Part shown: positions 1 through 64,000 of the stretch, one piece after another
How positions within the stretch are numbered: position 1 is the first letter of the stretch
Layout: every line of letters begins with the position of its first letter
Origin: Hyphomicrobium facile
Lineage (GTDB): Bacteria > Pseudomonadota > Alphaproteobacteria > Rhizobiales > Hyphomicrobiaceae
Reading direction: 5' to 3'
Length of the DNA: 64,000 nucleotides
Assembly (NCBI RefSeq): GCF_900116175.1
Contig: NZ_FPCH01000002.1
Span: forward strand, 434,001 to 498,000
Made by a program: the position numbers and the translations under genes
The notes under the pieces: generated by a model
Databases searched by the model: none
What the model was told of the DNA's origin: nothing
The model's input: the letters and a program-made list of their open reading frames with translations, nothing else

Positions 1-2023
1 GCCAGCGCAAGCCGAGAAGGATGAGCACCATCGTCACGACTTCGACCAGCAGCTGTGTGAGGGCGAGATCTGGCGCGGACAAGTAAATGAAGGTGATGCA
101 GGTAGCGAGCCCTGCTCCACCCATTAAAATGAGCGCCGCCAGCCGGTGAAACTTCGCCTGCTGCGCCGTCGCCAAAGCGCAAACGATGCCAATGATCCAG
201 ACGAGTGCGAACGCGGGGTCGATGGGCGTGAGCTCCATGGTCTCCGGCAGAAGCTTGTGGCCCACTAGCGGCAAAAACCCGGCGACAAGCGCGACGCAGA
301 CCAGAATTCGCAACTGCGTTTGTAGCCTCTGTGTACCCAGCAAGCCCAATATGCGTCGTGCCCAGGCGCTGACCGTGTCGCCCACCGACAGCCGGCTCTT
401 TGCCAAAACGAACAGGGGGCCGGTATCGAGGTTATAAACGCGGAGCACCGCGTAGGTCGCGACGCCGCCCGCGAGGGCGATGATGCTCATAAGAAACGGC
501 AGCGTGAAGCCGTGCCAAACCGCGAGATCGAACACAGGCGCATTGGGCCCCAGGACCGAGGCGACGGCGATATTCAGGAACGGCCCGATGGTCAAGTTCG
601 GTACGATGCCGACCACCAGACACACGACGACGAGAAGTTCGATGGGGAAGCGCATCCAGTGCGGCGGCTCTTTTGGCGTCCGAGGCAACGTGGCCGGCGG
701 ACCGAAGAATACGTCCCGGATAAACCGTAAGGAGTAGGCAACGCTGAACATGGCTGCCAGGGTCGCGACGTAGGGCAGAGCGTCGTCAAGCAACGACCCG
801 TTGTGCGTCGCGATGGTCTCCGCAAAGAACATCTCCTTGGATAGAAACCCGTTGAGCAGCGGCACGCCCGCCATCGCCGCAGCGGCGACCATCGCCAACG
901 TCGCCGTCACCGGCAAGAAGCGGTAAAGCCCGCTGAGCCGTCTGATGTCCCGCGTGCCGGTCTCGTGATCTATGATGCCGACCCCCATGAACAGCGACGC
1001 CTTGAACGTCGCATGGTTCAGCATGTGGAAGATGGCTGCCACCGTTGCGAGCGGCGAATCCAAGCCGAGAAGCAGCGTGATCAACCCCAGATGGCTGAGG
1101 GTGGAGTACGCCAGGACACTCTTGAGGTCGTTCTGGAACATGGCAAGGAACGCACCCATGACGAACGTCACGAGACCTGCCGAGCCTACGATGTAGAGCC
1201 AATAGTCGGTGCCGCCGAGCACCGGCCACAACCTTGCCAGCAGGAACACTCCCGCCTTCACCATTGTTGCCGAATGCAGGTACGCCGACACCGGCGTCGG
1301 CGCGGCCATGGCGCGCGGAAGCCAGAAGTGGAACGGAAACTGTGCGCTTTTTGTCAGCGCGCCGATGAGGATAAGAACCAGCGCGGGGAGATAGAGCGCG
1401 TGACCACGGATGACATCTCCGGCCGCGAGAACACGGTCGAGATCGTAGCTTCCAGCGATATGACCGAGCACGATAACGCCGGCGAACAGACATAGGCCGC
1501 CAGAGGCGGTAACTGTCAGTGCTATACGCGCGCCGGCCCGCGCGCTGGCGTCGTGATGCCAATAGCCGATCAGCAGGAATGAGAAAAAGCTCGTCAGCTC
1601 CCAAAAGAACACCAGCTGGATCAGGTTGCCCGAGAGCGCGATGCCGAGCATCGACCCCATGAAGGCGAGCAGAAACGCGAAGAAGCGCGGAACGGGATCC
1701 TCAGGCGACATGTAATACCGCGCATAGAGGAACACGAGGAACCCCACGCCGGTAATGAGAAGCGCGAAAATCCAGGCAAACCCGTCGACCCGCAGCACGA
1801 AGGAAAGCCCCGCTGACGGTATCCATTCGAACTCGGAACGGACAATCTGCTCATCCGCCATTGCGGGGTAGAGGAGCGACAGGGAGACCAGTACGCAAAG
1901 TGCGGTCCCGCAGGCCAACCACGCTTCCGCATTGCGCGCGTTTGTGGGGAGTAACGACGCGACGAGACTGCCGACGAACGGAAGTGCTATCGTCGCGAGT
2001 AGCAGCGTGTCGCTTGAGAACAT
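1..2023 (-). CDS. mrpA: Mrp-type Na+/H+ antiporter subunit A (3' end beyond window edge)
   Basis: About 674 codons of an integral membrane protein read without a stop from an ATG at 2023 to the left edge, so the C-terminus is missing. It matches the MrpA/MnhA/PhaA family, related to NuoL: many hydrophobic helices and the conserved proton-channel stretch HSATMVKAGVFLLAR around residues 250-264, followed by MLNHATFKASLFM. The last visible residues (SAPDLALTQLLVEVV) are the MrpA C-terminal extension rather than NuoL. The family assembles with MrpB-G in the inner membrane and exports Na+ or K+ in exchange for protons. The uspA-like gene ends 31 bp upstream on the same strand, so the two may be co-transcribed. 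Further mrp genes would lie left of the window. Confidence 0.88.
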   Translation of the reverse strand, partial: MFSSDTLLLATIALPFVGSLVASLLPTNARNAEAWLACGTALCVLVSLSLLYPAMADEQIVRSEFEWIPSAGLSFVLRVDGFAWIFALLITGVGFLVFLYARYYMSPEDPVPRFFAFLLAFMGSMLGIALSGNLIQLVFFWELTSFFSFLLIGYWHHDASARAGARIALTVTASGGLCLFAGVIVLGHIAGSYDLDRVLAAGDVIRGHALYLPALVLILIGALTKSAQFPFHFWLPRAMAAPTPVSAYLHSATMVKAGVFLLARLWPVLGGTDYWLYIVGSAGLVTFVMGAFLAMFQNDLKSVLAYSTLSHLGLITLLLGLDSPLATVAAIFHMLNHATFKASLFMGVGIIDHETGTRDIRRLSGLYRFLPVTATLAMVAAAAMAGVPLLNGFLSKEMFFAETIATHNGSLLDDALPYVATLAAMFSVAYSLRFIRDVFFGPPATLPRTPKEPPHWMRFPIELLVVVCLVVGIVPNLTIGPFLNIAVASVLGPNAPVFDLAVWHGFTLPFLMSIIALAGGVATYAVLRVYNLDTGPLFVLAKSRLSVGDTVSAWARRILGLLGTQRLQTQLRILVCVALVAGFLPLVGHKLLPETMELTPIDPAFALVWIIGIVCALATAQQAKFHRLAALILMGGAGLATCITFIYLSAPDLALTQLLVEVVTMVLILLGLRW

Positions 2024-2054
2024 CAATCCCGCATCTTGTTCGTGTTTCCGAAGA

Positions 2055-2918
2055 TCAGCTGGCCATCGAGCGTCTCGGCACCGCCAGAATATCTAATTCC
2101 ATCGTGCGCAACAGCTGCTCGGCGACACTTCCCAATAGCATCTTGGCCACTCCTGAACGGCCATGTGTCCCTACCACAAGAAGCTCAGGACCAATTGCGT
2201 CGACTGCCTTGGATATGACTGGGACCGGGTCGCCCTCCGCAACGTAATACGAACATCGTGCCGCGTCGAACGACCGCGACGTCAAATAACCCTGCAGCTC
2301 GGAGGTGGCTCGCTGCTGCTCAGTCTCGACATAGGCACTAATTCGTTCGTCCGTTACATCGGCGAACGCCAACTTCGATTTTGCAATCGCGTCGAAAGCA
2401 TGAACGACTGTGACGCGCGCATCGTCGAGGATCCCAAGGGCGCTTGCGCAAGACAAAGCGTTTGTTGATGTGTCCGACAGATCCAGAGCGATGAGCACAC
2501 TCCCATAAGCCTGTGCAGCTTCACTATTCACCATAAGAACCGGCCACGTACCCGTGCGGATGACGCGCTCGATTGTTGTGCCCACGAAAACATCGCGCAG
2601 GAGCTGTTTTCGGTGGCAGCCCATGACAATCAAGTTGGCATTCACCGCAGTGGCCACTTTCATGATTGCATCATGCGGCGCCCCGATTGCAACACTCGGA
2701 TGACACTGCACGTCGCGCAGCTCAGGGATCGACGCAATCTGCTCGTCGAGGATCTTGCGGCTTTCGGCGACTTCGAGGGCGACCAGCGCTTCCGGCTCTT
2801 CATCCACAATGTGAAGGAGTGTGAGCTCAGCGCCGGACTGGCGCGCAAGCACCGCCGCTTGTCGAATTGCCCGATGGGCTCGGGTTGAAAAATCTGTAGC
2901 AGCAAGAATGCGCTTCAT
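2055..2918 (-). CDS. Universal stress protein, two tandem UspA domains
   Basis: A 287-residue cytoplasmic protein made of two Usp domains (about 1-135 and 140-285). The second carries the ATP-binding signature GTHGRSGVAKMLLGS near residue 255. In the first domain the equivalent loop (GCHRKQLLRDVFVGT) lacks the normal glycine spacing, so only one domain may bind nucleotide. The ATG at 2918 is chosen because GAGGAGAAGG lies just upstream and MKRILAATDFS is a typical Usp N-terminus; the frame stays open 31 codons further but without family-like sequence. It precedes mrpA on the same strand, which suggests a stress or pH-response unit. Specific ligand unknown. Confidence 0.9.
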   Translation of the reverse strand: MKRILAATDFSTRAHRAIRQAAVLARQSGAELTLLHIVDEEPEALVALEVAESRKILDEQIASIPELRDVQCHPSVAIGAPHDAIMKVATAVNANLIVMGCHRKQLLRDVFVGTTIERVIRTGTWPVLMVNSEAAQAYGSVLIALDLSDTSTNALSCASALGILDDARVTVVHAFDAIAKSKLAFADVTDERISAYVETEQQRATSELQGYLTSRSFDAARCSYYVAEGDPVPVISKAVDAIGPELLVVGTHGRSGVAKMLLGSVAEQLLRTMELDILAVPRRSMAS

Positions 2919-3059
2919 CTGCCTTCTCCTCGTTGCAGGTGCGCACGATCTCCCTGCTCTCGCGCGAGCCTTTCGCTCGGTCGACGCGCCACGCACCCGT
3001 ACGAGACCCACGATTCGAGCATGGTCACCCTCGCGTTCGCGAGCACGCCTCGTCCTTGA

Positions 3060-3479
3060 TCAGGAACTCGTCGATCGTTGTACCACAGAAATGACCCTCA
3101 ACTTGTGGGGACGCCCATCATTCCCTTGAAGCATCATCATTTGACCGGCTGACAGACCGAACAGTGCGGCGCCGACAGGCGTAAGGATCGAAATCTTTCC
3201 CGCGTCGATGTCCGCGTCGCGTGGATACACGATTTCCACGCGACGACGGTTGGTATCGTCCAGGACGAATTCGACGCGCGAGTTCATGCGAACCACATTC
3301 CGAGGCACCTTCTCTTCGGAAACGACATGGGCTCGTTCGAGCTCGCGGAGAAGGCTTTGAGCCGCGTCACGCGACCGCTGAGTTAAGTCAGCCGCAGTCG
3401 CCAGCGTAAACAGGCTGCGTTCTTCATTTTCGCTAACGAAAATCTGCGGCAGTGCCTCGGACACAGGGTGAAACAACAT
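3060..3479 (-). CDS. rnk: Regulator of nucleoside diphosphate kinase, GreA/GreB-type (Rnk)
   Basis: A 139-residue protein with a GreA/GreB C-terminal domain: the second half (RVEFVLDD...RRVEIVYPRDADIDAGKISILTPVGAALFGLSAGQ) follows the Rnk/Gre pattern ending in a VISVVQR strand. Rnk-family proteins bind RNA polymerase near the secondary channel, and some affect nucleoside diphosphate kinase levels. The N-terminal coiled coil is too short for transcript cleavage by a true Gre factor. ATG at 3479 is preceded by TTGAGGTC at good spacing; a TTG four codons upstream is the alternative. The uspA-like gene follows 141 bp downstream on the same strand. Confidence 0.85.
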   Translation of the reverse strand: MLFHPVSEALPQIFVSENEERSLFTLATAADLTQRSRDAAQSLLRELERAHVVSEEKVPRNVVRMNSRVEFVLDDTNRRRVEIVYPRDADIDAGKISILTPVGAALFGLSAGQMMMLQGNDGRPHKLRVISVVQRSTSS

Positions 3480-4010
3480 GGGTGACCTCAATTAATTTTA
3501 GCACGCAGCCAATTCGCACGGACGGGTTCGGCGCGCGACCGGCTGACGCGTATCAAGCGCGGAGGCGCTTGGTGCACGATGTGCGAAACGTTTTGTGTGA
3601 AAGGTTGTTCGTCCCCCGGACTCAGGGGCGCAAGGCGAGCCGAGCCGGGGCTAAATTCCCGTGACGTCAGATCCCGCTAAGGGAAGTTTCGAATAAAAGC
3701 CAGTCTCTATGAACATGACCGAATAATGGGAAATGCAGCGGTGTTCGTCAACGGGCGTAAGGTCCCAGTTGAAATGTTCGTCTCTCAGTTCCTCGTGCTC
3801 TGTTTTGTGATTGAGCAGTGTCGCTTCATTCCAAAGCGTCTTGGCTGCCCTGCGCGGCCGAGCGGATACCGAACGAAATGCGATCTTAATCTTCTCGAGC
3901 GGATGACGTCCGTATGTTCATCAGCACCACGGGACGACTTGAGTAACCGCAGAGATGCGGCGCAGCGAGCCGACGAGGTTTGCAGTCCGCTGCGCCGTCG
4001 TGATCAGTTT
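3480..4010. other. Gene-poor stretch with no supported gene
   Basis: About 530 bp between the rnk start and a small basic ORF. A 111-codon plus-strand frame at 3726-4061 has no recognisable motif and irregular composition. On the minus strand an open frame across roughly 3690-3900 lacks a convincing start. No gene is supported; the stretch adjoins decayed gene fragments, so it may be old coding sequence. Confidence 0.5.
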
Positions 4011-4160
4011 TTACGTGCCAGTTTGTGCTGGCTGTACAGCTTGAAGACTTGCATATCCTGATATTTTTTTCTTCTCGCGCTTCCTGTTGTTGCGACCTTC
4101 ATAGGCATAATTGCGGGGGGGAACAGGCAGGTTGCGGCCCTTACTCTTGCGCTTTGCCAT
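4011..4160 (-). CDS. Small, very basic hypothetical ORF, possibly frameshifted
   Basis: ATG at 4160 follows a good ribosome site (AAAGGAAA, about 8 nt away) and opens a 49-codon frame beginning MAKRKSKGRNLPVPPRNYA, rich in Lys and Arg. In a run of seven adenines (minus strand) the frame continues as KKKISGYASLQ and stops. Removing one A would give a more natural ending, KKKYQDMQVFKLYSQHKLARK, and 51 codons in total. Either the gene is broken, the read has a homopolymer error, or slippage is used. Size and charge recall small nucleic-acid-binding proteins, but no family is recognised. Confidence 0.4.
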   Translation of the reverse strand: MAKRKSKGRNLPVPPRNYAYEGRNNRKREKKKISGYASLQAVQPAQTGT

Positions 4161-4599
4161 CTCGGTTTCCTTTAGCTTTCTGAACTCGTCGCCTCTTCAG
4201 ACTTCGCTCGAGCTGCGGCGTGGCAAGCATCGATGAAGAAGGCGAACGCCTGCTGTTGATGTTTTGTGGAAGGAGCTAGGCGTCAGGCCGAAGTCAGCAT
4301 CCGGCTTGCGGCGGAGATGCCGTTCAGCTCAAAAGCAGCCAAAACAAGCGAGGTAATGCTCGTCGGAGTTCAGGCCTGCGGGTATCGCACTGAGACCTAC
4401 ATTCATAGCTCCGCTGTGCGTTCGCTTTATGCGGCCACACAGTCCACTCATCGATGTATGTGAGGACGTCCCGGGTCTGGTCGCTTACTGCTTGGTCAAG
4501 GGGCAGTAACGACGGCCCGGGCCAAGACATGTTTGACGAAGCGCCGAGCGATAGAGAGGGTAGGAAGCTGTAACATGCTGCTGAAGATAGGCAGAGTTT
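4161..4599. other. Gene-poor stretch, no supported gene
   Basis: Short open frames exist on both strands (4266-4463 plus, 4324-4674 minus) but none has a ribosome site with a recognisable product. The stretch lies directly downstream of the decayed MarR remnant and upstream of the small basic ORF. I see nothing else in it. Confidence 0.45.
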
Positions 4600-4904
4600 G
4601 GAGGAAGTCAACTTTAAGCCGGCGTTGCCGAACAGCTCAGCAAGTGGCGCACAACGCGCCGCCAATTCTCGCAATTCACGGGCGGACGCATCATGAGTTC
4701 GCTGACTGGATTACTTCGTCTCGCCGCGCGCCGTTCCGGCTTTTTTTCGTGCGTAGAACTTCGCAGGCGCTTGCTCAAACTGATCGAGTAGACGGCAGTG
4801 TGGTGGCGGACCATCAACCGCTCGGAGATGTCCTTGATGCCCAACTCGCGCTCTGACCCCAGGATTGCAGGCAACGCCTGATACTGGTGTTGACTGAGGC
4901 CGGC
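4600..4904 (-). pseudogene. MarR-family regulator remnant (frameshifted, headless)
   Basis: Minus-strand translation from about 4904 reads [14 protein letters not shown]...[18 protein letters not shown], the helix-turn-helix region of MarR-type regulators (usual form: GLTPQQHQALLAI...ITIGELAERLQIRHHSAVGLVDRL). It then loses the frame after ISLSKRL; a neighbouring frame resumes a MarR-like C-terminus, SARELRELAARCAPLAELF, at about 4690-4630. The N-terminal dimerisation helix is missing, replaced directly by the FAD-reductase remnant. The gene cannot make an intact regulator. Confidence 0.6.
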
Positions 4905-4914
4905 CTTGGACCGC

Positions 4915-5007
4915 AAGCTCAAGTTCGGGCCGGACACCAATCCCAACAGCAACGAGATCCGCACCAAGCCGCGCGCCGTTCTTCAGCGTGACACCGGTCT
5001 CGTCGAT
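4915..5007 (-). pseudogene. Remnant of an FAD-dependent pyridine-nucleotide reductase
   Basis: A 31-residue fragment, containing [20 protein letters not shown] and VRPELEL, matches the strand-loop-strand region of ferredoxin- or rubredoxin-reductase-like flavoproteins (typical: V.L.DG..L.ADLVVVGIGVRPN..LA). It is in frame with the transaldolase fragment that precedes it and ends where the MarR fragment starts. Neither FAD- nor NAD-binding GxGxxG motif is present, so this is only a scrap. Confidence 0.55.
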
Positions 5008-5155
5008 GATATTGATATTGAGACCGGCGCCGATCAGCTTGCGGATGGCAGGAGTCCCCGCAGGTGTGCCGGGGACTTTCACCATGAGGTTCGGGCGGCC
5101 GACTTCGGTCCAAAGCATTTTTGCTTCGGCAACCGTCGTCTCAGTTCGTGATGAG
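5008..5155 (-). pseudogene. Transaldolase remnant
   Basis: The minus-strand frame reads [20 protein letters not shown], then [23 protein letters not shown], a close match to the central part of transaldolase (...EARRLW..VDRPNLMIKVPGT..G.PAI..LI.EGINVNVTLLF). KVP contains the Schiff-base lysine region of the enzyme. The match stops exactly where TLLF should follow and becomes flavoprotein-like sequence without leaving the frame. About 50 of roughly 350 residues remain. Confidence 0.65.
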
Positions 5156-5387
5156 ATACTCTGCTTGGTGAAATGAACGGCGCTGCGGTTAAAGCTGTTT
5201 GAAACGGTCTACCCTTGTAATTTTCGGAACAGGTACTATGTAAGGCATATCGGTTTTGGCATCTTACGCCGTTTGCCCCCAGTTATCATGGGCGCTCATT
5301 CAGACGAAATCCAAACATCGACGCTCATGATCAACCGCGCGCAAGCGTTGCTGATTTTTATTTCTCAAGCGAAAGAAAACGAAAACA

Positions 5388-5597
5388 ATGCAAGTTGGTA
5401 CCGTTAAATTCTACAACGATCAAAAAGGCTTCGGCTTTATCGCGCCGGACAACGGTGGTCCGGACGTGTTTGTCCACGCGACCGCTCTTGAGCGCGCCGG
5501 GATGCAAAACCTCTCCGAAGGTCAGAAGGTCTCGTTCGACACCGAGAAGGACAGTCGTTCGGGCAAGATGGCCGTCGGGAACATCGCCGCCGTCTAA
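5388..5597 (+). CDS. cspA: Cold-shock protein, CspA family
   Basis: A 69-residue single cold-shock domain (OB fold) that binds single-stranded RNA and DNA. Both RNA-binding motifs are intact: RNP1 as KGFGFI at residues 13-18 and RNP2 as [26 protein letters not shown] is the usual start of alphaproteobacterial Csp proteins. The ATG at 5388 lies after an A-rich leader with only a weak GAAAG ribosome site; leaders of cold-shock genes are often structured. A strong terminator hairpin lies about 80 bp downstream, so it is probably monocistronic. Confidence 0.95.
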
Positions 5598-5676
5598 GTC
5601 GGCTGCTGTCCGCTCATCATTTGATCGCGATTGATCGCGACCGACTTTTGAGTGCAGGCAACGCCTTAAGCTTCAG

Positions 5677-5714
5677 GCCCCGCTACTGGATGCCAGTGGC
5701 GGGGCTTCCCTTTT
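5677..5714 (+). terminator. Rho-independent terminator after cspA
   Basis: A 13-bp stem (GCCCCGCTACTGG paired with CCAGTGGCGGGGC, one T-G wobble) closes a 3-nt loop and is followed by TTCCCTTTT. It fits an intrinsic terminator for the cold-shock gene ending 80 bp upstream. The open frame of the following acetyltransferase overlaps it but starts further downstream. Confidence 0.75.
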
Positions 5715-5768
5715 GCGGGGCGTTTTACGGGGGCGCACGCGAAAAGCGGCGTCTTTGATGGAGCGTGC

Positions 5769-6281
5769 ATTATCGAAAATCGAGAGGCTATTGGCCTTAT
5801 CGGCAGTGCCGCCGTCGGCAGCGACAGTACGCGCATTCGCGTTGCAACTGTCGGCGATCTTGCGGAGATCGTTACATGCTTAGAACTGGCGTTCGCGTCG
5901 TTTAACGAATTTGAAGACAGCGAAGATGCCCCACTGCCCGACGACCTAGAATCGCAAATTATCGAGGGTTCGGTCCGTCTGATCTGCAACGGGACGCAGG
6001 TCCTTGGCTACATCTCGTTCTGGCCCGTTGCCCATCAGATGTTCATAGACACACTGGCTGTATTGCCCACGCATCATCGGCAAGGACTTGGCAGCAAATT
6101 ACTAGCGTTTGCGGATATGGAAACTTTGCGGCTCGGTTTCAAAGCAGTGACTCTGTTTACCAAAGCCAGGATGACGGGCAACTCGCAGTTCTATCAAAGA
6201 CGGGGCTACCGAGAGACCGGGCGCTGTGACGATGACGGTTTTTGCCGGGTATTCTACACGAAGACGTTTCAACCGCGGTAA
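5769..6281 (+). CDS. GNAT-family N-acetyltransferase with no canonical start codon
   Basis: The frame encodes a GNAT domain: RIRVATVGDLAEIVTCLELAF as the first helix region, FIDTLAVLPTHHRQGLGSKLL with the acetyl-CoA loop (R/QxxGxG/A), and FYQRRGY near the end. The frame is open from a TAA at about 5668, yet no ATG, GTG or TTG occurs in it before the ATG at 6039, which would remove the first half of the domain. An ATT at 5769 is preceded by GGAG at ideal spacing and may be the start. Otherwise the gene is 5'-truncated or frameshifted. Substrate unknown. Confidence 0.6.
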   Translation: MIENREAIGLIGSAAVGSDSTRIRVATVGDLAEIVTCLELAFASFNEFEDSEDAPLPDDLESQIIEGSVRLICNGTQVLGYISFWPVAHQMFIDTLAVLPTHHRQGLGSKLLAFADMETLRLGFKAVTLFTKARMTGNSQFYQRRGYRETGRCDDDGFCRVFYTKTFQPR

Positions 6282-6592
6282 TTGCAGAGGCAGTGCTCTA
6301 TGCGCCGTCGTTTCCGTGGCTCCCAGCGAGAAGCGGAAGAGAAGCGGGCTCGCCAAGTTCTGCTACGACCCGAAGCAGACACTATCAGTTCTAGGGGACA
6401 GACCGTCGCGAGGAAGAAAAATAGGCTATCCGGAAGCCGGCGGCGTAAATCAGTGCCTGACGGAGTGAAAAAAATTTACCAAATTCACTCGCATCGCGAC
6501 GCAACGACAACGGATCCGTTTGACTAGAGGTAAGGCCCGGCTGAGAGTGGAGAAAGACGGGCGGGGTACTGCATATCCAGAGCGAGGCGGGT
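6282..6592. other. Intergenic stretch, nothing recognised
   Basis: About 310 bp between the acetyltransferase stop and the DUF2092 gene. Short frames are Arg-rich and have no family character. The last bases (GCGAGGCGGG) are the ribosome site of the next gene. Confidence 0.5.
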
Positions 6593-7381
6593 ATGAAGTG
6601 GCCAATCACTTTCCCAAGATTTCTTTCAATTCGATTTCTGACGTTCCTGCTTTCCTTCAGCGTGTTTCCGATAACCATCTCCGTTGCGCAAAGCGTGCCG
6701 CAATCGGCTGCGCAACAAGCGAATGCGGACGACACGAGGGCAGTCTTCAAGAGATTGAACGACTATCTGAGAAGCAGCGACGTTCAGTTCCAGACGTCCT
6801 ACGATTCGCGCAATACGTCGCTTGGCCCTTCTCGAGGCACGGCCAGGTTTTTTGTAGCGCGTCCGAACCTGCTCAGAGTTGAACTCTCCGGAAACGGCTT
6901 TGCATATTTGATCGTGTCGGACGGAACGGTGTTCACAATTTACGACGAGAAAAAGCGAAAATACGCGCAGCTTCCGGCACCGGAAAAGCCGATCCAGGCC
7001 GTAAACCTATTTACCGGCTTAGCCGTGTTTGAAGCGCAGGTGCTTCGATTTCTCGGCGCCATTAGCGATGTCGCAAATGGCGATCCGAGCGTGAGGACCG
7101 ATGCCGGCGGATTGGAACGCGTTCAGGATGCGCAATGCAATCGATACAGCATCGGATATGCATCCGACCGGGATGCGGACAAATGGGATGTTTGGCTTGA
7201 GAACAGCGGTGTTCCACTCCCCTGTAAGAGTGTGTTGATGAGCCAGAACAACGGGAATGTGCAGACAAACCTGTACGATTGGACGAATGGCCGATCTCCG
7301 CCCGATACCTTCACGTTCAACCCACCGGCAGGAAGCACGAAGGTCGGCATTGGTGATTTGGATATGCGGTCGCCATACTGA
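6593..7381 (+). CDS. DUF2092-family periplasmic protein (LolA-like fold)
   Basis: A 262-residue exported protein. Residues 1-32 form a signal peptide (basic start, hydrophobic FLTFLLSFSVFPITIS core, then VAQS). The mature part has the DUF2092 pattern: an amphipathic opening helix, YDSRNTSLGPSRGTARFFVARPNLLRVEL, YLIVSDGTVFTIYDEKKRKYAQLPAP, and a closing section where a conserved DWTNG..PPDTFTFNPPAG marks the end. The family resembles LolA/LolB lipoprotein carriers, but its function is not established. It ends 9 bp before the convergent RND permease gene and appears monocistronic. Confidence 0.8.
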   Translation: MKWPITFPRFLSIRFLTFLLSFSVFPITISVAQSVPQSAAQQANADDTRAVFKRLNDYLRSSDVQFQTSYDSRNTSLGPSRGTARFFVARPNLLRVELSGNGFAYLIVSDGTVFTIYDEKKRKYAQLPAPEKPIQAVNLFTGLAVFEAQVLRFLGAISDVANGDPSVRTDAGGLERVQDAQCNRYSIGYASDRDADKWDVWLENSGVPLPCKSVLMSQNNGNVQTNLYDWTNGRSPPDTFTFNPPAGSTKVGIGDLDMRSPY

Positions 7382-7390
7382 GGCGAATTC

Positions 7391-10300
7391 CTAGCCTTGC
7401 GTCGGTACGCCATTTTGGCGCTGCGCCACTCCATTGCCCTCACCTTCGACGCGAGGACGAGAGGCTGGCCGCAGCCGCTCGCGCAGCGCTTGAAATGTGA
7501 CGTAGAGGGACGGTATCGCGAAAATGCCGATGACGGACGCGAAGATCATTCCACCGAATACCGGAGTTCCGACGTCTCGTCGTGCAAGTTCCGAAGCGCC
7601 TGTTGCGATGACCAGCGGCAGCAGGCCCAGTATGAAAGCCAAGGACGTCATCATGACCGGCCGGAACCGCAACCGGCTGCCTTCGGTCGCGGCCTCGCTG
7701 AGAGCGACGCCGCGTTCTCGTTGATCCTTGGCGAACTCGACAATCAGAATGCCGTTCTTGGCGGCGAGACCGATCAGCACCACCATTCCGATCTGGCCAT
7801 AGAGATCGAGGGTCAGACCGCCGATGACGATCGCCGCAAAGGCCCCAAAAACACCGATGCTGACCGACAGCAGAACCGGAACCGGAATGACCCAGCTTTC
7901 GTAGAGCGCGACGAGGAACAAATAAGCGAATAGCAGCGCAAACCCGAGAATGATCGGTGTTTTGCCCTCGGCGCGCTTCTGCTGAAACGCCGTGTCGGTC
8001 CATTCGCCTGCATAGCCCTCAGGCAGCGTGCGTGCAGCAACCTCCTCCATGGCGTTGAGGGCTTGTCCAGATGAAACGCCCTGTGCGGGGCTGCCCTGAA
8101 CAGTCGCTGCTCGGACATTGTTGTAGCGAATGATTGCGGGCGGGCCGATGACGGGGCGAACCTCGACCAGACTACGCATCGAAATCATTTCGCCTTTCGA
8201 ATTGCGTACATTGATCCGGTAAATATCGCTCACGCTTGTTCGATCTGCGGCGTCAGCCTGCACTTGGACTTGCCACGTACGGCCATAGAGATTCATGTTG
8301 TTGACGAAATATCCGCCGAGCGAAGCCTGCAGCGCTTGGAACACGTCGCTTAGCGACACGCCGAGAATCTGCACCTTGTCTCTGTCGATTTCGAGATAGA
8401 GCGAGGGGTTGGTCGCTGAATAGGTGCTGAACACGCGAGATAGTTTCGGATCTTGATTGGCGGCTACGAGGAGACCGCGCATTACCTGCGCTAAAGCCTT
8501 CGGGTCGCTTCCGCGCAGGTCTTTCAGCACGTACGTAAAGCCACCGCCGGACCCAAGGCCGATGATTGGTGGGGGTGCCAAAGGCACGACGGTGCCGCCG
8601 ACCAGTTCTCTAAATTTCGGTCCGAGCCGCGCGATAAGCGCGTTCGCGCCCTGCGAACGATCCTGCCGCTCCGAAAACGGCTTGAGCGTAACCACCATAA
8701 AACCAGCGTTTGCCTGCGAATAGTTGTCGATGAAATTGAGGCCGATGACCGAGGTGACATCTTCGACCGCCGGCTCCTCCTTCAGAATCGCTTCCGCGCG
8801 TTTCATGATATCCGTGGTGCGAACGACCGAGGCGCCGCCGGGAAGCTGAGCAATGACGAACAGCGCACCTTGGTCGTCCTCGGGTAGGAAGCCGGTTGGC
8901 GTTATCTTCGCCAAGCCGGCAATGCCGGCGAGCGCAACGGCAACAAGAACCAAGCCGATCAGGGAGATCCGCAGCATGCGAGCAACGGCGGCACCATAGG
9001 CGTCTCTGATATAGTCGATCCCCCTCATCGCGGCGCCGATGAGCCCTCTTCGAGGTCCATGGTGCGGCTTCAGCAAGATTCCGCACAAGGCGGGGGAAAG
9101 CGTAAGTGCGTTGATCGCGGAGAGAAGCATCGATACCGCGATCGTCACCGCGAATTGGCGAAAGAGCTCGCCGGAAATTCCCGGAATGAAAGCAACGGGC
9201 ACGAACACGGAAAGCAGCACGAGCGTGATTGCTATGATCGGCGCTGTGATTTCCGCCATGGCGAGCTTGGTCGCCTCGGCGCTTGAAAGTTCGGGACGCT
9301 CCTCCATCACGCGCTCGACGTTCTCAACCACGACGATCGCATCGTCGACGACGATACCGATCGCCAGCACCACAGCGAGCAACGACACGGTGTTCGCGGA
9401 ATAGCCGATAGCGAGCAGAACGATGAATGCGCCGATCAAACTCACGGGCACGGCGAGAGTCGGTATCAACGTTGCCCGGATGCTGCCGAGGAAGAGATAG
9501 ACAACGATGACCACCAGAATAAAGGCTTCGATCAGCGTCTTTTGTACTTCGTGGATTGTTTCGGTTACGAACTCGGTGGGATCGTAGGTGACTTTCCAGA
9601 CCAGATCCGGCGGAAATCTTTTCTCAGCGTCCGTCAGCTTCGCACGGACTTCCTTCAGGGTTGCGATCGCGTTGGCGCCGGGGGCCTGGTAGATGGCGAT
9701 CACCGCTGCGGGAGAGCCGTTGAAAAGCGTTTCGCGATCGAGGTTGGCTGCGCCGAGTTCGAGGCGAGCGACGTCACCAAGCCGCAATACCGAACCATCC
9801 GGATTCGTCCGCAACACGATCTTCTCGAAATCCGCAACGTTGTTGAGGCGTCCTTTCGTCTGGATGTTGAGTTGTAGTTGTTGCTCGTTGGAGATCGGGC
9901 GCGCGCCGATGCGCCCGACAGCGGCTTGAAGGTTTTGCGCATGGATGGCGTTTATAATATCGCCAGTCGTAAGGTTCAGACCGGTTAGCCGGTCAGTTCG
10001 AACCCACGCACGCATGGCATAATCCTGCGGCCCCCAAAGCGTGGCGTCACCGACACCGGGCGTACTTTTGATCTGATCGAGAAGGTTGATCGTGACATAG
10101 TTCGAGAGAAATAGCGGATCGTAGGTATGCTTCGGGGAATAGACCGCCAAGACACCAAGAAGTGCGGACGACTTTTTCTTTACCGAAACACCCTGCCGTT
10201 GGACTTCCGGCGGCAAGCTGGAAAGCGCGACTTGAACTCTATTGTTGACGTTGACCGTGTTGATATCGGGATTGGTGCCGATCTCGAACGAGCAGATGAG

Positions 10301-10570
10301 CGTGTAGCTGCCGTCATCGCCACTCACGCTCTTCATGTAGATCATCTTGTCGACGCCGACGACCTGCGCCTCGATGGGCTGCGCGACAGTCGCGTCGACG
10401 ACCGATGAATTAGCGCCGGGGTACGTGGTCGTGACCTGCACCTGCGGCGGAACGATATCGGGATACTGGGCGACCGGTATCGCATATAGAGCGAGCGCAC
10501 CGGCGATTGTGGTGACGATGGCAATGACGATTGCGAGACGGGGACGGTCGACGAAGAGCGCGGAGAGCAT
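7391..10570 (-). CDS. RND multidrug efflux permease (HAE1 family)
   Basis: A 1059-residue inner-membrane proton/drug antiporter of the AcrB/MexF type, full length for the family. An N-terminal helix ([20 protein letters not shown]) is followed by a large periplasmic domain, then TM4 with the proton-relay pair in [16 protein letters not shown] near residue 405, a second periplasmic domain and a second helix bundle. The ATG at 10570 lies 3 bp from the stop of the adaptor gene, so they are surely one operon. No outer-membrane channel gene is nearby; a TolC-type partner must be encoded elsewhere. Substrates cannot be read from the sequence. Confidence 0.93.
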
Positions 10571-10573
10571 CGG

Positions 10574-11695
10574 TCAACTCCGATCGGCGGTTCCGGGCAA
10601 AGGTGTTGCGATGACCGATGATCCCGGACGGACCGACTGCAGGCCCTCCACAATCACCTTCTCTCCGCCTGATAATCCTTCATCGACTACGATGTCGCTT
10701 CCACTCTCGCTGCCCGTTTTGATCCGCCGGACCGATGCTTTGCCGTCATCGACGACGAAGACGTAAACGCCTTGCTGGTCTGCAATGAGAGCCGCCTGGG
10801 GGACGACGACTTTTTCCTTGGGCTCGCCGGATTGAATGGCAACGCGCACCAATTGCCCGTCTATCAACGCGCCGGCCGGATTGGGAAACTTTGCGCGCAC
10901 GAGAACGGTGTCGGTCGAGCGATTGACCGTGACGTCCACAAAATCGATGGTGCCAACGTGGTCGTATGTACGGAGATCGGCGAAGCGCAAGGTCGCCTTC
11001 AGTTGCGTGACGTCGAGCCGTCGCCCGCTCTCCTGCACACGTAAAAACTCCCGTTGGCTGACTGGGAACGTAACGTACATCGGATCTTGGCTGACGATGA
11101 CCGTCAGCGGGCCGGTCTCCGGGCTAACGACATTTCCTTTGGTCACGGCCGTCCGGCCGACTTTTCCGGCGATCGGTGCTGTGATTTCGGTGTACCCGAG
11201 GTTGATCTTGGCCGTATCGAGAGCCGCTTGGTTGACGAGAATGGTTCCCTTGGCTTGATCGTCCGCCGCGACGGCCTGGTCTCGCGCAACAGCGGTGCCG
11301 GCGTTTTTCTCGTAGAGGTCGCTCGCTCGTTTGAGCTGAACCTCACTCAAAACCTTGGCGGCTTTACTGCGCTCCAGCGCCCCCGCAGATTCGTTTACCG
11401 CCGCTTTGAAGAGCCCGCTCTCGATGCGATAGAGAGGCGCGCCGACGTCGACCATGTCGCCTTCTTTAAATAGAACCGCTTCCAGGTAACCCGTAATTCG
11501 CGCTCTGACCTCGACACGGTCGATCGCTTCAACGCGCCCCACAAAATCGAGAGCTGATGATACGGGTTTTCGCTCAGCGCTTGCTACGCCGACGGAAATT
11601 TTCTCCGGTTCGCCTTGTTGTGCGTAAGCCTGTTGTGCATGTGCTTGGGAGGCCGCGATGCCCAAAACCAAGACCGCGATATTGGTAAGGCGCAT
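10574..11695 (-). CDS. RND efflux periplasmic adaptor (membrane fusion protein)
   Basis: A 373-residue HlyD/AcrA-family adaptor. After a signal peptide (MRLTNIAVLVLGIAASQAHAQ) come the first lipoyl half (RVEVRARITGYLEAVLFKEGDMVDVG), a helical hairpin, the second lipoyl half (YTEITAPIAGKVGRTAVTKGN) and the beta-barrel domain with VRVAIQSGEPKEKVVVPQAAL. It bridges the inner-membrane pump and an outer-membrane channel. ATG 11695 is preferred to the upstream frame extension because AAGGGAGG precedes it and the signal peptide starts there. PPK2 lies 48 bp upstream on the same strand. Confidence 0.92.
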   Translation of the reverse strand: MRLTNIAVLVLGIAASQAHAQQAYAQQGEPEKISVGVASAERKPVSSALDFVGRVEAIDRVEVRARITGYLEAVLFKEGDMVDVGAPLYRIESGLFKAAVNESAGALERSKAAKVLSEVQLKRASDLYEKNAGTAVARDQAVAADDQAKGTILVNQAALDTAKINLGYTEITAPIAGKVGRTAVTKGNVVSPETGPLTVIVSQDPMYVTFPVSQREFLRVQESGRRLDVTQLKATLRFADLRTYDHVGTIDFVDVTVNRSTDTVLVRAKFPNPAGALIDGQLVRVAIQSGEPKEKVVVPQAALIADQQGVYVFVVDDGKASVRRIKTGSESGSDIVVDEGLSGGEKVIVEGLQSVRPGSSVIATPLPGTADRS

Positions 11696-11743
11696 TTCGG
11701 CCTCCCTTAAAATTATCACCGACCGATGTCGGATGCTGCTGAA

Positions 11744-12568
11744 CTAATGCGGCTCGGGAATAAATTTGAAGGGATATGCATCGCCGGAATCGCCGACATG
11801 CCTCTTCGGCAGCTTGACCTTGTCACGCTTTACTTCGACATAAGGAATTCGGCTCAGAAGATGCTCGATAATATTCAGCCGCGTTCGTCTTTTGTCATCC
11901 GATCGCGCCACATACCACGGTGCCCAGGCTGTATCGGTCGCCGAGAACATCTCATCTCTGGCACGTGAATAGTCGTCCCAGTGGGTGTAGGATTTCAGAT
12001 CCATCTTCGACAGCTTCCAGATCTTTCTACCATCGTCGATGCGCTCCTCGAGCCGCTTCGTTTGCTCGTCAGGACTTACCTCCAGCCAGTATTTGATGAG
12101 AACGACGCCGGAGTCGACAATCGCTTTTTCCACTTCCGGCACGATCTTCAGGAAGCGCTGCGCTTGTTCTTCCGTACAGAAGCCCATCACGCGCTCAACG
12201 CCTGCGCGATTGTACCAACTGCGATCAAAGATCACGATCTCTCCACCCGCTGGGAGGTGAGGTAGATAGCGCTGAATGTACATTTGGCTCTTCTCGCGCT
12301 CCGTCGGGGCGGGAAGCGCGACCACCCGAAAGATGCGCGGACTTACTCTTGCTGTTATCGCCTTGATGGTGCCGCCTTTGCCGGCCCCATCACGCCCCTC
12401 GAATACGACGCAGATCTTCTGGCCTTTATGGCGAACCCATTCCTGCAACTTGACGAGTTCGACGTGAAGCTTCTCAAGCTCGCGCTCGTAGTCCTTGCGC
12501 TTGAGCTTAACATTGTGTGACGTCGCTTCTTCGTACGAATGAGCTTTAGCGTCTTTGCCGCGTTCCAT
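11744..12568 (-). CDS. ppk2: Polyphosphate kinase 2 family protein
   Basis: A 274-residue PPK2 enzyme, which transfers phosphate between polyphosphate and nucleotides. Walker A is GRDGAGKG at about 58-65; the lid and Walker B region follows as IFDRSWYNRAGVERVMGFC; W...DDYSRARDEMF is also diagnostic. Length fits the one-domain class that mostly makes NDP or NTP from polyphosphate, though direction and base preference cannot be told. ATG 12568 has TGAGGA upstream; an in-frame TTG 13 codons earlier is unlikely. It lies upstream of the RND adaptor gene with only 48 bp between, so the three genes may share a transcript. Confidence 0.93.
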   Translation of the reverse strand: MERGKDAKAHSYEEATSHNVKLKRKDYERELEKLHVELVKLQEWVRHKGQKICVVFEGRDGAGKGGTIKAITARVSPRIFRVVALPAPTEREKSQMYIQRYLPHLPAGGEIVIFDRSWYNRAGVERVMGFCTEEQAQRFLKIVPEVEKAIVDSGVVLIKYWLEVSPDEQTKRLEERIDDGRKIWKLSKMDLKSYTHWDDYSRARDEMFSATDTAWAPWYVARSDDKRRTRLNIIEHLLSRIPYVEVKRDKVKLPKRHVGDSGDAYPFKFIPEPH

Positions 12569-12717
12569 GTGAGTCCTCAGCCAAACCGAGTGCCCAACCG
12601 TCGCCAATTCCAGCCCGAGCCGATTGTGGCTGATAAAGGCCGTGCTTGAAACAACTCTTCATGTTTTTCGCTACTAATTCGCTATTGCGCCGCGGGAAAC
12701 GAACAAGAAGCGACCGC

Positions 12718-13779
12718 TTAAGCTTGCGGCGTCAGATAGAACGCAAGGCCGAGTATCAGGTAAACGGCGAGTAGTTGAACGCCCTTTAACCAATCTGACC
12801 GGCCGTCGCCCGCGACTTGCCCTGTAATCACCACCGCCACAAACACAGCGAGCAGCAAGCCCTTCCCGAACAGGAGATCCATGGGCTGAGGTCCAACAAG
12901 CAAGCTCGCCAGAACAAGGACAGGCGCCACGAAGAGCGCAACTTGAATACTCGATCCAATCGCAATCGATAAGCTGAGGTCCATCCGGTTCCTCACAGCT
13001 GCGGTAATGGCAGTCGAATGCTCCGCTGCATTTCCAATTATGGCGATGACGAACACACCGACGAAAATGTTGCTCAGTCCGAACGCGTGCGCTGTCGGCT
13101 CGACCGTGCCAACCAGGATCTCGCTCAGCCACGCAATTGCAACGGTGCAGGCTGCAAGGACCAAGAGCGATTGTGCGAGCGTCCAGGGCTGCGCCTGCTC
13201 GCCGTTCTCCGACGCCTTCGCTCCACGAAAGAAGGTCGGATGAGTCCATAAGGAGAATACGAGAAACATGGCGTACACCGCCAGAAGCACGAGAGATATC
13301 GAAATGCTCAGTGCGCGCTCTCCTCCGGCATACTGCCCTCCCACCAGAACACTGTAGGCGGCGGGAATGACGAGCGCGATGACCGCCAAGGTCAGCATCG
13401 TCGCCTCGGCGCGGGCACCGACAAGATTAAAACTCTGCTCTCGATAGCGCAGGCCGCCAGCCAGCATGGCAGCGCCAAGCACAAGAAGAATGTTTCCGAC
13501 GATTGAGCCGACAATGGTCGCCTTGACGACATCATGAAGTCCGGCGCGCAAGGCGGCGAGAGAAATGATCAACTCCGCGGCGTTGCCGAATGTAGCATTG
13601 AGCAGCCCCCCAACGCCTTCGCCGGACCGGTCCGCAAGCTGCTCGGTGGCACGCCCAAGCCATCCCGCTAAAGGAAGTATAGCGATCGCCGCCGAAGCGA
13701 AGATCAGCGCATAATGGCCCGGTGCGAAGTGGTTAAGTGCGATCGCGACAGGGCCAAAGACCAGCAACCAATTCGGCAT
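12718..13779 (-). CDS. cax: Calcium/proton exchanger (Cax/ChaA family)
   Basis: A 353-residue inner-membrane antiporter of the CaCA superfamily. The two signature repeats are present: [13 protein letters not shown] at 65-77 and [20 protein letters not shown] in the second half, with alternating hydrophobic segments filling the rest. The acidic residues of the repeats bind the cation. The start is ATG 13779 (GGAGA upstream, [10 protein letters not shown]); a frame open 41 codons further encodes no family sequence. It follows the SulP gene by 25 bp on the same strand, so the two are probably co-transcribed. Confidence 0.92.
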
Positions 13780-13804
13780 CGTTTGTCTCCGCGGTTCGCG
13801 ATGG

Positions 13805-15592
13805 TCACGGACACCTGTCCTCCCAATCGACCCAATCGACAGGATGAGCGTCCAGGTAGGCGCCGACGGCTGCGCCGACAGTCGGAAAGAACGACTGCTC
13901 ACCGAGCGTTGTGAGCAACCCGAAGCGCTTCAACTTGTCTTTGACCGGGTCTTTCAACTCCGCAAACAAAAGCTCTATGCCCGCCTCTCGCAAGGTGCTG
14001 TCGAGTTCCGCCACCACGTCCGCCGCGGTGACGTCGACGCTTGTTACCGGCTCCGCGGCAACGACCACCCACCGCACAGGCGTCCGCGAATTCTCGACAG
14101 CGGCAATCACACTTTGCTGAAACAGCTCCGCGTTCGCGAAAAACAAGGGTGCGTCCCACCGGAAGAGCACGAGACCGGGCACCTGCCGGGCCTGCGGATA
14201 TCGAACGATGTCGTGGTAACCTTTGACGCCTTCCGCCCGGCCGAGAATGGCGAAGTGGGGCCGCCAGGCATCCCAGAGGAATTCGATGACGGCCACGATC
14301 ACAGCGAGCGCGATCCCCTGGATGGCACCGAACACGGCGACGCCAGCAAAGCATAGCATCGACAGCCAGAACTCCCATTTCTGCATGTGATAAATGCGGA
14401 TCAAATCTTTGACCTCAATCAGCCCAATGGCTGACGCAATGACGACCGCGGCGAGTGCGCTCATGGGCAGGTGCTGCAGCAAATTCGGCGCCGCTATGAT
14501 GAGAAGCGCTACCGCAATCGCTCCTACCACGCCTGTCATTTGCGTCTTTGCGCCCGCCGCCTCTGCGACCGGGGTGCGAGAGGAGCTGCTGCTGATGGGA
14601 AAGCCCTGAAAGAACCCGGTCGCGAGATTAGCCGCTCCGAGACCGATGAGTTCTTGATTGGGATTGACGTGCGTTCGCGTGCGCGCAGCGTAGGCGCGCG
14701 ACAGAACGCTCGTATCGGCAAAAGAAATGAGAGCGACGGCGAGGCCGCCGGACAGAACCGCCGAAACATCCGCGGTTGAGATCCACGGCACTTCGAACGC
14801 GGGCAGTCCCTGCGGTAATGGCCCCAGCACGGACACTCCGGCGTTCTCGGACAAGCCGAAGATTCCGACGACAGCCGTCGCTCCGATGACGGCGATCAAT
14901 ATTCCGGGGACTATTTTGAATCGCTTGAGGATGAAAATCACAGCCAGGGTTGCGGCTCCGACGCCGAAGGCAACCCAGTTCACCCGTCCGTTGACTATGC
15001 CGTTACCGATCGCCCAGAGGTCCCGCAGCGGACCAACATCATCGACCGAGAAACCCAGAAATTTCGGCAGCTGGCTCAGCAACACCGTCAAGGCGATGCC
15101 GTTCATGTAACCGTAGCGGATTGGCTTCGACAGAAGCTCCGTCACGAAGCCCAGTCTCGCCAATCCCGCTCCGATGCAAACAATGCCCGAGACGACGGCC
15201 ATTGCACTCGCAAGGGCCACCGCGCGCATTGAATCGCCTGCCGATAGGGGCAGTACGACAGCGAGAATGACGGCGGCGAGCGATGAATCCGGTCCAAGCA
15301 CAAGGATGCGGCTGGGACCGAGTGCAGCGTACACGAGCAACGGGATGATGGTCGCGTATAAGCCATAGATGCCCGGCACGCCCGACGCGACGGCATAGGC
15401 AATACCCACAGGCACGAGCATCGTGGTGAGCACCAAGCCGGCGACGATATCATGCCTCAGCCAGCCGGCATCGTATTCCTGTAGCATTCGAATGCCGGGA
15501 ATCCAACGCTTCAGGCCTGACTGATCAATAGCGTCGTGCCGACGCGATAAGCGGCCTTTTCCGGATGCGGGCGCGGGCGGATCAATGTTCAT
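13805..15592 (-). CDS. SulP-family anion transporter with STAS domain
   Basis: A 595-residue membrane protein. The Sulfate_transp core begins near residue 45 with DIVAGLVLTTMLVPVGIAYA, VPGIYGLYATIIPLLVYA and LGPSRILVLGPDSS, typical of the family. A cytoplasmic STAS domain fills about 450-585 (VLFRWDAPLFFANAELFQ). SulP proteins carry sulfate, bicarbonate or other anions with Na+ or H+; the substrate is not decided by sequence. The start is taken at ATG 15592 (MNIDPPAPAS), ten codons inside the maximal frame. It precedes the Ca2+/H+ exchanger gene in one likely operon. Confidence 0.92.
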   Translation of the reverse strand: MNIDPPAPASGKGRLSRRHDAIDQSGLKRWIPGIRMLQEYDAGWLRHDIVAGLVLTTMLVPVGIAYAVASGVPGIYGLYATIIPLLVYAALGPSRILVLGPDSSLAAVILAVVLPLSAGDSMRAVALASAMAVVSGIVCIGAGLARLGFVTELLSKPIRYGYMNGIALTVLLSQLPKFLGFSVDDVGPLRDLWAIGNGIVNGRVNWVAFGVGAATLAVIFILKRFKIVPGILIAVIGATAVVGIFGLSENAGVSVLGPLPQGLPAFEVPWISTADVSAVLSGGLAVALISFADTSVLSRAYAARTRTHVNPNQELIGLGAANLATGFFQGFPISSSSSRTPVAEAAGAKTQMTGVVGAIAVALLIIAAPNLLQHLPMSALAAVVIASAIGLIEVKDLIRIYHMQKWEFWLSMLCFAGVAVFGAIQGIALAVIVAVIEFLWDAWRPHFAILGRAEGVKGYHDIVRYPQARQVPGLVLFRWDAPLFFANAELFQQSVIAAVENSRTPVRWVVVAAEPVTSVDVTAADVVAELDSTLREAGIELLFAELKDPVKDKLKRFGLLTTLGEQSFFPTVGAAVGAYLDAHPVDWVDWEDRCP

Positions 15593-15806
15593 CTCTGGCG
15601 CCCTGAAAGCGCAGTCCAACAATCGCTTTGCAAACTGCTATCTCACAATTGCGCTGTTGAGCAGCGGCCGCAAGAGAGAGATGTTCGTAGCGCTTCTCAC
15701 CGGAGCCCTCTTGCAATGCACAAGCCAATCCCGCTCGCGCCATCGCCGGATCGCTGATGGTAAAAGGCGTTCGGCCATAGTTGAACAAAATCCCGAACCC
15801 CATCAT
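15582..15806 (-). CDS. Small hypothetical ORF overlapping the sulP start
   Basis: A 74-codon frame (MMGFGILFNYGRTPFTI...) ends inside the first codons of the SulP gene. No ribosome site is obvious and no family is recognised. It could be a leader ORF coupled to sulP translation, or chance. Confidence 0.25.
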   Translation of the reverse strand: MMGFGILFNYGRTPFTISDPAMARAGLACALQEGSGEKRYEHLSLAAAAQQRNCEIAVCKAIVGLRFQGARDEH

Positions 15807-16092
15807 TGATCTTTGTACTGTATTTTAATTAATCGATTGCGAGCGACTTTCGCGAAACCAAATCCGCTTCGAAATGGGATCGGAGCACTCGACTGCAAAG
15901 CTTGGGATCGAGCGGCAAGTTACGGATTTTTGGCTATGTCGACCAACTATCGTTAACCTGTGAGATCGCGCCGAGCTTTGATCTGCAAACTGCCCGTTAG
16001 CTATTTATCGAACTCCTAATCTTGATTTCGATCGACGTCGTCATATGCTTCAAAGGGTTTGCATGCAGGCTGATCAATTGGAGCAACCGGAT

Positions 16093-16329
16093 ATGGCAGA
16101 TCCAACGATCTCAGCCGTCCGAATACCAAGCAGCACGTGGCCTCTCGACTTCGCCCGGGACGCGTGGGCGTATCCGATCGATGCTTGGCAGCGCGGCATT
16201 CTCTTTCTCGACGCGCTTGCAAACAGTCAGAAGTTCGAAGCATCACCGAGAAAGCAGCTTTCCGCCGGCCGAAGACAGAAGGAGATGAAAGCATGCCTGG
16301 ACTGTTGCGACCCGAAGATCTGCAGATGA
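16093..16329 (+). pseudogene. Truncated DUF3141-like N-terminus
   Basis: The frame from ATG 16093 reads WPLDFARDAWAYPIDAWQRG and then ILFLDAL, resembling the opening of DUF3141 (polyhydroxyalkanoate-synthase-like) proteins, where DYW.DAWQR.ILFLD.LR..G precedes a domain of several hundred residues. Here the match ends after about 45 residues, then the frame runs into unrelated sequence and stops inside the next gene. The rest of the gene is absent from the window. The family match is from memory of the motif. Confidence 0.4.
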
Positions 16330-16721
16330 TCGCCTCCGACGCGGAAATGGAAGAGCTGAAGCGCGAGCAAAAGCTCAGTCAGAGCCAAAAACAGCAACAG
16401 CGCGAACTGCGCGAAGCCTTCATGTCGCGCAAAGTCGCGCCTGAGGCGGTCGAGCGCATAAACAATGCCGTACGCATCGCAGCTCAAAACGGACATCATC
16501 ACCTTCAGGTCATTACCTTCCCATCGAGCTACTGTAGCGACGGGGGTCGACGCATCAACATAGCGGATCCCGAATGGCCGACGTCGCTAACCGGCTTCGC
16601 CAAGGATGCGTTTGAATTCTACGACGAGCAATTGCGGCCACTTGGGTACAGGCTTCGTGCTGAAATCGTAAGTTTTCCCGGTGGAATGCCTGGTGAGGTG
16701 GCACTCTCCCTCGTGTGGTGA
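16293..16721 (+). CDS. Hypothetical protein with charged N-terminal helix
   Basis: A 142-residue soluble protein from ATG 16293, with a very good ribosome site (AAGGAGATGAAAGC). Residues 20-50 form a Glu/Lys/Gln-rich helix (EELKREQKLSQSQKQQQRELREAF), likely a coiled coil. The C-terminal part has an alpha/beta feel (HHLQVITFPSSYCSDGGRRINI, FAKDAFEFYDEQLRPLGYRLRAEIVSFPGG). I do not recognise the family. It begins inside the DUF3141-like fragment in another frame, and a small ORF overlaps its stop codon, so a two-gene unit is possible. Confidence 0.7.
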   Translation: MPGLLRPEDLQMIASDAEMEELKREQKLSQSQKQQQRELREAFMSRKVAPEAVERINNAVRIAAQNGHHHLQVITFPSSYCSDGGRRINIADPEWPTSLTGFAKDAFEFYDEQLRPLGYRLRAEIVSFPGGMPGEVALSLVW

Positions 16722-16840
16722 CTTTTCTTCGGCAAAGAACGCAATGGGCGGGAGGTCTAGTCGGCAAGTCGTGGAACGACAACGAAGTCAGCGATTTGGC
16801 GGACGCGCTCGATAAGCTTGTTGCGTACTTGCGCGAGTAA
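16718..16840 (+). CDS. Possible 40-residue protein coupled to the preceding gene
   Basis: A GTG at 16718 overlaps the TGA of the preceding gene (GTGA), a common coupling arrangement. The frame encodes about 40 residues, ending with WNDNEVSDLADALDKLVAYL and RE, a regular amphipathic helix, and stops at TAA 16838-16840. No family is recognised. The regular helix supports coding, but the size leaves doubt. Confidence 0.35.
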   Translation: MTFLRQRTQWAGGLVGKSWNDNEVSDLADALDKLVAYLRE

Positions 16841-17252
16841 GTCGTGTCCCACGCCAATCGATGACATCCATTTTGTATGGGTTATGACGTTCGACGCCAA
16901 TTGGCGCGACGGCGGAAATGCCGTTTAGAGCTCGGGTGTGGCGACCAGAAGTTTCGAATGATCGTTCTATTGCGGATCTCAACGCGGCAGATCCTTTTTT
17001 GGAAAGGGATGATCCGAGTACCGAATTTTGGGACTTCGCGAGTCCAATCTAATCAATAGAAGTTATGCGGTATCTATACATGTGTGGCCGTATGGCTACC
17101 GGCGTGACAAATCGTATGGGAAGGCCGCAACGCTGTCTTGCGGTACGCGGACGATTATGTTGGTTCAGAGATCATCCGAGAAATGCGCCGGTCGTCGTAA
17201 CTATCCTTAAGCGCGGGCGCACGTCTTGTGTTACGCGCGAGGGAACGGTTTG
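16841..17252. other. Intergenic left flank of the AT-rich island
   Basis: About 410 bp with no supported gene. Base composition falls towards the values of the following four genes. The last bases hold GAGGGA, the ribosome site of the glycosyltransferase. No repeat or attachment site was recognised here. Confidence 0.45.
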
Positions 17253-18353
17253 ATGAATACAGTTTCAAATATCGAAGCGGCGTGTGTAGCGTCTTCGAGT
17301 TTTGACGATCAATTTCGAGTGCCGTCAGTCTCTGTCATCCTGACGAATTACAACTATTTGAGCTTCGTCAAAGCTGCCATCGAGTCTGTGGCACGACAAA
17401 CCTATCCACATTTCGAATGTATAATAGTCGATGATCGCTCCCGCGATGGGTCGGCCGAGTTCATCACGACATTCCTACGCGAACTTAATGACGATCGGTT
17501 CCGCTTTATCCGATTGGGCTCCAATCTTGGTCAAATGGGCGCGATGCTTGCCGGGCTTGAGAATTCGTCTGGCGTGTTTGTGAGTTTTCTTGACGCGGAT
17601 GATGTCCTATTGCCCAACTTTTTGGAAGTTCATATTCGTGCGCATCTAAATTCTTCGTTTTCCGCGGGCATCACGGCCTCGGACAGTTACCAGATCGATG
17701 AGGACGGGCAAATACTTGAATCGACCTTCCATATGTTGGCTAAAAATAGGACGCCGGATTCAAGCTCTGCTTCCAAGCTCATCCCCGTTACGGCGGTTCC
17801 GGTTTCCGTGTCGACCGCAGTTGAGCGCCATCCAAGCGCTCAGATGGAGTTCCTCTATCTCGAAAGGGGCGTTGCCGGCTGGAATACTTCCGCATGCTCT
17901 TCGCTAATGTTTCGACGCGATCTTCTGCGTTTGATTTTGCCGCAAAACATTGGTCCCTTCCGGATCTGTGCCGACTATTTCTTTGCAACCCTCGGTCATT
18001 TAATTTCCGGCACGATTATTGTGTCGGAGCCGCTGGTAGGGTGGAGGCTTCATCGGAAGAATAATTTCAGCAAGAATGCAATTATCGGTGGCCGATATAT
18101 GCCCGCCACGTTCGATCGGTCCAGCGCATTGAATTTCGAGATAGCAAGATATGTGATGACCAACTTTGACCGACTTTCTCCCGTGATCGGAGCAACGTTA
18201 TGCAAAGATATCGTAAGGAGATTTGTCTCGAAGAAGCGTTTATACAAAGCCACAAAAGGTGCGAATTCGTTTCGGAGATATATGGGGAGCGGCAGCGACA
18301 GGAAATTCTGGTGGAAGTATGCAGTGTACCATCGGTATATAAAAAGGCACTGA
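17253..18353 (+). CDS. Family 2 glycosyltransferase
   Basis: A 366-residue cytoplasmic or membrane-associated GT-A enzyme. The GT2 domain starts near residue 25 (SVSVILTNYNYLSFVKAAIESV), with the nucleotide-binding VDDRSRDGS at about 63-71 and the DxD region FLDADDVLLPNF near 110. The C-terminal 100 residues are basic and Tyr-rich, with no transmembrane span. It probably adds a sugar to a cell-surface glycan. ATG 17253 follows GAGGGA; an in-frame TTG nine codons earlier is less likely. It heads four same-strand genes of low GC (a sample line, 18361-18420, has 22 G/C in 60), unlike the flanks. Confidence 0.88.
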   Translation: MNTVSNIEAACVASSSFDDQFRVPSVSVILTNYNYLSFVKAAIESVARQTYPHFECIIVDDRSRDGSAEFITTFLRELNDDRFRFIRLGSNLGQMGAMLAGLENSSGVFVSFLDADDVLLPNFLEVHIRAHLNSSFSAGITASDSYQIDEDGQILESTFHMLAKNRTPDSSSASKLIPVTAVPVSVSTAVERHPSAQMEFLYLERGVAGWNTSACSSLMFRRDLLRLILPQNIGPFRICADYFFATLGHLISGTIIVSEPLVGWRLHRKNNFSKNAIIGGRYMPATFDRSSALNFEIARYVMTNFDRLSPVIGATLCKDIVRRFVSKKRLYKATKGANSFRRYMGSGSDRKFWWKYAVYHRYIKRH

Positions 18354-18359
18354 GGCGAC

Positions 18360-18971
18360 ATGATCGATATGAATATTCCTGGTCAGATGAATTATGCGGA
18401 GTTGGATTTTCTTCAAACTCTGGCCCGCAAAGTTCCATCAAAAGGCGTCGTCGTGGAATTGGGTTCATTGTACGGGCGTTCATCATTCACTTGGGGAACT
18501 TCCGTAGATCCAAGCGTAAGCGTGTATTGCATTGATCCGTGGGAGCGCGACGGATGGATAATGGACTTGGTTGAAAAGTGTATTCCTAGTTGCCCGCCTT
18601 TTGGTCATGAGGCTTTTCGGCGTTTTACTCGCGGAATTCCGACGATAATGCCCATCATCGGGAGAAGTCCAGATGATGTCAGAAATTGGACTCGCGCGGT
18701 GGATGTTTATTTTGATGATAGCATGCACCACAATCCGTATTTCAGAGATAATTTGTATTTCTGGTTGGCCTTCATGAAGCCCGGTGGAATTATGTGTGGG
18801 CACGACTATTGCGCGAAATGGCCTGACGTTTGTGATGAAGTTGACCTGCTTGCCGAGAAGCTAGGTGCGTCGGTGGGCGTCGTGAATTCGGTCTGGTGGT
18901 TAGAGCTCCCTCAGAAATTGCCTGTGAAGTTTCAATTCAAAAAGTTCATGTCAAAGTTTGGTCTAGCATGA
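18360..18971 (+). CDS. Class I SAM-dependent methyltransferase (Methyltransf_24-like)
   Basis: A 203-residue protein with SAM-binding motif I as VVVELGSLYGRSSF (about 29-42) and an acidic strand end in VYCIDPWERDG. VDVYFDDSMHHNPYFRDNLYFWLAFMKPGGIMCGHDY is typical of the CmcI/Methyltransf_24 group, where the acidic and His residues may bind a metal. These enzymes often methylate sugars or glycan tips. It starts 6 bp after the GT2 stop, and its own stop overlaps the next ATG (ATGA), so translation is coupled. Confidence 0.8.
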   Translation: MIDMNIPGQMNYAELDFLQTLARKVPSKGVVVELGSLYGRSSFTWGTSVDPSVSVYCIDPWERDGWIMDLVEKCIPSCPPFGHEAFRRFTRGIPTIMPIIGRSPDDVRNWTRAVDVYFDDSMHHNPYFRDNLYFWLAFMKPGGIMCGHDYCAKWPDVCDEVDLLAEKLGASVGVVNSVWWLELPQKLPVKFQFKKFMSKFGLA

Positions 18972-19870
18972 TAAAAACTGCTGTTGTTTTCGCCACTGAC
19001 GAAGTCTTCGCACCCCTAGCAAAAGGTCTTGTACTAAGTATCATTTCAACCACGAGAACCGATGAGTTTGCGTTGAACATGGTGGACATTGGTTGCTCGC
19101 CGTCTACCTTGTCGTGGATGCAAGAAAATGGTGTGTCCGTAGCACAATTTCGTCGAGATAAATTCCTCAGATCGGGCAAAGCGCCGTTAAAACCCTATCA
19201 GGATGCTCAATTGTGTCGGCCGTTTCTGCCAAATCTATTTCCCAATTTCGATGTCTACCTGTGGTCGGATTCCGATATCTGGATACAGTCACCTGATTCG
19301 CTACGTCTTTACAGGGATTTGGCAGCTCAGAATAAGGGGAAACTCATTGTTTCCCCTCTTGTCGATGTGTCGTATAGATATTTTTATTCCAATTGCACCG
19401 AGTTTAGTGGTTATAATTATCAATGGTATCGAGATACTTACGGACACACTCTTGCGAGTACGTACGCTAATAAAGCGGTGCTTAGCTCTGGTTTGTTTGG
19501 ACTCCATTCGGAGAGCGATTATTGGGATCGGTGGGCCTCCGAAGTAAGCAGAATCGTGCAGCGTGAATACGAGTCGCACCATTCTTTGCATTTGGCGGAG
19601 CAAACCGCTTTGAACTATCTCGCATACTCAACGGACCAATTTCTCCCCGTTTCGGCGATGCATAATTACAATTGCCATATGGGAGAGTTGGTGAGAAAGG
19701 GCGCTAGCGTTTTGGTGAACGTAGCGCCATATCCGGCGGTGGGAGTTATTCATCTTACCTATGCGAGCAAGATGATTGGTAGCTATATCGAAAATGGGCT
19801 ATTGTACGATCGCGGAAATTATCTCTCGTTAGAGGAAATAGAGCGTCTAAAGCGCATCGGGCATTACTAG
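18968..19870 (+). CDS. Putative GT-A-fold glycosyltransferase
   Basis: A 300-residue protein beginning MIKTAVVFATDEVFAPLAKG, the first beta strand of a nucleotide-diphospho-sugar transferase. DVYLWSDSDIWIQ places a DxD metal motif at 101-103. LSSGLFGLH and HLAEQTALNYLAY, then a late His (VGVIHLTY), follow the order seen in GT8-like enzymes, though the family is not certain. The ATG overlaps the preceding stop (ATGA); a longer frame from 18896 lies in the previous gene and is rejected. It shares the low GC of the island. Confidence 0.65.
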   Translation: MIKTAVVFATDEVFAPLAKGLVLSIISTTRTDEFALNMVDIGCSPSTLSWMQENGVSVAQFRRDKFLRSGKAPLKPYQDAQLCRPFLPNLFPNFDVYLWSDSDIWIQSPDSLRLYRDLAAQNKGKLIVSPLVDVSYRYFYSNCTEFSGYNYQWYRDTYGHTLASTYANKAVLSSGLFGLHSESDYWDRWASEVSRIVQREYESHHSLHLAEQTALNYLAYSTDQFLPVSAMHNYNCHMGELVRKGASVLVNVAPYPAVGVIHLTYASKMIGSYIENGLLYDRGNYLSLEEIERLKRIGHY

Positions 19871-19880
19871 GAATTTGCGG

Positions 19881-20606
19881 ATGGTGGACTACACAAATGC
19901 ACTAAATATTCTGACGGACACAATAAAAGAGGCGACTGATTCCACGGTCCAGGCTGGTCCATTTAAGGGGATGAAGCTTCCCGACGATAGTTCGTGGTAC
20001 GGAGGTGATGTTCTTCCAAAGTTGCTCGGAGTGTACGAGTCGGAAATCCAACTTGCTGTTGAAGATTTCATTAGAAGGCCCGCGGATCTCGTAGTTAACT
20101 TGGGATGTGCGGAGGGGTATTATGCTGTCGGGCTGGCGCGTCGGCTTAATTGCCCCGTGTACGCCATAGATAAGAGTGAGAAGGCGATCGAGGTTTCTCT
20201 GAAAGCAGCTGAGTTGAATGGTGTCGCCGACAAGATTCGGCTGAAATGCTCAACAGCTCGATTCAGGCAAATCTCAGGCCTGTTAAGTAACGCTGACCGT
20301 CCTTGCCTTCTGGTGGATTGCGAAGGCGGAGAAAAGGACATTTTCTTTGTTGACGCCGATTTTAGGGTTTTCGAGCGTTCTCAAATCATCATCGAATGCC
20401 ACGAGCACGTGGAGAAGAACATCGCTTCCAAACTGATCGACCGCCTCATCCCGTCTCACGAGTGCCGCCTAATTCGACAGGGTTCGCGCAACCCGCATGA
20501 ATTGCCTCATCTCGCAAATGTTTCCGAAGCAATTAAGTGGCTCGCTATATCGGAAAATAGGCCCGAAACTATGCAATGGTTAGTCGCTCATCCTAGGCCC
20601 AGATGA
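19881..20606 (+). CDS. FkbM-like or class I SAM-dependent methyltransferase
   Basis: A 241-residue protein with motif I as LVVNLGCAEGYYAVGLAR (about 72-89), the following acidic strand VYAIDKSEKAIE, and a later CLLVDCEGGEKDIFF that matches the FkbM pattern (D.EG.E). These enzymes often O-methylate sugars. ATG 19881 is preceded by AGGAA and lies 10 bp after the glycosyltransferase stop. It is the last gene of the AT-rich unit; the alternation of two transferases and two methyltransferases suggests synthesis of a methylated surface glycan. Confidence 0.75.
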   Translation: MVDYTNALNILTDTIKEATDSTVQAGPFKGMKLPDDSSWYGGDVLPKLLGVYESEIQLAVEDFIRRPADLVVNLGCAEGYYAVGLARRLNCPVYAIDKSEKAIEVSLKAAELNGVADKIRLKCSTARFRQISGLLSNADRPCLLVDCEGGEKDIFFVDADFRVFERSQIIIECHEHVEKNIASKLIDRLIPSHECRLIRQGSRNPHELPHLANVSEAIKWLAISENRPETMQWLVAHPRPR

Positions 20607-20940
20607 TTTTGTAGTTTAGGCGTAATCACTGTAGGTAGGTTATCGGAGCGGGCGCGGACATACCTGCCCGTCAATCTGCGAGAAGGCCCATGAGTTGTAA
20701 ATCAATGGCCATTCCGACCTTCTAAGCCAAACATCTACCGCCTCGCATCTATGGCTTAATCGATATGTTTGAACGGAAGCAGTCCGCTGACTTTTAATCA
20801 GCGTGTCCACAGTTCGAGCCCGTATTCATCCACCAATGCCTTGCGTGCTTTCACGGAGGGGAAGGATCAGCTCCGACGCGATTCCGCTTTTTGATCTGTA
20901 ATGCAGGCACCGCCCGCATATCGTTCGATGTCGTATAAGT
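20607..20940. other. Right flank of the AT-rich island, carrying a tRNA-like scar
   Basis: A 334-bp non-coding stretch between the last island gene and the convergent RND permease gene. Its only recognisable element is the degenerate tRNA-Lys-like sequence described separately. No integrase is present. Confidence 0.6.
20779..20835 (+). pseudogene. Degenerate tRNA-Lys(TTT)-like fragment
   Basis: The sequence holds a perfect tRNA-Lys anticodon arm (GCTGA, loop CTTTTAA with anticodon TTT, TCAGC), a 5-nt variable loop, a T-loop TTCGAGC and a 3' ACCA end at the correct distance. The T stem pairs at only 3 of 5 positions, and no 5' acceptor strand or D arm fits upstream. It is therefore not a functional tRNA but the 3' half of one, as left when an element integrates into or is excised from a tRNA gene. 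Confidence 0.6.
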
Positions 20941-23900
20941 TTAAGCTGACGGAGCTCCTGTTGGTTTTGGCGCATGAGCCCCCTTTTCTTGCGTATTGGC
21001 TCCGGGTGCGAGCGTTCGGACCAGCACGTAGAAGACGGGCGTGAAGATCAGGCCGAAGAACGTGACACCGAGCATCCCTGAGAAAACCGCCGTTCCGAGC
21101 GATTGCCGCATCTCGGCGCCGGCGCCTTCCGCGAAGACCAGCGGCACAACGCCAAGGATGAAGGCGAGCGACGTCATCAGAATGGGACGGAGCCGGGTCC
21201 GAGCGGCTTCGACGGCTGCGTCCACACGCGATAGCCCGTTATCCTCGCCCTGCTTTGCGAACTCGACGATCAGAATGGCATTTTTGGCGGCGAGACCAAC
21301 GAGGACGATGAGGCCGATTTCGACGAGGACGTTGCGATCGAGTCCGCGAAGATTGACACCGATCATCGCTGCGAGAATGCACATCGGCACAATAAGAATG
21401 ACCGCCAACGGCAGCAGCCAGCTTTCGTAGAGGGCTGACAGCAACAGGAATACGAACACGACCGACAAGCCAAACGCCAAGATCGCCGTATTGCCCGCAA
21501 GCTTCTCCTGAAGAGCGATTTCCGTCCACTCGAAGCCGAAACCCTGCGGCAAAACCTTGTCGGCTATTTGCTCCATCGTGGCGATCGCGGTGCCCGTCGA
21601 GTAACCCCGGGCAAGCTGAACTTGCACTTCGGCGGATGGGTAAAGATTGTAGCGCGGAACGCGATAGGCGCCGGTTGTGTCCTGGAAGGTCGCGACTGAG
21701 CCGATAGGGACCATGTCGCCGTCGTTGTTTCGCGTCTTCAGATTGGAAACGTCGCGCAGCGATAGCCGGAACGGATTGTCGGCCTGCGCCGTCACGCGAT
21801 AGGTGCGGCCGAGGATGTTGAAGTCGTTGATGAAGGCCGACCCCATATAGACCGACAGCGTTTCGAACACGCGGCTGATGGGAACGCCGAGCTGCTCAGC
21901 CTTCGTCCGGTCGATGTCGGCATAGACTTCGGGCGTCCGCACATTGAAGAGCGTGAAGGCCTGTGTGAAGCCCGGCATTTGGCCGGTCGTGCCAGCCATG
22001 GCCCAGGCTGCGCCTTCCAGGGCCGGCAGCCCCCGGCCCGCTTTGTCCTGAACATATCCTTTGAGACCGCCGCCCGTGCCGATGCCCGGGACGGATGGCG
22101 GTTCAAGAACGAATATGAAGGCGTCCTTGATCGACGCCATCTGCTGGCGGAGGTCGGCGAGAATGGCGTCTTTCGTCAGGCCGCTCGCGATCCGCTCCTC
22201 GAAAGGCGCGAGCGCTACGAACACGACGCCGGTGTTTGGCGCGTTCGTGAACGTGGCGCCGTCGAATCCGACGAATTCAACGGCATTCGTTACACCCGGA
22301 CGCTTCATGATCATCTCGGAAGCACGCCGCACCACAGCGTCGGTCCGGCTCAAGGTCGATCCTGGGGGAAGCTGGAAGACTGTAATGAAGTAGGCACGGT
22401 CGAGCTGCGGGATCAGGCCCGTCGGGGTCGAGGTCAGGCGCTCGTATGTGACATAGAGCAATCCGGCGTAAACAATGAGCAGGACTACGCCGATGCGGAT
22501 CAGATGGCGCGCCAGCCAAGCATAACCGTTCGAAAGCGCCCCAAAAGCCCAGTTGAAGCCAGCAAAGAACCAGCGGACCGGAGCGCCGATCACGTTCCCG
22601 ATCGAGCCCTTTTGGGGGGTGCGATGCGTATGCGGTTTCAACAACAAGGCCGCCATCGCTGGCGACAGCGTCAGCGAAACCAAAAGCGAAATGGCTGTTG
22701 ATGCCGCAATGGTAATCGCGAATTGCTTGAAGAACGAGCCTTGTAGCCCGGTGATGAAAGCCGTCGGCAGAAAGACGCCAATCAGCACCAAGGAAATTGC
22801 GAGCAGCGCGCCGCCGACTTCGTCCATCGTCTTATGGGCGGCCTCCTTGGGAGACATGCCGGCTGCGATGTAGCGCTCGACGTTCTCGACGACGACGATA
22901 GCGTCGTCAACGACGATACCGATAGCCAGAACCAGCCCGAACAACGACAGCGTGTTGAACGTGATTCCGACCAAGCTCATGATGAAGAACGTGCCGATCA
23001 GCGACACCGGAATTGCCAGGATCGGAATGATCGCCGCGCGCCACGTCTGCAGGAACAAAATCACGACGAGGACGACCAGCACGAGAGCTTCCGCCAGCGT
23101 GTGGATCACGGCGTCGATCGAGAACTGGATGAACTCGGTCGGATTATAGACGACCGTATAGCCGACGCCCGGCGGGAAATCCTTTTTCAGATGCTCCATC
23201 GCACCTTTAACGGCCGCGGCAGTCGCAAGGGCGTTGGAGCCGGGCTTCTGGAAGATAACGAGAGCCGTCGCCGTCTTATTGTTGAGATAGGCGTTGACCG
23301 TGTAATCCTGCGAACCCAGTTCCACGCGCGCTATGTCTCTGACACGCACCACCGAACCGTCGGGCTCGGCATGAACCACGATGTCTTCGAACTGATCCGT
23401 CGAGACGAGACGCCCGAGGGTCTTGACGTTGATCGTGAACGCGCCGTCGGAGGTCGCCGGCGGCTGGTTTATCGACCCTGCTGCGACCTGAAGGTTGGCG
23501 GCCTGCAGAGCCGACACGACCTCGCCGGCGGTCAGACCGCGCGACGCGACTTTGTCGGGATCGAGCCAAATCCGCATCGAGTAGTCGCGTGCGCCAAGCA
23601 CGTTGACGTCTCCCACGCCGTCGATACGCGTCAGCACGTCTTTCACATAAAGCGTCGCGTAGTTCGAAATGTACTGCTGATCCCGCGTGCCATCGGGCGA
23701 GGTCATGTGCACGACCATCATCAGATCGGGCGAAGCTTTGCGCACCGAGATGCCGAGCCGGCGTACATCCTCAGGCAACCGCGGTTCGGCAACGGCGACC
23801 CGGTTCTGCACGAGAACCTGCGCTTCATCGACGTTCGTGCCGGGCTTGAAAACGACGTTGATCGTCAACAGCCCGTCGCCGGTGGATTGCGAATTTATAT

Positions 23901-24135
23901 AGAGCATGTTGTCGACGCCATTGACCTCCTGCTCAATGGGCGTGGCGACTGTTTCTGCGATCACCTGGGCAGACGCGCCCGGATACGTCGCGTGAATGGC
24001 GACGGTCGGGGGCGCAATGTCCGGATATTCTGCGATCGGCAGCAGTTGCACCGAAATGAGCCCGAGGATCGTAATGATCATCGACACCACGGCCGCGAAG
24101 ATCGGCCGGTCAATAAAGAAATGTGAGAGGCGCAT
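20941..24135 (-). CDS. RND multidrug efflux permease (HAE1 family), second copy
   Basis: A 1064-residue AcrB/MexB-type pump starting MRLSHFFIDRPIFAAVVSMI, the standard family N-terminus. The proton-relay motif [21 protein letters not shown] lies near residue 405, and the pore-domain and second-half helix features are complete. The start is ATG 24135; the frame open 43 codons further upstream encodes Arg/Ser-rich sequence and belongs to the region after the adaptor gene. It follows the adaptor by 28 bp. Compared with the pump at 7391 it is clearly a separate paralogue. No outer-membrane factor is nearby. Confidence 0.93.
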   Translation of the reverse strand: MRLSHFFIDRPIFAAVVSMIITILGLISVQLLPIAEYPDIAPPTVAIHATYPGASAQVIAETVATPIEQEVNGVDNMLYINSQSTGDGLLTINVVFKPGTNVDEAQVLVQNRVAVAEPRLPEDVRRLGISVRKASPDLMMVVHMTSPDGTRDQQYISNYATLYVKDVLTRIDGVGDVNVLGARDYSMRIWLDPDKVASRGLTAGEVVSALQAANLQVAAGSINQPPATSDGAFTINVKTLGRLVSTDQFEDIVVHAEPDGSVVRVRDIARVELGSQDYTVNAYLNNKTATALVIFQKPGSNALATAAAVKGAMEHLKKDFPPGVGYTVVYNPTEFIQFSIDAVIHTLAEALVLVVLVVILFLQTWRAAIIPILAIPVSLIGTFFIMSLVGITFNTLSLFGLVLAIGIVVDDAIVVVENVERYIAAGMSPKEAAHKTMDEVGGALLAISLVLIGVFLPTAFITGLQGSFFKQFAITIAASTAISLLVSLTLSPAMAALLLKPHTHRTPQKGSIGNVIGAPVRWFFAGFNWAFGALSNGYAWLARHLIRIGVVLLIVYAGLLYVTYERLTSTPTGLIPQLDRAYFITVFQLPPGSTLSRTDAVVRRASEMIMKRPGVTNAVEFVGFDGATFTNAPNTGVVFVALAPFEERIASGLTKDAILADLRQQMASIKDAFIFVLEPPSVPGIGTGGGLKGYVQDKAGRGLPALEGAAWAMAGTTGQMPGFTQAFTLFNVRTPEVYADIDRTKAEQLGVPISRVFETLSVYMGSAFINDFNILGRTYRVTAQADNPFRLSLRDVSNLKTRNNDGDMVPIGSVATFQDTTGAYRVPRYNLYPSAEVQVQLARGYSTGTAIATMEQIADKVLPQGFGFEWTEIALQEKLAGNTAILAFGLSVVFVFLLLSALYESWLLPLAVILIVPMCILAAMIGVNLRGLDRNVLVEIGLIVLVGLAAKNAILIVEFAKQGEDNGLSRVDAAVEAARTRLRPILMTSLAFILGVVPLVFAEGAGAEMRQSLGTAVFSGMLGVTFFGLIFTPVFYVLVRTLAPGANTQEKGAHAPKPTGAPSA

Positions 24136-24163
24136 CGGGCTTTCGGCGTCTGGGGGCTGAGAA

Positions 24164-25357
24164 CTAGTTCTGGGCGGTTTTCTCGACGGGCTTGATCGTT
24201 CCGTTCGTTGGCGCGACTTTCGTTCCCGGGCGTACAGCGGGATTTGCGACGCCCTCGATGACAACGCGATCGTCGGCCTTGAGACCGGCCTTGATGACGC
24301 GCAGGCCCTCGTACATCTGACCGAGCGTTACCGGAGTCGCGGCGATGACGTCGTCGGCGTTGACCGTGTAGACGATCTTGCGGGCTTGATCGGAGATGAT
24401 GGCCGTATCGGGTATCAAGAAGGCGTCGACATCGCCGCCATAAAGCGCGATCCGGGCGAACAGCCCAGGTGTCAGTAGATCGTCCTTATTGCTGAGGATC
24501 GCTCGGCCGCGGATGGTGCCGGATCGCTGGTTGAAGGCGTTGTCGACAAAATCCATGACGCCCTCATGCGACCACTCGCTTTCGTCGGCGAGCTTGACGC
24601 GGACCGGATTGGCTGCGACCCGCGATGAAGGGCGGACGCCGGACTGATTGAGCCGGGCGTAGCGCATATAATCCGCTTCAGATGCATCGAAGACGAAGTG
24701 GATGGGGTCGGTTGTGACGATTGTCGCCATCAATGTCGAATTGACCTGACCGCCGAGAACGAGGTTGCCTACATCGATTTTCTTATCCGAGATTCGACCG
24801 GAAATCGGTGCGCGCACTTCGGCCCATTCGAGGTTGAGTTGGGCTGACCTAAGCTGAGCCGCAGCTGACATAACCTGTGCCTCAGCGACACCCAAAGTCG
24901 ACCTTCGCTGCTCGAATACCTGCTCGCTGAGTGCCTTCGATTCGACCAACGGCGCGGCGCGATCGACATCGGCCTTTGCGAAGTCGACTTGCGCCTTGGC
25001 GCGTGCGACCTCGGCTTTTGCCGACTCGACGGCGATCTCGAAGGGACGTTTATCGAGAGTGAAGAGAAGGTCTCCTTGCTTGACCGTCGACCCTTCCTTG
25101 AAATTCACCTGGTCCACATACCCGCTGACGCGGGGCCTCAGCTCGACGCGGGCCACGGCTTCGAAGCGGCCGGGATATTCGTCCCAGGTCTTGATGTGCT
25201 TCAAAAGGGGCGTTGCGACTGTGACGGGAAATGCCGGTGGCGCAGTCTGGGAGCGAGCCGGATCGGCTTGCGAAGTCATGAATGCGATCGCGACCATTAA
25301 AGCCATAGCAACGCTGTGACGGCATTGAGAATTGTGGCGCGAAATGCCGGTTTGCAT
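24164..25357 (-). CDS. RND efflux periplasmic adaptor, second copy
   Basis: A 397-residue AcrA/MexA-like membrane fusion protein: signal peptide with core SVAMALMVAIAFMTS, lipoyl half RVELRPRVSGYVDQVNFKEGS, alpha-hairpin rich in Ala/Lys/Glu, second lipoyl half WAEVRAPISGRISDKKIDVGN, and beta-barrel with IALYGGDVDAFLIPDTAI. It pairs with the pump 28 bp downstream. ATG 25357 is chosen for the signal peptide; a GTG 18 codons upstream is possible. The ribosome site is weak. Confidence 0.9.
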   Translation of the reverse strand: MQTGISRHNSQCRHSVAMALMVAIAFMTSQADPARSQTAPPAFPVTVATPLLKHIKTWDEYPGRFEAVARVELRPRVSGYVDQVNFKEGSTVKQGDLLFTLDKRPFEIAVESAKAEVARAKAQVDFAKADVDRAAPLVESKALSEQVFEQRRSTLGVAEAQVMSAAAQLRSAQLNLEWAEVRAPISGRISDKKIDVGNLVLGGQVNSTLMATIVTTDPIHFVFDASEADYMRYARLNQSGVRPSSRVAANPVRVKLADESEWSHEGVMDFVDNAFNQRSGTIRGRAILSNKDDLLTPGLFARIALYGGDVDAFLIPDTAIISDQARKIVYTVNADDVIAATPVTLGQMYEGLRVIKAGLKADDRVVIEGVANPAVRPGTKVAPTNGTIKPVEKTAQN

Positions 25358-26362
25358 CTTATGAAATCCGCATCTGCAAAAGATCGAACTGAGAGGACGA
25401 GCGCTTTCCACATTGCACAGTTAGGCAAGGAAGTCTGCATGCTGATTACAATTTATGCGATGTGAACGATCAAAGTACACCGCCGTAGAGATCACGCAAC
25501 ATGGTTCGAACACGAAGCTCTTCGATTAAGGCGAGGAAAGGTGCGTAGAAGTCAGCGAACGGTCATAGGCTCCAACAGAAAGCAATAACGCGAACCGCCG
25601 GACACGGAACCGATAAGGTCCTCCGCAAATCGTGGTGGATGCGGATAAGGCGCTTCGACGGTTGAGCTGATCTGCTTCGAGGCTGAGCCGTTGGCTTTTG
25701 AGGCGACCGAATGGGTCCGCTCCTCATCCCAATGCGGTTCTAAAGGCGATTTGCCCGCTCGCCGCGTTTGAAACCGAGCTGACTTCGGCTAATGGGATCG
25801 ACTGCCAAGGCTGGTTCCGCCGGGAATCCTCGATCGCGACTCAGTCAACACAATATTTCACGGATAGATTACGATAATCATGCTTGCGTTTCGGCTGACG
25901 TCCGATCCTGCGGGATTCGTCATTCGAGCGGAAATCCCGGGCGTTATCCAAAACTAAACGAGGAAACTCAGCGCCTCGCGATGCGCGTCCGAGCCACATG
26001 CAGATCTCGATTGACAGAGACGTCCATGATCTCCCTGCACTAACTCCCAAATCGATTTGCGCTCGCTTCGGGCCGCACGGATGACAGCGGCTTTCTGCAT
26101 GAAATTCAGGCGTTCTTTGCACAAGCATTGAGCTTGACGCGATCCATCAATTGCCAAAAGTTGGAGCGTTCACTTGAGCGTCTGCTCTCATCACTCTGGG
26201 TGAGCGCTCGACCACGATGAGAGCAGTCGGCCGCACAGAGTCGTCCACTGCATGAATGTCCAGAACGAGCGGGGTAAACCGGCAGACTGCGCCCCAGACG
26301 CGAGACAAATCACATGATCCGAGCTGCTCGGATGCGCTAACGCACAGGATAAGCTGTCCTAC
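25358..26362. other. Long intergenic region between divergent RND and LysR units
   Basis: About 1 kb with no supported gene. Frames at 25792-26043 (plus) and 25841-26157 (minus) show no family character and no ribosome site. An 11-bp inverted repeat at 26182-26226 is the only clear structure. The promoters of the RND pair (leftward) and of the LysR gene (rightward) must lie here. Confidence 0.5.
26182..26226. repeat. Perfect 11-bp inverted repeat upstream of lysR
   Basis: CTGCTCTCATC at 26182-26192 is repeated in inverted form (GATGAGAGCAG) at 26216-26226, 23 bp apart. The spacer contains the small palindrome GAGCGCTC. It lies 137 bp before the LysR start, so it could be an operator with two half sites, or a hairpin ending some upstream transcript; no T-run follows. 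Confidence 0.55.
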
Positions 26363-27328
26363 ATGGCCGACGGACTACGCGTATCGAAGAACGGTCAGCT
26401 CTTTGCCCGCAATCTCGATTGGAACCTTGTGAAGTTATTCCTCGGCATCGTGCGGTCCGGCGGCATTAGCACGGCTGCACGTGCGCTCAACAAGCAGCAG
26501 CCGACAATAAGTGCGGGCCTCAAACGCCTCGAAGATCACGTCGGGGCCCAGCTTTTTGTCAGAACGGCAAGGGGTGTCGCGTTGACACCCGCCGCGCGCT
26601 CCTTCCTCAAGTCTGCCGAGGAAATCGAGGTTTTGATATCGGGCCTCCCCGGCGAAGTTGCGAGGTCTTCGGCGAACCTGCAAGGGCTTGTAAACGTGCG
26701 CGTGATTTCGGATCTCGTTTCGCCCGAATTCGATCAGGCGATGGTCGCCTTCCATCAGATCAATCCCGACGTTGAAATTCGTCTCGATATTGCGCCGTGG
26801 CGCGATGTGGTGCTGTCGGTCAAGGACGGCAGCGCCGATATCGGGATTGCTTGCGCCGCTGTCCCCAGTCCGGAGCTTTGCTATCGCCCACTGATGCGTG
26901 AATGGCAGCAGCTTTACTGTGGCCGGGGACATGCTGCATTCGGTCAAGGGATATCGGAACCGGAAATTCTGGCCGACGAGATTTTCGTTTTGACAGGAAA
27001 GGATGAGCCAGCGGAGCTCACAGATTTTCGCCAACGGTATGGGCTCGGCGAACGCGCAGGCGCGTCTGCGGAGACGCTGTACGAGGTGAAGCGTCTTATT
27101 CAAATCGGGATTGGGATCGGCTTTCTACCGACGGCGGTTGCGGCTGAGGCCGTCGAGTCTGGCGAACTTTGGCCGATGCTCGATCCGGCTATTTTGCCGA
27201 CGTATCATGTTTTCCTGATCACGCGCGAAGCCAAGCTTAGTGCGCCGGCACGCGCGCTTCTCGACATGACGGACGCGAATTTGAAGCCGTCGACTCCGGG
27301 ATATAGCGCGGGGCACGTCGAGCCATAG
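26363..27328 (+). CDS. LysR-family transcriptional regulator
   Basis: A 321-residue regulator. The winged helix-turn-helix spans about 18-77 (LVKLFLGIVRSGGISTAARALNKQQPTISAGLKRLEDHVG), and the remainder is the co-inducer-binding domain with VRVISDLVSPEF and IGIGIGFLPTAVAAEAV. It is encoded upstream of, and in the same direction as, the unknown protein, dioxygenase and dehalogenase genes, and is their likely regulator. A hairpin overlapping its stop codon separates it from them. The inducer is unknown; a substrate of the dehalogenase or dioxygenase is the obvious guess. Confidence 0.9.
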   Translation: MADGLRVSKNGQLFARNLDWNLVKLFLGIVRSGGISTAARALNKQQPTISAGLKRLEDHVGAQLFVRTARGVALTPAARSFLKSAEEIEVLISGLPGEVARSSANLQGLVNVRVISDLVSPEFDQAMVAFHQINPDVEIRLDIAPWRDVVLSVKDGSADIGIACAAVPSPELCYRPLMREWQQLYCGRGHAAFGQGISEPEILADEIFVLTGKDEPAELTDFRQRYGLGERAGASAETLYEVKRLIQIGIGIGFLPTAVAAEAVESGELWPMLDPAILPTYHVFLITREAKLSAPARALLDMTDANLKPSTPGYSAGHVEP

Positions 27329-27344
27329 ATTTCATCTATGGCTC
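27320..27344 (+). terminator. Hairpin overlapping the lysR stop codon
   Basis: A perfect 11-bp stem (GAGCCATAGAT with ATCTATGGCTC) closes a 3-nt loop, TTC. The lysR stop codon lies in the left arm. No T-run follows, so it may slow or partially end transcription, or protect the lysR mRNA end, rather than act as a full intrinsic terminator. Confidence 0.5.
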
Positions 27345-27414
27345 GCATCGATATGCGGCGGCTTCTGACGATCCCTTGCCGATGTCATGCTGTGTTCACT
27401 TTCGTGAGGCGCAG

Positions 27415-28308
27415 ATGGTTGAAGTCAAAGATACACTCGGCTTGTGGGAGCGCTCGCTGATCGCCTGGCCGGACGGTCGAAAAGATACGAGGACGTTCGT
27501 CGCATGGCTGCAAGGGCCGAGCCTGTTCGCCGATCTCAGGCAACCGCACAATCCGCCATCGTTTGATGACGTCGCGTGTCTCGACGACTTGCAGCCCGAT
27601 CATTTCAAATGGCTGGCGCGCCAGGAGGGCTTCGCGGGCCGGTTTGCGAGCGCGGGCGACGCCTTCGAATGGCACCGCATGATGGATTATCAGTGCGCGA
27701 GTGACATCGCGGATGCCGGATACCTGAGTTTCTCCGACGGCGTCCTCGTCGAGCGCGGCCGAGACATTCCCTACATCGAGCACTGGCATCAAACATCGCC
27801 AAGCACTCGTCCGCACTTCGCGGCGCGAATGCAAGACCAGATGGGCATCGAAGGATTTCTTGTCCAGGTCGGCGATGTTTTCATGTACGCGCGAAACCGG
27901 GCCGTAGCGCTTCCCCGCGGAGGTTCGCTTGTCGATCTCGTGAGTGGCTGCTCGCCTGAAGAAGCGCGAACTCTGCTCGATTGCGAAATCTCATTGGGGC
28001 GCGTGTGTGGCGGCTCGTGGCTGATCGGCCGATCCAGCCTCCCTTTCCGCGTCAATGCGGATCTCGCACCATCGTTTTCGATCGACGGTGAAAGCATCGC
28101 GATCGCGGACATCACCGGGGCCGGCAAGGCGTCAGTGCGAAACTGGAAGATCGTCGAACTCGAAGTCGACGCTCAACAACAAAATTCGGCGACGCATCGA
28201 ACGGGAAGCTCCGGCTTGACGATACGTTCATGCAGCTTGCCGCCGACAATAAGCTTTAGGGACGACGATCAGGTTTCTTATCCAACGGATTTGCGAGGCA
28301 AGAGATGA
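27415..28308 (+). CDS. Protein of unknown function in dioxygenase operon
   Basis: A 297-residue soluble protein without signal peptide or membrane segment. I do not recognise the family. The first 180 residues look well ordered and rich in Trp, Asp and His (LGLWERSLIAWPDGRKDTRTFVAWLQGPSLFADLRQP; VERGRDIPYIEHWHQTSPSTRPHF). The section IEGFLVQVGDVFMYARNR suggests a beta-rich domain that might recognise a small molecule. ATG 27415 is preferred to 27376 because GTGAGG precedes it. Its stop overlaps the ATG of the dioxygenase (ATGA), so the two are translationally coupled and probably act together. Confidence 0.8.
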   Translation: MVEVKDTLGLWERSLIAWPDGRKDTRTFVAWLQGPSLFADLRQPHNPPSFDDVACLDDLQPDHFKWLARQEGFAGRFASAGDAFEWHRMMDYQCASDIADAGYLSFSDGVLVERGRDIPYIEHWHQTSPSTRPHFAARMQDQMGIEGFLVQVGDVFMYARNRAVALPRGGSLVDLVSGCSPEEARTLLDCEISLGRVCGGSWLIGRSSLPFRVNADLAPSFSIDGESIAIADITGAGKASVRNWKIVELEVDAQQQNSATHRTGSSGLTIRSCSLPPTISFRDDDQVSYPTDLRGKR

Positions 28309-29339
28309 GCACACCGGAAAACTTCTCGAGTATCCCCATCGTCGATATCACCAAGCTCCGCATCGGCACCCTTGCCGAGCAGAAGGCGGCCGCTGAAGAG
28401 CTTGGAAAGGCGGCTCGGGAAGTCGGCTTTGTCTACGTCACGGGCGGCGGCATCGATGAGTCGCTTTTTGACGGTGTTCTCGATGCGACCAAGCGCTTCT
28501 TTGCGTTGCCGTACGACGAGAAAATGAAAGTCTACATCGGCAACTCGCGTTGTCATCGCGGCTACGTTCCGGAGGGCGAAGAGGTGTTCGCCTCCGGAAC
28601 GAAAGACAAGAAGGAGGCTTACGATCTTTCTATGGATTTGCCGGCCGACGATCCGGACTTCGTTTCAGGCAATCCGCTTCTAGGACCTAATCAATGGCCA
28701 GACCTGCCGGGTTTCGCCCATGCGGTCGACGACTACTACAGGGCGGTCTTCGCTTTGGGCCGCGTCCTATTGCGGGGCTTCTCGATGGCAATCGGTGAAG
28801 AGCCGACGTTCTTCGATCAATACGTCACCAAGCCGCCAAGTCAGTTGCGGCTTATTCATTATCCTTTCGACAAGAGCGCTGAAGATCGCCCTGGAATCGG
28901 GGCACATACCGATTACGAGTGCTTTACGCTGTTGAGATCGACGAGCCCCGGACTCGAAGTCATGAACGGCGCGGGCGAATGGATCGACGCCCCTCCCCTT
29001 CCCGGCGCCTACGTCGTCAATGTCGGCGATATGATGGAGATCTGGACGAATGGCGAGTTCACGGCAACCTCGCATCGCGTTCGAAAAGTGTCGGAAGAAC
29101 GCTATTCGTTTCCGCTATTTTTCGCGGCCGACTATGACACGGTTGTCGCTCCGTTGCCGCGTTACGCGACCGGGGAAAAACCGCTGCGCGCTTCTCTGAA
29201 GGCAGGCGAACACCTCTTTGCTCAGACAATGCAGAGCTTCACCTATTTGAAAGAGCGTCGTGCGCGCGGCGAGATCGTGTTGCCCGAAGGATCGGCGCCA
29301 TTGTCGTCGTTCGGACAGGAAGCCCGGCAGAAATATTGA
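28305..29339 (+). CDS. Fe(II)/2-oxoglutarate-type dioxygenase, isopenicillin N synthase family
   Basis: A 344-residue enzyme with the DIOX_N domain (IPIVDITKL... GFVYVTGGGI) and the jelly-roll core. Iron ligands are visible as H201 and D203 in GAHTDYECFTLL and H257 in TSHRVRK; R266-x-S268 in ERYSFPLFF is the 2-oxoglutarate carboxylate site, so it is probably 2-oxoglutarate-dependent. It oxidises an unknown small molecule in the cytoplasm. It overlaps the preceding unknown gene by 4 bp; the dehalogenase begins about 250 bp downstream. LysR upstream is the likely regulator. Confidence 0.88.
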   Translation: MSTPENFSSIPIVDITKLRIGTLAEQKAAAEELGKAAREVGFVYVTGGGIDESLFDGVLDATKRFFALPYDEKMKVYIGNSRCHRGYVPEGEEVFASGTKDKKEAYDLSMDLPADDPDFVSGNPLLGPNQWPDLPGFAHAVDDYYRAVFALGRVLLRGFSMAIGEEPTFFDQYVTKPPSQLRLIHYPFDKSAEDRPGIGAHTDYECFTLLRSTSPGLEVMNGAGEWIDAPPLPGAYVVNVGDMMEIWTNGEFTATSHRVRKVSEERYSFPLFFAADYDTVVAPLPRYATGEKPLRASLKAGEHLFAQTMQSFTYLKERRARGEIVLPEGSAPLSSFGQEARQKY

Positions 29340-29593
29340 CCGATGACGCCAGGGGTCCGTCACGAGTTGTGGCGGACACTCAATCTCGCGCTATAACTCC
29401 GGAATGGCGAAGCGAACAAAATCGAGCGATCCGGAGATTTGGTGCGACTTTGCACGACTGTTCGCGGATTTGCGGCGGTAGATCAGCGCCCGCCTTCGCA
29501 CGTCGCGATAGACGAGCTTACGGCAAATAGGGCTGGTCATGCGCGGCCCGTGGACTAATGTTGTCGTGCCATCCGGAATATTATCGAGCGGCA

Positions 29594-30478
29594 ATGTTTG
29601 ACGGGTTCAAATCAGAACTGATCGACGTCGGCGACGACGTAAAAATATTCGCGCGCTCCAAGGGCTCGGGACCGCCTCTTCTATTGCTGCACGGTTATCC
29701 GCAGACGCACGTTTGCTGGCACAAGATCGCTGAACCTCTGGCGGACCGCTTCACCGTCGTTGCCACTGATCTCAGAGGCTATGGCGCCTCGAGCAGGCCA
29801 GTGGAGGGACCAAACCATCTCAATTATTCGAAACGCGCGATGGCCGTAGACCAGGTACGCGCGATGTCGGCACTCGGCTTCGAGCGCTTTTACCTCGCCG
29901 GACACGACCGCGGCGGCCGCGTCGCACACCGCCTCGCGCTCGATCATCCCGAGCGCGTCCTTCGGCTTGCCGTCCTCGACATCGCGCCAACGGCAACAAT
30001 GTACGCGAACTCGAACCGCGACTTCGCCGAAGCCTACTACCATTGGTTTTTTCTCATTCAGCCCTTTGATCTGCCCGAACGCCTCATCGGCGCGGAAGCC
30101 GAATTCTACCTGCGCCGAACCTTGAGCAGCTGGTGCAAGACCGACGGGGCGATTACCGATGAGGCCATGGCTGCCTACGTAGCGGCGTTCACCGCGCCGG
30201 GCGCTGTTCATGCGGCGTGCGAGGACTATCGCGCGGCGGCGACCATCGATCTCGAGCACGACCGCTCAGACGACCTCGCGTCGCATCGGATCATGGCGCC
30301 GATGCTCGTGTTGTGGGGAAGCCGCGGAACGGTGGGACGCCAATTCGACGTACTCGCATGCTGGCGGGAGAAAACGCGCGGCCTCCTCCAGGGCGAAGCG
30401 CTCGATTGCGGACACTTCGTTCCCGAGGAAGCACCTCAGGCGACGCTCGCGGCCTTTCTGCAGTTCTTCGCCGATTGA
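29594..30478 (+). CDS. Haloacetate dehalogenase, predicted fluoroacetate type
   Basis: A 294-residue alpha/beta hydrolase that should hydrolyse haloacetate to glycolate and halide. Family residues of fluoroacetate dehalogenases are all visible: nucleophile D105 in GHDRGGR, carboxylate-binding R106 and R109, acid D129, base H274 in CGHFVPEEAP, and the three residues that hold fluoride, H150-W151 and Y212. HGYPQTHVCWHKIA forms the oxyanion region, and WGSRGTVGRQFD is typical. Start ATG 29594 fits the family; the frame is open 12 codons further. It follows the dioxygenase gene by 254 bp on the same strand, close enough to belong to the LysR-linked group. Confidence 0.88.
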   Translation: MFDGFKSELIDVGDDVKIFARSKGSGPPLLLLHGYPQTHVCWHKIAEPLADRFTVVATDLRGYGASSRPVEGPNHLNYSKRAMAVDQVRAMSALGFERFYLAGHDRGGRVAHRLALDHPERVLRLAVLDIAPTATMYANSNRDFAEAYYHWFFLIQPFDLPERLIGAEAEFYLRRTLSSWCKTDGAITDEAMAAYVAAFTAPGAVHAACEDYRAAATIDLEHDRSDDLASHRIMAPMLVLWGSRGTVGRQFDVLACWREKTRGLLQGEALDCGHFVPEEAPQATLAAFLQFFAD

Positions 30479-30568
30479 CCTGTATCACCTACGAGGAAGA
30501 AGCGAGAGCGTACACTGCGCCGCCGGGCGGGGAATTGTGCGCAGAGGCTGACGCGCCAGTCCGCGGTG

Positions 30569-30916
30569 TCAACCATCCGCTTTGGGCACGACCTTCAGTT
30601 CCAGTTCCACTTCCACATCGGGATCGACGATCCAAAGCAGACGAACCAATCGCTCAAGCGAGAACCGGTCGAATTTTCCGTGACGAATGCGAGAAATTTC
30701 CGTCTGGCAAATCCCCGTTGCTGCCTCGAGCGCAACGGCCGTTCCCCACTTGGTCTTGACCGACTCTACAATTTGCGCCGCGACCAGCTTCCTCGCGTCA
30801 TCGAGGCGCGAATTCCACCTTTCATCGATGTTTTCCTCGAACAATGTTCGTTCCTTAGGTTCGAATGCGGATCGTCGCGCGTTGAATCGAGCCGCTGAAA
30901 TTTGTGCTTTGCTCAT
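30569..30916 (-). CDS. XRE-type helix-turn-helix protein (HTH_37-like)
   Basis: A 115-residue DNA-binding protein. Residues about 40-105 form the HTH_37 domain found in HigA-2-like antitoxins (LVAAQIVESVKTKWGTAVALEAATGICQTEISRIRHGKFDRFSLERLVRLL). The acidic tail DPDVEVELELK is also typical. No RelE/HigB toxin frame was seen next to it, so it may be an orphan antitoxin or a simple repressor. It faces the dehalogenase gene convergently. Confidence 0.78.
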   Translation of the reverse strand: MSKAQISAARFNARRSAFEPKERTLFEENIDERWNSRLDDARKLVAAQIVESVKTKWGTAVALEAATGICQTEISRIRHGKFDRFSLERLVRLLWIVDPDVEVELELKVVPKADG

Positions 30917-30993
30917 GATCAGTCCGGGCTTGCGGTAGGGTGGATTTCACTACGCAACGCTGAGGCGCTGCAGGCACCTCAGCGGGGCTCCCC

Positions 30994-31335
30994 TTATCCT
31001 TTGTCGTATTGAGAGTTGGATCCGCAGCCTCTTGAGCCGGTCGTACAGTCTTTCCGAGTATCGGCATCGCTTCCGGAACGATGGGGCGTGTCAGTGTTCG
31101 GCGGCCAGTTCTGTGGAAGGCGATCCGCCTTGTGACAGTACGTTCTCTTGAGAAGATTGTGACAATGCCGATAGGGATGCGCGTCGGCGACAACAAGCCC
31201 GCCATAGGAACTTGTTCTATCGCCCATCACCGCACTCTCTGCGGCAAAGGAAAAGGCTCCGCTCCCTAAGATCGAGACGGCCGCGGCAGCTCCCATCAGG
31301 AGACCGGCAGAGGAAAATCGTTTCGTTGCACACAT
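30994..31335 (-). CDS. Small secreted Cys/His-containing hypothetical protein
   Basis: A 113-residue protein with a clear signal peptide (MCATKRFSSAGLLMGAAAAVSILGSGAFSFAAES). The mature part is hydrophilic, with RHCHNLLKRTYCH and two further Cys near the end. No family is recognised; the Cys and His pattern would suit metal binding, in line with the heavy-metal efflux genes upstream on the same strand. Confidence 0.6.
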   Translation of the reverse strand: MCATKRFSSAGLLMGAAAAVSILGSGAFSFAAESAVMGDRTSSYGGLVVADAHPYRHCHNLLKRTYCHKADRLPQNWPPNTDTPHRSGSDADTRKDCTTGSRGCGSNSQYDKG

Positions 31336-31498
31336 CTTGCGATGTCCTCGTTTTGAGATGGTTCACTCAATCGGCGGCGGGCGCGTAAGGCGCACAATGC
31401 GATCGCCGAGCGAAGTTCAGTGAGCGGCGGGTTTCAGGCGAAGATCGCGAAACGCTTGCATCGTGCGCGTACGAGCCCGTTGCCACTCATGCTGACGT

Positions 31499-31984
31499 CT
31501 AGTTCAGCAACACAACGGTTCTGAGGGTATCCAGGCGCGGATCGTGCTTCCTCAGATGGACAGCCGCGAGCCGGGATGCGAGGTGGGCTTGCCGCTGCGT
31601 ACTGGAGCTGAAACGGGCGCGAAAATCTCGTACAACAACCGGCTCTACGCTCGGCCGGCGGACGCAACGCGCTTTAGATTTGGCGACCACCGGAAGGAGC
31701 AGCTTATCCTGACAGTGCGGACCGGTGACATGCTGGGTGGATCGCACGTCTTCGAGCGCGGCGCTGCGTTTCACTGCTGGCGTGGCTTGGGCCGGCTTGG
31801 CATGGGTGAAGTCGTTGGCGTGCGCGATTTCGATGGCTCTATGGCCGTTTTCTCCCACGCAAAAACGAAGCGGCCCTGCGATGACCGCCGCAGGCAAAAT
31901 CAAAGCCAGCACGATCGCCGAGATGCATCGGGTCAGCGCTCGCCCAGATCTCGCCCGCAATGAATTATGCCACTTGCATCTCAT
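31499..31984 (-). CDS. Secreted hypothetical protein coupled to czcA
   Basis: A 161-residue protein with a basic N-terminus and a hydrophobic signal (CISAIVLALILPAAVIA), followed by LRFCVGENGHRAIEIAHAND, whose Cys and His residues look like a metal site. The rest is basic and poorly structured. Its ATG overlaps the czcA stop (ATGA), so it is co-translated with the metal pump and probably serves metal handling in the periplasm. No named family is recognised. Confidence 0.72.
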   Translation of the reverse strand: MRCKWHNSLRARSGRALTRCISAIVLALILPAAVIAGPLRFCVGENGHRAIEIAHANDFTHAKPAQATPAVKRSAALEDVRSTQHVTGPHCQDKLLLPVVAKSKARCVRRPSVEPVVVRDFRARFSSSTQRQAHLASRLAAVHLRKHDPRLDTLRTVVLLN

Positions 31985-34900
31985 GTGGAGGCCGCCCCCG
32001 AAGAAGCCGCCAACGCTGACGCCGAGGCGTCGCGTTCATCCTTCCGAGCCGATGCACTTCCAAATCTGGCGCAAAGCGCCGGTAGAACCAGCAACGTAAG
32101 GATGGTTGCGCTCGCCAGCCCGCCGATGACGACGGTTGCGAGTGGCTTTTGAACTTCGGCACCGGTGCCCGTGGATAGCGCCATGGGGACAAAGCCGAGG
32201 GAAGCAACGAGCGCGGTCATGACGACGGGCCGGAGTCGGGTCACCGCGCCTTCGAAAATCGCCTTCTGGCGTTCGACCCCCCGCTCGACGAGCTGATTGA
32301 TGCTCGTCATCATCACGAGCCCGTTGAGGACCGCGACACCGGAAAGCGCGATAAAGCCAACAGCCGCCGACACCGAGAACGGCATGTCGCGCAACCACAG
32401 GGCTATGATGCCGCCCGTTAGCGCAAGTGGAACGGCGGAAAACACCAACAGCGCATCTCGGGGAGAGCCGAGCGCCGAATACAAGAGCAAGAAGATCAAG
32501 AAGAAGCACGCCGGGACAACGAGCATCATTCGCTTCTGTGCGGCGGCAAGGTTCTCGAACTGACCTCCCCAGGAAATATAGTACCCCGGCGGAAGTTTGA
32601 TTTCGCTCGCAACCTTCCCTTGTGCGTCCGCTACGACTGAAGCGATGTCGCGGCCGCGAATGTTGGCCGTCACGACGACGCGCCGTTTGCCGTTCTCGCG
32701 ACTGATCTGATTGGGACCTTCCGTGAAGGCGAAACTCGCCACCTGTTCGAGAAGGACGGAGGATGTCTTGCCAGAGCCGTCGGGCGGCAGCGACACCGGC
32801 AAATGCTTCAGCTTCTCGAGATCCTCGCGCATTCCATCAGGTAAGCGGACGATTATCGGATACCGGCGGTCACCTTCGAAGACGACACCGGCTTCACGAC
32901 CGCCAATTGCGGCGCCAATCACGTCTTGCACGGCCAGAACACTCAGGCCGAGCCGCGCAATTTCATCCTGATTGATCGCGATTGCGAGGAACGGAAGGCC
33001 CGACACCTGCTCGACGCTGATATCCGTCGCGCCGTCGGTGTTTCGCAGGATGGACGCAACCTGATTGGCGGTTCGGAGCATTGGCTCGAACTCTTCGCCG
33101 AAGACCTTTACGGCCAGGTCGCCTCGCGCGCCGGCCAAGAGCTCGTTAAACCGCATCTGGATGGGTTGCGAGAATACGAGGTTGTTCCCGGGCTGCTTTT
33201 CGATCCCCGCAAGGATCTTTGCCACGAGCGCATCTTTACCGAGCGCCGGATCCGGCCACTCCTTCGCCGGTCTCAGGATGATGAAGGTGTCGGAAACGTT
33301 CGGCGGCATAGGATCGGATGCGACTTCCGCCGTGCCCGTCTTCGAGTAAACGAATGCGACCTCGGGGAACTTGCTGACAACTTTCTCCAGCTCGAGTTGC
33401 ATCTGTTGAGACTGCGAAAGCGATGTACTCGGGATACGGATCGCGTGCATCGCCAAGTTTTTTTCGTCGAGAGTCGGGATGAATTCCTGTCCGAGCTTCG
33501 CAAACAGAGAACCGGCAAACACCAGCAGTCCCAACGCACCCACGACAAAGAAGAGAGGCTTCGCCATAGCTCTGCGCAGCAATGGCTCGTAAATGCGTTT
33601 GAGGATGCGAACGAAAATGTTTTCCTTTTCCTCGACGCGTTTCGATAGCGCGATGGCGATTGCCGCCGGGACGAAGGTCATCGAAAGTGCAAACGCTGCG
33701 ACGAGCGCGATGATGAGCGTCAGAGCCATAGGCTCGAACATCTTGCCTTCGATGCCCGTGAACGTGAGCAACGGCACATAGACGAGGATTATGATCGCCT
33801 GCCCGTAAACGGATGGCTTGATCATTTCCTCGGCGGAGCGAATGACCGCTTGCAGGCGCTCTTCGAGCGCGAGTTTGCGGCCGAGGTCGCGCTGATGCTC
33901 AGCTATTCTGCGCAGCGTATTCTCGACGATAATGACCGCCCCATCGACGATCAGACCGAAATCGAGCGCTCCGAGGCTCATCAGATTGGCGCTGATCTTG
34001 GTTTGCACCATCCCCGTTATTGTCAGCAGCATCGCGAGCGGGATGACCAAGGCGGTGATCAGGGCGGCGCGGAAATTCCCGAGCATCAAGAAAAGGACAA
34101 CGATGACGAGGAGCGCGCCTTCAGCGAGATTCTTACTGACCGTCGCGACCGTGGCGTCGACCAACAGCGTGCGATTGAGAACGGTTTGCGCCTCGACGCC
34201 AGGCGGAAGGCTTTGACGAACGTCTTGCATCTTGGCGTCTACGGCGGCCGCGACCGTGCGGCTGTTACCGCCGATCAGCATGAGCGCGGTTCCCACGACC
34301 ACTTCCTGGCCATTTTCGCTGGCGCTGCCGGTCCGGATCTCGCGACCGATGCCGGTCGCCGCCACATCCTTGATGCGAATTGCGACGCCACCACGGGTCG
34401 CGACGACCACGTTGGCAATCTGCTCGGGCGTGGTCAGGCGTCCCGTGCTGAGAACTGCGAAGCCTTCACCGTTTCTCTCGACGTAGCCGGCGCCCCGATT
34501 GACATTGTTTTGTTCGAGCGCCTGCGCGATATCGGCGAACGACAGTTTCAGGGCCGTAAGGCGTGCGGGATCGGGCTGCACGACGTACTGCTTCTCATAG
34601 CCCCCAATGACATCGATACCTGCAATACCCGGCACCGTGATCATCTGCGGGCGAATGATCCAATCCTGCACTGTCCTCAGATAAGCGGCACGCTCAACGT
34701 CAGTCGTCAGCCGCTGGCCCTCGGGCGTGATATAGCTGCCGTCGCTTTGCGGACCCGGCCTTCCGTCATCGACGTGCACGGAACCTGCCGGGGCGTATTG
34801 CACGGTCCACATGTAGATCTCGCCGAGCCCCGTCGAGATGGGTCCAAGCTTGGGTGTTATGCCGTCAGGAAAATTCTTTTCGGCTTCCCGCAGGCGTTCG

Positions 34901-35232
34901 CTGACCTGCTGGCGCGCGAAATAGATATCCGTTCTCTCCGAAAAGATGGCCGTGACCTGAGAGAACCCGTTCCGCGACAGCGACCGCGTGTATTCAAGTC
35001 CGGAAATGCCCGCGAGCGCGGTCTCGATCGAGAAGGTTATCTGCTTCTCGATATCGACCGGTGAGAGCGACGGCGCGATCGTATTGATTTGCACCTGGTT
35101 GTTCGTGATGTCGGGAACGGCGTCGATAGGCAGCTTATCAAGCGAATAGACGCCGTAAGCCGCGGCCGCGAGCGTCAGCATCACGACCAGCCAACGCTGA
35201 TGAACCGAAAAAGAGAGCAGTCGAGCGATCAT
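31981..35232 (-). CDS. czcA: Heavy-metal RND efflux permease (CzcA/CusA family)
   Basis: A 1083-residue HME-RND pump. It starts MIARLLSFSVHQRWLVVML and has LPIDAVPDITNNQVQINT, the family N-terminal signature. TM4 carries DFGLIVDGAVIIVEN near residue 405; the pattern with acidic residues at the two proton-relay positions fits the divalent-metal (Co/Zn/Cd) or Ni subgroup better than Cu/Ag pumps, but the metal is not certain. It follows czcB by 13 bp. No czcC outer-membrane gene is in the window. Confidence 0.93.
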   Translation of the reverse strand: MIARLLSFSVHQRWLVVMLTLAAAAYGVYSLDKLPIDAVPDITNNQVQINTIAPSLSPVDIEKQITFSIETALAGISGLEYTRSLSRNGFSQVTAIFSERTDIYFARQQVSERLREAEKNFPDGITPKLGPISTGLGEIYMWTVQYAPAGSVHVDDGRPGPQSDGSYITPEGQRLTTDVERAAYLRTVQDWIIRPQMITVPGIAGIDVIGGYEKQYVVQPDPARLTALKLSFADIAQALEQNNVNRGAGYVERNGEGFAVLSTGRLTTPEQIANVVVATRGGVAIRIKDVAATGIGREIRTGSASENGQEVVVGTALMLIGGNSRTVAAAVDAKMQDVRQSLPPGVEAQTVLNRTLLVDATVATVSKNLAEGALLVIVVLFLMLGNFRAALITALVIPLAMLLTITGMVQTKISANLMSLGALDFGLIVDGAVIIVENTLRRIAEHQRDLGRKLALEERLQAVIRSAEEMIKPSVYGQAIIILVYVPLLTFTGIEGKMFEPMALTLIIALVAAFALSMTFVPAAIAIALSKRVEEKENIFVRILKRIYEPLLRRAMAKPLFFVVGALGLLVFAGSLFAKLGQEFIPTLDEKNLAMHAIRIPSTSLSQSQQMQLELEKVVSKFPEVAFVYSKTGTAEVASDPMPPNVSDTFIILRPAKEWPDPALGKDALVAKILAGIEKQPGNNLVFSQPIQMRFNELLAGARGDLAVKVFGEEFEPMLRTANQVASILRNTDGATDISVEQVSGLPFLAIAINQDEIARLGLSVLAVQDVIGAAIGGREAGVVFEGDRRYPIIVRLPDGMREDLEKLKHLPVSLPPDGSGKTSSVLLEQVASFAFTEGPNQISRENGKRRVVVTANIRGRDIASVVADAQGKVASEIKLPPGYYISWGGQFENLAAAQKRMMLVVPACFFLIFLLLYSALGSPRDALLVFSAVPLALTGGIIALWLRDMPFSVSAAVGFIALSGVAVLNGLVMMTSINQLVERGVERQKAIFEGAVTRLRPVVMTALVASLGFVPMALSTGTGAEVQKPLATVVIGGLASATILTLLVLPALCARFGSASARKDERDASASALAASSGAAST

Positions 35233-35245
35233 TTCATGATCCTAT

Positions 35246-36571
35246 TCAATGGTCGTGCGCTGCTTCGGACTTCCCAAGCTCGGCCTTGAGCAAGAAGGTG
35301 TTCGCCACTGCGATCGGCTCGCCGGCTTTCAACCCGGACAGGACCTCGACCGCCTTTCCGTCGTCCTCGCCGACCGTAATTTCGCGGGCTTCGAACCCTT
35401 CCGGTGTCCGAACGAACACGCGCGTTTTGCCTTCGATCGTCTGAAGCGCCACTTTTGGGATCACCAGCTCGGCTCTCTTTTCGGAGAGGGCGATATCGGC
35501 GGTCACGAACGAGCCGGGACGCCAAGCGCCGTCGCCATTGTCGACCGACGCGATGACGCGAGCCGAACGCGTATCCTGATTGAGCACGGGACTTGTGAAG
35601 ATGATGGTGCCCTCAGACTTATCCGTTCCCTCGATGGTGAGCTGCTGTCCCTCTCTGATCAAAGGCAGATCCTGAGGCGATACCGTCAATTCCACCCAGA
35701 CCTTCGAAAGGTCCGCGAGGGCATAGAGTTCGTGCACCTGGCCTTCCCCACCCATCGGCGTGCCGATATCGACGAGCTGCTCGACGATGCGGCCGCTAAT
35801 GGGGGCCTTGATCTCATAGCGCTCGAGACCCGTTGTCTCCTGGGCCGCGTCGGCCAGCTTCGCGATTGCCTCCTCACCGACGCCCAGCGCGGAAAGCTTT
35901 TGCTTTGCGACGTCGCGGCGGACCTGTGTTTCCCGAAAGGTCGCATCCGCGCGAAGAACGCGCTGCTCAGACGAAACCTGCTTCTCCCAAAGCGTCTTTT
36001 CGCGTTGGTAGAGCGTCTCCTGCAGTCTGAAATTTACGATGGCCGCGATGTATTCGCTTTTGGCATCGGCGACCTCGCGGCTGTCGAGGATCGCAATGAC
36101 CTCGCCTGCTTGCACCAAATCGCCGAGGCCCTTTCTGAGTTCGGCAACCGTGCCGACAACCTTGGAAGGCACGCGGCCCACACGATTGCGATCGGGAATG
36201 ATGGTTCCCGGAACGCGCAGATGCGCGCGAAGGACGCCGGATTCGGCCGGTTGAACGGAAATCTTGGATTGAGCGATTTGCTCGGCGGCGATTGCGAGCC
36301 TTTCACTTCCTTCCTCATGGCCGCTCTCGTGCCCACTCTCATGACCGCTGTCATGACCGCTCTCTGGCTCACCACCACTCTCGACCGCCGACGCGTGGTC
36401 GTGGTCATGCCCGTGCCCGTGGTGATCCTCTTCCGCATGCACGGATCGAGCTTGTGATTCCGGTCCGATGACATTCTTCAAATCGAGCTGAAAGCTGCCC
36501 TTTTGAAAAAAGTACACACCGACGACCGTGCCGACGAGAATACCGCCGGCGACGAGACCAAGTCGCTTCAT
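35246..36571 (-). CDS. czcB: Heavy-metal efflux adaptor (CzcB) with His-rich stretch
   Basis: A 441-residue membrane fusion protein. An N-terminal membrane anchor (LGLVAGGILVGTVVGVYFF) is followed at about 46-90 by a strongly His-rich linker (HHGHGHDHDH, then GHDSGHESGHESGHEEG) that should bind Zn, Co, Ni or Cd. The adaptor core follows: VGRVPSKVVGTVAELRKGLGDLV, alpha-hairpin, KAPISGRIVEQLVDIGTPM, and the beta-barrel. ATG 36571 gives a natural start (MKRLGLVAGG); ATG 36586 is an equal alternative. The CzcA gene lies 13 bp downstream. Confidence 0.92.
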   Translation of the reverse strand: MKRLGLVAGGILVGTVVGVYFFQKGSFQLDLKNVIGPESQARSVHAEEDHHGHGHDHDHASAVESGGEPESGHDSGHESGHESGHEEGSERLAIAAEQIAQSKISVQPAESGVLRAHLRVPGTIIPDRNRVGRVPSKVVGTVAELRKGLGDLVQAGEVIAILDSREVADAKSEYIAAIVNFRLQETLYQREKTLWEKQVSSEQRVLRADATFRETQVRRDVAKQKLSALGVGEEAIAKLADAAQETTGLERYEIKAPISGRIVEQLVDIGTPMGGEGQVHELYALADLSKVWVELTVSPQDLPLIREGQQLTIEGTDKSEGTIIFTSPVLNQDTRSARVIASVDNGDGAWRPGSFVTADIALSEKRAELVIPKVALQTIEGKTRVFVRTPEGFEAREITVGEDDGKAVEVLSGLKAGEPIAVANTFLLKAELGKSEAAHDH

Positions 36572-36680
36572 AACGAGACAATCCATGCCGAACGCCGCGC
36601 TGATTTCAGAGCGCACGCCCAAGCTTCAATTTTTTCAGAGGATGGAGGATCTGCCCGCGCGATCGCGCAGGCCAAAGCGC

Positions 36681-37124
36681 TTACGCGCTGACGCCAAATC
36701 GGGGTGGCTTTTGAAGAGGGTCCGGCTCGCAGGACGCCCCGAGCGCATCAAAGTAAGCCGCATAGCGGACGCGCGTGCCGGCAAAATAAGCGGACTTGTA
36801 GCAAGACCGCGTCGGCAATGCTTGGAGGAGACACGGGCAACTACAAGGGTGATCCTCTAGCCCACCAATCGGTGAGGTGTCACCATCGGAGCTGTTCTGC
36901 GCCTCGACATCAACGGAATTGGCCGCGCTCATCGCGATGTGGGATTTCTGACCATCGAAATGAGGTGTCGCGTGCGACGCCGAAATCGGAACGCCAGCAA
37001 ACAAGATCAACGCGGCCAAAAGCGCTTTCACGAACTGACCCGCACGGGACCGCATGCCGACACGCGCACGGGCATGACGCACGCCGCGTGTGAGCCGATG
37101 GATGTCCTGTGTCGAACCGTTCAT
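36681..37124 (-). CDS. Secreted Cys-rich hypothetical protein upstream of czcB
   Basis: A protein of about 147 residues with an internal hydrophobic signal (FVKALLAALILFAGVPISASHA) and a Cys-rich segment, DHPCSCPCLLQALPTRSCY. The start is uncertain: ATG 37124 is used, and ATG 37055 would place the signal at the very N-terminus, but neither has a good ribosome site. Position in front of czcB and the CxCxC motif suggest a periplasmic metal-binding protein; I recognise no family. Confidence 0.55.
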   Translation of the reverse strand: MNGSTQDIHRLTRGVRHARARVGMRSRAGQFVKALLAALILFAGVPISASHATPHFDGQKSHIAMSAANSVDVEAQNSSDGDTSPIGGLEDHPCSCPCLLQALPTRSCYKSAYFAGTRVRYAAYFDALGASCEPDPLQKPPRFGVSA

Positions 37125-37348
37125 TGGCGGCAAATTGGTTTCTGATGGTGGCGAAGTCAAGTCGATCGCAAAAGAGCAATAGCAGAAAGCAGGCTCGCGC
37201 CTCATTTGACGCGGGTCTGTTTTATTCAGGCCACTATTGGTTCGGCGACATTGACGACAGACGTCAACTCAATTGACGCCCATTGCCAATTTCATCGACG
37301 GCTACGGGCAACATTCTCAACCGGCCCGCGACAGGGAACTTCGAAGGT

Positions 37349-37975
37349 TCATTCGCCCCGCTTGCCACTGGTACGCGCGAGTTCGCTCTCGAGCTCTCCG
37401 ATGCGCTGCCGGAGCTGCTGCACGAGGGTCTCCACATCCTCTACCGGGATCAGTCGCGGGATGTGTTGCGGGCAGTTGCGGTCCCACGCTTCGATCGTGA
37501 ACAGAATGACCCTTTCGGCAATCGCATTCCCCTGAGCCGGACGCATCTGGGCCAGAAGGTCATCATCATTTTCGATTATCCGCACGCTGCCCCAGATCTT
37601 CACCCTCCGGCGGCGTGCGTAGTCCATCACGAAGATGAAGGCGCGCGGATTCTCTGCAAGGTTCCCGGCGGTAATATATTGGCGGTTGCCGGAGAGGTCG
37701 GCGAACCCCAGCGTGCGGTCATCGATGACTTTCAAAAATCCTGGCTGTCCGCCGCGATGCTGGATGTAGGGCTGGCCAGCCGCGTTTGCCGTTCCAAGGT
37801 AGAAGGAGCGCGTTGCCGCCAGAATCGCGGCGAGATCGGGCGTCACCGTGCTCGGCCAGCCGCGACCTCGCTCCATCGCCTCGAATTGGCCGCGCGAGCC
37901 CAGCCGTCGCTGTTCGGCTTTCACGGCCTCAGAAAACGCAACGTCGGACGCGCGGCTGTTCATCCTCACACCCAT
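37349..37975 (-). CDS. Pyridoxamine 5'-phosphate oxidase-like flavin protein
   Basis: A 208-residue protein with the split-barrel FMN-binding fold: SFYLGTANAAGQPYIQHRGGQPGFLKVIDDRTLGFAD is a typical opening, and PRAFIFVMDYARRRRVKIWGSVRII continues the barrel. A C-terminal coiled coil (VETLVQQLRQRIGELESELAR) is unusual and may mediate oligomerisation. True PdxH activity is unlikely; the subgroup reduces or oxidises varied small molecules. It lies 17 bp downstream of the GST gene on the same strand, so the two form a likely operon. Confidence 0.83.
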   Translation of the reverse strand: MGVRMNSRASDVAFSEAVKAEQRRLGSRGQFEAMERGRGWPSTVTPDLAAILAATRSFYLGTANAAGQPYIQHRGGQPGFLKVIDDRTLGFADLSGNRQYITAGNLAENPRAFIFVMDYARRRRVKIWGSVRIIENDDDLLAQMRPAQGNAIAERVILFTIEAWDRNCPQHIPRLIPVEDVETLVQQLRQRIGELESELARTSGKRGE

Positions 37976-37992
37976 TCAAATGCACGCAGAAA

Positions 37993-38592
37993 TCAGATGG
38001 CAGGCATTCCTATGAAACCCGGCAGTGCCTTTATGCGGTCGACCCAGGCGCGGATCGCGGGGAAGTCGCCGAGCGACAAGCCTCCCTCGTGGCCCAAGGC
38101 GACGTAAGGCATGCAGGCGATATCGGCGATGGTCGGGCGGCCCAGGGCCAACCACTGCTCATTCGACAAGTGCGCTTCCAACAGGGCGTAGACTCGATGC
38201 GCCTTCTTGCGAGCGAGGCCGACGTCCAGATCGTAGCCGAACTTATCGTGCAGTCGCGCATCGTTCGGCCCACGCGCGATTTCGTTCCCGGCGGTCATCA
38301 GCCACTCGAAAACACGCGCAAGTCCGGCAGGCTCGATCGGCAGCCAGCTCTCTCCGCCCCACTTGCGTGCGATATAGACGAGAATGGCTTGGCTATCGCG
38401 CAGCACCACGTCTCCATCCTGGAAGATGGGGATCTCGCCGAACGGATTGAGCGAGAGCAATGGTGGTTTCTTGTGCTCACCGCCAAGGAAATCGACCGGC
38501 ACAATCTGCAACGGTACGCCGAGCAGGCTGGCGAGAAGGCGCACCTTGTAGCAGTTTCCCGAAAGCTCAAGGTCGTAAAGTTTCGTCGTCAT
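37993..38592 (-). CDS. Glutathione S-transferase
   Basis: A 199-residue cytosolic GST. The N-terminal thioredoxin fold (MTTKLYDLELSGNCYKVRLLASLLGVP) contains the cis-Pro and NPFGEIPIFQDGDVVLRDSQAILVYI signature, with the gamma-Glu-contacting D/S pair; the C-terminal all-helical domain ends in RPTIADIACMPYVALGHEGG, the usual N-capping motif. It conjugates glutathione to an unknown electrophile. It is divergent from the LysR gene at 38711 with 118 bp between, the classic arrangement for LysR control. Confidence 0.92.
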   Translation of the reverse strand: MTTKLYDLELSGNCYKVRLLASLLGVPLQIVPVDFLGGEHKKPPLLSLNPFGEIPIFQDGDVVLRDSQAILVYIARKWGGESWLPIEPAGLARVFEWLMTAGNEIARGPNDARLHDKFGYDLDVGLARKKAHRVYALLEAHLSNEQWLALGRPTIADIACMPYVALGHEGGLSLGDFPAIRAWVDRIKALPGFIGMPAI

Positions 38593-38710
38593 GGCGCAAA
38601 ATCCTCCCGCCGGAAATCATTGACCCGCCGCTCGCAGACTCCCGCATTCGCGCTATTTCTGCTAGTGGGTAAGTTCAGTAAGGATATTTCCATTTTTCGG
38701 AAGACTGGTC

Positions 38711-39643
38711 ATGGATCGTCTGCGTGCGATGGCTGCGTTCGTAGCGGTGACGGAAGCCGGCAGCCTGTCGGCTGCGGCCCGAGCGCTCGGCGAACCGCTC
38801 ACAAACCTCAGCCGAATGATCTCTCAGCTCGAAGCACACCTCGGCTGCACTTTGCTTCACCGGTCGACGCGGCAGATGGTGCTCACGCCAGCCGGCAGCG
38901 AATACCTGGATACGTGCCGCAGTGTTCTCGACACGGTCGCAATGGCGGAGAGACGCATTGCCGGCCAGGCGGACGAGCTATCGGGTGACCTCGCCTTGAC
39001 GGCGCCCGTACTCTTCGGACGCATGTTTATGGTGCCGCTGCTCGCGCGGTTCTTGGCTGATTATCCGCGCATCAATGCACGTCTGTTGCTGGTCGATCGC
39101 GTGGTCGACCTTCTCGAGGAGGGAATCGATATTGCGCTGCGCATCGGCGAATTGCCGGACTCTGCGCTTCTTGCGACGCGCGTGGGTTCGTTGCGCCTCG
39201 TGACCTGTGCGGCGCCAGCCTATTTGGAGCGTTGCGGCACGCCCTCGGCACCCGCGGCCCTCACCCAGCACGATTGCGTAACGTTTGCCAATCTTCCTGG
39301 TGGAACGCGCTGGATTTTCAGAAGCCGCCGCAATGGCCGCAAGGCGGTACGTGTGCGCTCCCGTTTGTCCGTCAATACGGCCGACGCCGCCGTTGCGGCA
39401 GCGACTGCGGGTATCGGCATCACGCGCGTTCTCTCCTATCAAGCAGAGGACGCGTTGCGCGAGGGGCGGTTGCTGCCAATCCTGGACCGCTTCGAGGACA
39501 CCGAAATCCCAGTGCAACTCGTTTATAGCCCGACGTCTTCAAGCAACGCTCGTGTGCGGTCATTCGTGACGTTTGCCGCCGAGAAGCTGCGGTTATTGCC
39601 GCACGCTTCATTGCGTAAGAAGCATGCACGCCTTGTCCGCTAG
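38711..39643 (+). CDS. LysR-family regulator divergent from GST operon
   Basis: A 310-residue regulator. The HTH is in residues 1-60 (MDRLRAMAAFVAVTEAGSLSAAARALGEPLTNLSRMISQLEAHLG); the effector domain starts near 90 (LSGDLALTAPVLFGRMFMVPLL) and belongs to the CrgA-like PBP2 subgroup. The GST and flavin-protein genes run in the opposite direction from a shared intergenic region and are the likely targets. A basic tail (LRKKHARLVR) ends the protein. Confidence 0.9.
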   Translation: MDRLRAMAAFVAVTEAGSLSAAARALGEPLTNLSRMISQLEAHLGCTLLHRSTRQMVLTPAGSEYLDTCRSVLDTVAMAERRIAGQADELSGDLALTAPVLFGRMFMVPLLARFLADYPRINARLLLVDRVVDLLEEGIDIALRIGELPDSALLATRVGSLRLVTCAAPAYLERCGTPSAPAALTQHDCVTFANLPGGTRWIFRSRRNGRKAVRVRSRLSVNTADAAVAAATAGIGITRVLSYQAEDALREGRLLPILDRFEDTEIPVQLVYSPTSSSNARVRSFVTFAAEKLRLLPHASLRKKHARLVR

Positions 39644-39686
39644 CAGCGCTGCGGGCGCTTCGTCACATAGCGCTCGTCTCAGTCAG

Positions 39687-41459
39687 CTAGTCGCTCGGAT
39701 GGTTGGCGTGAGCTTTCTTAACCTGATCCAGGATTCCACTGAGGTTGTAGGACTCGGGCGCCTGCAGCGGTGGATACTTGTCGTAGGACTCGAGGTGGTG
39801 CAGCCACAGCTGTTGGCCGATGGGCAGCATGTTCCAATCGTACTGGAACGCGGTCGCCGGAGCGCCCAATGCGCCGCCAAGGCTCATGGCTGACTTCTGT
39901 TGGATGCCGACCGCCTGCTCGAACGGGTCGCGCTTGATGTTTTGTACCAGGGTGAAGTGGAACGGGATGAGCGGCAGAATCCAGCCGGACGGCCCCGGTT
40001 GCGACATGGTGTAGTACATCTTCCAATTCTTGTAGCGCACCGCGGACGGCGTCGCGCCTGAATAGTAGAAGAAGAAGTCACGTGCCGATTTCGCGGATTT
40101 GCCTTCGAGCATGTTGGTCTGGTCGAAGCCGTCGAGTGTCGTCTTGACGATGCCGGGATACTGCCCTGCTTCGATTTGCTGCTTCAGCCCATCCCCCTTG
40201 GGTCCGCCGGCAATGTCGACCAACGTCGGCACCCAGTCGAGAGCCGCAAACAATTGGTTGTTGACCGTGCCCGGCTTGATAACGCCGGGCCAGCGGATCA
40301 CCATCGGCGCGCGATAGCCGCCCTCCCAAGCCTCGCCTTTCTGGCCCTTGAAGGGGGTAACGCCGCCATCCGGGAAGCTGATGGCCTCAGCGCCATTATC
40401 GGTAGTGAAGACCACGATGGTGTTGTCGAGCTGGCCCATGTCTTCCAGCTTCCTGAGCACGACGCCGACATTGTCGTCGAGCTGCTTCATGCCGGCTTCA
40501 TTCACGCCCCAGTCCTTGCCGCCGCGCTCGCCCACCATGGCTTCGTATTTCGGCGACAGCACGGTCACGACATGCATGCGGGCCGGGTTGTACCAAACAA
40601 AGAAGGGCTTGTTGGTCTTCTTCGGGTCGTTGCGGTCGAGGAAGTCGACCACCTTGTCCGAGATTTCCTCGTCCACCGTCTTGGAACGCTCAAGCGTCAG
40701 CGGTCCTTCGTCGGAACACATCTGGTTGCGCTCGGTGCCGTCGGAAGATTTGCACAACAGCACATTCCGCGGCGGCGTCAGGCAGGTCGTGGTCTTGGGG
40801 TCCACCGCGCCCGGCACCTCCGCGATGCCGGGGATCGGCGTGTTGCGGCAAGGCGGCGCGACGGTCTGGGTGTCTGGATTCTTGTTGATGTCCGGGAAGC
40901 TCACCTGCTGCATGGCATCGAGGTGATAGAGATAGCCCCAGTACTCCTGGAAGCCGTGTGCCGTTGGAAGCGCTGCGGTGTGATCGCCCAGATGGTTTTT
41001 GCCGAATTCGCCTGTGGTGTAGCCAAGGTCGAACAGAAACTTCGCCAACGCCGGCGTGCCGGGCTGCAGATAGGACGGGCTGCCGGGCAGTTGTGGAGGG
41101 ATCATGCCTGTGCGCAGCGGATACATGCCGGTGAAGAAGGCGTTGCGACCGGAGGTGCAGCTCTGCATGGCCACATAGTCGGTGAACATCGCACCTTCCT
41201 TGCCGATGCGGTCGATGTTCGGCGTTTCTCCAACCATCACGCCGCGATGGTAGATGCTCGGCTGCATCCAGCCGATGTCATCGCCCATGATGAACAGGAT
41301 GTTGGGCTTCTTCACTTGTGCCGAGGTCTGCTGTGCTGGGGCCTGCTGTGCCGTGGGCTGCTGTGTCGTTGGCTGCTGTGCCGATGCCTGCGAGCCGATC
41401 ATAGACAGCGCACACAGTAGCGTGACGAAACCGATCCCGATTTTTTGAGAGATATGCAT
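39687..41459 (-). CDS. Exported arylsulfatase
   Basis: A 590-residue sulfatase that hydrolyses sulfate esters. A signal peptide (to about SQASA-QQ, residue 27) is followed by a Gln/Thr/Ala repeat linker (QQPTTQQPTAQQAPAQQTSAQ-like). The catalytic core begins KKPNILFIMGDDIGW with metal ligands D60-D61. C101-T-S-G-R105 is the formylglycine site (CxxxR with S-G instead of P-S), and VVFTTDNGAE supplies later metal ligands. ATG 41459 follows AAGGAGC. It is divergent from the octaheme cytochrome gene, with 179 bp between. The substrate is unknown. Confidence 0.92.
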   Translation of the reverse strand: MHISQKIGIGFVTLLCALSMIGSQASAQQPTTQQPTAQQAPAQQTSAQVKKPNILFIMGDDIGWMQPSIYHRGVMVGETPNIDRIGKEGAMFTDYVAMQSCTSGRNAFFTGMYPLRTGMIPPQLPGSPSYLQPGTPALAKFLFDLGYTTGEFGKNHLGDHTAALPTAHGFQEYWGYLYHLDAMQQVSFPDINKNPDTQTVAPPCRNTPIPGIAEVPGAVDPKTTTCLTPPRNVLLCKSSDGTERNQMCSDEGPLTLERSKTVDEEISDKVVDFLDRNDPKKTNKPFFVWYNPARMHVVTVLSPKYEAMVGERGGKDWGVNEAGMKQLDDNVGVVLRKLEDMGQLDNTIVVFTTDNGAEAISFPDGGVTPFKGQKGEAWEGGYRAPMVIRWPGVIKPGTVNNQLFAALDWVPTLVDIAGGPKGDGLKQQIEAGQYPGIVKTTLDGFDQTNMLEGKSAKSARDFFFYYSGATPSAVRYKNWKMYYTMSQPGPSGWILPLIPFHFTLVQNIKRDPFEQAVGIQQKSAMSLGGALGAPATAFQYDWNMLPIGQQLWLHHLESYDKYPPLQAPESYNLSGILDQVKKAHANHPSD

Positions 41460-41638
41460 GTTTGGCGCTCCTTCAACTGAGGATGCAGCGCACCTGCCCG
41501 CACACCGAAAGTCGAAGCTGCCCAAGTTCACGCACACGCGCAATCGACGAGGATTTAGTTCGTAAATAGGTTCTATACAGTGTGCTGATTATCATATCGG
41601 GCGGCAGCGATGATGCAGCCAAGCGTGGCGGTACTCTT

Positions 41639-44023
41639 ATGCTCAGACGCGATATGAACCACTCGGCGTGTTCTATTCGATGGCGCAGTGCTGCAAGAGC
41701 TTCATGGCTGATCCTGACCTATCTCGCATTGTCGCTGACTGTGAATTTCTGGCTGGAAACGCCTCGATCACATGCGGAAGAGGCGCAGGTGAAACCGACC
41801 GATCCGGTTGCGCATCCCGATTTCGCCGGATCAAACCGATGCGCGCAATGTCATGCAGCCGAGCATAACGACTGGCTTAGCTCGCAACACGCTGTGGCTA
41901 TGCAGGAGGCGACCGAGCAAACTGTGCTTGGACGCTTCGATGGCACTACGTTCAGCAATGAAAATGTCACGAGCAAATTTTACAAAAGTGACGGCAAGTT
42001 TTGGGTCCGGACCGATGGGCCTGACGCGGCACTGGGCGACTTCGAGATCAGCTACACGTTTGGCGTCTGGCCGCTACAGCAGTATCTCATCAAGCTTCCA
42101 GGCGGGCGGTTTCAAGCGCTCGGCATTGCGTGGGATGCGCGATCGAAGGAAGACGGCGGTCAGCGCTGGTTTCATCTCTATCCAGATCGCAAGTTGAAGG
42201 CCGGGGATCCGCTGCATTGGACCGGCATCGATCAAAACTGGAATTACCAGTGTGCGTGGTGCCACTCGACCAACATCAAGAAGAATTACGATCAGACGAG
42301 CGGGAGTTTTCGCACGACCTGGTCCGAGATCAGCGTCGGATGCGAAGCCTGCCACGGTCCCGGCTCGGAGCATGTGGCTTGGGCGACGAGGTCAAACGGA
42401 TGGCAGCAATCCGATCAGCGCGGCAAGGGATTTGCGCAAACCTTCGACGAACGCAAAGGCGTGACGTGGCCAATGGATGCGAGTGGGCAGGCTCACCGCT
42501 CGGCGCCTCGTACATCGGCCAACGAGATTCATGTTTGCGCCGGCTGTCATTCGCGGCGCCAACAGTTCTCGGATGATCCTGGCAGCGTTGGCCGCCTGTT
42601 TGACGCCTTCCGGCCGTCGCTGCTGGAAGACGGGCTCTATCATGTCGACGGCCAGCAGCGCGATGAGGTCTACAATTACGGATCATTTCTCGAGAGTCGC
42701 ATGCATTCCGCAGGCGTCACCTGCTCCGACTGTCATAACCCGCACACGGGCAAGCTTCGCCAAACCGGAAATTCGCTCTGCGGGCAGTGCCATGAGCCTG
42801 AGCGATTTGACGTCAGTGCGCATCATCACCACGCGCCGAATTCAAAGGGCGCTGAATGTGCCGCATGCCATATGCCGGTCACCACATACATGGGCATCGA
42901 TGGCCGCCGTGATCATTCAATCCGCATTCCTCGCCCCGATCGAACGGTGCTGCTCGGAACGCCCAACGCTTGCAATCAATGCCATACGGACAAGAGCGCC
43001 AAGTGGGCCATGGATGCCGTCAAGGCTTGGTATCCTTCGCCGAAACCGGGCTTCCAAGATTTCGCTGAAGCCTTCGATCGTGGCGACTGGGGAGCCCCTG
43101 GCGCTCAACCCGGTTTGATCGGAATTGCAAAAGCGAGCACCGAGGCACCTATCGCACGCGCAAGTGCGATTGCGAGGCTTCGACGATTTCCCTCGCCTCA
43201 GGTCCTGGACTTCGCGGCGAGCTCCTTGAAAATCGATGATCCGCAAATTCGAGCAGCGGCCGTGTCGGTGATTGCCGGGGCGGCCCCCGAGACGCGCCGG
43301 TCTCTACTCGCGCCTTCGCTGAGGGACGAGACGCGCTTGGTTCGTATGGATGCCGCTCGCGCCATTGCCGGAGAAGCGGAACAGAATTTGTCGGCCGATG
43401 ATCGCGCCTCATTCGAGAAGGCGCTCGCCGAATATATCGATGCCCAAATGTTCAATGCGGAACGGCCGGAGTCGCATGCCAATCTCGGTACGCTTTATCG
43501 CGACCGCGGCAAGCTAAGCGACGCCCGAGCCGCGTTCGCAAGGGCGATCGAGATCGATCCAACCTTCGTCCCGGCAGTCATCTCGTTAGCCGAACTGAAG
43601 CGAGGGCAGGACGACGAGATTGGCGCTGAAGCGGTGTTACGCAAATCGCTCGACGGAAATCCCCGTTCCGGCGGGTTGTGGCACGCGCTCGGTCTCAGTC
43701 TCATTCGTCAGAAGCGCCTGCCCGAAGCGATGGCTGCTCTTGCGAAGGCTGCTGAGCTTGCTCCCGAAGATCCGCGCTTCAGCTACGTTTATGGAGTCGC
43801 ACTTCACGATACCGGCAAGCCGCGAGAAGCGGTGGAGGCGCTGAAGAGCGCGCTCACGCGTCACCCGTACGATCGCGATATCTTATGGGCTCTCGCGAAA
43901 TACGAGATCGAGGCCGGCGACGATGCATCGGCACTCGCCCGCGCGGAACTCCTCAATCACCTCGAACCGGAGCGTTCAGATATTGCCCAGCTGCTCGGAG
44001 AGCTGAGGCAACGAACTCGCTAG
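41639..44023 (+). CDS. Octaheme cytochrome c with C-terminal TPR domain
   Basis: A 794-residue exported protein. A hydrophobic signal-anchor segment (WLILTYLALSLTVNFWL) precedes a cytochrome c554-like region with eight CxxCH motifs, at about residues 68, 205, 235, 300, 362, 381, 407 and 445. Then comes a helical HEAT-like segment (about 505-600) and at least three TPR units up to the end (AHANLGTLYRDRGKLSDARAAFARAIEIDP). Family members are found as periplasmic electron-transfer or scaffold proteins; the role here is unknown. Start ATG 41639 is a choice; GTG 41582 or ATG 41654 are possible. It is divergent from the arylsulfatase gene. Confidence 0.9.
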   Translation: MLRRDMNHSACSIRWRSAARASWLILTYLALSLTVNFWLETPRSHAEEAQVKPTDPVAHPDFAGSNRCAQCHAAEHNDWLSSQHAVAMQEATEQTVLGRFDGTTFSNENVTSKFYKSDGKFWVRTDGPDAALGDFEISYTFGVWPLQQYLIKLPGGRFQALGIAWDARSKEDGGQRWFHLYPDRKLKAGDPLHWTGIDQNWNYQCAWCHSTNIKKNYDQTSGSFRTTWSEISVGCEACHGPGSEHVAWATRSNGWQQSDQRGKGFAQTFDERKGVTWPMDASGQAHRSAPRTSANEIHVCAGCHSRRQQFSDDPGSVGRLFDAFRPSLLEDGLYHVDGQQRDEVYNYGSFLESRMHSAGVTCSDCHNPHTGKLRQTGNSLCGQCHEPERFDVSAHHHHAPNSKGAECAACHMPVTTYMGIDGRRDHSIRIPRPDRTVLLGTPNACNQCHTDKSAKWAMDAVKAWYPSPKPGFQDFAEAFDRGDWGAPGAQPGLIGIAKASTEAPIARASAIARLRRFPSPQVLDFAASSLKIDDPQIRAAAVSVIAGAAPETRRSLLAPSLRDETRLVRMDAARAIAGEAEQNLSADDRASFEKALAEYIDAQMFNAERPESHANLGTLYRDRGKLSDARAAFARAIEIDPTFVPAVISLAELKRGQDDEIGAEAVLRKSLDGNPRSGGLWHALGLSLIRQKRLPEAMAALAKAAELAPEDPRFSYVYGVALHDTGKPREAVEALKSALTRHPYDRDILWALAKYEIEAGDDASALARAELLNHLEPERSDIAQLLGELRQRTR

Positions 44024-44236
44024 CGGTGCCGAGCTGCCCCTTCCCGCACTGCCTGAACTTCCGTGGTGACGCGAACATGCCACACCGCCCTGACAAGCGG
44101 CTTCAACGGGGATCAGTTTGGGCGGATTGGGTTGTACGGACACATCCCAAATGCAGTATCGAGAATGATCTGTCCACGGAGCGGGCACAAAGGTCCGCGT
44201 GGCTATCTTCTGACGATTGGGAAGGGGGAGCAGCAT

Positions 44237-44629
44237 ATGAGAAAATTGCTTTCGCTCATCGCGCTGAGCTGCGCGATGGCCATTGCATTTGGGGCTAATG
44301 TTCCGCAGGCGCGCGCCGCGGTATTGATGACCAACATTTCGGCGTTGAAGGCGGAGCAATCCGCAACGGTTCAACAAGCGCGCTATCGCTGCTGGTGGCG
44401 TAACGGGTATCGCCACTGCGGTTACAGGCACCATCGCTGGAATCATCGCTACGGGTATCATCACGGCTGGCGGCATCGGCATTGGCGCGACCGGTACTGG
44501 CGCCACCGCTATTATTATCGCCATCACCAGCAGTATCGCCGGCACTATTATTACAACTCGTATCAGCCGGCTTACCGGCGCCATGCTTATCCGCGGTACG
44601 GCTACTGCATCGGCGTATGCTGGTGGTAA
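44237..44629 (+). CDS. Secreted His/Tyr/Arg-rich small protein
   Basis: A 130-residue protein with a signal peptide (MRKLLSLIALSCAMAIAFGANVPQARA). The mature part is nearly all His, Tyr, Arg and Trp (RHHRWNHRYGYHHGWRHRHW and similar), ending in YCIGVCWW. Such low-complexity proteins recur in Hyphomicrobiales genomes and may bind metal or the cell envelope; the function is unknown. GGGGGAG lies just upstream of ATG 44237, and a terminator follows the stop, so it is a genuine single gene. Confidence 0.8.
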   Translation: MRKLLSLIALSCAMAIAFGANVPQARAAVLMTNISALKAEQSATVQQARYRCWWRNGYRHCGYRHHRWNHRYGYHHGWRHRHWRDRYWRHRYYYRHHQQYRRHYYYNSYQPAYRRHAYPRYGYCIGVCWW

Positions 44630-44658
44630 ACCGGGCGTCTAGCGAATAGCGATCACGA

Positions 44659-44689
44659 GCGCCGGGCCATGTCCCGGCGCTTTCTTTTT
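44659..44689 (+). terminator. Rho-independent terminator
   Basis: An 8-bp perfect stem (GCGCCGGG with CCCGGCGC) closes a 6-nt loop and is followed by TTTCTTTTT. It ends the transcript of the His/Tyr-rich protein gene. Confidence 0.9.
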
Positions 44690-44766
44690 GTGAGATCGGC
44701 CGCGCTCGCAGGCGAGCGTGAAATGCGGAGATTGTGCGACCGTCCGTCGCCGCGTCAGCAACGCAC

Positions 44767-44784
44767 CTGATCAAAAATGATCAG
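44767..44784. promoter_or_regulatory. Palindrome upstream of the secreted hydrolase gene
   Basis: CTGATCA and TGATCAG flank AAAA: a perfect 7-bp inverted repeat, 113 bp before the start of the hydrolase gene. Size and symmetry suit a dimeric-repressor operator, though no regulator is assigned. Confidence 0.4.
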
Positions 44785-44896
44785 TAAATACGGGCTTCGG
44801 TGCATGAGTTCGGGGTGTGTCGCCTGTGCTCTTGACGCGCGCGCCATACGGCTTTCCAATGCCACTGCAAAGACGCGGTGGCGCGGGGAACTTTTA

Positions 44897-45925
44897 ATGA
44901 CTTTCGTAAGGGGAACTTTTCTGTCCCGCTTGTCGGACAGATCGGGCCAGCTTGTGAATAAAATGTTGATGGCCGCGATGATGCTGGCCGTCGCACTCTG
45001 CGGATCGGCGAACGCGGCCGAGCAGCAATTCGGCGCTTTCGGGCCCGAGGGTTCGCGCATGCGCGAGCAGCTTTGGATCCTGCCAAGCGGCGAAGAAGGA
45101 CGCTCGCTACGCGCGACGGTGTTCCGCCCCGAGGACGAAGCGTCGGAGCCCAATAAGAAATATCCGCTCGTGGTCATCAATCACGGCACCGACGAAGCGA
45201 CGCGCCTCGCCGTCGCCATGCCGGTTTACTACTGGCTATCCCGTTGGTTCGTCGAACGCGGCTACGTCGTCGTGCTTCCGCAGCGTCGCGGTCACGGCGC
45301 CACCGGCGGCGCTCTCTCGGAGTCCATCGGCTCCTGCCAGCAACCGAACCATTACGCCTCCGGCAACATCGCAGCCGACGATATCGCCGCGACCGTCAAT
45401 TACATGACCCAACAGCCGTTCATCGCGCAGAAGGCGACGATTGTTGCGGGTATCTCGACCGGCGGATGGGCATCGTTGGCTCTCGCTGCACGCAATCTTC
45501 CGCAGGTGCAGGGCGTCGTGAATTTCGCGGGGGGCCGCGGCGGTCACGCGTACGGACGGTCCAATGCCATTTGCGGCAAGCCGGAATTGGTCGCGGCGGC
45601 GCACAAGTACGGCGGCACGGCGCGCGAGCCGAGCATCTGGTTTTATTCCGAGAACGACAGCTATTTCGGCCCGGCCCTCGCACAGGAACTGGCACAAGCC
45701 TGGAACGGCGCGGGCGGCAATGCGGAAGAGCATATCCTTCCTGCCTACGGCAACGATGGCCATTCCATTGCCGACGATCGCCAGGGCTGGGACATCTGGG
45801 GCCCAAGTCTCGATGCTTTCCTAACGAAAGTTCGTGGCGGTCAGCTGGAAGTCGCAGCAGAGCATCAGCCGTCGTCACCGCCGGTCGAGACTTCGGCAAT
45901 CGCCACCACCGGGGCGACACGCTAG
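44897..45925 (+). CDS. Secreted alpha/beta hydrolase (dienelactone hydrolase-like)
   Basis: A 342-residue protein with a signal peptide region (MLMAAMMLAVALCGSANAAE, after a basic lead). The alpha/beta-hydrolase core has HGTDEATRL as the oxyanion region, nucleophile elbow GISTGG, the acid probably in SENDSYF, and catalytic His in GNDGHSI. It cleaves an ester or amide in the periplasm; the substrate is unknown. ATG 44897 is selected for GGGGAAC upstream; a longer frame back to 44777 lacks a ribosome site. The C-terminal 25 residues are low-complexity. Confidence 0.83.
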   Translation: MTFVRGTFLSRLSDRSGQLVNKMLMAAMMLAVALCGSANAAEQQFGAFGPEGSRMREQLWILPSGEEGRSLRATVFRPEDEASEPNKKYPLVVINHGTDEATRLAVAMPVYYWLSRWFVERGYVVVLPQRRGHGATGGALSESIGSCQQPNHYASGNIAADDIAATVNYMTQQPFIAQKATIVAGISTGGWASLALAARNLPQVQGVVNFAGGRGGHAYGRSNAICGKPELVAAAHKYGGTAREPSIWFYSENDSYFGPALAQELAQAWNGAGGNAEEHILPAYGNDGHSIADDRQGWDIWGPSLDAFLTKVRGGQLEVAAEHQPSSPPVETSAIATTGATR

Positions 45926-46140
45926 CGGAGCGCCCCGCTCCCCCGTTTTGTCCGCTGCAATGACGATGCGGCCCCGGGGGTTGGGCATCTGGACCTATCG
46001 ACAAGCAGTAGCTCCGGCCTTAGCCTGACCGTTCGTTCGTGAAATTCCGAGAAAGCCGACGCGACAGCGCACGGGTCCGGCAAGCCGCCAAGAAGTTGAT
46101 CCAGTGTTTCGACAGTTTTCAAGCCCGGTAAAGCCAGGCC

Positions 46141-47451
46141 ATGGCCGTTAGACCCAGAAGCGCCGTCGCATCGGCTCTGGCGGTTGCAATGAGGGACTTC
46201 GGACTCGGTTCACAAACGGTTCTGAAGATCGGCATCCTCGCTCCGCTGACAGGACCACTCAAAGCGTGGGCATTGCCGGGATTCAACGGCAGTCTCATTT
46301 GGGTCGAGCGGATCAACGCTGCCGGGGGCCTGAAGGTCGGCAGCCGGAAATACAAGCTCGAACTCATCCAGTTCGACACCAACTATCAGCCTGACCTGGC
46401 GCTTCAAGGCGCACGGAAGCTGATCATGGAGGATGGCGTGAAGCTCATCCTCATGATCGGCGGCAACGACCTGACGGCTGAAGTCAGACGGCTCATCAGC
46501 CAGCATCGCATGCTCGTCGCGACGCTTCTGCCGAGCGACCTGTCGCCGGACGTGCCGACGCTCGTTGCACCGAGCGAAGTCCATCCAATCTACAACGTGA
46601 CTGGCGTCGAGTGGCTGAGGCGGAAACATCCGGAACTCAAGACGGCGGCGTTGTGCGCGCAGCGCGATCTTCTCGGCCTGCCGTCCATCGCGACCTACAG
46701 AGCGGCATTCGAAGCAGCCGGCATCGAGCTTGTCGCCGAGCGCGTATTCGAACCGGAAACGAGCGATTTCGGGCCGATCGTCGACGAACTTATGGCGAAG
46801 AAGCCGGACATCCTCTGTTGGGATACGGCGTACGAGCCCTTTGTGCATTCGCTTACGATCGAAGCATTCAAACGCGGCTTCCGCGGCCGCCTTCTGTCCT
46901 GCACGTGCGACAACTATCCGGAGCTCATCCGGCGCACGAGCGTCGAATTCATGGAAGGCTTCGTCTTCCAGTTTCCGGATTTCGACGATCCTCGCCTCAA
47001 CGATGGCCATACGAACTTCGAAGATCCCGGCAAATTCTACGAGGAGTTCTGCCGCCGCTTCCCTGGAACATGGAGCGCGGTGTCGTGGGAATACGCCTCG
47101 ACGCTGGAACTTTGGAAATCAGCCGTGCAGCGCGCGCGGACGTTCGAGCCGTTCTCCGTTCTCGCGGCGATGAAGGTCGGCGGCATCGGTCCGCACGCTT
47201 TCGGCGAAGCCAGATGGTGGGGAAAAGATCTGTTCGGGATCGACAATGCGCTCGTCGGAGAATGGCCCGTCGTCGCGATCGTCGACGGCAAGGCGCGAAT
47301 TCAGGAGTTCGGCTCGATCGCGGACTGGTGGTCGAAACACCGGTCGATCCTCGTCAAGCACATGCGATCAATGAACCTGATGTGGGATCAGCGCGAACAC
47401 CTCGCCGCTTCCGCCGAGACACTCGATCGTTTGACGGCTCAAGACTCGTAG
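46141..47451 (+). CDS. Type 1 binding-protein-fold protein without signal peptide
   Basis: A 436-residue protein of the branched-chain amino acid/amide-binding family (Peripla_BP_6-like): VLKIGILAPLTGPLKAWALPGFNGSLIWVERINAAGG is the classic opening, followed by ILMIGGNDLTAEVRRLISQHRMLVATLLP. Unlike transporter subunits it has no signal peptide: an in-frame TAA lies 12 bp before ATG 46141, and the first 25 residues carry no hydrophobic core. It may thus be a cytoplasmic ligand sensor, as AmiC is for amides. No ABC permease or ATPase genes accompany it. Its stop overlaps the convergent GntR gene by 13 bp, which ties it to the amine cluster. Confidence 0.82.
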   Translation: MAVRPRSAVASALAVAMRDFGLGSQTVLKIGILAPLTGPLKAWALPGFNGSLIWVERINAAGGLKVGSRKYKLELIQFDTNYQPDLALQGARKLIMEDGVKLILMIGGNDLTAEVRRLISQHRMLVATLLPSDLSPDVPTLVAPSEVHPIYNVTGVEWLRRKHPELKTAALCAQRDLLGLPSIATYRAAFEAAGIELVAERVFEPETSDFGPIVDELMAKKPDILCWDTAYEPFVHSLTIEAFKRGFRGRLLSCTCDNYPELIRRTSVEFMEGFVFQFPDFDDPRLNDGHTNFEDPGKFYEEFCRRFPGTWSAVSWEYASTLELWKSAVQRARTFEPFSVLAAMKVGGIGPHAFGEARWWGKDLFGIDNALVGEWPVVAIVDGKARIQEFGSIADWWSKHRSILVKHMRSMNLMWDQREHLAASAETLDRLTAQDS

Positions 47452-48209
47452 ATCATGTCCTCGTGGGCGTTGGCGAAGTAGAGCCTGATGATCTCTACGG
47501 CGGTCTCCACGTTTCGCCTCTCGATGGCATCATAAAGCGACCTGAACATCAGCTGGATGCTCTTGATTTTCGCCGGCGTCAGTGCCTGCTGGCGGGCCGA
47601 CGCCCATTGCGGATGGCGCCGCACCTCGTGCAGAATTGCGTACATCGCGACGATCAGCGAGTTATGCGTGCCGCGGGCGATGGCCATCATGAATTCCTCT
47701 TCCAACATCGCGAACGTGTCGGATTCGGTGACGATCGCTTCGAGTTGGATGAGCTGATTTTGAAGATCGGCGACATCTCGCGCCGACATGTAAATGGTCG
47801 CGAGGCGCGTCATCTCAGGCGCCAGGATGGAACTCGCGATATTCATCGCGAACGGCGACGCGGTCTCGACGAGCTGGTCGACGGCGGGAAACGACGAGGT
47901 GCGCTCATCCCTGCCGTCGTGAGACGAGCGCTTTCGTTGATATGAAACGAAGGTGCCGCTTCCCGGACGGCGGGCGACGATCCCGTATGTGGCCAAGAAC
48001 TCGAGCGCCTGGCGTATCGTCGCCCGGCTGTCGCCGAATGCATCGGCCAAGTCCCGCTCGGCCGGAATTCGCGTTCCGAACGGATATTCCCCCGACGCGA
48101 AGCGGGCGAACAGGCGTGTGGCGATCTCCTTCACCCGCGGCGTGACGAGCGGATGGCGCGTGACATCGTCGATCCAGGGAGGCGCTTCAAAGTCGTAAGT
48201 GTCAGACAT
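47439..48209 (-). CDS. GntR-family regulator, FadR subfamily
   Basis: A 256-residue regulator. The winged HTH is at about 25-88 (RVKEIATRLFARFASGEYPFGTRIPAERDLADAFGDSRATIRQALEFLATYGIV), and the C-terminal FCD domain supplies a helical ligand pocket (TLESDTFAMLEEEFMMAIARGTHN-type region). It most likely controls the methylated-amine genes. The unknown 302-residue protein gene lies 14 bp upstream on the same strand; the binding-protein gene converges on it. Confidence 0.88.
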   Translation of the reverse strand: MSDTYDFEAPPWIDDVTRHPLVTPRVKEIATRLFARFASGEYPFGTRIPAERDLADAFGDSRATIRQALEFLATYGIVARRPGSGTFVSYQRKRSSHDGRDERTSSFPAVDQLVETASPFAMNIASSILAPEMTRLATIYMSARDVADLQNQLIQLEAIVTESDTFAMLEEEFMMAIARGTHNSLIVAMYAILHEVRRHPQWASARQQALTPAKIKSIQLMFRSLYDAIERRNVETAVEIIRLYFANAHEDMIYES

Positions 48210-48223
48210 GATTTCAGCTCAAG

Positions 48224-49132
48224 CTAATGTGGCATTCCAATTTCAGAGCGGGCCTTTTCGGTTTTCCGCAGATGACGAACTGCAGAAAATGTCTGGGGCC
48301 CAAGCAGTGCGGTGAGCGCGACGGCGGCTTCCAAAGTCGCGCAATCCTCGGAGAGAGCAGTCGAAAGCGTGTTCTGGCGATGGGCGAAATCTGCAGCTTT
48401 CGCTGCGTAGCTCGAAAAGACAGATGCATCCGTTGCCGGCTCAGCAGGCGTCGCAAGCAGGCGAACTTCGGGTGAGCCCGGACCCAGGATGTCCTTGAGC
48501 ATCGCCGTCAGGTCGCGCGCCTGAAGAGTCACGCTTTCGGATGCCGGATCACCGGCATCGACAATGAGAAGATTGAAGCGGGTGATGGCGAGCGCTGCTT
48601 CCGCGAGCTGACGATATCTCTGGCGGCGCGGTTCGATCAGCGCGTGCGGGACCTTCGTTGCGAGGCGGAAGTGAAACGAGGTCGCGCCTGTCATCGGGAC
48701 GTCAAGCGTTGCGATGCCGGCGATAACCAGCCGCCAACCCTCCTCCGCTGTGCGAAAGGCGTGGCGTGCTTCGTGTGCGTTGCCGAGAATGATGTGCGCG
48801 ACGCCGGCGTTCGAACGGCTTGCAGCGAGCAATGGCGCCGGAGACGGGGCGCCCTCGGCAATCGCCGCCGCGCGAATCCACAAGCGCGCAGCATCATCGA
48901 TCTGTACGCGTGCCATTGCCGCGAAGGCATGCAGGCTCTGATCCGTCCAAGTCCCAATCTCAGCCACGCGCGCCTGCAATTCCGATTTATGAGGCAATTG
49001 CCAATCCCCAATTGGGAAAAAAGATGCCTCTCTCTCAACCAGAATGCAACCGGATTCAACCAATGCAAGCCAATATAGGTTCGCACCTGCGATATCGCGT
49101 CTAACTGCGTTTAATATCGATGAAATCTGCAT
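48224..49132 (-). CDS. Hypothetical protein, cotranscribed with GntR regulator
   Basis: A 302-residue, Ala-rich, mostly helical protein without signal peptide. I recognise no family. AASRSNAGVAHIILGNAHEARHAFRTAEEGW could be a degenerate TPR-like pair, and the rest alternates short helices. It reads into the GntR gene after 14 bp, so the two share a transcript. A palindrome covers its start codon. Its product could take part in regulation or in amine metabolism; nothing in the sequence decides this. Confidence 0.7.
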   Translation of the reverse strand: MQISSILNAVRRDIAGANLYWLALVESGCILVEREASFFPIGDWQLPHKSELQARVAEIGTWTDQSLHAFAAMARVQIDDAARLWIRAAAIAEGAPSPAPLLAASRSNAGVAHIILGNAHEARHAFRTAEEGWRLVIAGIATLDVPMTGATSFHFRLATKVPHALIEPRRQRYRQLAEAALAITRFNLLIVDAGDPASESVTLQARDLTAMLKDILGPGSPEVRLLATPAEPATDASVFSSYAAKAADFAHRQNTLSTALSEDCATLEAAVALTALLGPQTFSAVRHLRKTEKARSEIGMPH

Positions 49133-49149
49133 TTCGTGCCTGCGAAATG
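49130..49149. promoter_or_regulatory. Palindrome over the start of the 48224-49132 gene
   Basis: CATTTCG and CGAAATG are separated by TGCCTG: a perfect 7-bp inverted repeat of 20 bp in total. The minus-strand ATG of the unknown gene lies inside it. It is a reasonable operator for the GntR protein encoded downstream, giving autoregulation, and lies in the divergent region that also serves the permease gene. Confidence 0.45.
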
Positions 49150-49240
49150 ATCAGCGTAGTTTCTTTTTGGTGACTTTTTTGACTTGCGGGTAATTCGCCA
49201 CCCCGTAACATGGTCACGTTGGGCTAATTGCGGTAATTAC

Positions 49241-49257
49241 TGGTTTAAATTGGTTTA
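49241..49257 (+). promoter_or_regulatory. Direct repeat TGGTTTA in the permease promoter region
   Basis: TGGTTTA occurs at 49241-49247 and again at 49251-49257, exactly 10 bp (one helical turn) apart, with GGTAATTAC just before. It lies about 155 bp before the permease start, in the region that must drive the amine cluster. Confidence 0.35.
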
Positions 49258-49409
49258 TGTCGCAAAATCATCTGGTTGCGTCACGCCAATGCCGGGCCCG
49301 ACGGGGGATCGTGCTTTTTGCTTCACGCGGCAGCGCCGCTTGTGCGCCTAGCTCGGGGATCGATTGCTGCACGAAGTTTTATCAATGAGCAGGCTCAGCT
49401 GGAGCGATC

Positions 49410-51203
49410 ATGGCCATAGATACTGGAGTGCATACTTCGGGCAGCGCGTTTAGCGCGTCGTCCGGCAAACTCGTCCGAGCTATCGACTGGAGAGGAGCGT
49501 TTTGGGTCGCCAGCGGCGTCCCGGCCCTTGTCCTGTTTTCCATCGGAGGCATCGCGGGCGTAGCGGGAAAAGTTGCCTTTCTCGTCTGGTTCGTCTCGAT
49601 GCTCATGGGGCTCATCCAGTCCTTCACATACGCGGAAATAGCCGGCCTCTTCCCGAACAAATCGGGCGGCGCCTCGGTCTATGGCGCAGCGGCATGGGTG
49701 AGATATTCCAAGCTGATCGCGCCGTTGTCCGTCTGGTGCAACTGGTTCGCGTGGTCGCCCGTGCTCTCGCTGGGGTGCTCGATCGCAGCCGCGTATATTC
49801 TTAATTCACTGGCAGCCGTCCCACCGGCTGACGCGCCGCAAGTCGCCGCCTGGGTCAGTGCTCATGCCGCGTCGATCCCGCTCGATTCTCCTCGCGTCGC
49901 CGAGTGGATCGCGGCGAACCAGGGCAAGACGGCAGCGGACGCAGTCGCGGCACTCCTTTCAACGGATGCCATCGCCGCGCTGACGCCGGAGATCCGCAAT
50001 TGGTCCCTCTTCCACGGGACTCTCGGGCCCGTGTCGTTCTCGTTCAACGCCGCGTTCTTCATCGGCGCGGTGCTCATGCTGATCACGTTCGCCATTCAGC
50101 ACCGAGGGATTCTCGGCACCGCCAGCGTTCAAAAGTATATTGGGCTCGCGGTGATCATACCGATGTTCATCGTCGGCGTCGTGCCAATCCTCACGGGCCA
50201 GATCAACTGGTCGAACTTCACGCCGCTCGAACCGCTCAAAGCCGCCTATGCTCCAGAAATGGGCCATTGGGATATCCCGGGCTGGACACTCATTCTCGGC
50301 GCCATGTTCATCGCCGCGTGGTCCACGTATGGATTTGAAACGGCGATTTGCTACACGAGCGAATTCCGTGATCCGGGCCGCGATACGTTCAAGGCGATCT
50401 TCTATTCGGGCCTGCTTTGCCTCGTGCTCTTCACGCTCGTGCCCTTCACCTTCCAAGGGGTTTTGGGTCTCGAGGGTATGCTCGAGCCATCGATTGTCGA
50501 TGGTTCCGGCGTTGCGGCGGCCATGGCCAACATGGTCGGCCACGGTGGAATGCTCACGAGCCTGCTCGTCATGCTCATGATCCTGGCGCTCATGTTGTGT
50601 CTGATGACCGCGATGGCCGGATCATCGCGCACCCTATACCAGGGCTCGCGCGATGGCTGGCTGCCGCGCTACCTCAGTCACGTTAATGAACATGGTGCAC
50701 CGACGCGCGCGATGTGGACCGATCTCGTGATCAACCTTGCGGTCCTCGCGATCGCCTGCGCCGACGCCACGAGCTTCTTCTTCATCCTCGCCGTTTCGAA
50801 CTGCGGTTACATCATCTTCAACTTCCTGAACCTCAATTCAGGTTGGATCCACCGCATCGATAACGCCGGCGTCCATCGTCCGTGGCGCGCACCGGGCTTC
50901 GTGCTCGCCATCGGCGCGGTGTTCGCGTTCGTCAATGCCGTCTTCATGGGCGCGGGAGCGAAGGTCTGGAACCCCGTCGCATTGTGGGCCGGGCTGTTCA
51001 CCGCCTCGCTGATTATTCCGGTGTTCTGCTTCCGCCATTACGTGCAGGATAAAGGCGTCTTTCCTGCCCACATGCTGGAGGATCTCGGACTGACGCAGAG
51101 CGACTTGAAGACGCGGAAGGCCGGGGTGCTTCCCTATCTCGTTCTCGCCGCTGGCTTGCTCGTCGTCCTGGTGTCGAACTGGTTCTTCCAGCTGCCTGCC
51201 TAG
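49410..51203 (+). CDS. APC-superfamily permease, likely methylated-amine uptake
   Basis: A 597-residue membrane protein with about 12 helices of the amino acid/polyamine/organocation family: WVASGVPALVLFSIGGIAGVAGK opens TM1, followed by SFTYAEIAGLFPNKSGGASVY, the conserved substrate loop, then STYGFETAICYTSEF. A hydrophilic insert at about 135-200 sits between early helices. As the first plus-strand gene of the amine cluster, it is the natural candidate to import TMA, TMAO or dimethylamine; this is inferred from context only. It starts 100 bp before dmmA, in the same direction. Confidence 0.88.
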   Translation: MAIDTGVHTSGSAFSASSGKLVRAIDWRGAFWVASGVPALVLFSIGGIAGVAGKVAFLVWFVSMLMGLIQSFTYAEIAGLFPNKSGGASVYGAAAWVRYSKLIAPLSVWCNWFAWSPVLSLGCSIAAAYILNSLAAVPPADAPQVAAWVSAHAASIPLDSPRVAEWIAANQGKTAADAVAALLSTDAIAALTPEIRNWSLFHGTLGPVSFSFNAAFFIGAVLMLITFAIQHRGILGTASVQKYIGLAVIIPMFIVGVVPILTGQINWSNFTPLEPLKAAYAPEMGHWDIPGWTLILGAMFIAAWSTYGFETAICYTSEFRDPGRDTFKAIFYSGLLCLVLFTLVPFTFQGVLGLEGMLEPSIVDGSGVAAAMANMVGHGGMLTSLLVMLMILALMLCLMTAMAGSSRTLYQGSRDGWLPRYLSHVNEHGAPTRAMWTDLVINLAVLAIACADATSFFFILAVSNCGYIIFNFLNLNSGWIHRIDNAGVHRPWRAPGFVLAIGAVFAFVNAVFMGAGAKVWNPVALWAGLFTASLIIPVFCFRHYVQDKGVFPAHMLEDLGLTQSDLKTRKAGVLPYLVLAAGLLVVLVSNWFFQLPA

Positions 51204-51304
51204 ACAAATTGCAGGTCGGGGCGGTTTCCTCCGCCGCTCCGATCTGCTCTGATCACTTTCCGCAGGTCCCAGGCATTCGGCCTGACGGATTTAGGGAGCA
51301 ATTA

Positions 51305-51907
51305 ATGACGGTAAGCACTATCAAAAGCCGGCCTATCTATCCGGGTCTCAGCCCGGATCTCAATGCGCGACGCAATATCATCGTCTGCGACAAAGCGGGT
51401 GCGGCGGCGGTCGCCGAGTTGTTTTCGCGCGCCGGCAGCGCCTTTGCGGAGCGGGCGACCATCATTCTGGCGGACAGCCTGTCTGCTACCGAGACCCAAA
51501 CGCTCAGTCGCGATCTTGCGCCGGCTGCGGTCGAAATTCAGCCAACTCTTGCCGACGGCATCGCGCGTCTGCGCCAACTCCTTGAAACTGCGCCCATGGG
51601 CTTGCGCCTTTACGCTGCCGGTTCCGAACCTCTCATCGGTCTCGTCGTGCAGGCGGGCCTCGATTTCTCAATCGATCACTTGTCGATCCGGACCGAGCAT
51701 CGCGGCTCTCTCAAGCGGCGCGTTCAATGCGTCCATTGCAAGACGTTCATCGAGGACGTCACGACGAACCCGGTGAAATGCACTGGTTGCGGGCTCACGC
51801 TGCTGGTCAGAGATCACTATTCCCGCCGCCTCGCCGCCTTCCAGGGCGTATGCATCGACGCGGAAGTCCCCGGCGAAGTTCCTCCGACGGAGGCCTTGTA
51901 CCTATGA
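51305..51907 (+). CDS. dmmA: Dimethylamine monooxygenase subunit DmmA-like
   Basis: A 200-residue protein of the DmmA family, found beside the reductase and heme subunits of dimethylamine monooxygenase. The C-terminal domain holds four cysteines in two CxxC pairs (C142-x2-C145 and C159-x2-C162) with YSRRLAAFQGVCIDAE behind them, probably a zinc or iron site. The N-terminal half resembles a nucleotide- or flavin-binding reductase fragment (RLYAAGSEPLIGLV). ATG 51305 has AGGGAGC upstream. Its stop overlaps the next start (ATGA). Letter assignment of dmm subunits varies between reports. Confidence 0.75.
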   Translation: MTVSTIKSRPIYPGLSPDLNARRNIIVCDKAGAAAVAELFSRAGSAFAERATIILADSLSATETQTLSRDLAPAAVEIQPTLADGIARLRQLLETAPMGLRLYAAGSEPLIGLVVQAGLDFSIDHLSIRTEHRGSLKRRVQCVHCKTFIEDVTTNPVKCTGCGLTLLVRDHYSRRLAAFQGVCIDAEVPGEVPPTEALYL

Positions 51908-52866
51908 GCGGAAATCTTTTACGGCGCGTTCGGGTCGCCGAGGTGGAACGTGTGGCGAACCGCATCAAGCGCTTTCGCCTAGTCGACGCCGATAACGCTC
52001 CGCTGTCGGAGTTTTCCGGCGGATCTCACATTTCTGTCGTCATGCACGCGGGCGACCGTCTCTTGCGTAATCCCTACTCTCTCATGGGAGCGCCCTCAGA
52101 TACGTCGAGCTATCAAATCAGCGTTTTGAACGTCGAGGATTCCCGCGGCGGCTCGAAGTTCATGCATGAGAACGTCTCCGTCGGCACGGAACTCGAGATC
52201 GGGCAGCCGCTCAATCTCTTTCCGCCGGCCAAGCTTGCGAAGAAGCATGTGCTGGTTGCGGGCGGCATCGGCATAACGCCTTTCATGTCGATGATGAACG
52301 AACTCGACGGGCTGCATTCGGACTTCGAGCTGCACTACGGCGTTCGCTCGCTCGAAGACGGCGCCTACTGCAAGTATCTGCAATCACGCTACGGATCGCG
52401 CGTGAATATCTATCGCCAGGACCAGGGTCAGCTGATCCCGCTCGAGCGCATTCTGGGCGACCAGCGGCTCGGCACGCATATGTACGTCTGCGGGCCAAAG
52501 CCAATGATCGACTGGTCATTGCAGACAGCAAAGCTGCTCGGCTGGCCCGACGAAAACGTGCACTCCGAACAATTCAGCGCTCCACCTCCGGGTAAGCAGT
52601 TCCTCGTGAAGTTGGCGCGGTCGGGCCGCGAGGTCATCGTTCGCGGCCACCAAAGCATTCTCGAAGCACTCGAAGAGAATGGGGTCGACGCGCCGTTCCT
52701 TTGTCGCGGCGGCGCTTGCGGTCAATGCGAAACGCAGGTCGTCGCGTGCGACGGCTTCATCGAGCACAACGACCATTTTCTCACCGAGCCCGAGCGCGTG
52801 AGCGGCAAGAAGATCATGATCTGCATGTCTCGCATTCAAACAGGATCGATCACTCTCGATCTCTAA
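51904..52866 (+). CDS. dmmB: Dimethylamine monooxygenase reductase (PDR/VanB family)
   Basis: A 320-residue flavoprotein that passes electrons from NAD(P)H to the heme subunit. The flavin domain has RNPYSLMGAP; the NAD domain has VAGGIGITPFMSMM and YVCGPKPMI; the C-terminal plant-type [2Fe-2S] site is C267-x4-C272-x2-C275-x31-C307 (CRGGACGQC). The order flavin, NAD, ferredoxin is that of phthalate dioxygenase reductase. Its ATG overlaps the dmmA stop by 4 bp, a sign of coupled translation. Confidence 0.88.
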   Translation: MSGNLLRRVRVAEVERVANRIKRFRLVDADNAPLSEFSGGSHISVVMHAGDRLLRNPYSLMGAPSDTSSYQISVLNVEDSRGGSKFMHENVSVGTELEIGQPLNLFPPAKLAKKHVLVAGGIGITPFMSMMNELDGLHSDFELHYGVRSLEDGAYCKYLQSRYGSRVNIYRQDQGQLIPLERILGDQRLGTHMYVCGPKPMIDWSLQTAKLLGWPDENVHSEQFSAPPPGKQFLVKLARSGREVIVRGHQSILEALEENGVDAPFLCRGGACGQCETQVVACDGFIEHNDHFLTEPERVSGKKIMICMSRIQTGSITLDL

Positions 52867-52903
52867 AGAACAATTCAAAAATTCCTATCCGGGAGATCAT
52901 GGT

Positions 52904-53944
52904 ATGGGACTGACATTTAGAAACGAGACTTTTCGCGACGACTTCACGTACACGAATAGTCCTTCCAACATCCGGCGGTTTCCGTTTCCTTTCGTCGAGG
53001 ATCAGTACCGCTATTCGGTCAACATCGAACCGCACACGCCGGGTCCGAAGGGGTCTCCCTTTGAATACCACTTCGATGTCGACGAGCACTACGTTTCGGA
53101 AATGCGCGATCGTGCGATGGTTCTCGCCGCAGATCCGCTGCGTTGCCAAGCTCTGCCGCACATGATGACGGCGCAGTGGGACATGCTCGAGCTGCTCATG
53201 ACATCGCTTGCGCGCGATTATCCCGAGCACTTCACGCTCCATCGCGACGGCTCGGCGTGGCATTGGATCAATCGGCCGCTCGGCATCGACCAGAAGTTCA
53301 CGTTCCTCGATGCGAGCACGCTGCCCTACCAGCCGATGGAATTCATCGGCCGTCAAGTGCAGGGCGATTTCTCGATCCAGGACCAACGCGACAACCAGCT
53401 CTGGATGGATGCGGGCATCATCACGTCACAAGCCGACTGGTCGCTCGATTTCGACGTCGGCATGAACTTCTTCGAATGGCACGGGCCGGTACCGCTCGCG
53501 CACGAGGCCGGCGTTTTCGAGCGCGCTTTGAAATTTCTTCTCAATCTGCAGATCGGCAAACCGGTTCGCCGCCTGAACTGGACGATGACGATCAATCCGC
53601 GTCTCGATACGAGCCCTGAGAACTATCACAAATGGGCCAGCGATCGCATGACGGTGACGCCGGAGAATGTCGGCAAGAAAGTGCATCTGCGCGTCGAGAT
53701 GCAGGGCCTCTTCAGGCTGCCCCGATCGAACGCAATCCTGTTCTCGATCCGCGGCTATCTAATGAGCTTCGAGCAGATCGTTACGGTGCCGAAATGGGGG
53801 CGCCGCCTGCCGCGCGTTCTCGCTTCGCTGCCGCCTGAACTCGTCGAGTACAAAAGCCTCGGCCGCTACCGCGACATGGCACTTGCATACCTTGCACCAT
53901 ACGACGACGGCGCTCCGACCTCACCTGGCGGAGGTCCCGACTAA
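52904..53944 (+). CDS. dmmC: Heme-dependent oxidative N-demethylase (dimethylamine monooxygenase)
   Basis: A 346-residue protein of the DUF3445 family, the heme-binding catalytic subunit that oxidises dimethylamine with O2 to methylamine and formaldehyde. Typical sequence: RRFPFPFVEDQYRYSVNIEP, EHYVSEMRDRAMVLAADPLRCQALP, NRPLGIDQKFTF, and FRLPRSNAILFSIRGYLMSFEQI. ATG 52904 follows GGGAG. It sits 37 bp behind the reductase gene and 65 bp before the GcvT-like gene, all in one direction. Function follows from the family and the intact cluster. Confidence 0.85.
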   Translation: MGLTFRNETFRDDFTYTNSPSNIRRFPFPFVEDQYRYSVNIEPHTPGPKGSPFEYHFDVDEHYVSEMRDRAMVLAADPLRCQALPHMMTAQWDMLELLMTSLARDYPEHFTLHRDGSAWHWINRPLGIDQKFTFLDASTLPYQPMEFIGRQVQGDFSIQDQRDNQLWMDAGIITSQADWSLDFDVGMNFFEWHGPVPLAHEAGVFERALKFLLNLQIGKPVRRLNWTMTINPRLDTSPENYHKWASDRMTVTPENVGKKVHLRVEMQGLFRLPRSNAILFSIRGYLMSFEQIVTVPKWGRRLPRVLASLPPELVEYKSLGRYRDMALAYLAPYDDGAPTSPGGGPD

Positions 53945-54009
53945 GAGAACCGAGTTGAAGAAAAACCCCAAGGCAGAAGCGATCAAAAAACAAGCAAGAG
54001 GTAGCTCTC

Positions 54010-55137
54010 ATGTCCCTAGCCGATTTGCCACGTCAGTCCATTCTCAACGATCGCCATCGGGCGAACGGCGGGGATCTCGAATCCGTGTCGTGGAACAACA
54101 TGCCGCTTCCGCAAACGTACGCGACGGATCCCTATGTGGAAGTCGAAGCCGTTCGTTGCCGGGCGGGGCTCTTTGACGTCTCGTCGCTGCAGTTGCTGAA
54201 CGTGTCGGGTCCAGACGCGGAGAAGCTGCTCAATTACGTGCTGACCTCCGACATCTCCAAAGCCAAGCCGGGCGACTCGCATATTTCCAATATCGTCAAT
54301 GAAAATGGCGGGTTGATCGACGACGTTCTCATCTACGTCGACAGCCCGACCGAGTACCGGCTTTCACACGGAGCTGGAAAGCTCGAAGAGGCAATCCGCG
54401 CACTCGCACCGAAGTACGACGTCAAAGTCGAGCGGGATGACGATGTGCACGTTCTCGCTTTGCAGGGGCCGCTTTCGCTCGAAATCCTCGCGCCGCATAC
54501 GCCGATGAACCTCGCCGGGCTCGGCTACTTCAAGCACGGAACGTCGACGCTGTTCGGAACGCCGGTGCGTCTCGCTCGCGGCGGCTATTCGGCCGAGCTC
54601 GGATATGAAGTTTTCTGCGCCGCCAAGGACGCGCACAAGATGTGGGACTCGATCCTCGCTGCCGGCAAGGACAAGGGCCTCATCCCGGTGTCGTGGGCAT
54701 GTCTCGACATCGTGCGCGTTGAAGGTGGCTTGTTGTTCTTCCCGTGCGAGATGACGAATGAAGATACGACGCCTTGGGAAGTGAAGGCCGACTGGACTGT
54801 CGATCTTTCGAAGCCGGATTTCATCGGCAAGAAGGCGCTCGTCGAGAAGAAGGGCAAGGAACGCAATTTCGTTGCAGGCCTTGAAATCGATCACACGAAG
54901 GCCATCGCGCCCGGCTCCAAGATCACGGCGAACGGCAAGCAAGTCGGCGTCATCACCAGCACGACCTACAGCAAGCATCTCATGAAATCGATTGCCTTGG
55001 CGCAGATCGAACCCGCTTACACCAAGCTCGGCACCGAACTCGTCGTTCATGACGGCGGCGACTGGCCGGCGACCGTGGTGCGGATGCCGTTTTACGATCC
55101 TCTGCGCCTTCGCACGCATCCCCGCGACAAAGCCTGA
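54010..55137 (+). CDS. dmmD: GcvT-family aminomethyltransferase (DmmD-like)
   Basis: A 375-residue GcvT protein, full length for the family: YVEVEAVRCRAGLFDVSSLQ, NENGGLIDDVLIY, and a C-terminal barrel with KHLMKSIALAQIEP. It binds tetrahydrofolate and probably catches the formaldehyde released from dimethylamine as methylene-THF. The set of heme subunit, reductase, DmmA and GcvT protein is the known dmm unit. It starts with ATG 54010 (AGAGG upstream) and lies 58 bp before tmm. The fold is shared with the C-terminal half of Tdm in this cluster. Confidence 0.82.
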   Translation: MSLADLPRQSILNDRHRANGGDLESVSWNNMPLPQTYATDPYVEVEAVRCRAGLFDVSSLQLLNVSGPDAEKLLNYVLTSDISKAKPGDSHISNIVNENGGLIDDVLIYVDSPTEYRLSHGAGKLEEAIRALAPKYDVKVERDDDVHVLALQGPLSLEILAPHTPMNLAGLGYFKHGTSTLFGTPVRLARGGYSAELGYEVFCAAKDAHKMWDSILAAGKDKGLIPVSWACLDIVRVEGGLLFFPCEMTNEDTTPWEVKADWTVDLSKPDFIGKKALVEKKGKERNFVAGLEIDHTKAIAPGSKITANGKQVGVITSTTYSKHLMKSIALAQIEPAYTKLGTELVVHDGGDWPATVVRMPFYDPLRLRTHPRDKA

Positions 55138-55195
55138 TCCACCTACCTACGCAGTCAGAAAATCCTAGCGAATTGATTTTTCGGAAGGACACCAA

Positions 55196-56557
55196 ATGGC
55201 AGAGCGAATAGCTATTATCGGCGCCGGCCCGAGCGGTATGGCGGTTTTGCGCGCGTTCGAGAGTGCCCGGCGCAAGGGCGCGGATATCCCCGAGATGGTC
55301 TGCTACGAGCGGCAGAAGGATTGCGGGGGTATTTGGAATTATACGTGGCGCACCGGAACGGATGAGTTCGGCGAGCCGGTTCACGCAAGCATGTATCGCT
55401 ATCTTTGGTCGAACGGACCGAAGGAATGCTTGGAGTTCGCCGACTACTCATTCGAAGAGCACTTCGGACGTCCGATACCGTCGTTTCCGCCGCGGGCCGT
55501 GCTGCACGACTACATCAAAGGCCGCATCGAACGCAGCGGCATCATGCACTACATCAAGCTCAGCACCGCGGTTCGCAACGTCACCTTCAACGAAGAGACG
55601 CAAAAGTTCACCGTCACGGTGAAGGATCTCGTCGCCGATACGCTCACATCATCGGAATTCGACTACGTCTTCTGCGGCAGCGGCCATTTCTCGACGCCGA
55701 ACATTCCGGAATTCCCCGGTCTCACCCACTTCCTTGGGCGCACGTTGCATTCGCACGACTTCCGCTCGGCTGACGAGTTCGCGGGCAAGGACGTTCTTTG
55801 CGTCGGCGCGAGCTACTCGTCGGAAGACATCGGCATTCAGTGCCACAAATATGGCGCCAAGTCCGTCACGTTCTCGTGGCGCACGAGGCCGATGGGCTTC
55901 AAATGGCCCGCCCGCATGGACGAAGTTCCCTTGCTCGAGCGCGTCGAAGGCAAGACCGCCATCTTCAAGGATGGCACGAAGAAGGACGTCGACGCGATCA
56001 TTCTGTGCACGGGATATCTGCATCACCATCCGTTCATGGAAGACTCGCTGCGCCTCAAGTCGCGCAACCGGCTCTATCCGCCGAACCTCTACAAGGGCAT
56101 CTTCTGGATCGACAATCCGAAGCTGATGTACATCGGCATGCAGGATCAGTTCTATACATTCAACATGTTCGACGCGCAGGCTTGGTATGCGCGCGACGTC
56201 GTACTCGGACGCATCAAGTTGCCATCGAAGTCGGATATGTTCGACGACATCCAGAAGTGGACCGAGATGGAAGAAGCGATCCCGGATGCTTCAGGCGCGA
56301 TCGACTTCCAGACGGAATATATGCGCGATCTTCTCGCTCCAACCGACTACCCGCGCCTCGACGTCGACGCCGTCGCGAAGATGTTCAAGGACTGGGAGCA
56401 TCACAAGATGGATGACATCCTGACCTATCGCGACCGTTCGCACAAATCGGTGCTGACCGGCACGCTGGCACCAGTCCACCATACGCCTTGGATGAAGGCG
56501 GCCGACGACTCGATGGAGGCGTTCCTCAATCAGCCGAGCAGGGTAGCTGCGGAGTAG
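55196..56557 (+). CDS. tmm: Trimethylamine monooxygenase (bacterial FMO)
   Basis: A 453-residue FAD enzyme that oxidises trimethylamine to TMAO with NADPH and O2. FAD site GAGPSG is at 9-14; the FMO fingerprint FLGRTLHSHDF lies near 180; NADPH-site CVGASYSSEDIG follows at about 200. IIRYRLWSNGPKE-type and YKGIFWIDNPKLMYIGMQDQFYTFNMFDAQAW sequences are characteristic of Tmm rather than Baeyer-Villiger enzymes. Length equals known Tmm proteins (about 450). A strong hairpin lies between it and tdm. With tdm and dmm it makes a complete route from TMA to methylamine. Confidence 0.93.
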   Translation: MAERIAIIGAGPSGMAVLRAFESARRKGADIPEMVCYERQKDCGGIWNYTWRTGTDEFGEPVHASMYRYLWSNGPKECLEFADYSFEEHFGRPIPSFPPRAVLHDYIKGRIERSGIMHYIKLSTAVRNVTFNEETQKFTVTVKDLVADTLTSSEFDYVFCGSGHFSTPNIPEFPGLTHFLGRTLHSHDFRSADEFAGKDVLCVGASYSSEDIGIQCHKYGAKSVTFSWRTRPMGFKWPARMDEVPLLERVEGKTAIFKDGTKKDVDAIILCTGYLHHHPFMEDSLRLKSRNRLYPPNLYKGIFWIDNPKLMYIGMQDQFYTFNMFDAQAWYARDVVLGRIKLPSKSDMFDDIQKWTEMEEAIPDASGAIDFQTEYMRDLLAPTDYPRLDVDAVAKMFKDWEHHKMDDILTYRDRSHKSVLTGTLAPVHHTPWMKAADDSMEAFLNQPSRVAAE

Positions 56558-56584
56558 CGGGTCTCTCCCCTCAAGAAGCAAATC

Positions 56585-56614
56585 GTGGATTGGCCGCATA
56601 TGCGGCCAGTCCAC
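56585..56614. terminator. Large hairpin between tmm and tdm
   Basis: A near-perfect palindrome: GTGGA, T-G wobble, then TGGCCGCATATGCGGCCA and TCCAC, giving a stem of about 13 bp. No T-run follows. It could limit read-through into tdm, protect the tmm mRNA, or shape ribosome access. Confidence 0.55.
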
Positions 56615-56650
56615 ATCTGAGGTCATGCTCTTTAGCGAAATGAGGACAAG

Positions 56651-59002
56651 ATGAGCGAAACTGTTCTGACGTCCCCCGCGCGCCCGAAACTTTTCGTTCC
56701 AGGACAATCTTCGCTGGCGCCCGGCGTCGAGCGCTACGTCCTCAAAGGCGGCGGCACGGCCGTCTTCGAACTCGACAAGGGTGATCGCGTCGAACTCAGT
56801 CCGCTCGAAGGCGGACAGGGCGTGGAAATCGCGGCGTTCGCGCCGGGAGGCAAAAGCGATCTCGAGGCGCTCGGTCTCAAAGGACGCGGCAAGCCTACGG
56901 GCATTCAGCGGGCTCTCGGAGCCGACAGCGAAGACGCGCAACGCGTTCGCTTCGGATTGTTCAGGAGGGGTCTCGATATCGGTGGCGTGAAAGCTGCGAG
57001 CGTGCTCGGGCCGGATTGCGTTCCGGGCGATGTCGTTTCGCTAGATGTTGAACGGTCCGTTCTCGCCGTCTTCGGTGCGCCCGCCGAGCCCATGATCGTA
57101 TGGGAGCAGACGCCGGCGACCGACATTCTGGTCTTCATTCTGCGAGCCAATCCGCGGCTTCTGAACGAAGCGAAGCTGCCGGAGCCGATCGCCGAGCCGC
57201 GTCTCGACATCCGCATCAATATCTCGAGCGCCGAAAGCTTCGAAGTTCACGAAGGCGAGTACATCCAGATCATCGATGTGGCCGGGCGGCAGTGCTCGGA
57301 CTTCCTGGCCTTCAACCGCCGCGCCCTCGATCGCGGCGAAGTCTTGGGGCTCGACTCGACGACGACACGGTCAATGATCGGCGCCGCTTATCCGAAGCCC
57401 GGCCTCTATTCGAAATTCTTCGACAGGGATCGCAATCCGCTCGTCGAAATCGTGCAGGATACGGTTGGGCGCCACGATACGTTCAATCTGGCATGCACGA
57501 CGCGCTATTACGAGGACATGGGCTACTTCGGCCATCCAAACTGCACCGACAATTTCAACGATGCACTCAAGGATTATCCCATCGGCAGCTACAAGGGCTG
57601 GCCGGCGATCAACTTCTTCTTCAACACCAACGTCGACTGCCACAACAACATCTGGTCGGACGAACCGTGGTCGCGTCCCGGCGACTACGTGATGATGCGC
57701 GCGCTGACGGATCTCGTCTGCGGCACATCATCGTGTCCGTCCGACATTGACGCCTCCAACGGGTGGAACCTGACCGAGATACACGTTCGGGTTTATCCGA
57801 AAGACACATCCTTCAAGCGCTCGATCGGATATAGAATGGCACCGGATGCTCCACTTCAGCTGACAAGAGAATCGGGATTTCACCCGCGCACGTCGGCCCT
57901 CACCCGCAACTTCGGTGAATACCGGAATTTCTGGGTGCCTCACTGCTATTCGAACGCAGGCGCCATAGATGAGTATTGGGCGTGCCGCGAAGGCGCGGTC
58001 ATCATGGACCTCTCGCCTTTGCGGAAGATGGAAGTACTGGGGCCGGACGCCGAGCAGTTCCTGCAAGGCATCATCACGCGCGACGTTCGCAAGCTGGCCG
58101 TCGGCCAAATCTACTATACGCCGATGTGCTATGAGCACGGCGGGATGGTGGACGATGGAACGCTATTCCGGCTTGCCGAAAATAATTTCCGCTGGATCGG
58201 CGGCGACGATGCGAGCCTCATCTGGCTTAAAGAGCAGCTCGCCAAAACCAACTACAAAGTGAACCTCAAGACGGCGACATCCGAACTCAACAACGTTGCC
58301 GTTCAGGGTCCGAAGTCGCGGGAGATTCTTCAGAAGATCATCGAGACGCCGCCTGGCCGGCCGACGATGCAGGAACTCGGCCTATTCCGCTTCACGATCG
58401 GGCGCATCGGCGGCGTTGCAGGCATTCCGGTTCTCGTCTCGCGGACGGGATATACGGGCGAGCTCGGATTCGAAATCTTCTGCCATCCGAAGGACGCGCC
58501 TGGCGTGTGGGATGCTGTCATGGCTGCGGGCGAGCCGTTCGGCATTCAACCGTTCGGGTTCGATGCGCTCGACATGGTTCGCATCGAGGCTGGGCTCGTC
58601 TTTGGCGGTCACGATTTCGATTCAACGACAGATCCGCTCGAAGCCGGCATCGGCTTTACGGTGCCGCAGAAAAAGGAAGAGGACTACATTGGCAAGGCCG
58701 CGATCGAGAAGCGGCGCGCCAATCCGCTCCGGAAGCTCGTGGGCCTCGAAATCCAGGGCAACGAAAAACCCGCGCACGGCGATCCGGTGTTCGTCGGCCG
58801 CGCGCAGGTCGGCGCTGTGACAAGCGCGATGCGCTCGCCGCTTCTTAAAAAAACGCTTGCGTTCGCGCGGGTGGACGTCACGCATTCGGCGACGGGGACC
58901 GCGCTTGAGATCGGACGTCTCGACGGACTACAGAAGCGTTTCAAGGCAACGGTCGTGCCGTTTCCGTTCTACGATCCGGAGAAGAAGCGCGTTAAAATGT
59001 AA
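56651..59002 (+). CDS. tdm: TMAO demethylase (Tdm)
   Basis: A 783-residue two-domain enzyme that splits TMAO into dimethylamine and formaldehyde without net redox change. The N-terminal part (to about 370) contains the DUF1989-like metal domain with QCSDFLAFNRR, DCHNNIWSDEPWSRPGDYVM and CGTSSCPSD, which hold the metal-binding Cys and acidic residues. The C-terminal part (about 395-783) is a GcvT domain (GVWDAVMAAGEPFGIQPFGFDALDMVRIEAGL) that transfers the formaldehyde to tetrahydrofolate. Architecture and length match known Tdm. It follows tmm by 93 bp and ends the amine unit, with tandem hairpins behind it. Confidence 0.93.
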   Translation: MSETVLTSPARPKLFVPGQSSLAPGVERYVLKGGGTAVFELDKGDRVELSPLEGGQGVEIAAFAPGGKSDLEALGLKGRGKPTGIQRALGADSEDAQRVRFGLFRRGLDIGGVKAASVLGPDCVPGDVVSLDVERSVLAVFGAPAEPMIVWEQTPATDILVFILRANPRLLNEAKLPEPIAEPRLDIRINISSAESFEVHEGEYIQIIDVAGRQCSDFLAFNRRALDRGEVLGLDSTTTRSMIGAAYPKPGLYSKFFDRDRNPLVEIVQDTVGRHDTFNLACTTRYYEDMGYFGHPNCTDNFNDALKDYPIGSYKGWPAINFFFNTNVDCHNNIWSDEPWSRPGDYVMMRALTDLVCGTSSCPSDIDASNGWNLTEIHVRVYPKDTSFKRSIGYRMAPDAPLQLTRESGFHPRTSALTRNFGEYRNFWVPHCYSNAGAIDEYWACREGAVIMDLSPLRKMEVLGPDAEQFLQGIITRDVRKLAVGQIYYTPMCYEHGGMVDDGTLFRLAENNFRWIGGDDASLIWLKEQLAKTNYKVNLKTATSELNNVAVQGPKSREILQKIIETPPGRPTMQELGLFRFTIGRIGGVAGIPVLVSRTGYTGELGFEIFCHPKDAPGVWDAVMAAGEPFGIQPFGFDALDMVRIEAGLVFGGHDFDSTTDPLEAGIGFTVPQKKEEDYIGKAAIEKRRANPLRKLVGLEIQGNEKPAHGDPVFVGRAQVGAVTSAMRSPLLKKTLAFARVDVTHSATGTALEIGRLDGLQKRFKATVVPFPFYDPEKKRVKM

Positions 59003-59005
59003 GGC

Positions 59006-59054
59006 TTCGCATATCTCCCATGCGAAAGTGACGGCTGCCAGCAATGGCGGCCGT
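59006..59054 (+). terminator. Tandem hairpins after tdm
   Basis: First stem TTCGCAT/ATGCGAA (59006-59026), 7 bp with a 7-nt loop. Second stem ACGGCTGCCA/TGGCGGCCGT (59031-59054), 10 bp with one T-G wobble and a GCAA tetraloop. TTTCGCGTCTT follows. Together they probably end or attenuate the amine transcript before the next gene, starting 61 bp further on. Confidence 0.55.
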
Positions 59055-59114
59055 TTCGCGTCTTGCCTCCGATGACGGCGAAGAGTAAACGGCCGAACCC
59101 CTCGGAGGCACGAG

Positions 59115-60104
59115 ATGTTCAAAGCAATCCTGATTGAGAAAGACGGCGAGCGCGCCACGCCTCGTCTCGCGGAACTCGATAAGCAGTCACTGCCTGAAGG
59201 CGATGTGACGGTGCGCATCAGCCATTCCACACTCAACTACAAAGACGGCCTTGCTATTACCGGCAAGGGTCCGATCGTCCGTTCATTTCCGATGGTGCCG
59301 GGCGTCGACTTCGCGGGGATCGTCGAAGAGAGCAGCAACGCGCGTTTCAAACCGGGCGACGCGGTCGTGCTCAACGGGTTCGGCGTCGGCGAATCTCATT
59401 GGGGCGGGCTCTCGGGCTATGCACGCCTCAAAGGCGATTGGCTCATTCCGCTTCCCAAAGGCTTGAGCGCTCAGCGCGCGATGGCGCTTGGCACGGCAGG
59501 ATACACAGCGATGCTGTGCGTGATGGCGCTCGAACGTGAAGGCGTCACGCCGGACAAGGGCGAGATCATCGTAACGGGTGCGGGCGGCGGCGTCGGCGGC
59601 GTTGCCGTTCTCATTCTGTCGCGGCTCGGCTATGACGTCGCCGTCTCGACCGGCCGTGTCGAAGAAGCCGAGTACTTGAAGGGCCTCGGCGCGAAGACGA
59701 TCATCGATCGCAAAGCGCTTTCAGAGCCCGGCCGGCCGCTTCAAACAGCTCGCTGGGCGGGCGCCGTCGACAGCGTGGGAAGCCACACACTTGCGAACGT
59801 CTGCGCGAGCATGAAGGACGACGGCGTCGTCACTGCGTGCGGCCTTGCGCAGGGTCTGGACTTCCGGACGACGGTCGCTCCGTTCATTCTGCGCGGCGTT
59901 ACGCTCGTTGGCATCAACTCCGTCTACCGCTCTATTGCGGATCGCGTTACGGCTTGGGAACGTCTCGCCCGCCAGATCGACTTCGGCAAGCTCGACGGTA
60001 TGACGCGCACCATTCCGCTGGAGCAGGCCATCGATGCCGCGCGCGATCTGCTCGACGGAAAGGTGCGCGGCCGTCTCGTTGTTTCGATTGGCGATCAGTC
60101 CTAA
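59115..60104 (+). CDS. YhdH/YhfP-family quinone oxidoreductase (AcuI-like)
   Basis: A 329-residue zinc-free MDR enzyme. LNYKDGLAITGKG and RSFPMVPGVDFAGIVEES are typical of the YhdH/AcuI family, and the NADPH motif is GAGGGVGGVAV (about 155-165). Members such as AcuI reduce acryloyl-CoA; others reduce quinones. ATG 59115 has GGAGGCACG in front. It lies 112 bp behind tdm, past tandem hairpins, and heads a plus-strand group with a tautomerase and CsaA. A link to amine metabolism is not evident. Confidence 0.88.
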   Translation: MFKAILIEKDGERATPRLAELDKQSLPEGDVTVRISHSTLNYKDGLAITGKGPIVRSFPMVPGVDFAGIVEESSNARFKPGDAVVLNGFGVGESHWGGLSGYARLKGDWLIPLPKGLSAQRAMALGTAGYTAMLCVMALEREGVTPDKGEIIVTGAGGGVGGVAVLILSRLGYDVAVSTGRVEEAEYLKGLGAKTIIDRKALSEPGRPLQTARWAGAVDSVGSHTLANVCASMKDDGVVTACGLAQGLDFRTTVAPFILRGVTLVGINSVYRSIADRVTAWERLARQIDFGKLDGMTRTIPLEQAIDAARDLLDGKVRGRLVVSIGDQS

Positions 60105-60144
60105 AGAACGTCTTTCGGCACTCTTAGGTCCAAAGGAATATTCC

Positions 60145-60537
60145 ATGCCGTTCTTGCGATTTGATCTCATCAAGGGGCGCACCGAGGCTGAAATTGCAAC
60201 GCTGCTCGACGCGGCGCACGACGCGATGCTCGAAGCCTTCAAGGTGCCGGTGCGAGACCGCTATCAAATCGTCCATGAGCACGAGCCGAGCCGCGTGCGG
60301 ATCGAGGATACGGGCCTTGGCATCGAACGCACGCACAAAGTCGTGCTCGTTCAGGTGACGAGCCGGCCGCGTACGACTGAAGAGAAGCAGACATTTTACC
60401 GGCTTCTGGTCGAAGCACTTTCCAATCGCTGCGGCATCGCGCCGGGCGATGTGATGGTCAACTTCGTCATCAACACCGACGCCGATTGGTCGTTCGGAAA
60501 TGGGGAAGCGCAATTTCTGACAGGCAAGCTCGGGTAA
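60145..60537 (+). CDS. Tautomerase family protein
   Basis: A 130-residue member of the 4-oxalocrotonate tautomerase superfamily (long form, two fused beta-alpha-beta units). The catalytic Pro2 follows the start Met (MPFLRFDLIKGRTEAEI), and RYQIVHEHEPSRVRIED, TSRPRTTEEKQTFYRLLVEAL and VMVNFVINTDADWSFG fit the Tautomerase_2 group. ATG 60145 is preferred over the longer frame because Pro must be residue 2. It follows the oxidoreductase gene by 40 bp. Substrate unknown. Confidence 0.87.
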   Translation: MPFLRFDLIKGRTEAEIATLLDAAHDAMLEAFKVPVRDRYQIVHEHEPSRVRIEDTGLGIERTHKVVLVQVTSRPRTTEEKQTFYRLLVEALSNRCGIAPGDVMVNFVINTDADWSFGNGEAQFLTGKLG

Positions 60538-60556
60538 GCATTACAGAGACAGGACG

Positions 60557-60928
60557 ATGCATCTCCTTCACGATTCCAATGCGCCTGCGGCGGCGACGAT
60601 CACGTTCGATCAGTTTCTTGCGGTCGATATTCGCGTCGGCACCATCGTTGCCGCCGAGCCTTATCCGGAAGCAAGGAAGCCGGCGCTGAAGCTCAGGATC
60701 GATTTCGGCAACGGCATCGGCGTCAAGCAATCGAGCGCGCAGATCACGCGTCATTATGATTGTGCGACCCTCGTCGGACGGCAGGTCGCGGCGGTCGTGA
60801 ATTTTCCGCCGCGGCAGATCGGCAAGTTCATGTCGGAAGTGCTGACGCTCGGCTTTCCGGATGAGAACGGCGAGGTCGTGATGTTCAAGCCCGACATCAA
60901 GGTGCCGAACGGCGCGCGCCTGTTCTGA
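60557..60928 (+). CDS. csaA: tRNA-binding protein/chaperone CsaA
   Basis: A 123-residue dimeric OB-fold protein: ITFDQFLAVDIRVGTIVAAE, LKLRIDFG, KQSSAQIT and VAAVVNFPPRQIGKFMSEVL are the standard CsaA sequence. The family binds tRNA and unfolded proteins. It starts 20 bp after the tautomerase stop and faces the sorbosone-dehydrogenase-like gene convergently. Confidence 0.93.
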   Translation: MHLLHDSNAPAAATITFDQFLAVDIRVGTIVAAEPYPEARKPALKLRIDFGNGIGVKQSSAQITRHYDCATLVGRQVAAVVNFPPRQIGKFMSEVLTLGFPDENGEVVMFKPDIKVPNGARLF

Positions 60929-60973
60929 TTGGAAGAAGAGCGCGCCGCCCGCACGGCCGCGCGCCCTTCGTTC

Positions 60974-62737
60974 CTACTTCTTCTGATGTCCGAGCGCCCA
61001 GACGTAAGCGGCGACGGCCTTCACATGATCATCAGACAACTCGACGCCACCCTTCGGCGGCATTGCGCCGGGATGCTCTTTCGGTTCGGGCACGCCTTCC
61101 AAAATCGATTTGGTGATGCCCTTGACGCTGCCGTCGCTCCATAGCCATTTTCCGGACGTCAGATCGGCGCCGACCGGACTGCCCACGCCGCCCGCGCCAT
61201 GACATCCGGCGCATGTCGCGCCGCCGACGTCACCATCGAAGACTTTCTTTCCGAGCGCGACTTGATCGGCAGTCGAGCCCGGCGGCACGGGGAGCGCCGC
61301 CAATGCTCCGGCCTCGGGATGAATACCCTCCGGCGGCAAAGCCTGGCCTGAGTTGGCCGTCTGGGTCTGAACTTCCGGTGCTGCATCGAGGGTCTTCGAT
61401 TTCGGATCGCCGGAATAGGTGACGCGCCAGATGCGGCCGTTCACGTCGTCCGAAATATAGAGCGCGCCGTCCGGGCCGACGGCAAGTCCCGATGGCCGGT
61501 GCGCAGCGCTGCCCGGATCCTTCTTAGCGCCGGCGAAGCCGTCCGCAAAGACAATGAACTTGTCCGTTGGCTTACCATCAGCAAACGGCTGATAGACGAT
61601 GTTGTAGCCGCCTTGCGGACCGGGCGCGCGATTCCACGAGCCGTGAAATGCGATGAACATGCCGTTGCGATAGGGTTCGGGGAATGACGAGGCCTTGTAG
61701 ATCTTCAGGTCGTTCGGCGCCCAATGCGCCGGGAACCACGCGACGTGCCCGAGCTTCTCGGCGCATCGCCCTACCTTCTTGCCGCCATCGCCACCGTATT
61801 CCGGAGCCAGCACGAGCTTCTGCTGCTCGCCGTCGTGGTAACAATACGGCCAGCCGTAATCGCCGCCCTGCTTCAGCGCGACGACGACTTCAGCCGGCAG
61901 ATCGAACCCCTGTTGCGCGGAGTAAAGCTCCGGCCAATTCTCATGCAGCTGGTCGCGCCCGTGCTGCGTTACGTAGAGCTGACCCGCGGAATCGAAATCG
62001 AAGCCCTCGCCGTTCCGGATGCCGGTTGCATAACGCTCGGCGGGTGAGAACTTCTGGCCAAGCTTGTTGGCGTCGTATTTCCAGATGCCCGCCCGCGTCT
62101 CCAACTCGACGCACGGCTCGTGACCTTTCGAGTGCGGCATGCGGTTCTTGATTTCGCAGTTGTTGGTTGCGGAACCCATGCTGACGAAGAGATTGCCATC
62201 GGCGTCGATGATGAACGGGTGCATCGGATGATCGCCGTTGATGGGCATGCCGGTGAGAACGGTCTCGGCTTTGCCTTCGGGCGCGATCTCTCCGTCCTTC
62301 AGCGGAAAACGATCAATGCGATCGTTGATCTCCGCGTATACGTAATTGTTGTAGAGAGCGATGCCGGTGCCGCCGTGGCCGCCTTCCCGCTGCGTTTCGC
62401 CGAAGCGCTTGACGACGTCGGCAGTGCCCGTGCCCTTCGTATCCTTCAATGCAACAACGAAGCCGCCCGGCGGCAAATCGTTATTCTTGTAATAGACGCC
62501 GCTCCACGTGTTCACGAAGACGGTGCCGTCCTTGCCGACCGCCATTTGGCGGGCGTGGCCGATGTTGTCGGCGAAAACGGTCGCGCAGAACCCCTTCGGC
62601 AGGCTGAGGCCAGCATTGCCGCTCGGGCAAGTTTCGGCGCTCGCCTCGGGTGTGCCTGCAAATTGCAAACCGAGAGCGAGCGCGAGCGCTACCGGCGCGG
62701 CAAAAACTGCAGCGCGCTTTGTTACGGCAGGTTGCAT
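60974..62737 (-). CDS. PQQ-type sorbosone dehydrogenase-like protein with fused cytochrome c
   Basis: A 587-residue exported protein. A signal peptide (to about AGTPEASAE) precedes a beta-propeller of the glucose/sorbosone dehydrogenase family (about 45-450), with PSGLAVGPDGALYISDDVNGRIWRVTY near its end. A class I cytochrome c domain closes the protein: C509-AGC-H and axial Met559 in GAMPPKGG. Such enzymes oxidise sugars or aldehydes in the periplasm and pass electrons to the respiratory chain. ATG 62737 follows AGGAG. The SMP-30-like gene lies 61 bp upstream in the same direction. Confidence 0.9.
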   Translation of the reverse strand: MQPAVTKRAAVFAAPVALALALGLQFAGTPEASAETCPSGNAGLSLPKGFCATVFADNIGHARQMAVGKDGTVFVNTWSGVYYKNNDLPPGGFVVALKDTKGTGTADVVKRFGETQREGGHGGTGIALYNNYVYAEINDRIDRFPLKDGEIAPEGKAETVLTGMPINGDHPMHPFIIDADGNLFVSMGSATNNCEIKNRMPHSKGHEPCVELETRAGIWKYDANKLGQKFSPAERYATGIRNGEGFDFDSAGQLYVTQHGRDQLHENWPELYSAQQGFDLPAEVVVALKQGGDYGWPYCYHDGEQQKLVLAPEYGGDGGKKVGRCAEKLGHVAWFPAHWAPNDLKIYKASSFPEPYRNGMFIAFHGSWNRAPGPQGGYNIVYQPFADGKPTDKFIVFADGFAGAKKDPGSAAHRPSGLAVGPDGALYISDDVNGRIWRVTYSGDPKSKTLDAAPEVQTQTANSGQALPPEGIHPEAGALAALPVPPGSTADQVALGKKVFDGDVGGATCAGCHGAGGVGSPVGADLTSGKWLWSDGSVKGITKSILEGVPEPKEHPGAMPPKGGVELSDDHVKAVAAYVWALGHQKK

Positions 62738-62798
62738 GGCTGAACTCCTGTACTTTGAAAGATTGAAGCTGCCCGGACGGAAGTCCGGACAGCATTGT

Positions 62799-63761
62799 TC
62801 AGTTGCCAATCGTTACCGGCACGGCTTGGAACGGCAGCTTCGGCGGCCCATTCTCCTTGGGCGAGAAAAGATGATTGAGCTGACCTTCACCGACCCAGAC
62901 CGTGCTGCCGATCTTCGCAAGAGACGTCGGGCCGTTGAGGCCATCCTTCAAGGTTTCGAGCGTGACTTTGTCGCCGTCCACGATCACCCGATCGAGCGTC
63001 CCGGTACCTTCCACCATCAGGAACGTGTTGCCGTCGAGCTGGCGCAGAGCATCAGGGAACTTCAGTGGGCGTGATGTCGCCAACTTCGTCACGGCGCCGG
63101 GCACGCCGTCCTTGACGTCGATGCGGAAGAATTCACCGCCGCCATAGGTGTTGACGTAGAGATTGCCGTCGCTTCCCAAGGCTATGCCGTCGAGGCCCGC
63201 GCCGTTCTTCGGAACGAGCAGATCGTTCTCGACCCAGACTTCGAGCTCTTTCGCGCCGGGCTTCAGCCGCAAGATCTGCGGAGCTGCGGTGTTCGTCACA
63301 TACAGCGTTCCGTCGGCGGCAACGACCATGTCATTGCAGACTGTCGCCTTGCCCGGAAACGCGGCGCTGAGCTTGCCTTCACCTGTCGCGAGGTCGAAGC
63401 CCTTCAGATGACCGCCGGGAACCTTTGATGGCCCGGGAACGCCCAAGTTCGAAAAATCGTTGGAGCAAACCCAAAGTGTTTTCGATGGCTCATCGACCAG
63501 GACGCCGAACGTCGAACGCGTATCGAATGCTCCGGGCTTGATCCACATTTCAGCTTTCGACGCTCCGGGCTTGACGCGGGCGACGCCGCCGGAGGCCAGG
63601 CTGCTGATGTAGATCGTTCCATCGGACGCCGCGGACATACTTTCGGGGTAGGCTTGATCGCCCGGGATTTCGATCGGCTTCAAGTCATCGGCAATCGCGT
63701 GTGTGGCGACTATGAGAACGCCGATGCAGGCAAAGGCGGCCAGGCCCCTAGATAGCTTCAT
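62799..63761 (-). CDS. SMP-30/gluconolactonase-like periplasmic beta-propeller protein
   Basis: A 320-residue exported protein. Residues 1-24 form a signal peptide (MKLSRGLAAFACIGVLIVATHAIA). The rest is a six-bladed propeller with repeated TLYVT, NLYVN and LWVCSND strands, and NDMVVAADGTLYVTNTAAP matches the SMP-30/gluconolactonase group. It may hydrolyse lactones or simply bind a metabolite. ATG 63761 follows GAGGGAG. It lies upstream of the sorbosone-dehydrogenase-like gene and is probably in the same operon, which would suit a dehydrogenase plus lactonase pair. Confidence 0.83.
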   Translation of the reverse strand: MKLSRGLAAFACIGVLIVATHAIADDLKPIEIPGDQAYPESMSAASDGTIYISSLASGGVARVKPGASKAEMWIKPGAFDTRSTFGVLVDEPSKTLWVCSNDFSNLGVPGPSKVPGGHLKGFDLATGEGKLSAAFPGKATVCNDMVVAADGTLYVTNTAAPQILRLKPGAKELEVWVENDLLVPKNGAGLDGIALGSDGNLYVNTYGGGEFFRIDVKDGVPGAVTKLATSRPLKFPDALRQLDGNTFLMVEGTGTLDRVIVDGDKVTLETLKDGLNGPTSLAKIGSTVWVGEGQLNHLFSPKENGPPKLPFQAVPVTIGN

Positions 63762-64000
63762 GATTACTCCCTCGCCAGGCAGCGGCCCGCCGTACCGTGC
63801 CCATGCGTTCTGCAAATTTGTCTGGTCATCGGCGGTATTGGATATGGGTTGGTGGGATTGATCGGCTTCCGCGAGTCGGCGCTTGCGTTCCAGCAAGTCC
63901 CGCATGCATCAACCGATGAACGTGCAAATGGTTCGCGTTTTTTCTGAACGACGGCATTTGGCCCGCAATCTCCCCGTTTGGGGCAATTTCAAAACGACGT
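63762..64000. other. Right-edge stretch, no gene recognised
   Basis: About 240 bp upstream of the minus-strand propeller gene, holding its ribosome site (GAGGGAG, next to 63761) and presumably its promoter. The maximal frame of that gene continues 48 codons into this stretch without signal-peptide or family character. Nothing else is recognised. Confidence 0.5.

Follow-up and report, generated by a model that had tools for sequence, protein, structure and literature searches.

A binding protein without export signal paired with a GntR/FCD regulator as a candidate sensor module upstream of a trimethylamine operon in Hyphomicrobium facile

In a stretch of 64,000 nucleotides from Hyphomicrobium facile (the window), an operon predicted to convert trimethylamine (TMA) to methylamine is preceded by a putative control module, the like of which we did not encounter in the open-licence literature searched. 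Its likely mechanism is that of a Peripla_BP_6 binding protein (SBP), devoid of an export signal, serving as the sensor of a GntR/FCD regulator. The metabolic half of the cluster, comprising the enzymes and the permease, is already known, and it is the upstream control half that constitutes the finding. Methylated amines feed the nitrogen and trace-gas cycles, and only recently has it begun to emerge how bacteria sense them. The neighbour of tmoR was formerly labelled as periplasmic or of unknown function; with its export signal lost, a role open to testing can be proposed for it. If the reading is true, a GntR repressor has acquired a former transport protein as its ligand sensor, and the AmiC/NasS principle reaches as far as the largest bacterial repressor families.

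Organization of the cluster

An ORF and domain scan placed tmoP, dmmA, dmmB, dmmC, dmmD, tmm and tdm in this order on the forward strand, with the genes for the SBP, the GntR/FCD regulator and a third protein, P302, upstream. The operon opens with tmoP (49410-51203, +), coding for an APC-type permease of the TMAO permease family with an AA_permease_2 domain. It continues with dmmA (51305-51907, +; DmmA-like_N/_C; NF041259, 108.6 bits, cut-off 60) and the reductase gene dmmB (51904-52866, +; Fer2 and NAD_binding_1), which shares an ATGA overlap with dmmA, the starts of both having been assigned by eye. The heme subunit gene dmmC (52904-53944, +; HODM_asu-like, E 1.6e-70) and dmmD (54010-55137, +; GCV_T, E 3.2e-62), encoding a folate-binding GcvT protein, come next. 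The last two genes are tmm for trimethylamine monooxygenase (55196-56557, +; NF058570, 808.9 bits, cut-off 675) and tdm for TMAO demethylase (56651-59002, +; NF053776, 1204.7 bits, cut-off 1100). Tmm, Tdm and DmmA passed curated cut-offs and the other Dmm subunits were recognized by their Pfam domains, so that the Tmm-Tdm-Dmm pathway is represented in the cluster. The original prediction, made from the sequence alone, had described tmm, tdm and the dmm set in one direction behind an APC permease, and the domain and NCBIfam matches bear out all of these genes, their order and their strands.

Upstream of the operon, the SBP gene (46141-47451, +; Pfam E 3.3e-40) and the gene of the GntR/FCD regulator (47439-48209, -; GntR E 3.1e-16, FCD E 1.9e-13), which is TmoR-like by context, are convergent and overlap by 13 bp. 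The regulator gene is divergent from tmoP and P302 lies on the same strand as the regulator. Scans for promoters (1 found, 3.8 expected in shuffles) and for terminators (13 found, 12.4 expected) were uninformative.

The permease had been put forward as an APC protein standing in place of the ABC transporter TmoXWV. Within the cluster this holds, as a scan of 20 ORFs from 38711 to 63905 showed neither ABC permease nor ATPase genes and TmoXWV is not in the cluster, but the claim fails as a novelty. The protein scores 892.3 bits (cut-off 690) against NF053774, the NCBIfam equivalog "trimethylamine N-oxide permease" named after Methylocella silvestris, in which, according to passages of PMC5520151 and PMC4543880, the TMAO permease TmoP was described in 2014. 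An APC protein replacing TmoXWV had therefore already been described, and a novel transporter was ruled out. The M. silvestris cluster (tmm, tdm, dmmABC, dmmD and a TMAO permease), as outlined in part of PMC5520151, resembles that of the window in its enzyme set and in the NF053774 APC family of its permease.

Three further paralogues in the genome exceed the same NF053774 cut-off (845.8, 812.5 and 857.3 bits), so that the name of the model is no proof of the substrate of each one, and TMAO is the substrate predicted for TmoP from the family match. One paralogue adjoins an ABC system of the ChoXWV/ProXWV type, whose permease and ATPase exceed choline/betaine-type cut-offs; the absence of ABC genes thus applies to the cluster and not to the genome as a whole. 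Another paralogue has a glutamine-amidotransferase-like gene some 3 kb away, and the third adjoins a type III glutamate-ammonia ligase gene.

The gene order was compared over the 94 loci left after nine duplicates had been taken out, near-copies such as L118/L119 being kept. They contained 34 tmoP genes, followed directly by dmmA in 22 cases, by dmmD in 2, by tmm in 2 and by none of these in 8. The order from permease to dmmA, a prediction open to refutation, is therefore unbroken in most Hyphomicrobium-type loci; in four loci dmmABC is missing after tmoP and dmmD or tmm comes next instead.

Pairing of the binding protein with the regulator

The same 94 loci held 63 convergent SBP-GntR pairs and 9 GntR-like genes without a convergent SBP, a count that is conditional on the SBP since most of the loci were found through it. 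P302 occurred directly upstream of the GntR gene in 25 loci. Within 2.6 kb, the nearest divergent gene that was recognised proved to be tmoP in 24 loci and tmm and dmmA in one each. The upstream genes had been proposed as a putative sensor module, and this proposal gains support from the conserved convergent pairing and from an SBP without export signal, from which a sensing role may be deduced.

Over the 297 genomes of the order searched, the SBP was present in 19 and tmm in 58. The 19 SBP genomes included 10 with tmm and 11 with tdm, and the SBP was absent from 48 of the 58 tmm genomes. A module tied strictly to tmm was ruled out by these 48 genomes and by the presence of tmm in just 10 of the 19 SBP genomes; with the SBP in only 10 of the 58 tmm genomes, the other clusters must be controlled otherwise.

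We consider it probable, though by no means assured, that the SBP is a cytoplasmic binding-protein sensor acting with the GntR/FCD repressor on the divergent operon, with P302 as a third partner. The operon would lead from TMA through TMAO and dimethylamine (DMA) to methylamine, the gene of the TMAO permease being the first, and would be controlled from the upstream SBP/GntR/P302 module. The SBP lineage would have lost its Tat export signal once, leaving the protein in the cytoplasm, where it would bind a methylated amine, most likely DMA or TMAO. By a presumed contact the SBP would pass its ligand state to the repressor, of the TmoR kind, and repression of the divergent tmoP-dmm-tmm-tdm operon would be relieved. 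The TPR-like P302, encoded beside the repressor, might be a third, fast-evolving partner.

According to PMC13390433 (2026), TmoR belongs to the GntR family and represses tmm, its primary effector being DMA and a minor one TMAO, and tmoR usually lies one gene of unknown function away from tmm. In 16 of our loci a signal-less SBP occupies this one-gene position next to the GntR gene, which suggests, from relatives rather than from SPO1552 of R. pomeroyi, that the gene between tmm and tmoR encodes such a protein. The regulator of the window has the GntR family assignment and the FCD domain and is likened to TmoR by context, but it lies divergent from tmoP. The TMA cluster of Ruegeria pomeroyi and other Roseobacter members, with TmoR and TmoXWV, shares homologues of Tmm, Tdm and Dmm with the window and resembles it in the pairing of a GntR/FCD gene with that of a signal-less SBP, seen beside tmm in those 16 loci. 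At Roseobacter-type loci there is frequently another SBP that does carry a Tat signal, accompanied by ABC genes and P302, whereas the cluster of the window has no ABC genes and tmoP comes first. A wider reading is more tentative, although a real possibility: a formerly Tat-exported ABC binding protein, captured a single time within the Alphaproteobacteria, and a GntR/FCD repressor, with a TPR-like adaptor in some lineages, may represent another type of intracellular binding-protein sensor, form a methylated-amine switch in soil methylotrophs and marine roseobacters and explain the DMA response of TmoR.

In the best surviving alternative, DMA or TMAO is sensed by the GntR/FCD regulator alone, and the SBP has a different task in the cytoplasm, for instance retaining methylated amines or passing them on to Tmm or Tdm. 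Direct ligand binding is common in FCD domains, and with this effector domain present in the regulator the SBP may be dispensable for sensing. The convergent adjacency may reflect mere shared use, and DMA was inferred as TmoR effector from mutant transcripts with no other protein invoked in the passages of PMC13390433 concerned. However, the SBP accompanies the regulator also where the operon is without tmm and tdm (L062, L064, L065 and L066), and strain G019 contains two operons each with its own SBP-GntR pair, L068 before tmoP-tmm-tdm and L066 before tmoP-dmmABCD. We judge sensing by the regulator alone to be rather unlikely.

Export signal and phylogeny of the binding protein

The SBP belongs to a branch of Peripla_BP_6 whose members are mostly encoded tail-to-tail with a GntR/FCD regulator. 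A search of genome contigs returned 415 relatives of the SBP, the best 80 of the 415 loci were retrieved, and the Tat signal was scored by motif and by eye on matches of at least 330 aligned residues. After de-duplication, the signal was carried by all 36 ABC-linked SBPs and by none of the 52 GntR-linked ones (one N-terminus uninspected); the remaining rows comprised 3 with and 11 without signal. Before de-duplication, the signal was found in 42/42 ABC-linked SBPs and, by motif alone, in 2/69 GntR-linked ones. L064 and L123, positive by motif, were reset by eye to no signal because their RR is located beyond the start region or within a frame that had been extended too far. No RR was seen at the N-terminus of L114 and L131, and L156, with its N-terminus uninspected, was counted as carrying no signal. 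Another 25 loci, some of them shared with this set, gave a Tat signal in 14/14 cases with ABC genes and in 0/11 without. At ABC-type loci the SBP is followed by BPD_transp_2 permease genes and, in L122, the Leisingera locus that was scanned, also by two ATPase genes and a relative of P302.

A tree of 102 rows was built without the N-terminus by a "quick" method, and several long branches were flagged; near-copies (>80% shared 5-mers), rows shorter than 330 aa and L051-L070 save six were excluded. All 63 signal-less rows formed one clade (support 99 by this method) and one change explained the label. With two distant Tat rows as outgroup, this change is a single loss of the signal. Six positions separate the signal-less from the signal-carrying group in at least 85% of each; W227 is opposed to L (62/62 vs 36/37) and P233 to D (62/62 vs 37/37). 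The longest branch of the tree belongs to L156.

The SBP of the window, 98% identical to a Hyphomicrobium sp. protein, is coded by 436 codons in an open frame of 439, with a stop three codons before the start, which leaves no room for a hidden upstream signal. Export by an unrecognised route, with the SBP serving a transporter encoded elsewhere, for instance in the periplasm alongside TmoP or an ABC system, would agree with its sisters being Tat-exported ABC binding proteins. It would also fit a legend in PMC4744692, where an uncharacterized HAAT-family periplasmic binding protein is named in the tmm-tmoR neighbourhood. This explanation is, however, very unlikely, given the nearby stop, the lack of an N-terminal signal in all 51 inspected regulator-linked rows and the finding of no second SBP copy in the genome. 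The SBP is under purifying selection (pN/pS 0.09-0.27, near the 0.06-0.23 of tmoP in the same four comparisons), which rules out a decaying relic, and the signal-less SBPs form one old clade spread over several alphaproteobacterial families, so that a functionless remnant of a lost ABC operon is hardly credible even though the ABC genes accompanying its sisters are missing at the window locus.

The model of the SBP (pLDDT 86.5, residues 1-24 of low confidence) has a type I binding-protein fold, and both Peripla_BP_6 and Foldseek identify it as such. Urea-binding proteins rank high among the Foldseek matches and AmiC (1qnl) appears at rank 37 with E 3.1e-17, the AmiC matches being no better than those to many exported binding proteins. 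AmiC acts in the cytoplasm and AmiR is an antiterminator. In AmiC-AmiR, too, a protein of the type I binding-protein fold has a regulatory role (PDB titles 1qnl, 1pea and 1qo0), and the likeness is one of fold, with a low sequence identity of 17-18%. NasS, described in part of PMC5424462, is a binding-protein homologue without signal peptide that senses nitrate and is encoded beside its regulator gene, an arrangement proposed here for the SBP as well; NasT is an ANTAR antiterminator, whereas the regulator of the window is GntR/FCD. By motif and by eye the SBP shares with AmiC and NasS the lack of an export signal. Since its neighbour is a GntR/FCD protein and not an ANTAR antiterminator, it is not a member of the AmiC/NasS systems, and the coupling to GntR sets the module apart from both precedents. 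The open-licence literature searched yielded no paper that assigns a sensor role to this SBP.

P302 and the divergent control region

The ORF of P302 was listed at 48224-49132 (302 aa) and matched neither Pfam nor NCBIfam. Its first 55 or so codons align in relatives with DNA that is conserved but interrupted by stops and hence non-coding, and the start was therefore moved from 49132 to near 48967, about 165 bases inside the ORF. The full 302-aa reading was ruled out by these stops in the aligned upstream DNA, and P302 (48224-48967, -) is a protein of about 247 aa.

P302 and tmoP are separated by a divergent control region (48968-49409) of about 440 bp that is kept in close relatives, as seen in an alignment of 6 DNA sequences. 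It contains the palindrome TCGCA-NN-TGCGA (49081-49092) about 330 bp before tmoP, the centre of which varies. One match occurs in the window against 0.23 expected by chance, and 19/100 shuffles had at least one. In 28 de-duplicated upstream regions, the palindrome was exact in 10, had one mismatch in 5 and came no closer than two mismatches in 13; taken alone, it is a weak candidate operator. Its longer form, GTTCGCANNTGCGA, has only one other site in the genome, at C3:200415, where the surrounding ORFs resemble by eye a cytochrome P450 and a nucleoside diphosphate kinase and are not methylamine genes. A sigma54-type promoter before P302 was ruled out by eye for its wrong spacing.

P302 was modelled with 11 helices and a pLDDT of 93.9, and is all-helical with a weak likeness to TPR proteins: TPR proteins top the list of the fold search, in which the best E was 0.023 and none reached 0.001, and a sequence search of the PDB gave one chance-level match. 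The protein evolves fast (pN/pS 0.33-0.66). The 94 loci hold 69 P302 genes; at a distance of no more than 450 bp, 33 of these have a GntR gene and 34 an ATPase gene, one of them being near both. The profile matched 29 genomes, of which 12 were set aside after listing as short matches to the TPR part; by this after-the-fact cut P302 is present in 17/297 genomes, all within the 19 SBP genomes. In four of the 12 genomes set aside, belonging to one genus, the match falls in short ORFs that could be distant kin of P302.

Further TmoP-family and tmm genes

Beyond the window, contig C3 of the same genome was found to carry a second gene of the TmoP family of APC-type TMAO permeases (845.8 bits), which adjoins a ChoXWV/ProXWV-type ABC system (locus L071, 3911-10147). 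This ABC system may be TmoXWV-like, since in L108 and L132 similar ABC genes were observed close to the locus of the binding protein.

Two further TmoP-family genes occur on contig C4 (L073, 7288-10367, and L072, 9238-14908), one of them adjoining a gene for a GmaS-like type III glutamate-ammonia ligase and the other having a glutamine-amidotransferase-like gene nearby. The TmoP family might have spread and come to serve several methylated-amine steps. The genome also bears a second tmm gene, located on C4 and not within the window (G000:C4:320729-322054; 803.6 bits).

ABC genes in Roseobacter-type loci

In L122 (9953-15180) and similar Roseobacter-type loci, tmm and dmm are adjoined by a gene set that encodes a Tat-signalled binding protein, a pair of BPD_transp_2 permeases and a pair of ATPases, along with a relative of P302, the helical TPR-like protein. 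This ABC set is an uncharacterised candidate methylated-amine importer.

Other reading frames in the window

Three very long ORFs are located on the minus strand at 7391-10570 (1059 aa), 20941-24264 (1107 aa) and 31981-35232 (1083 aa), and an 813-aa ORF at 41582-44023 showed matches of the multiheme cytochrome c type, with TPR repeats after them.
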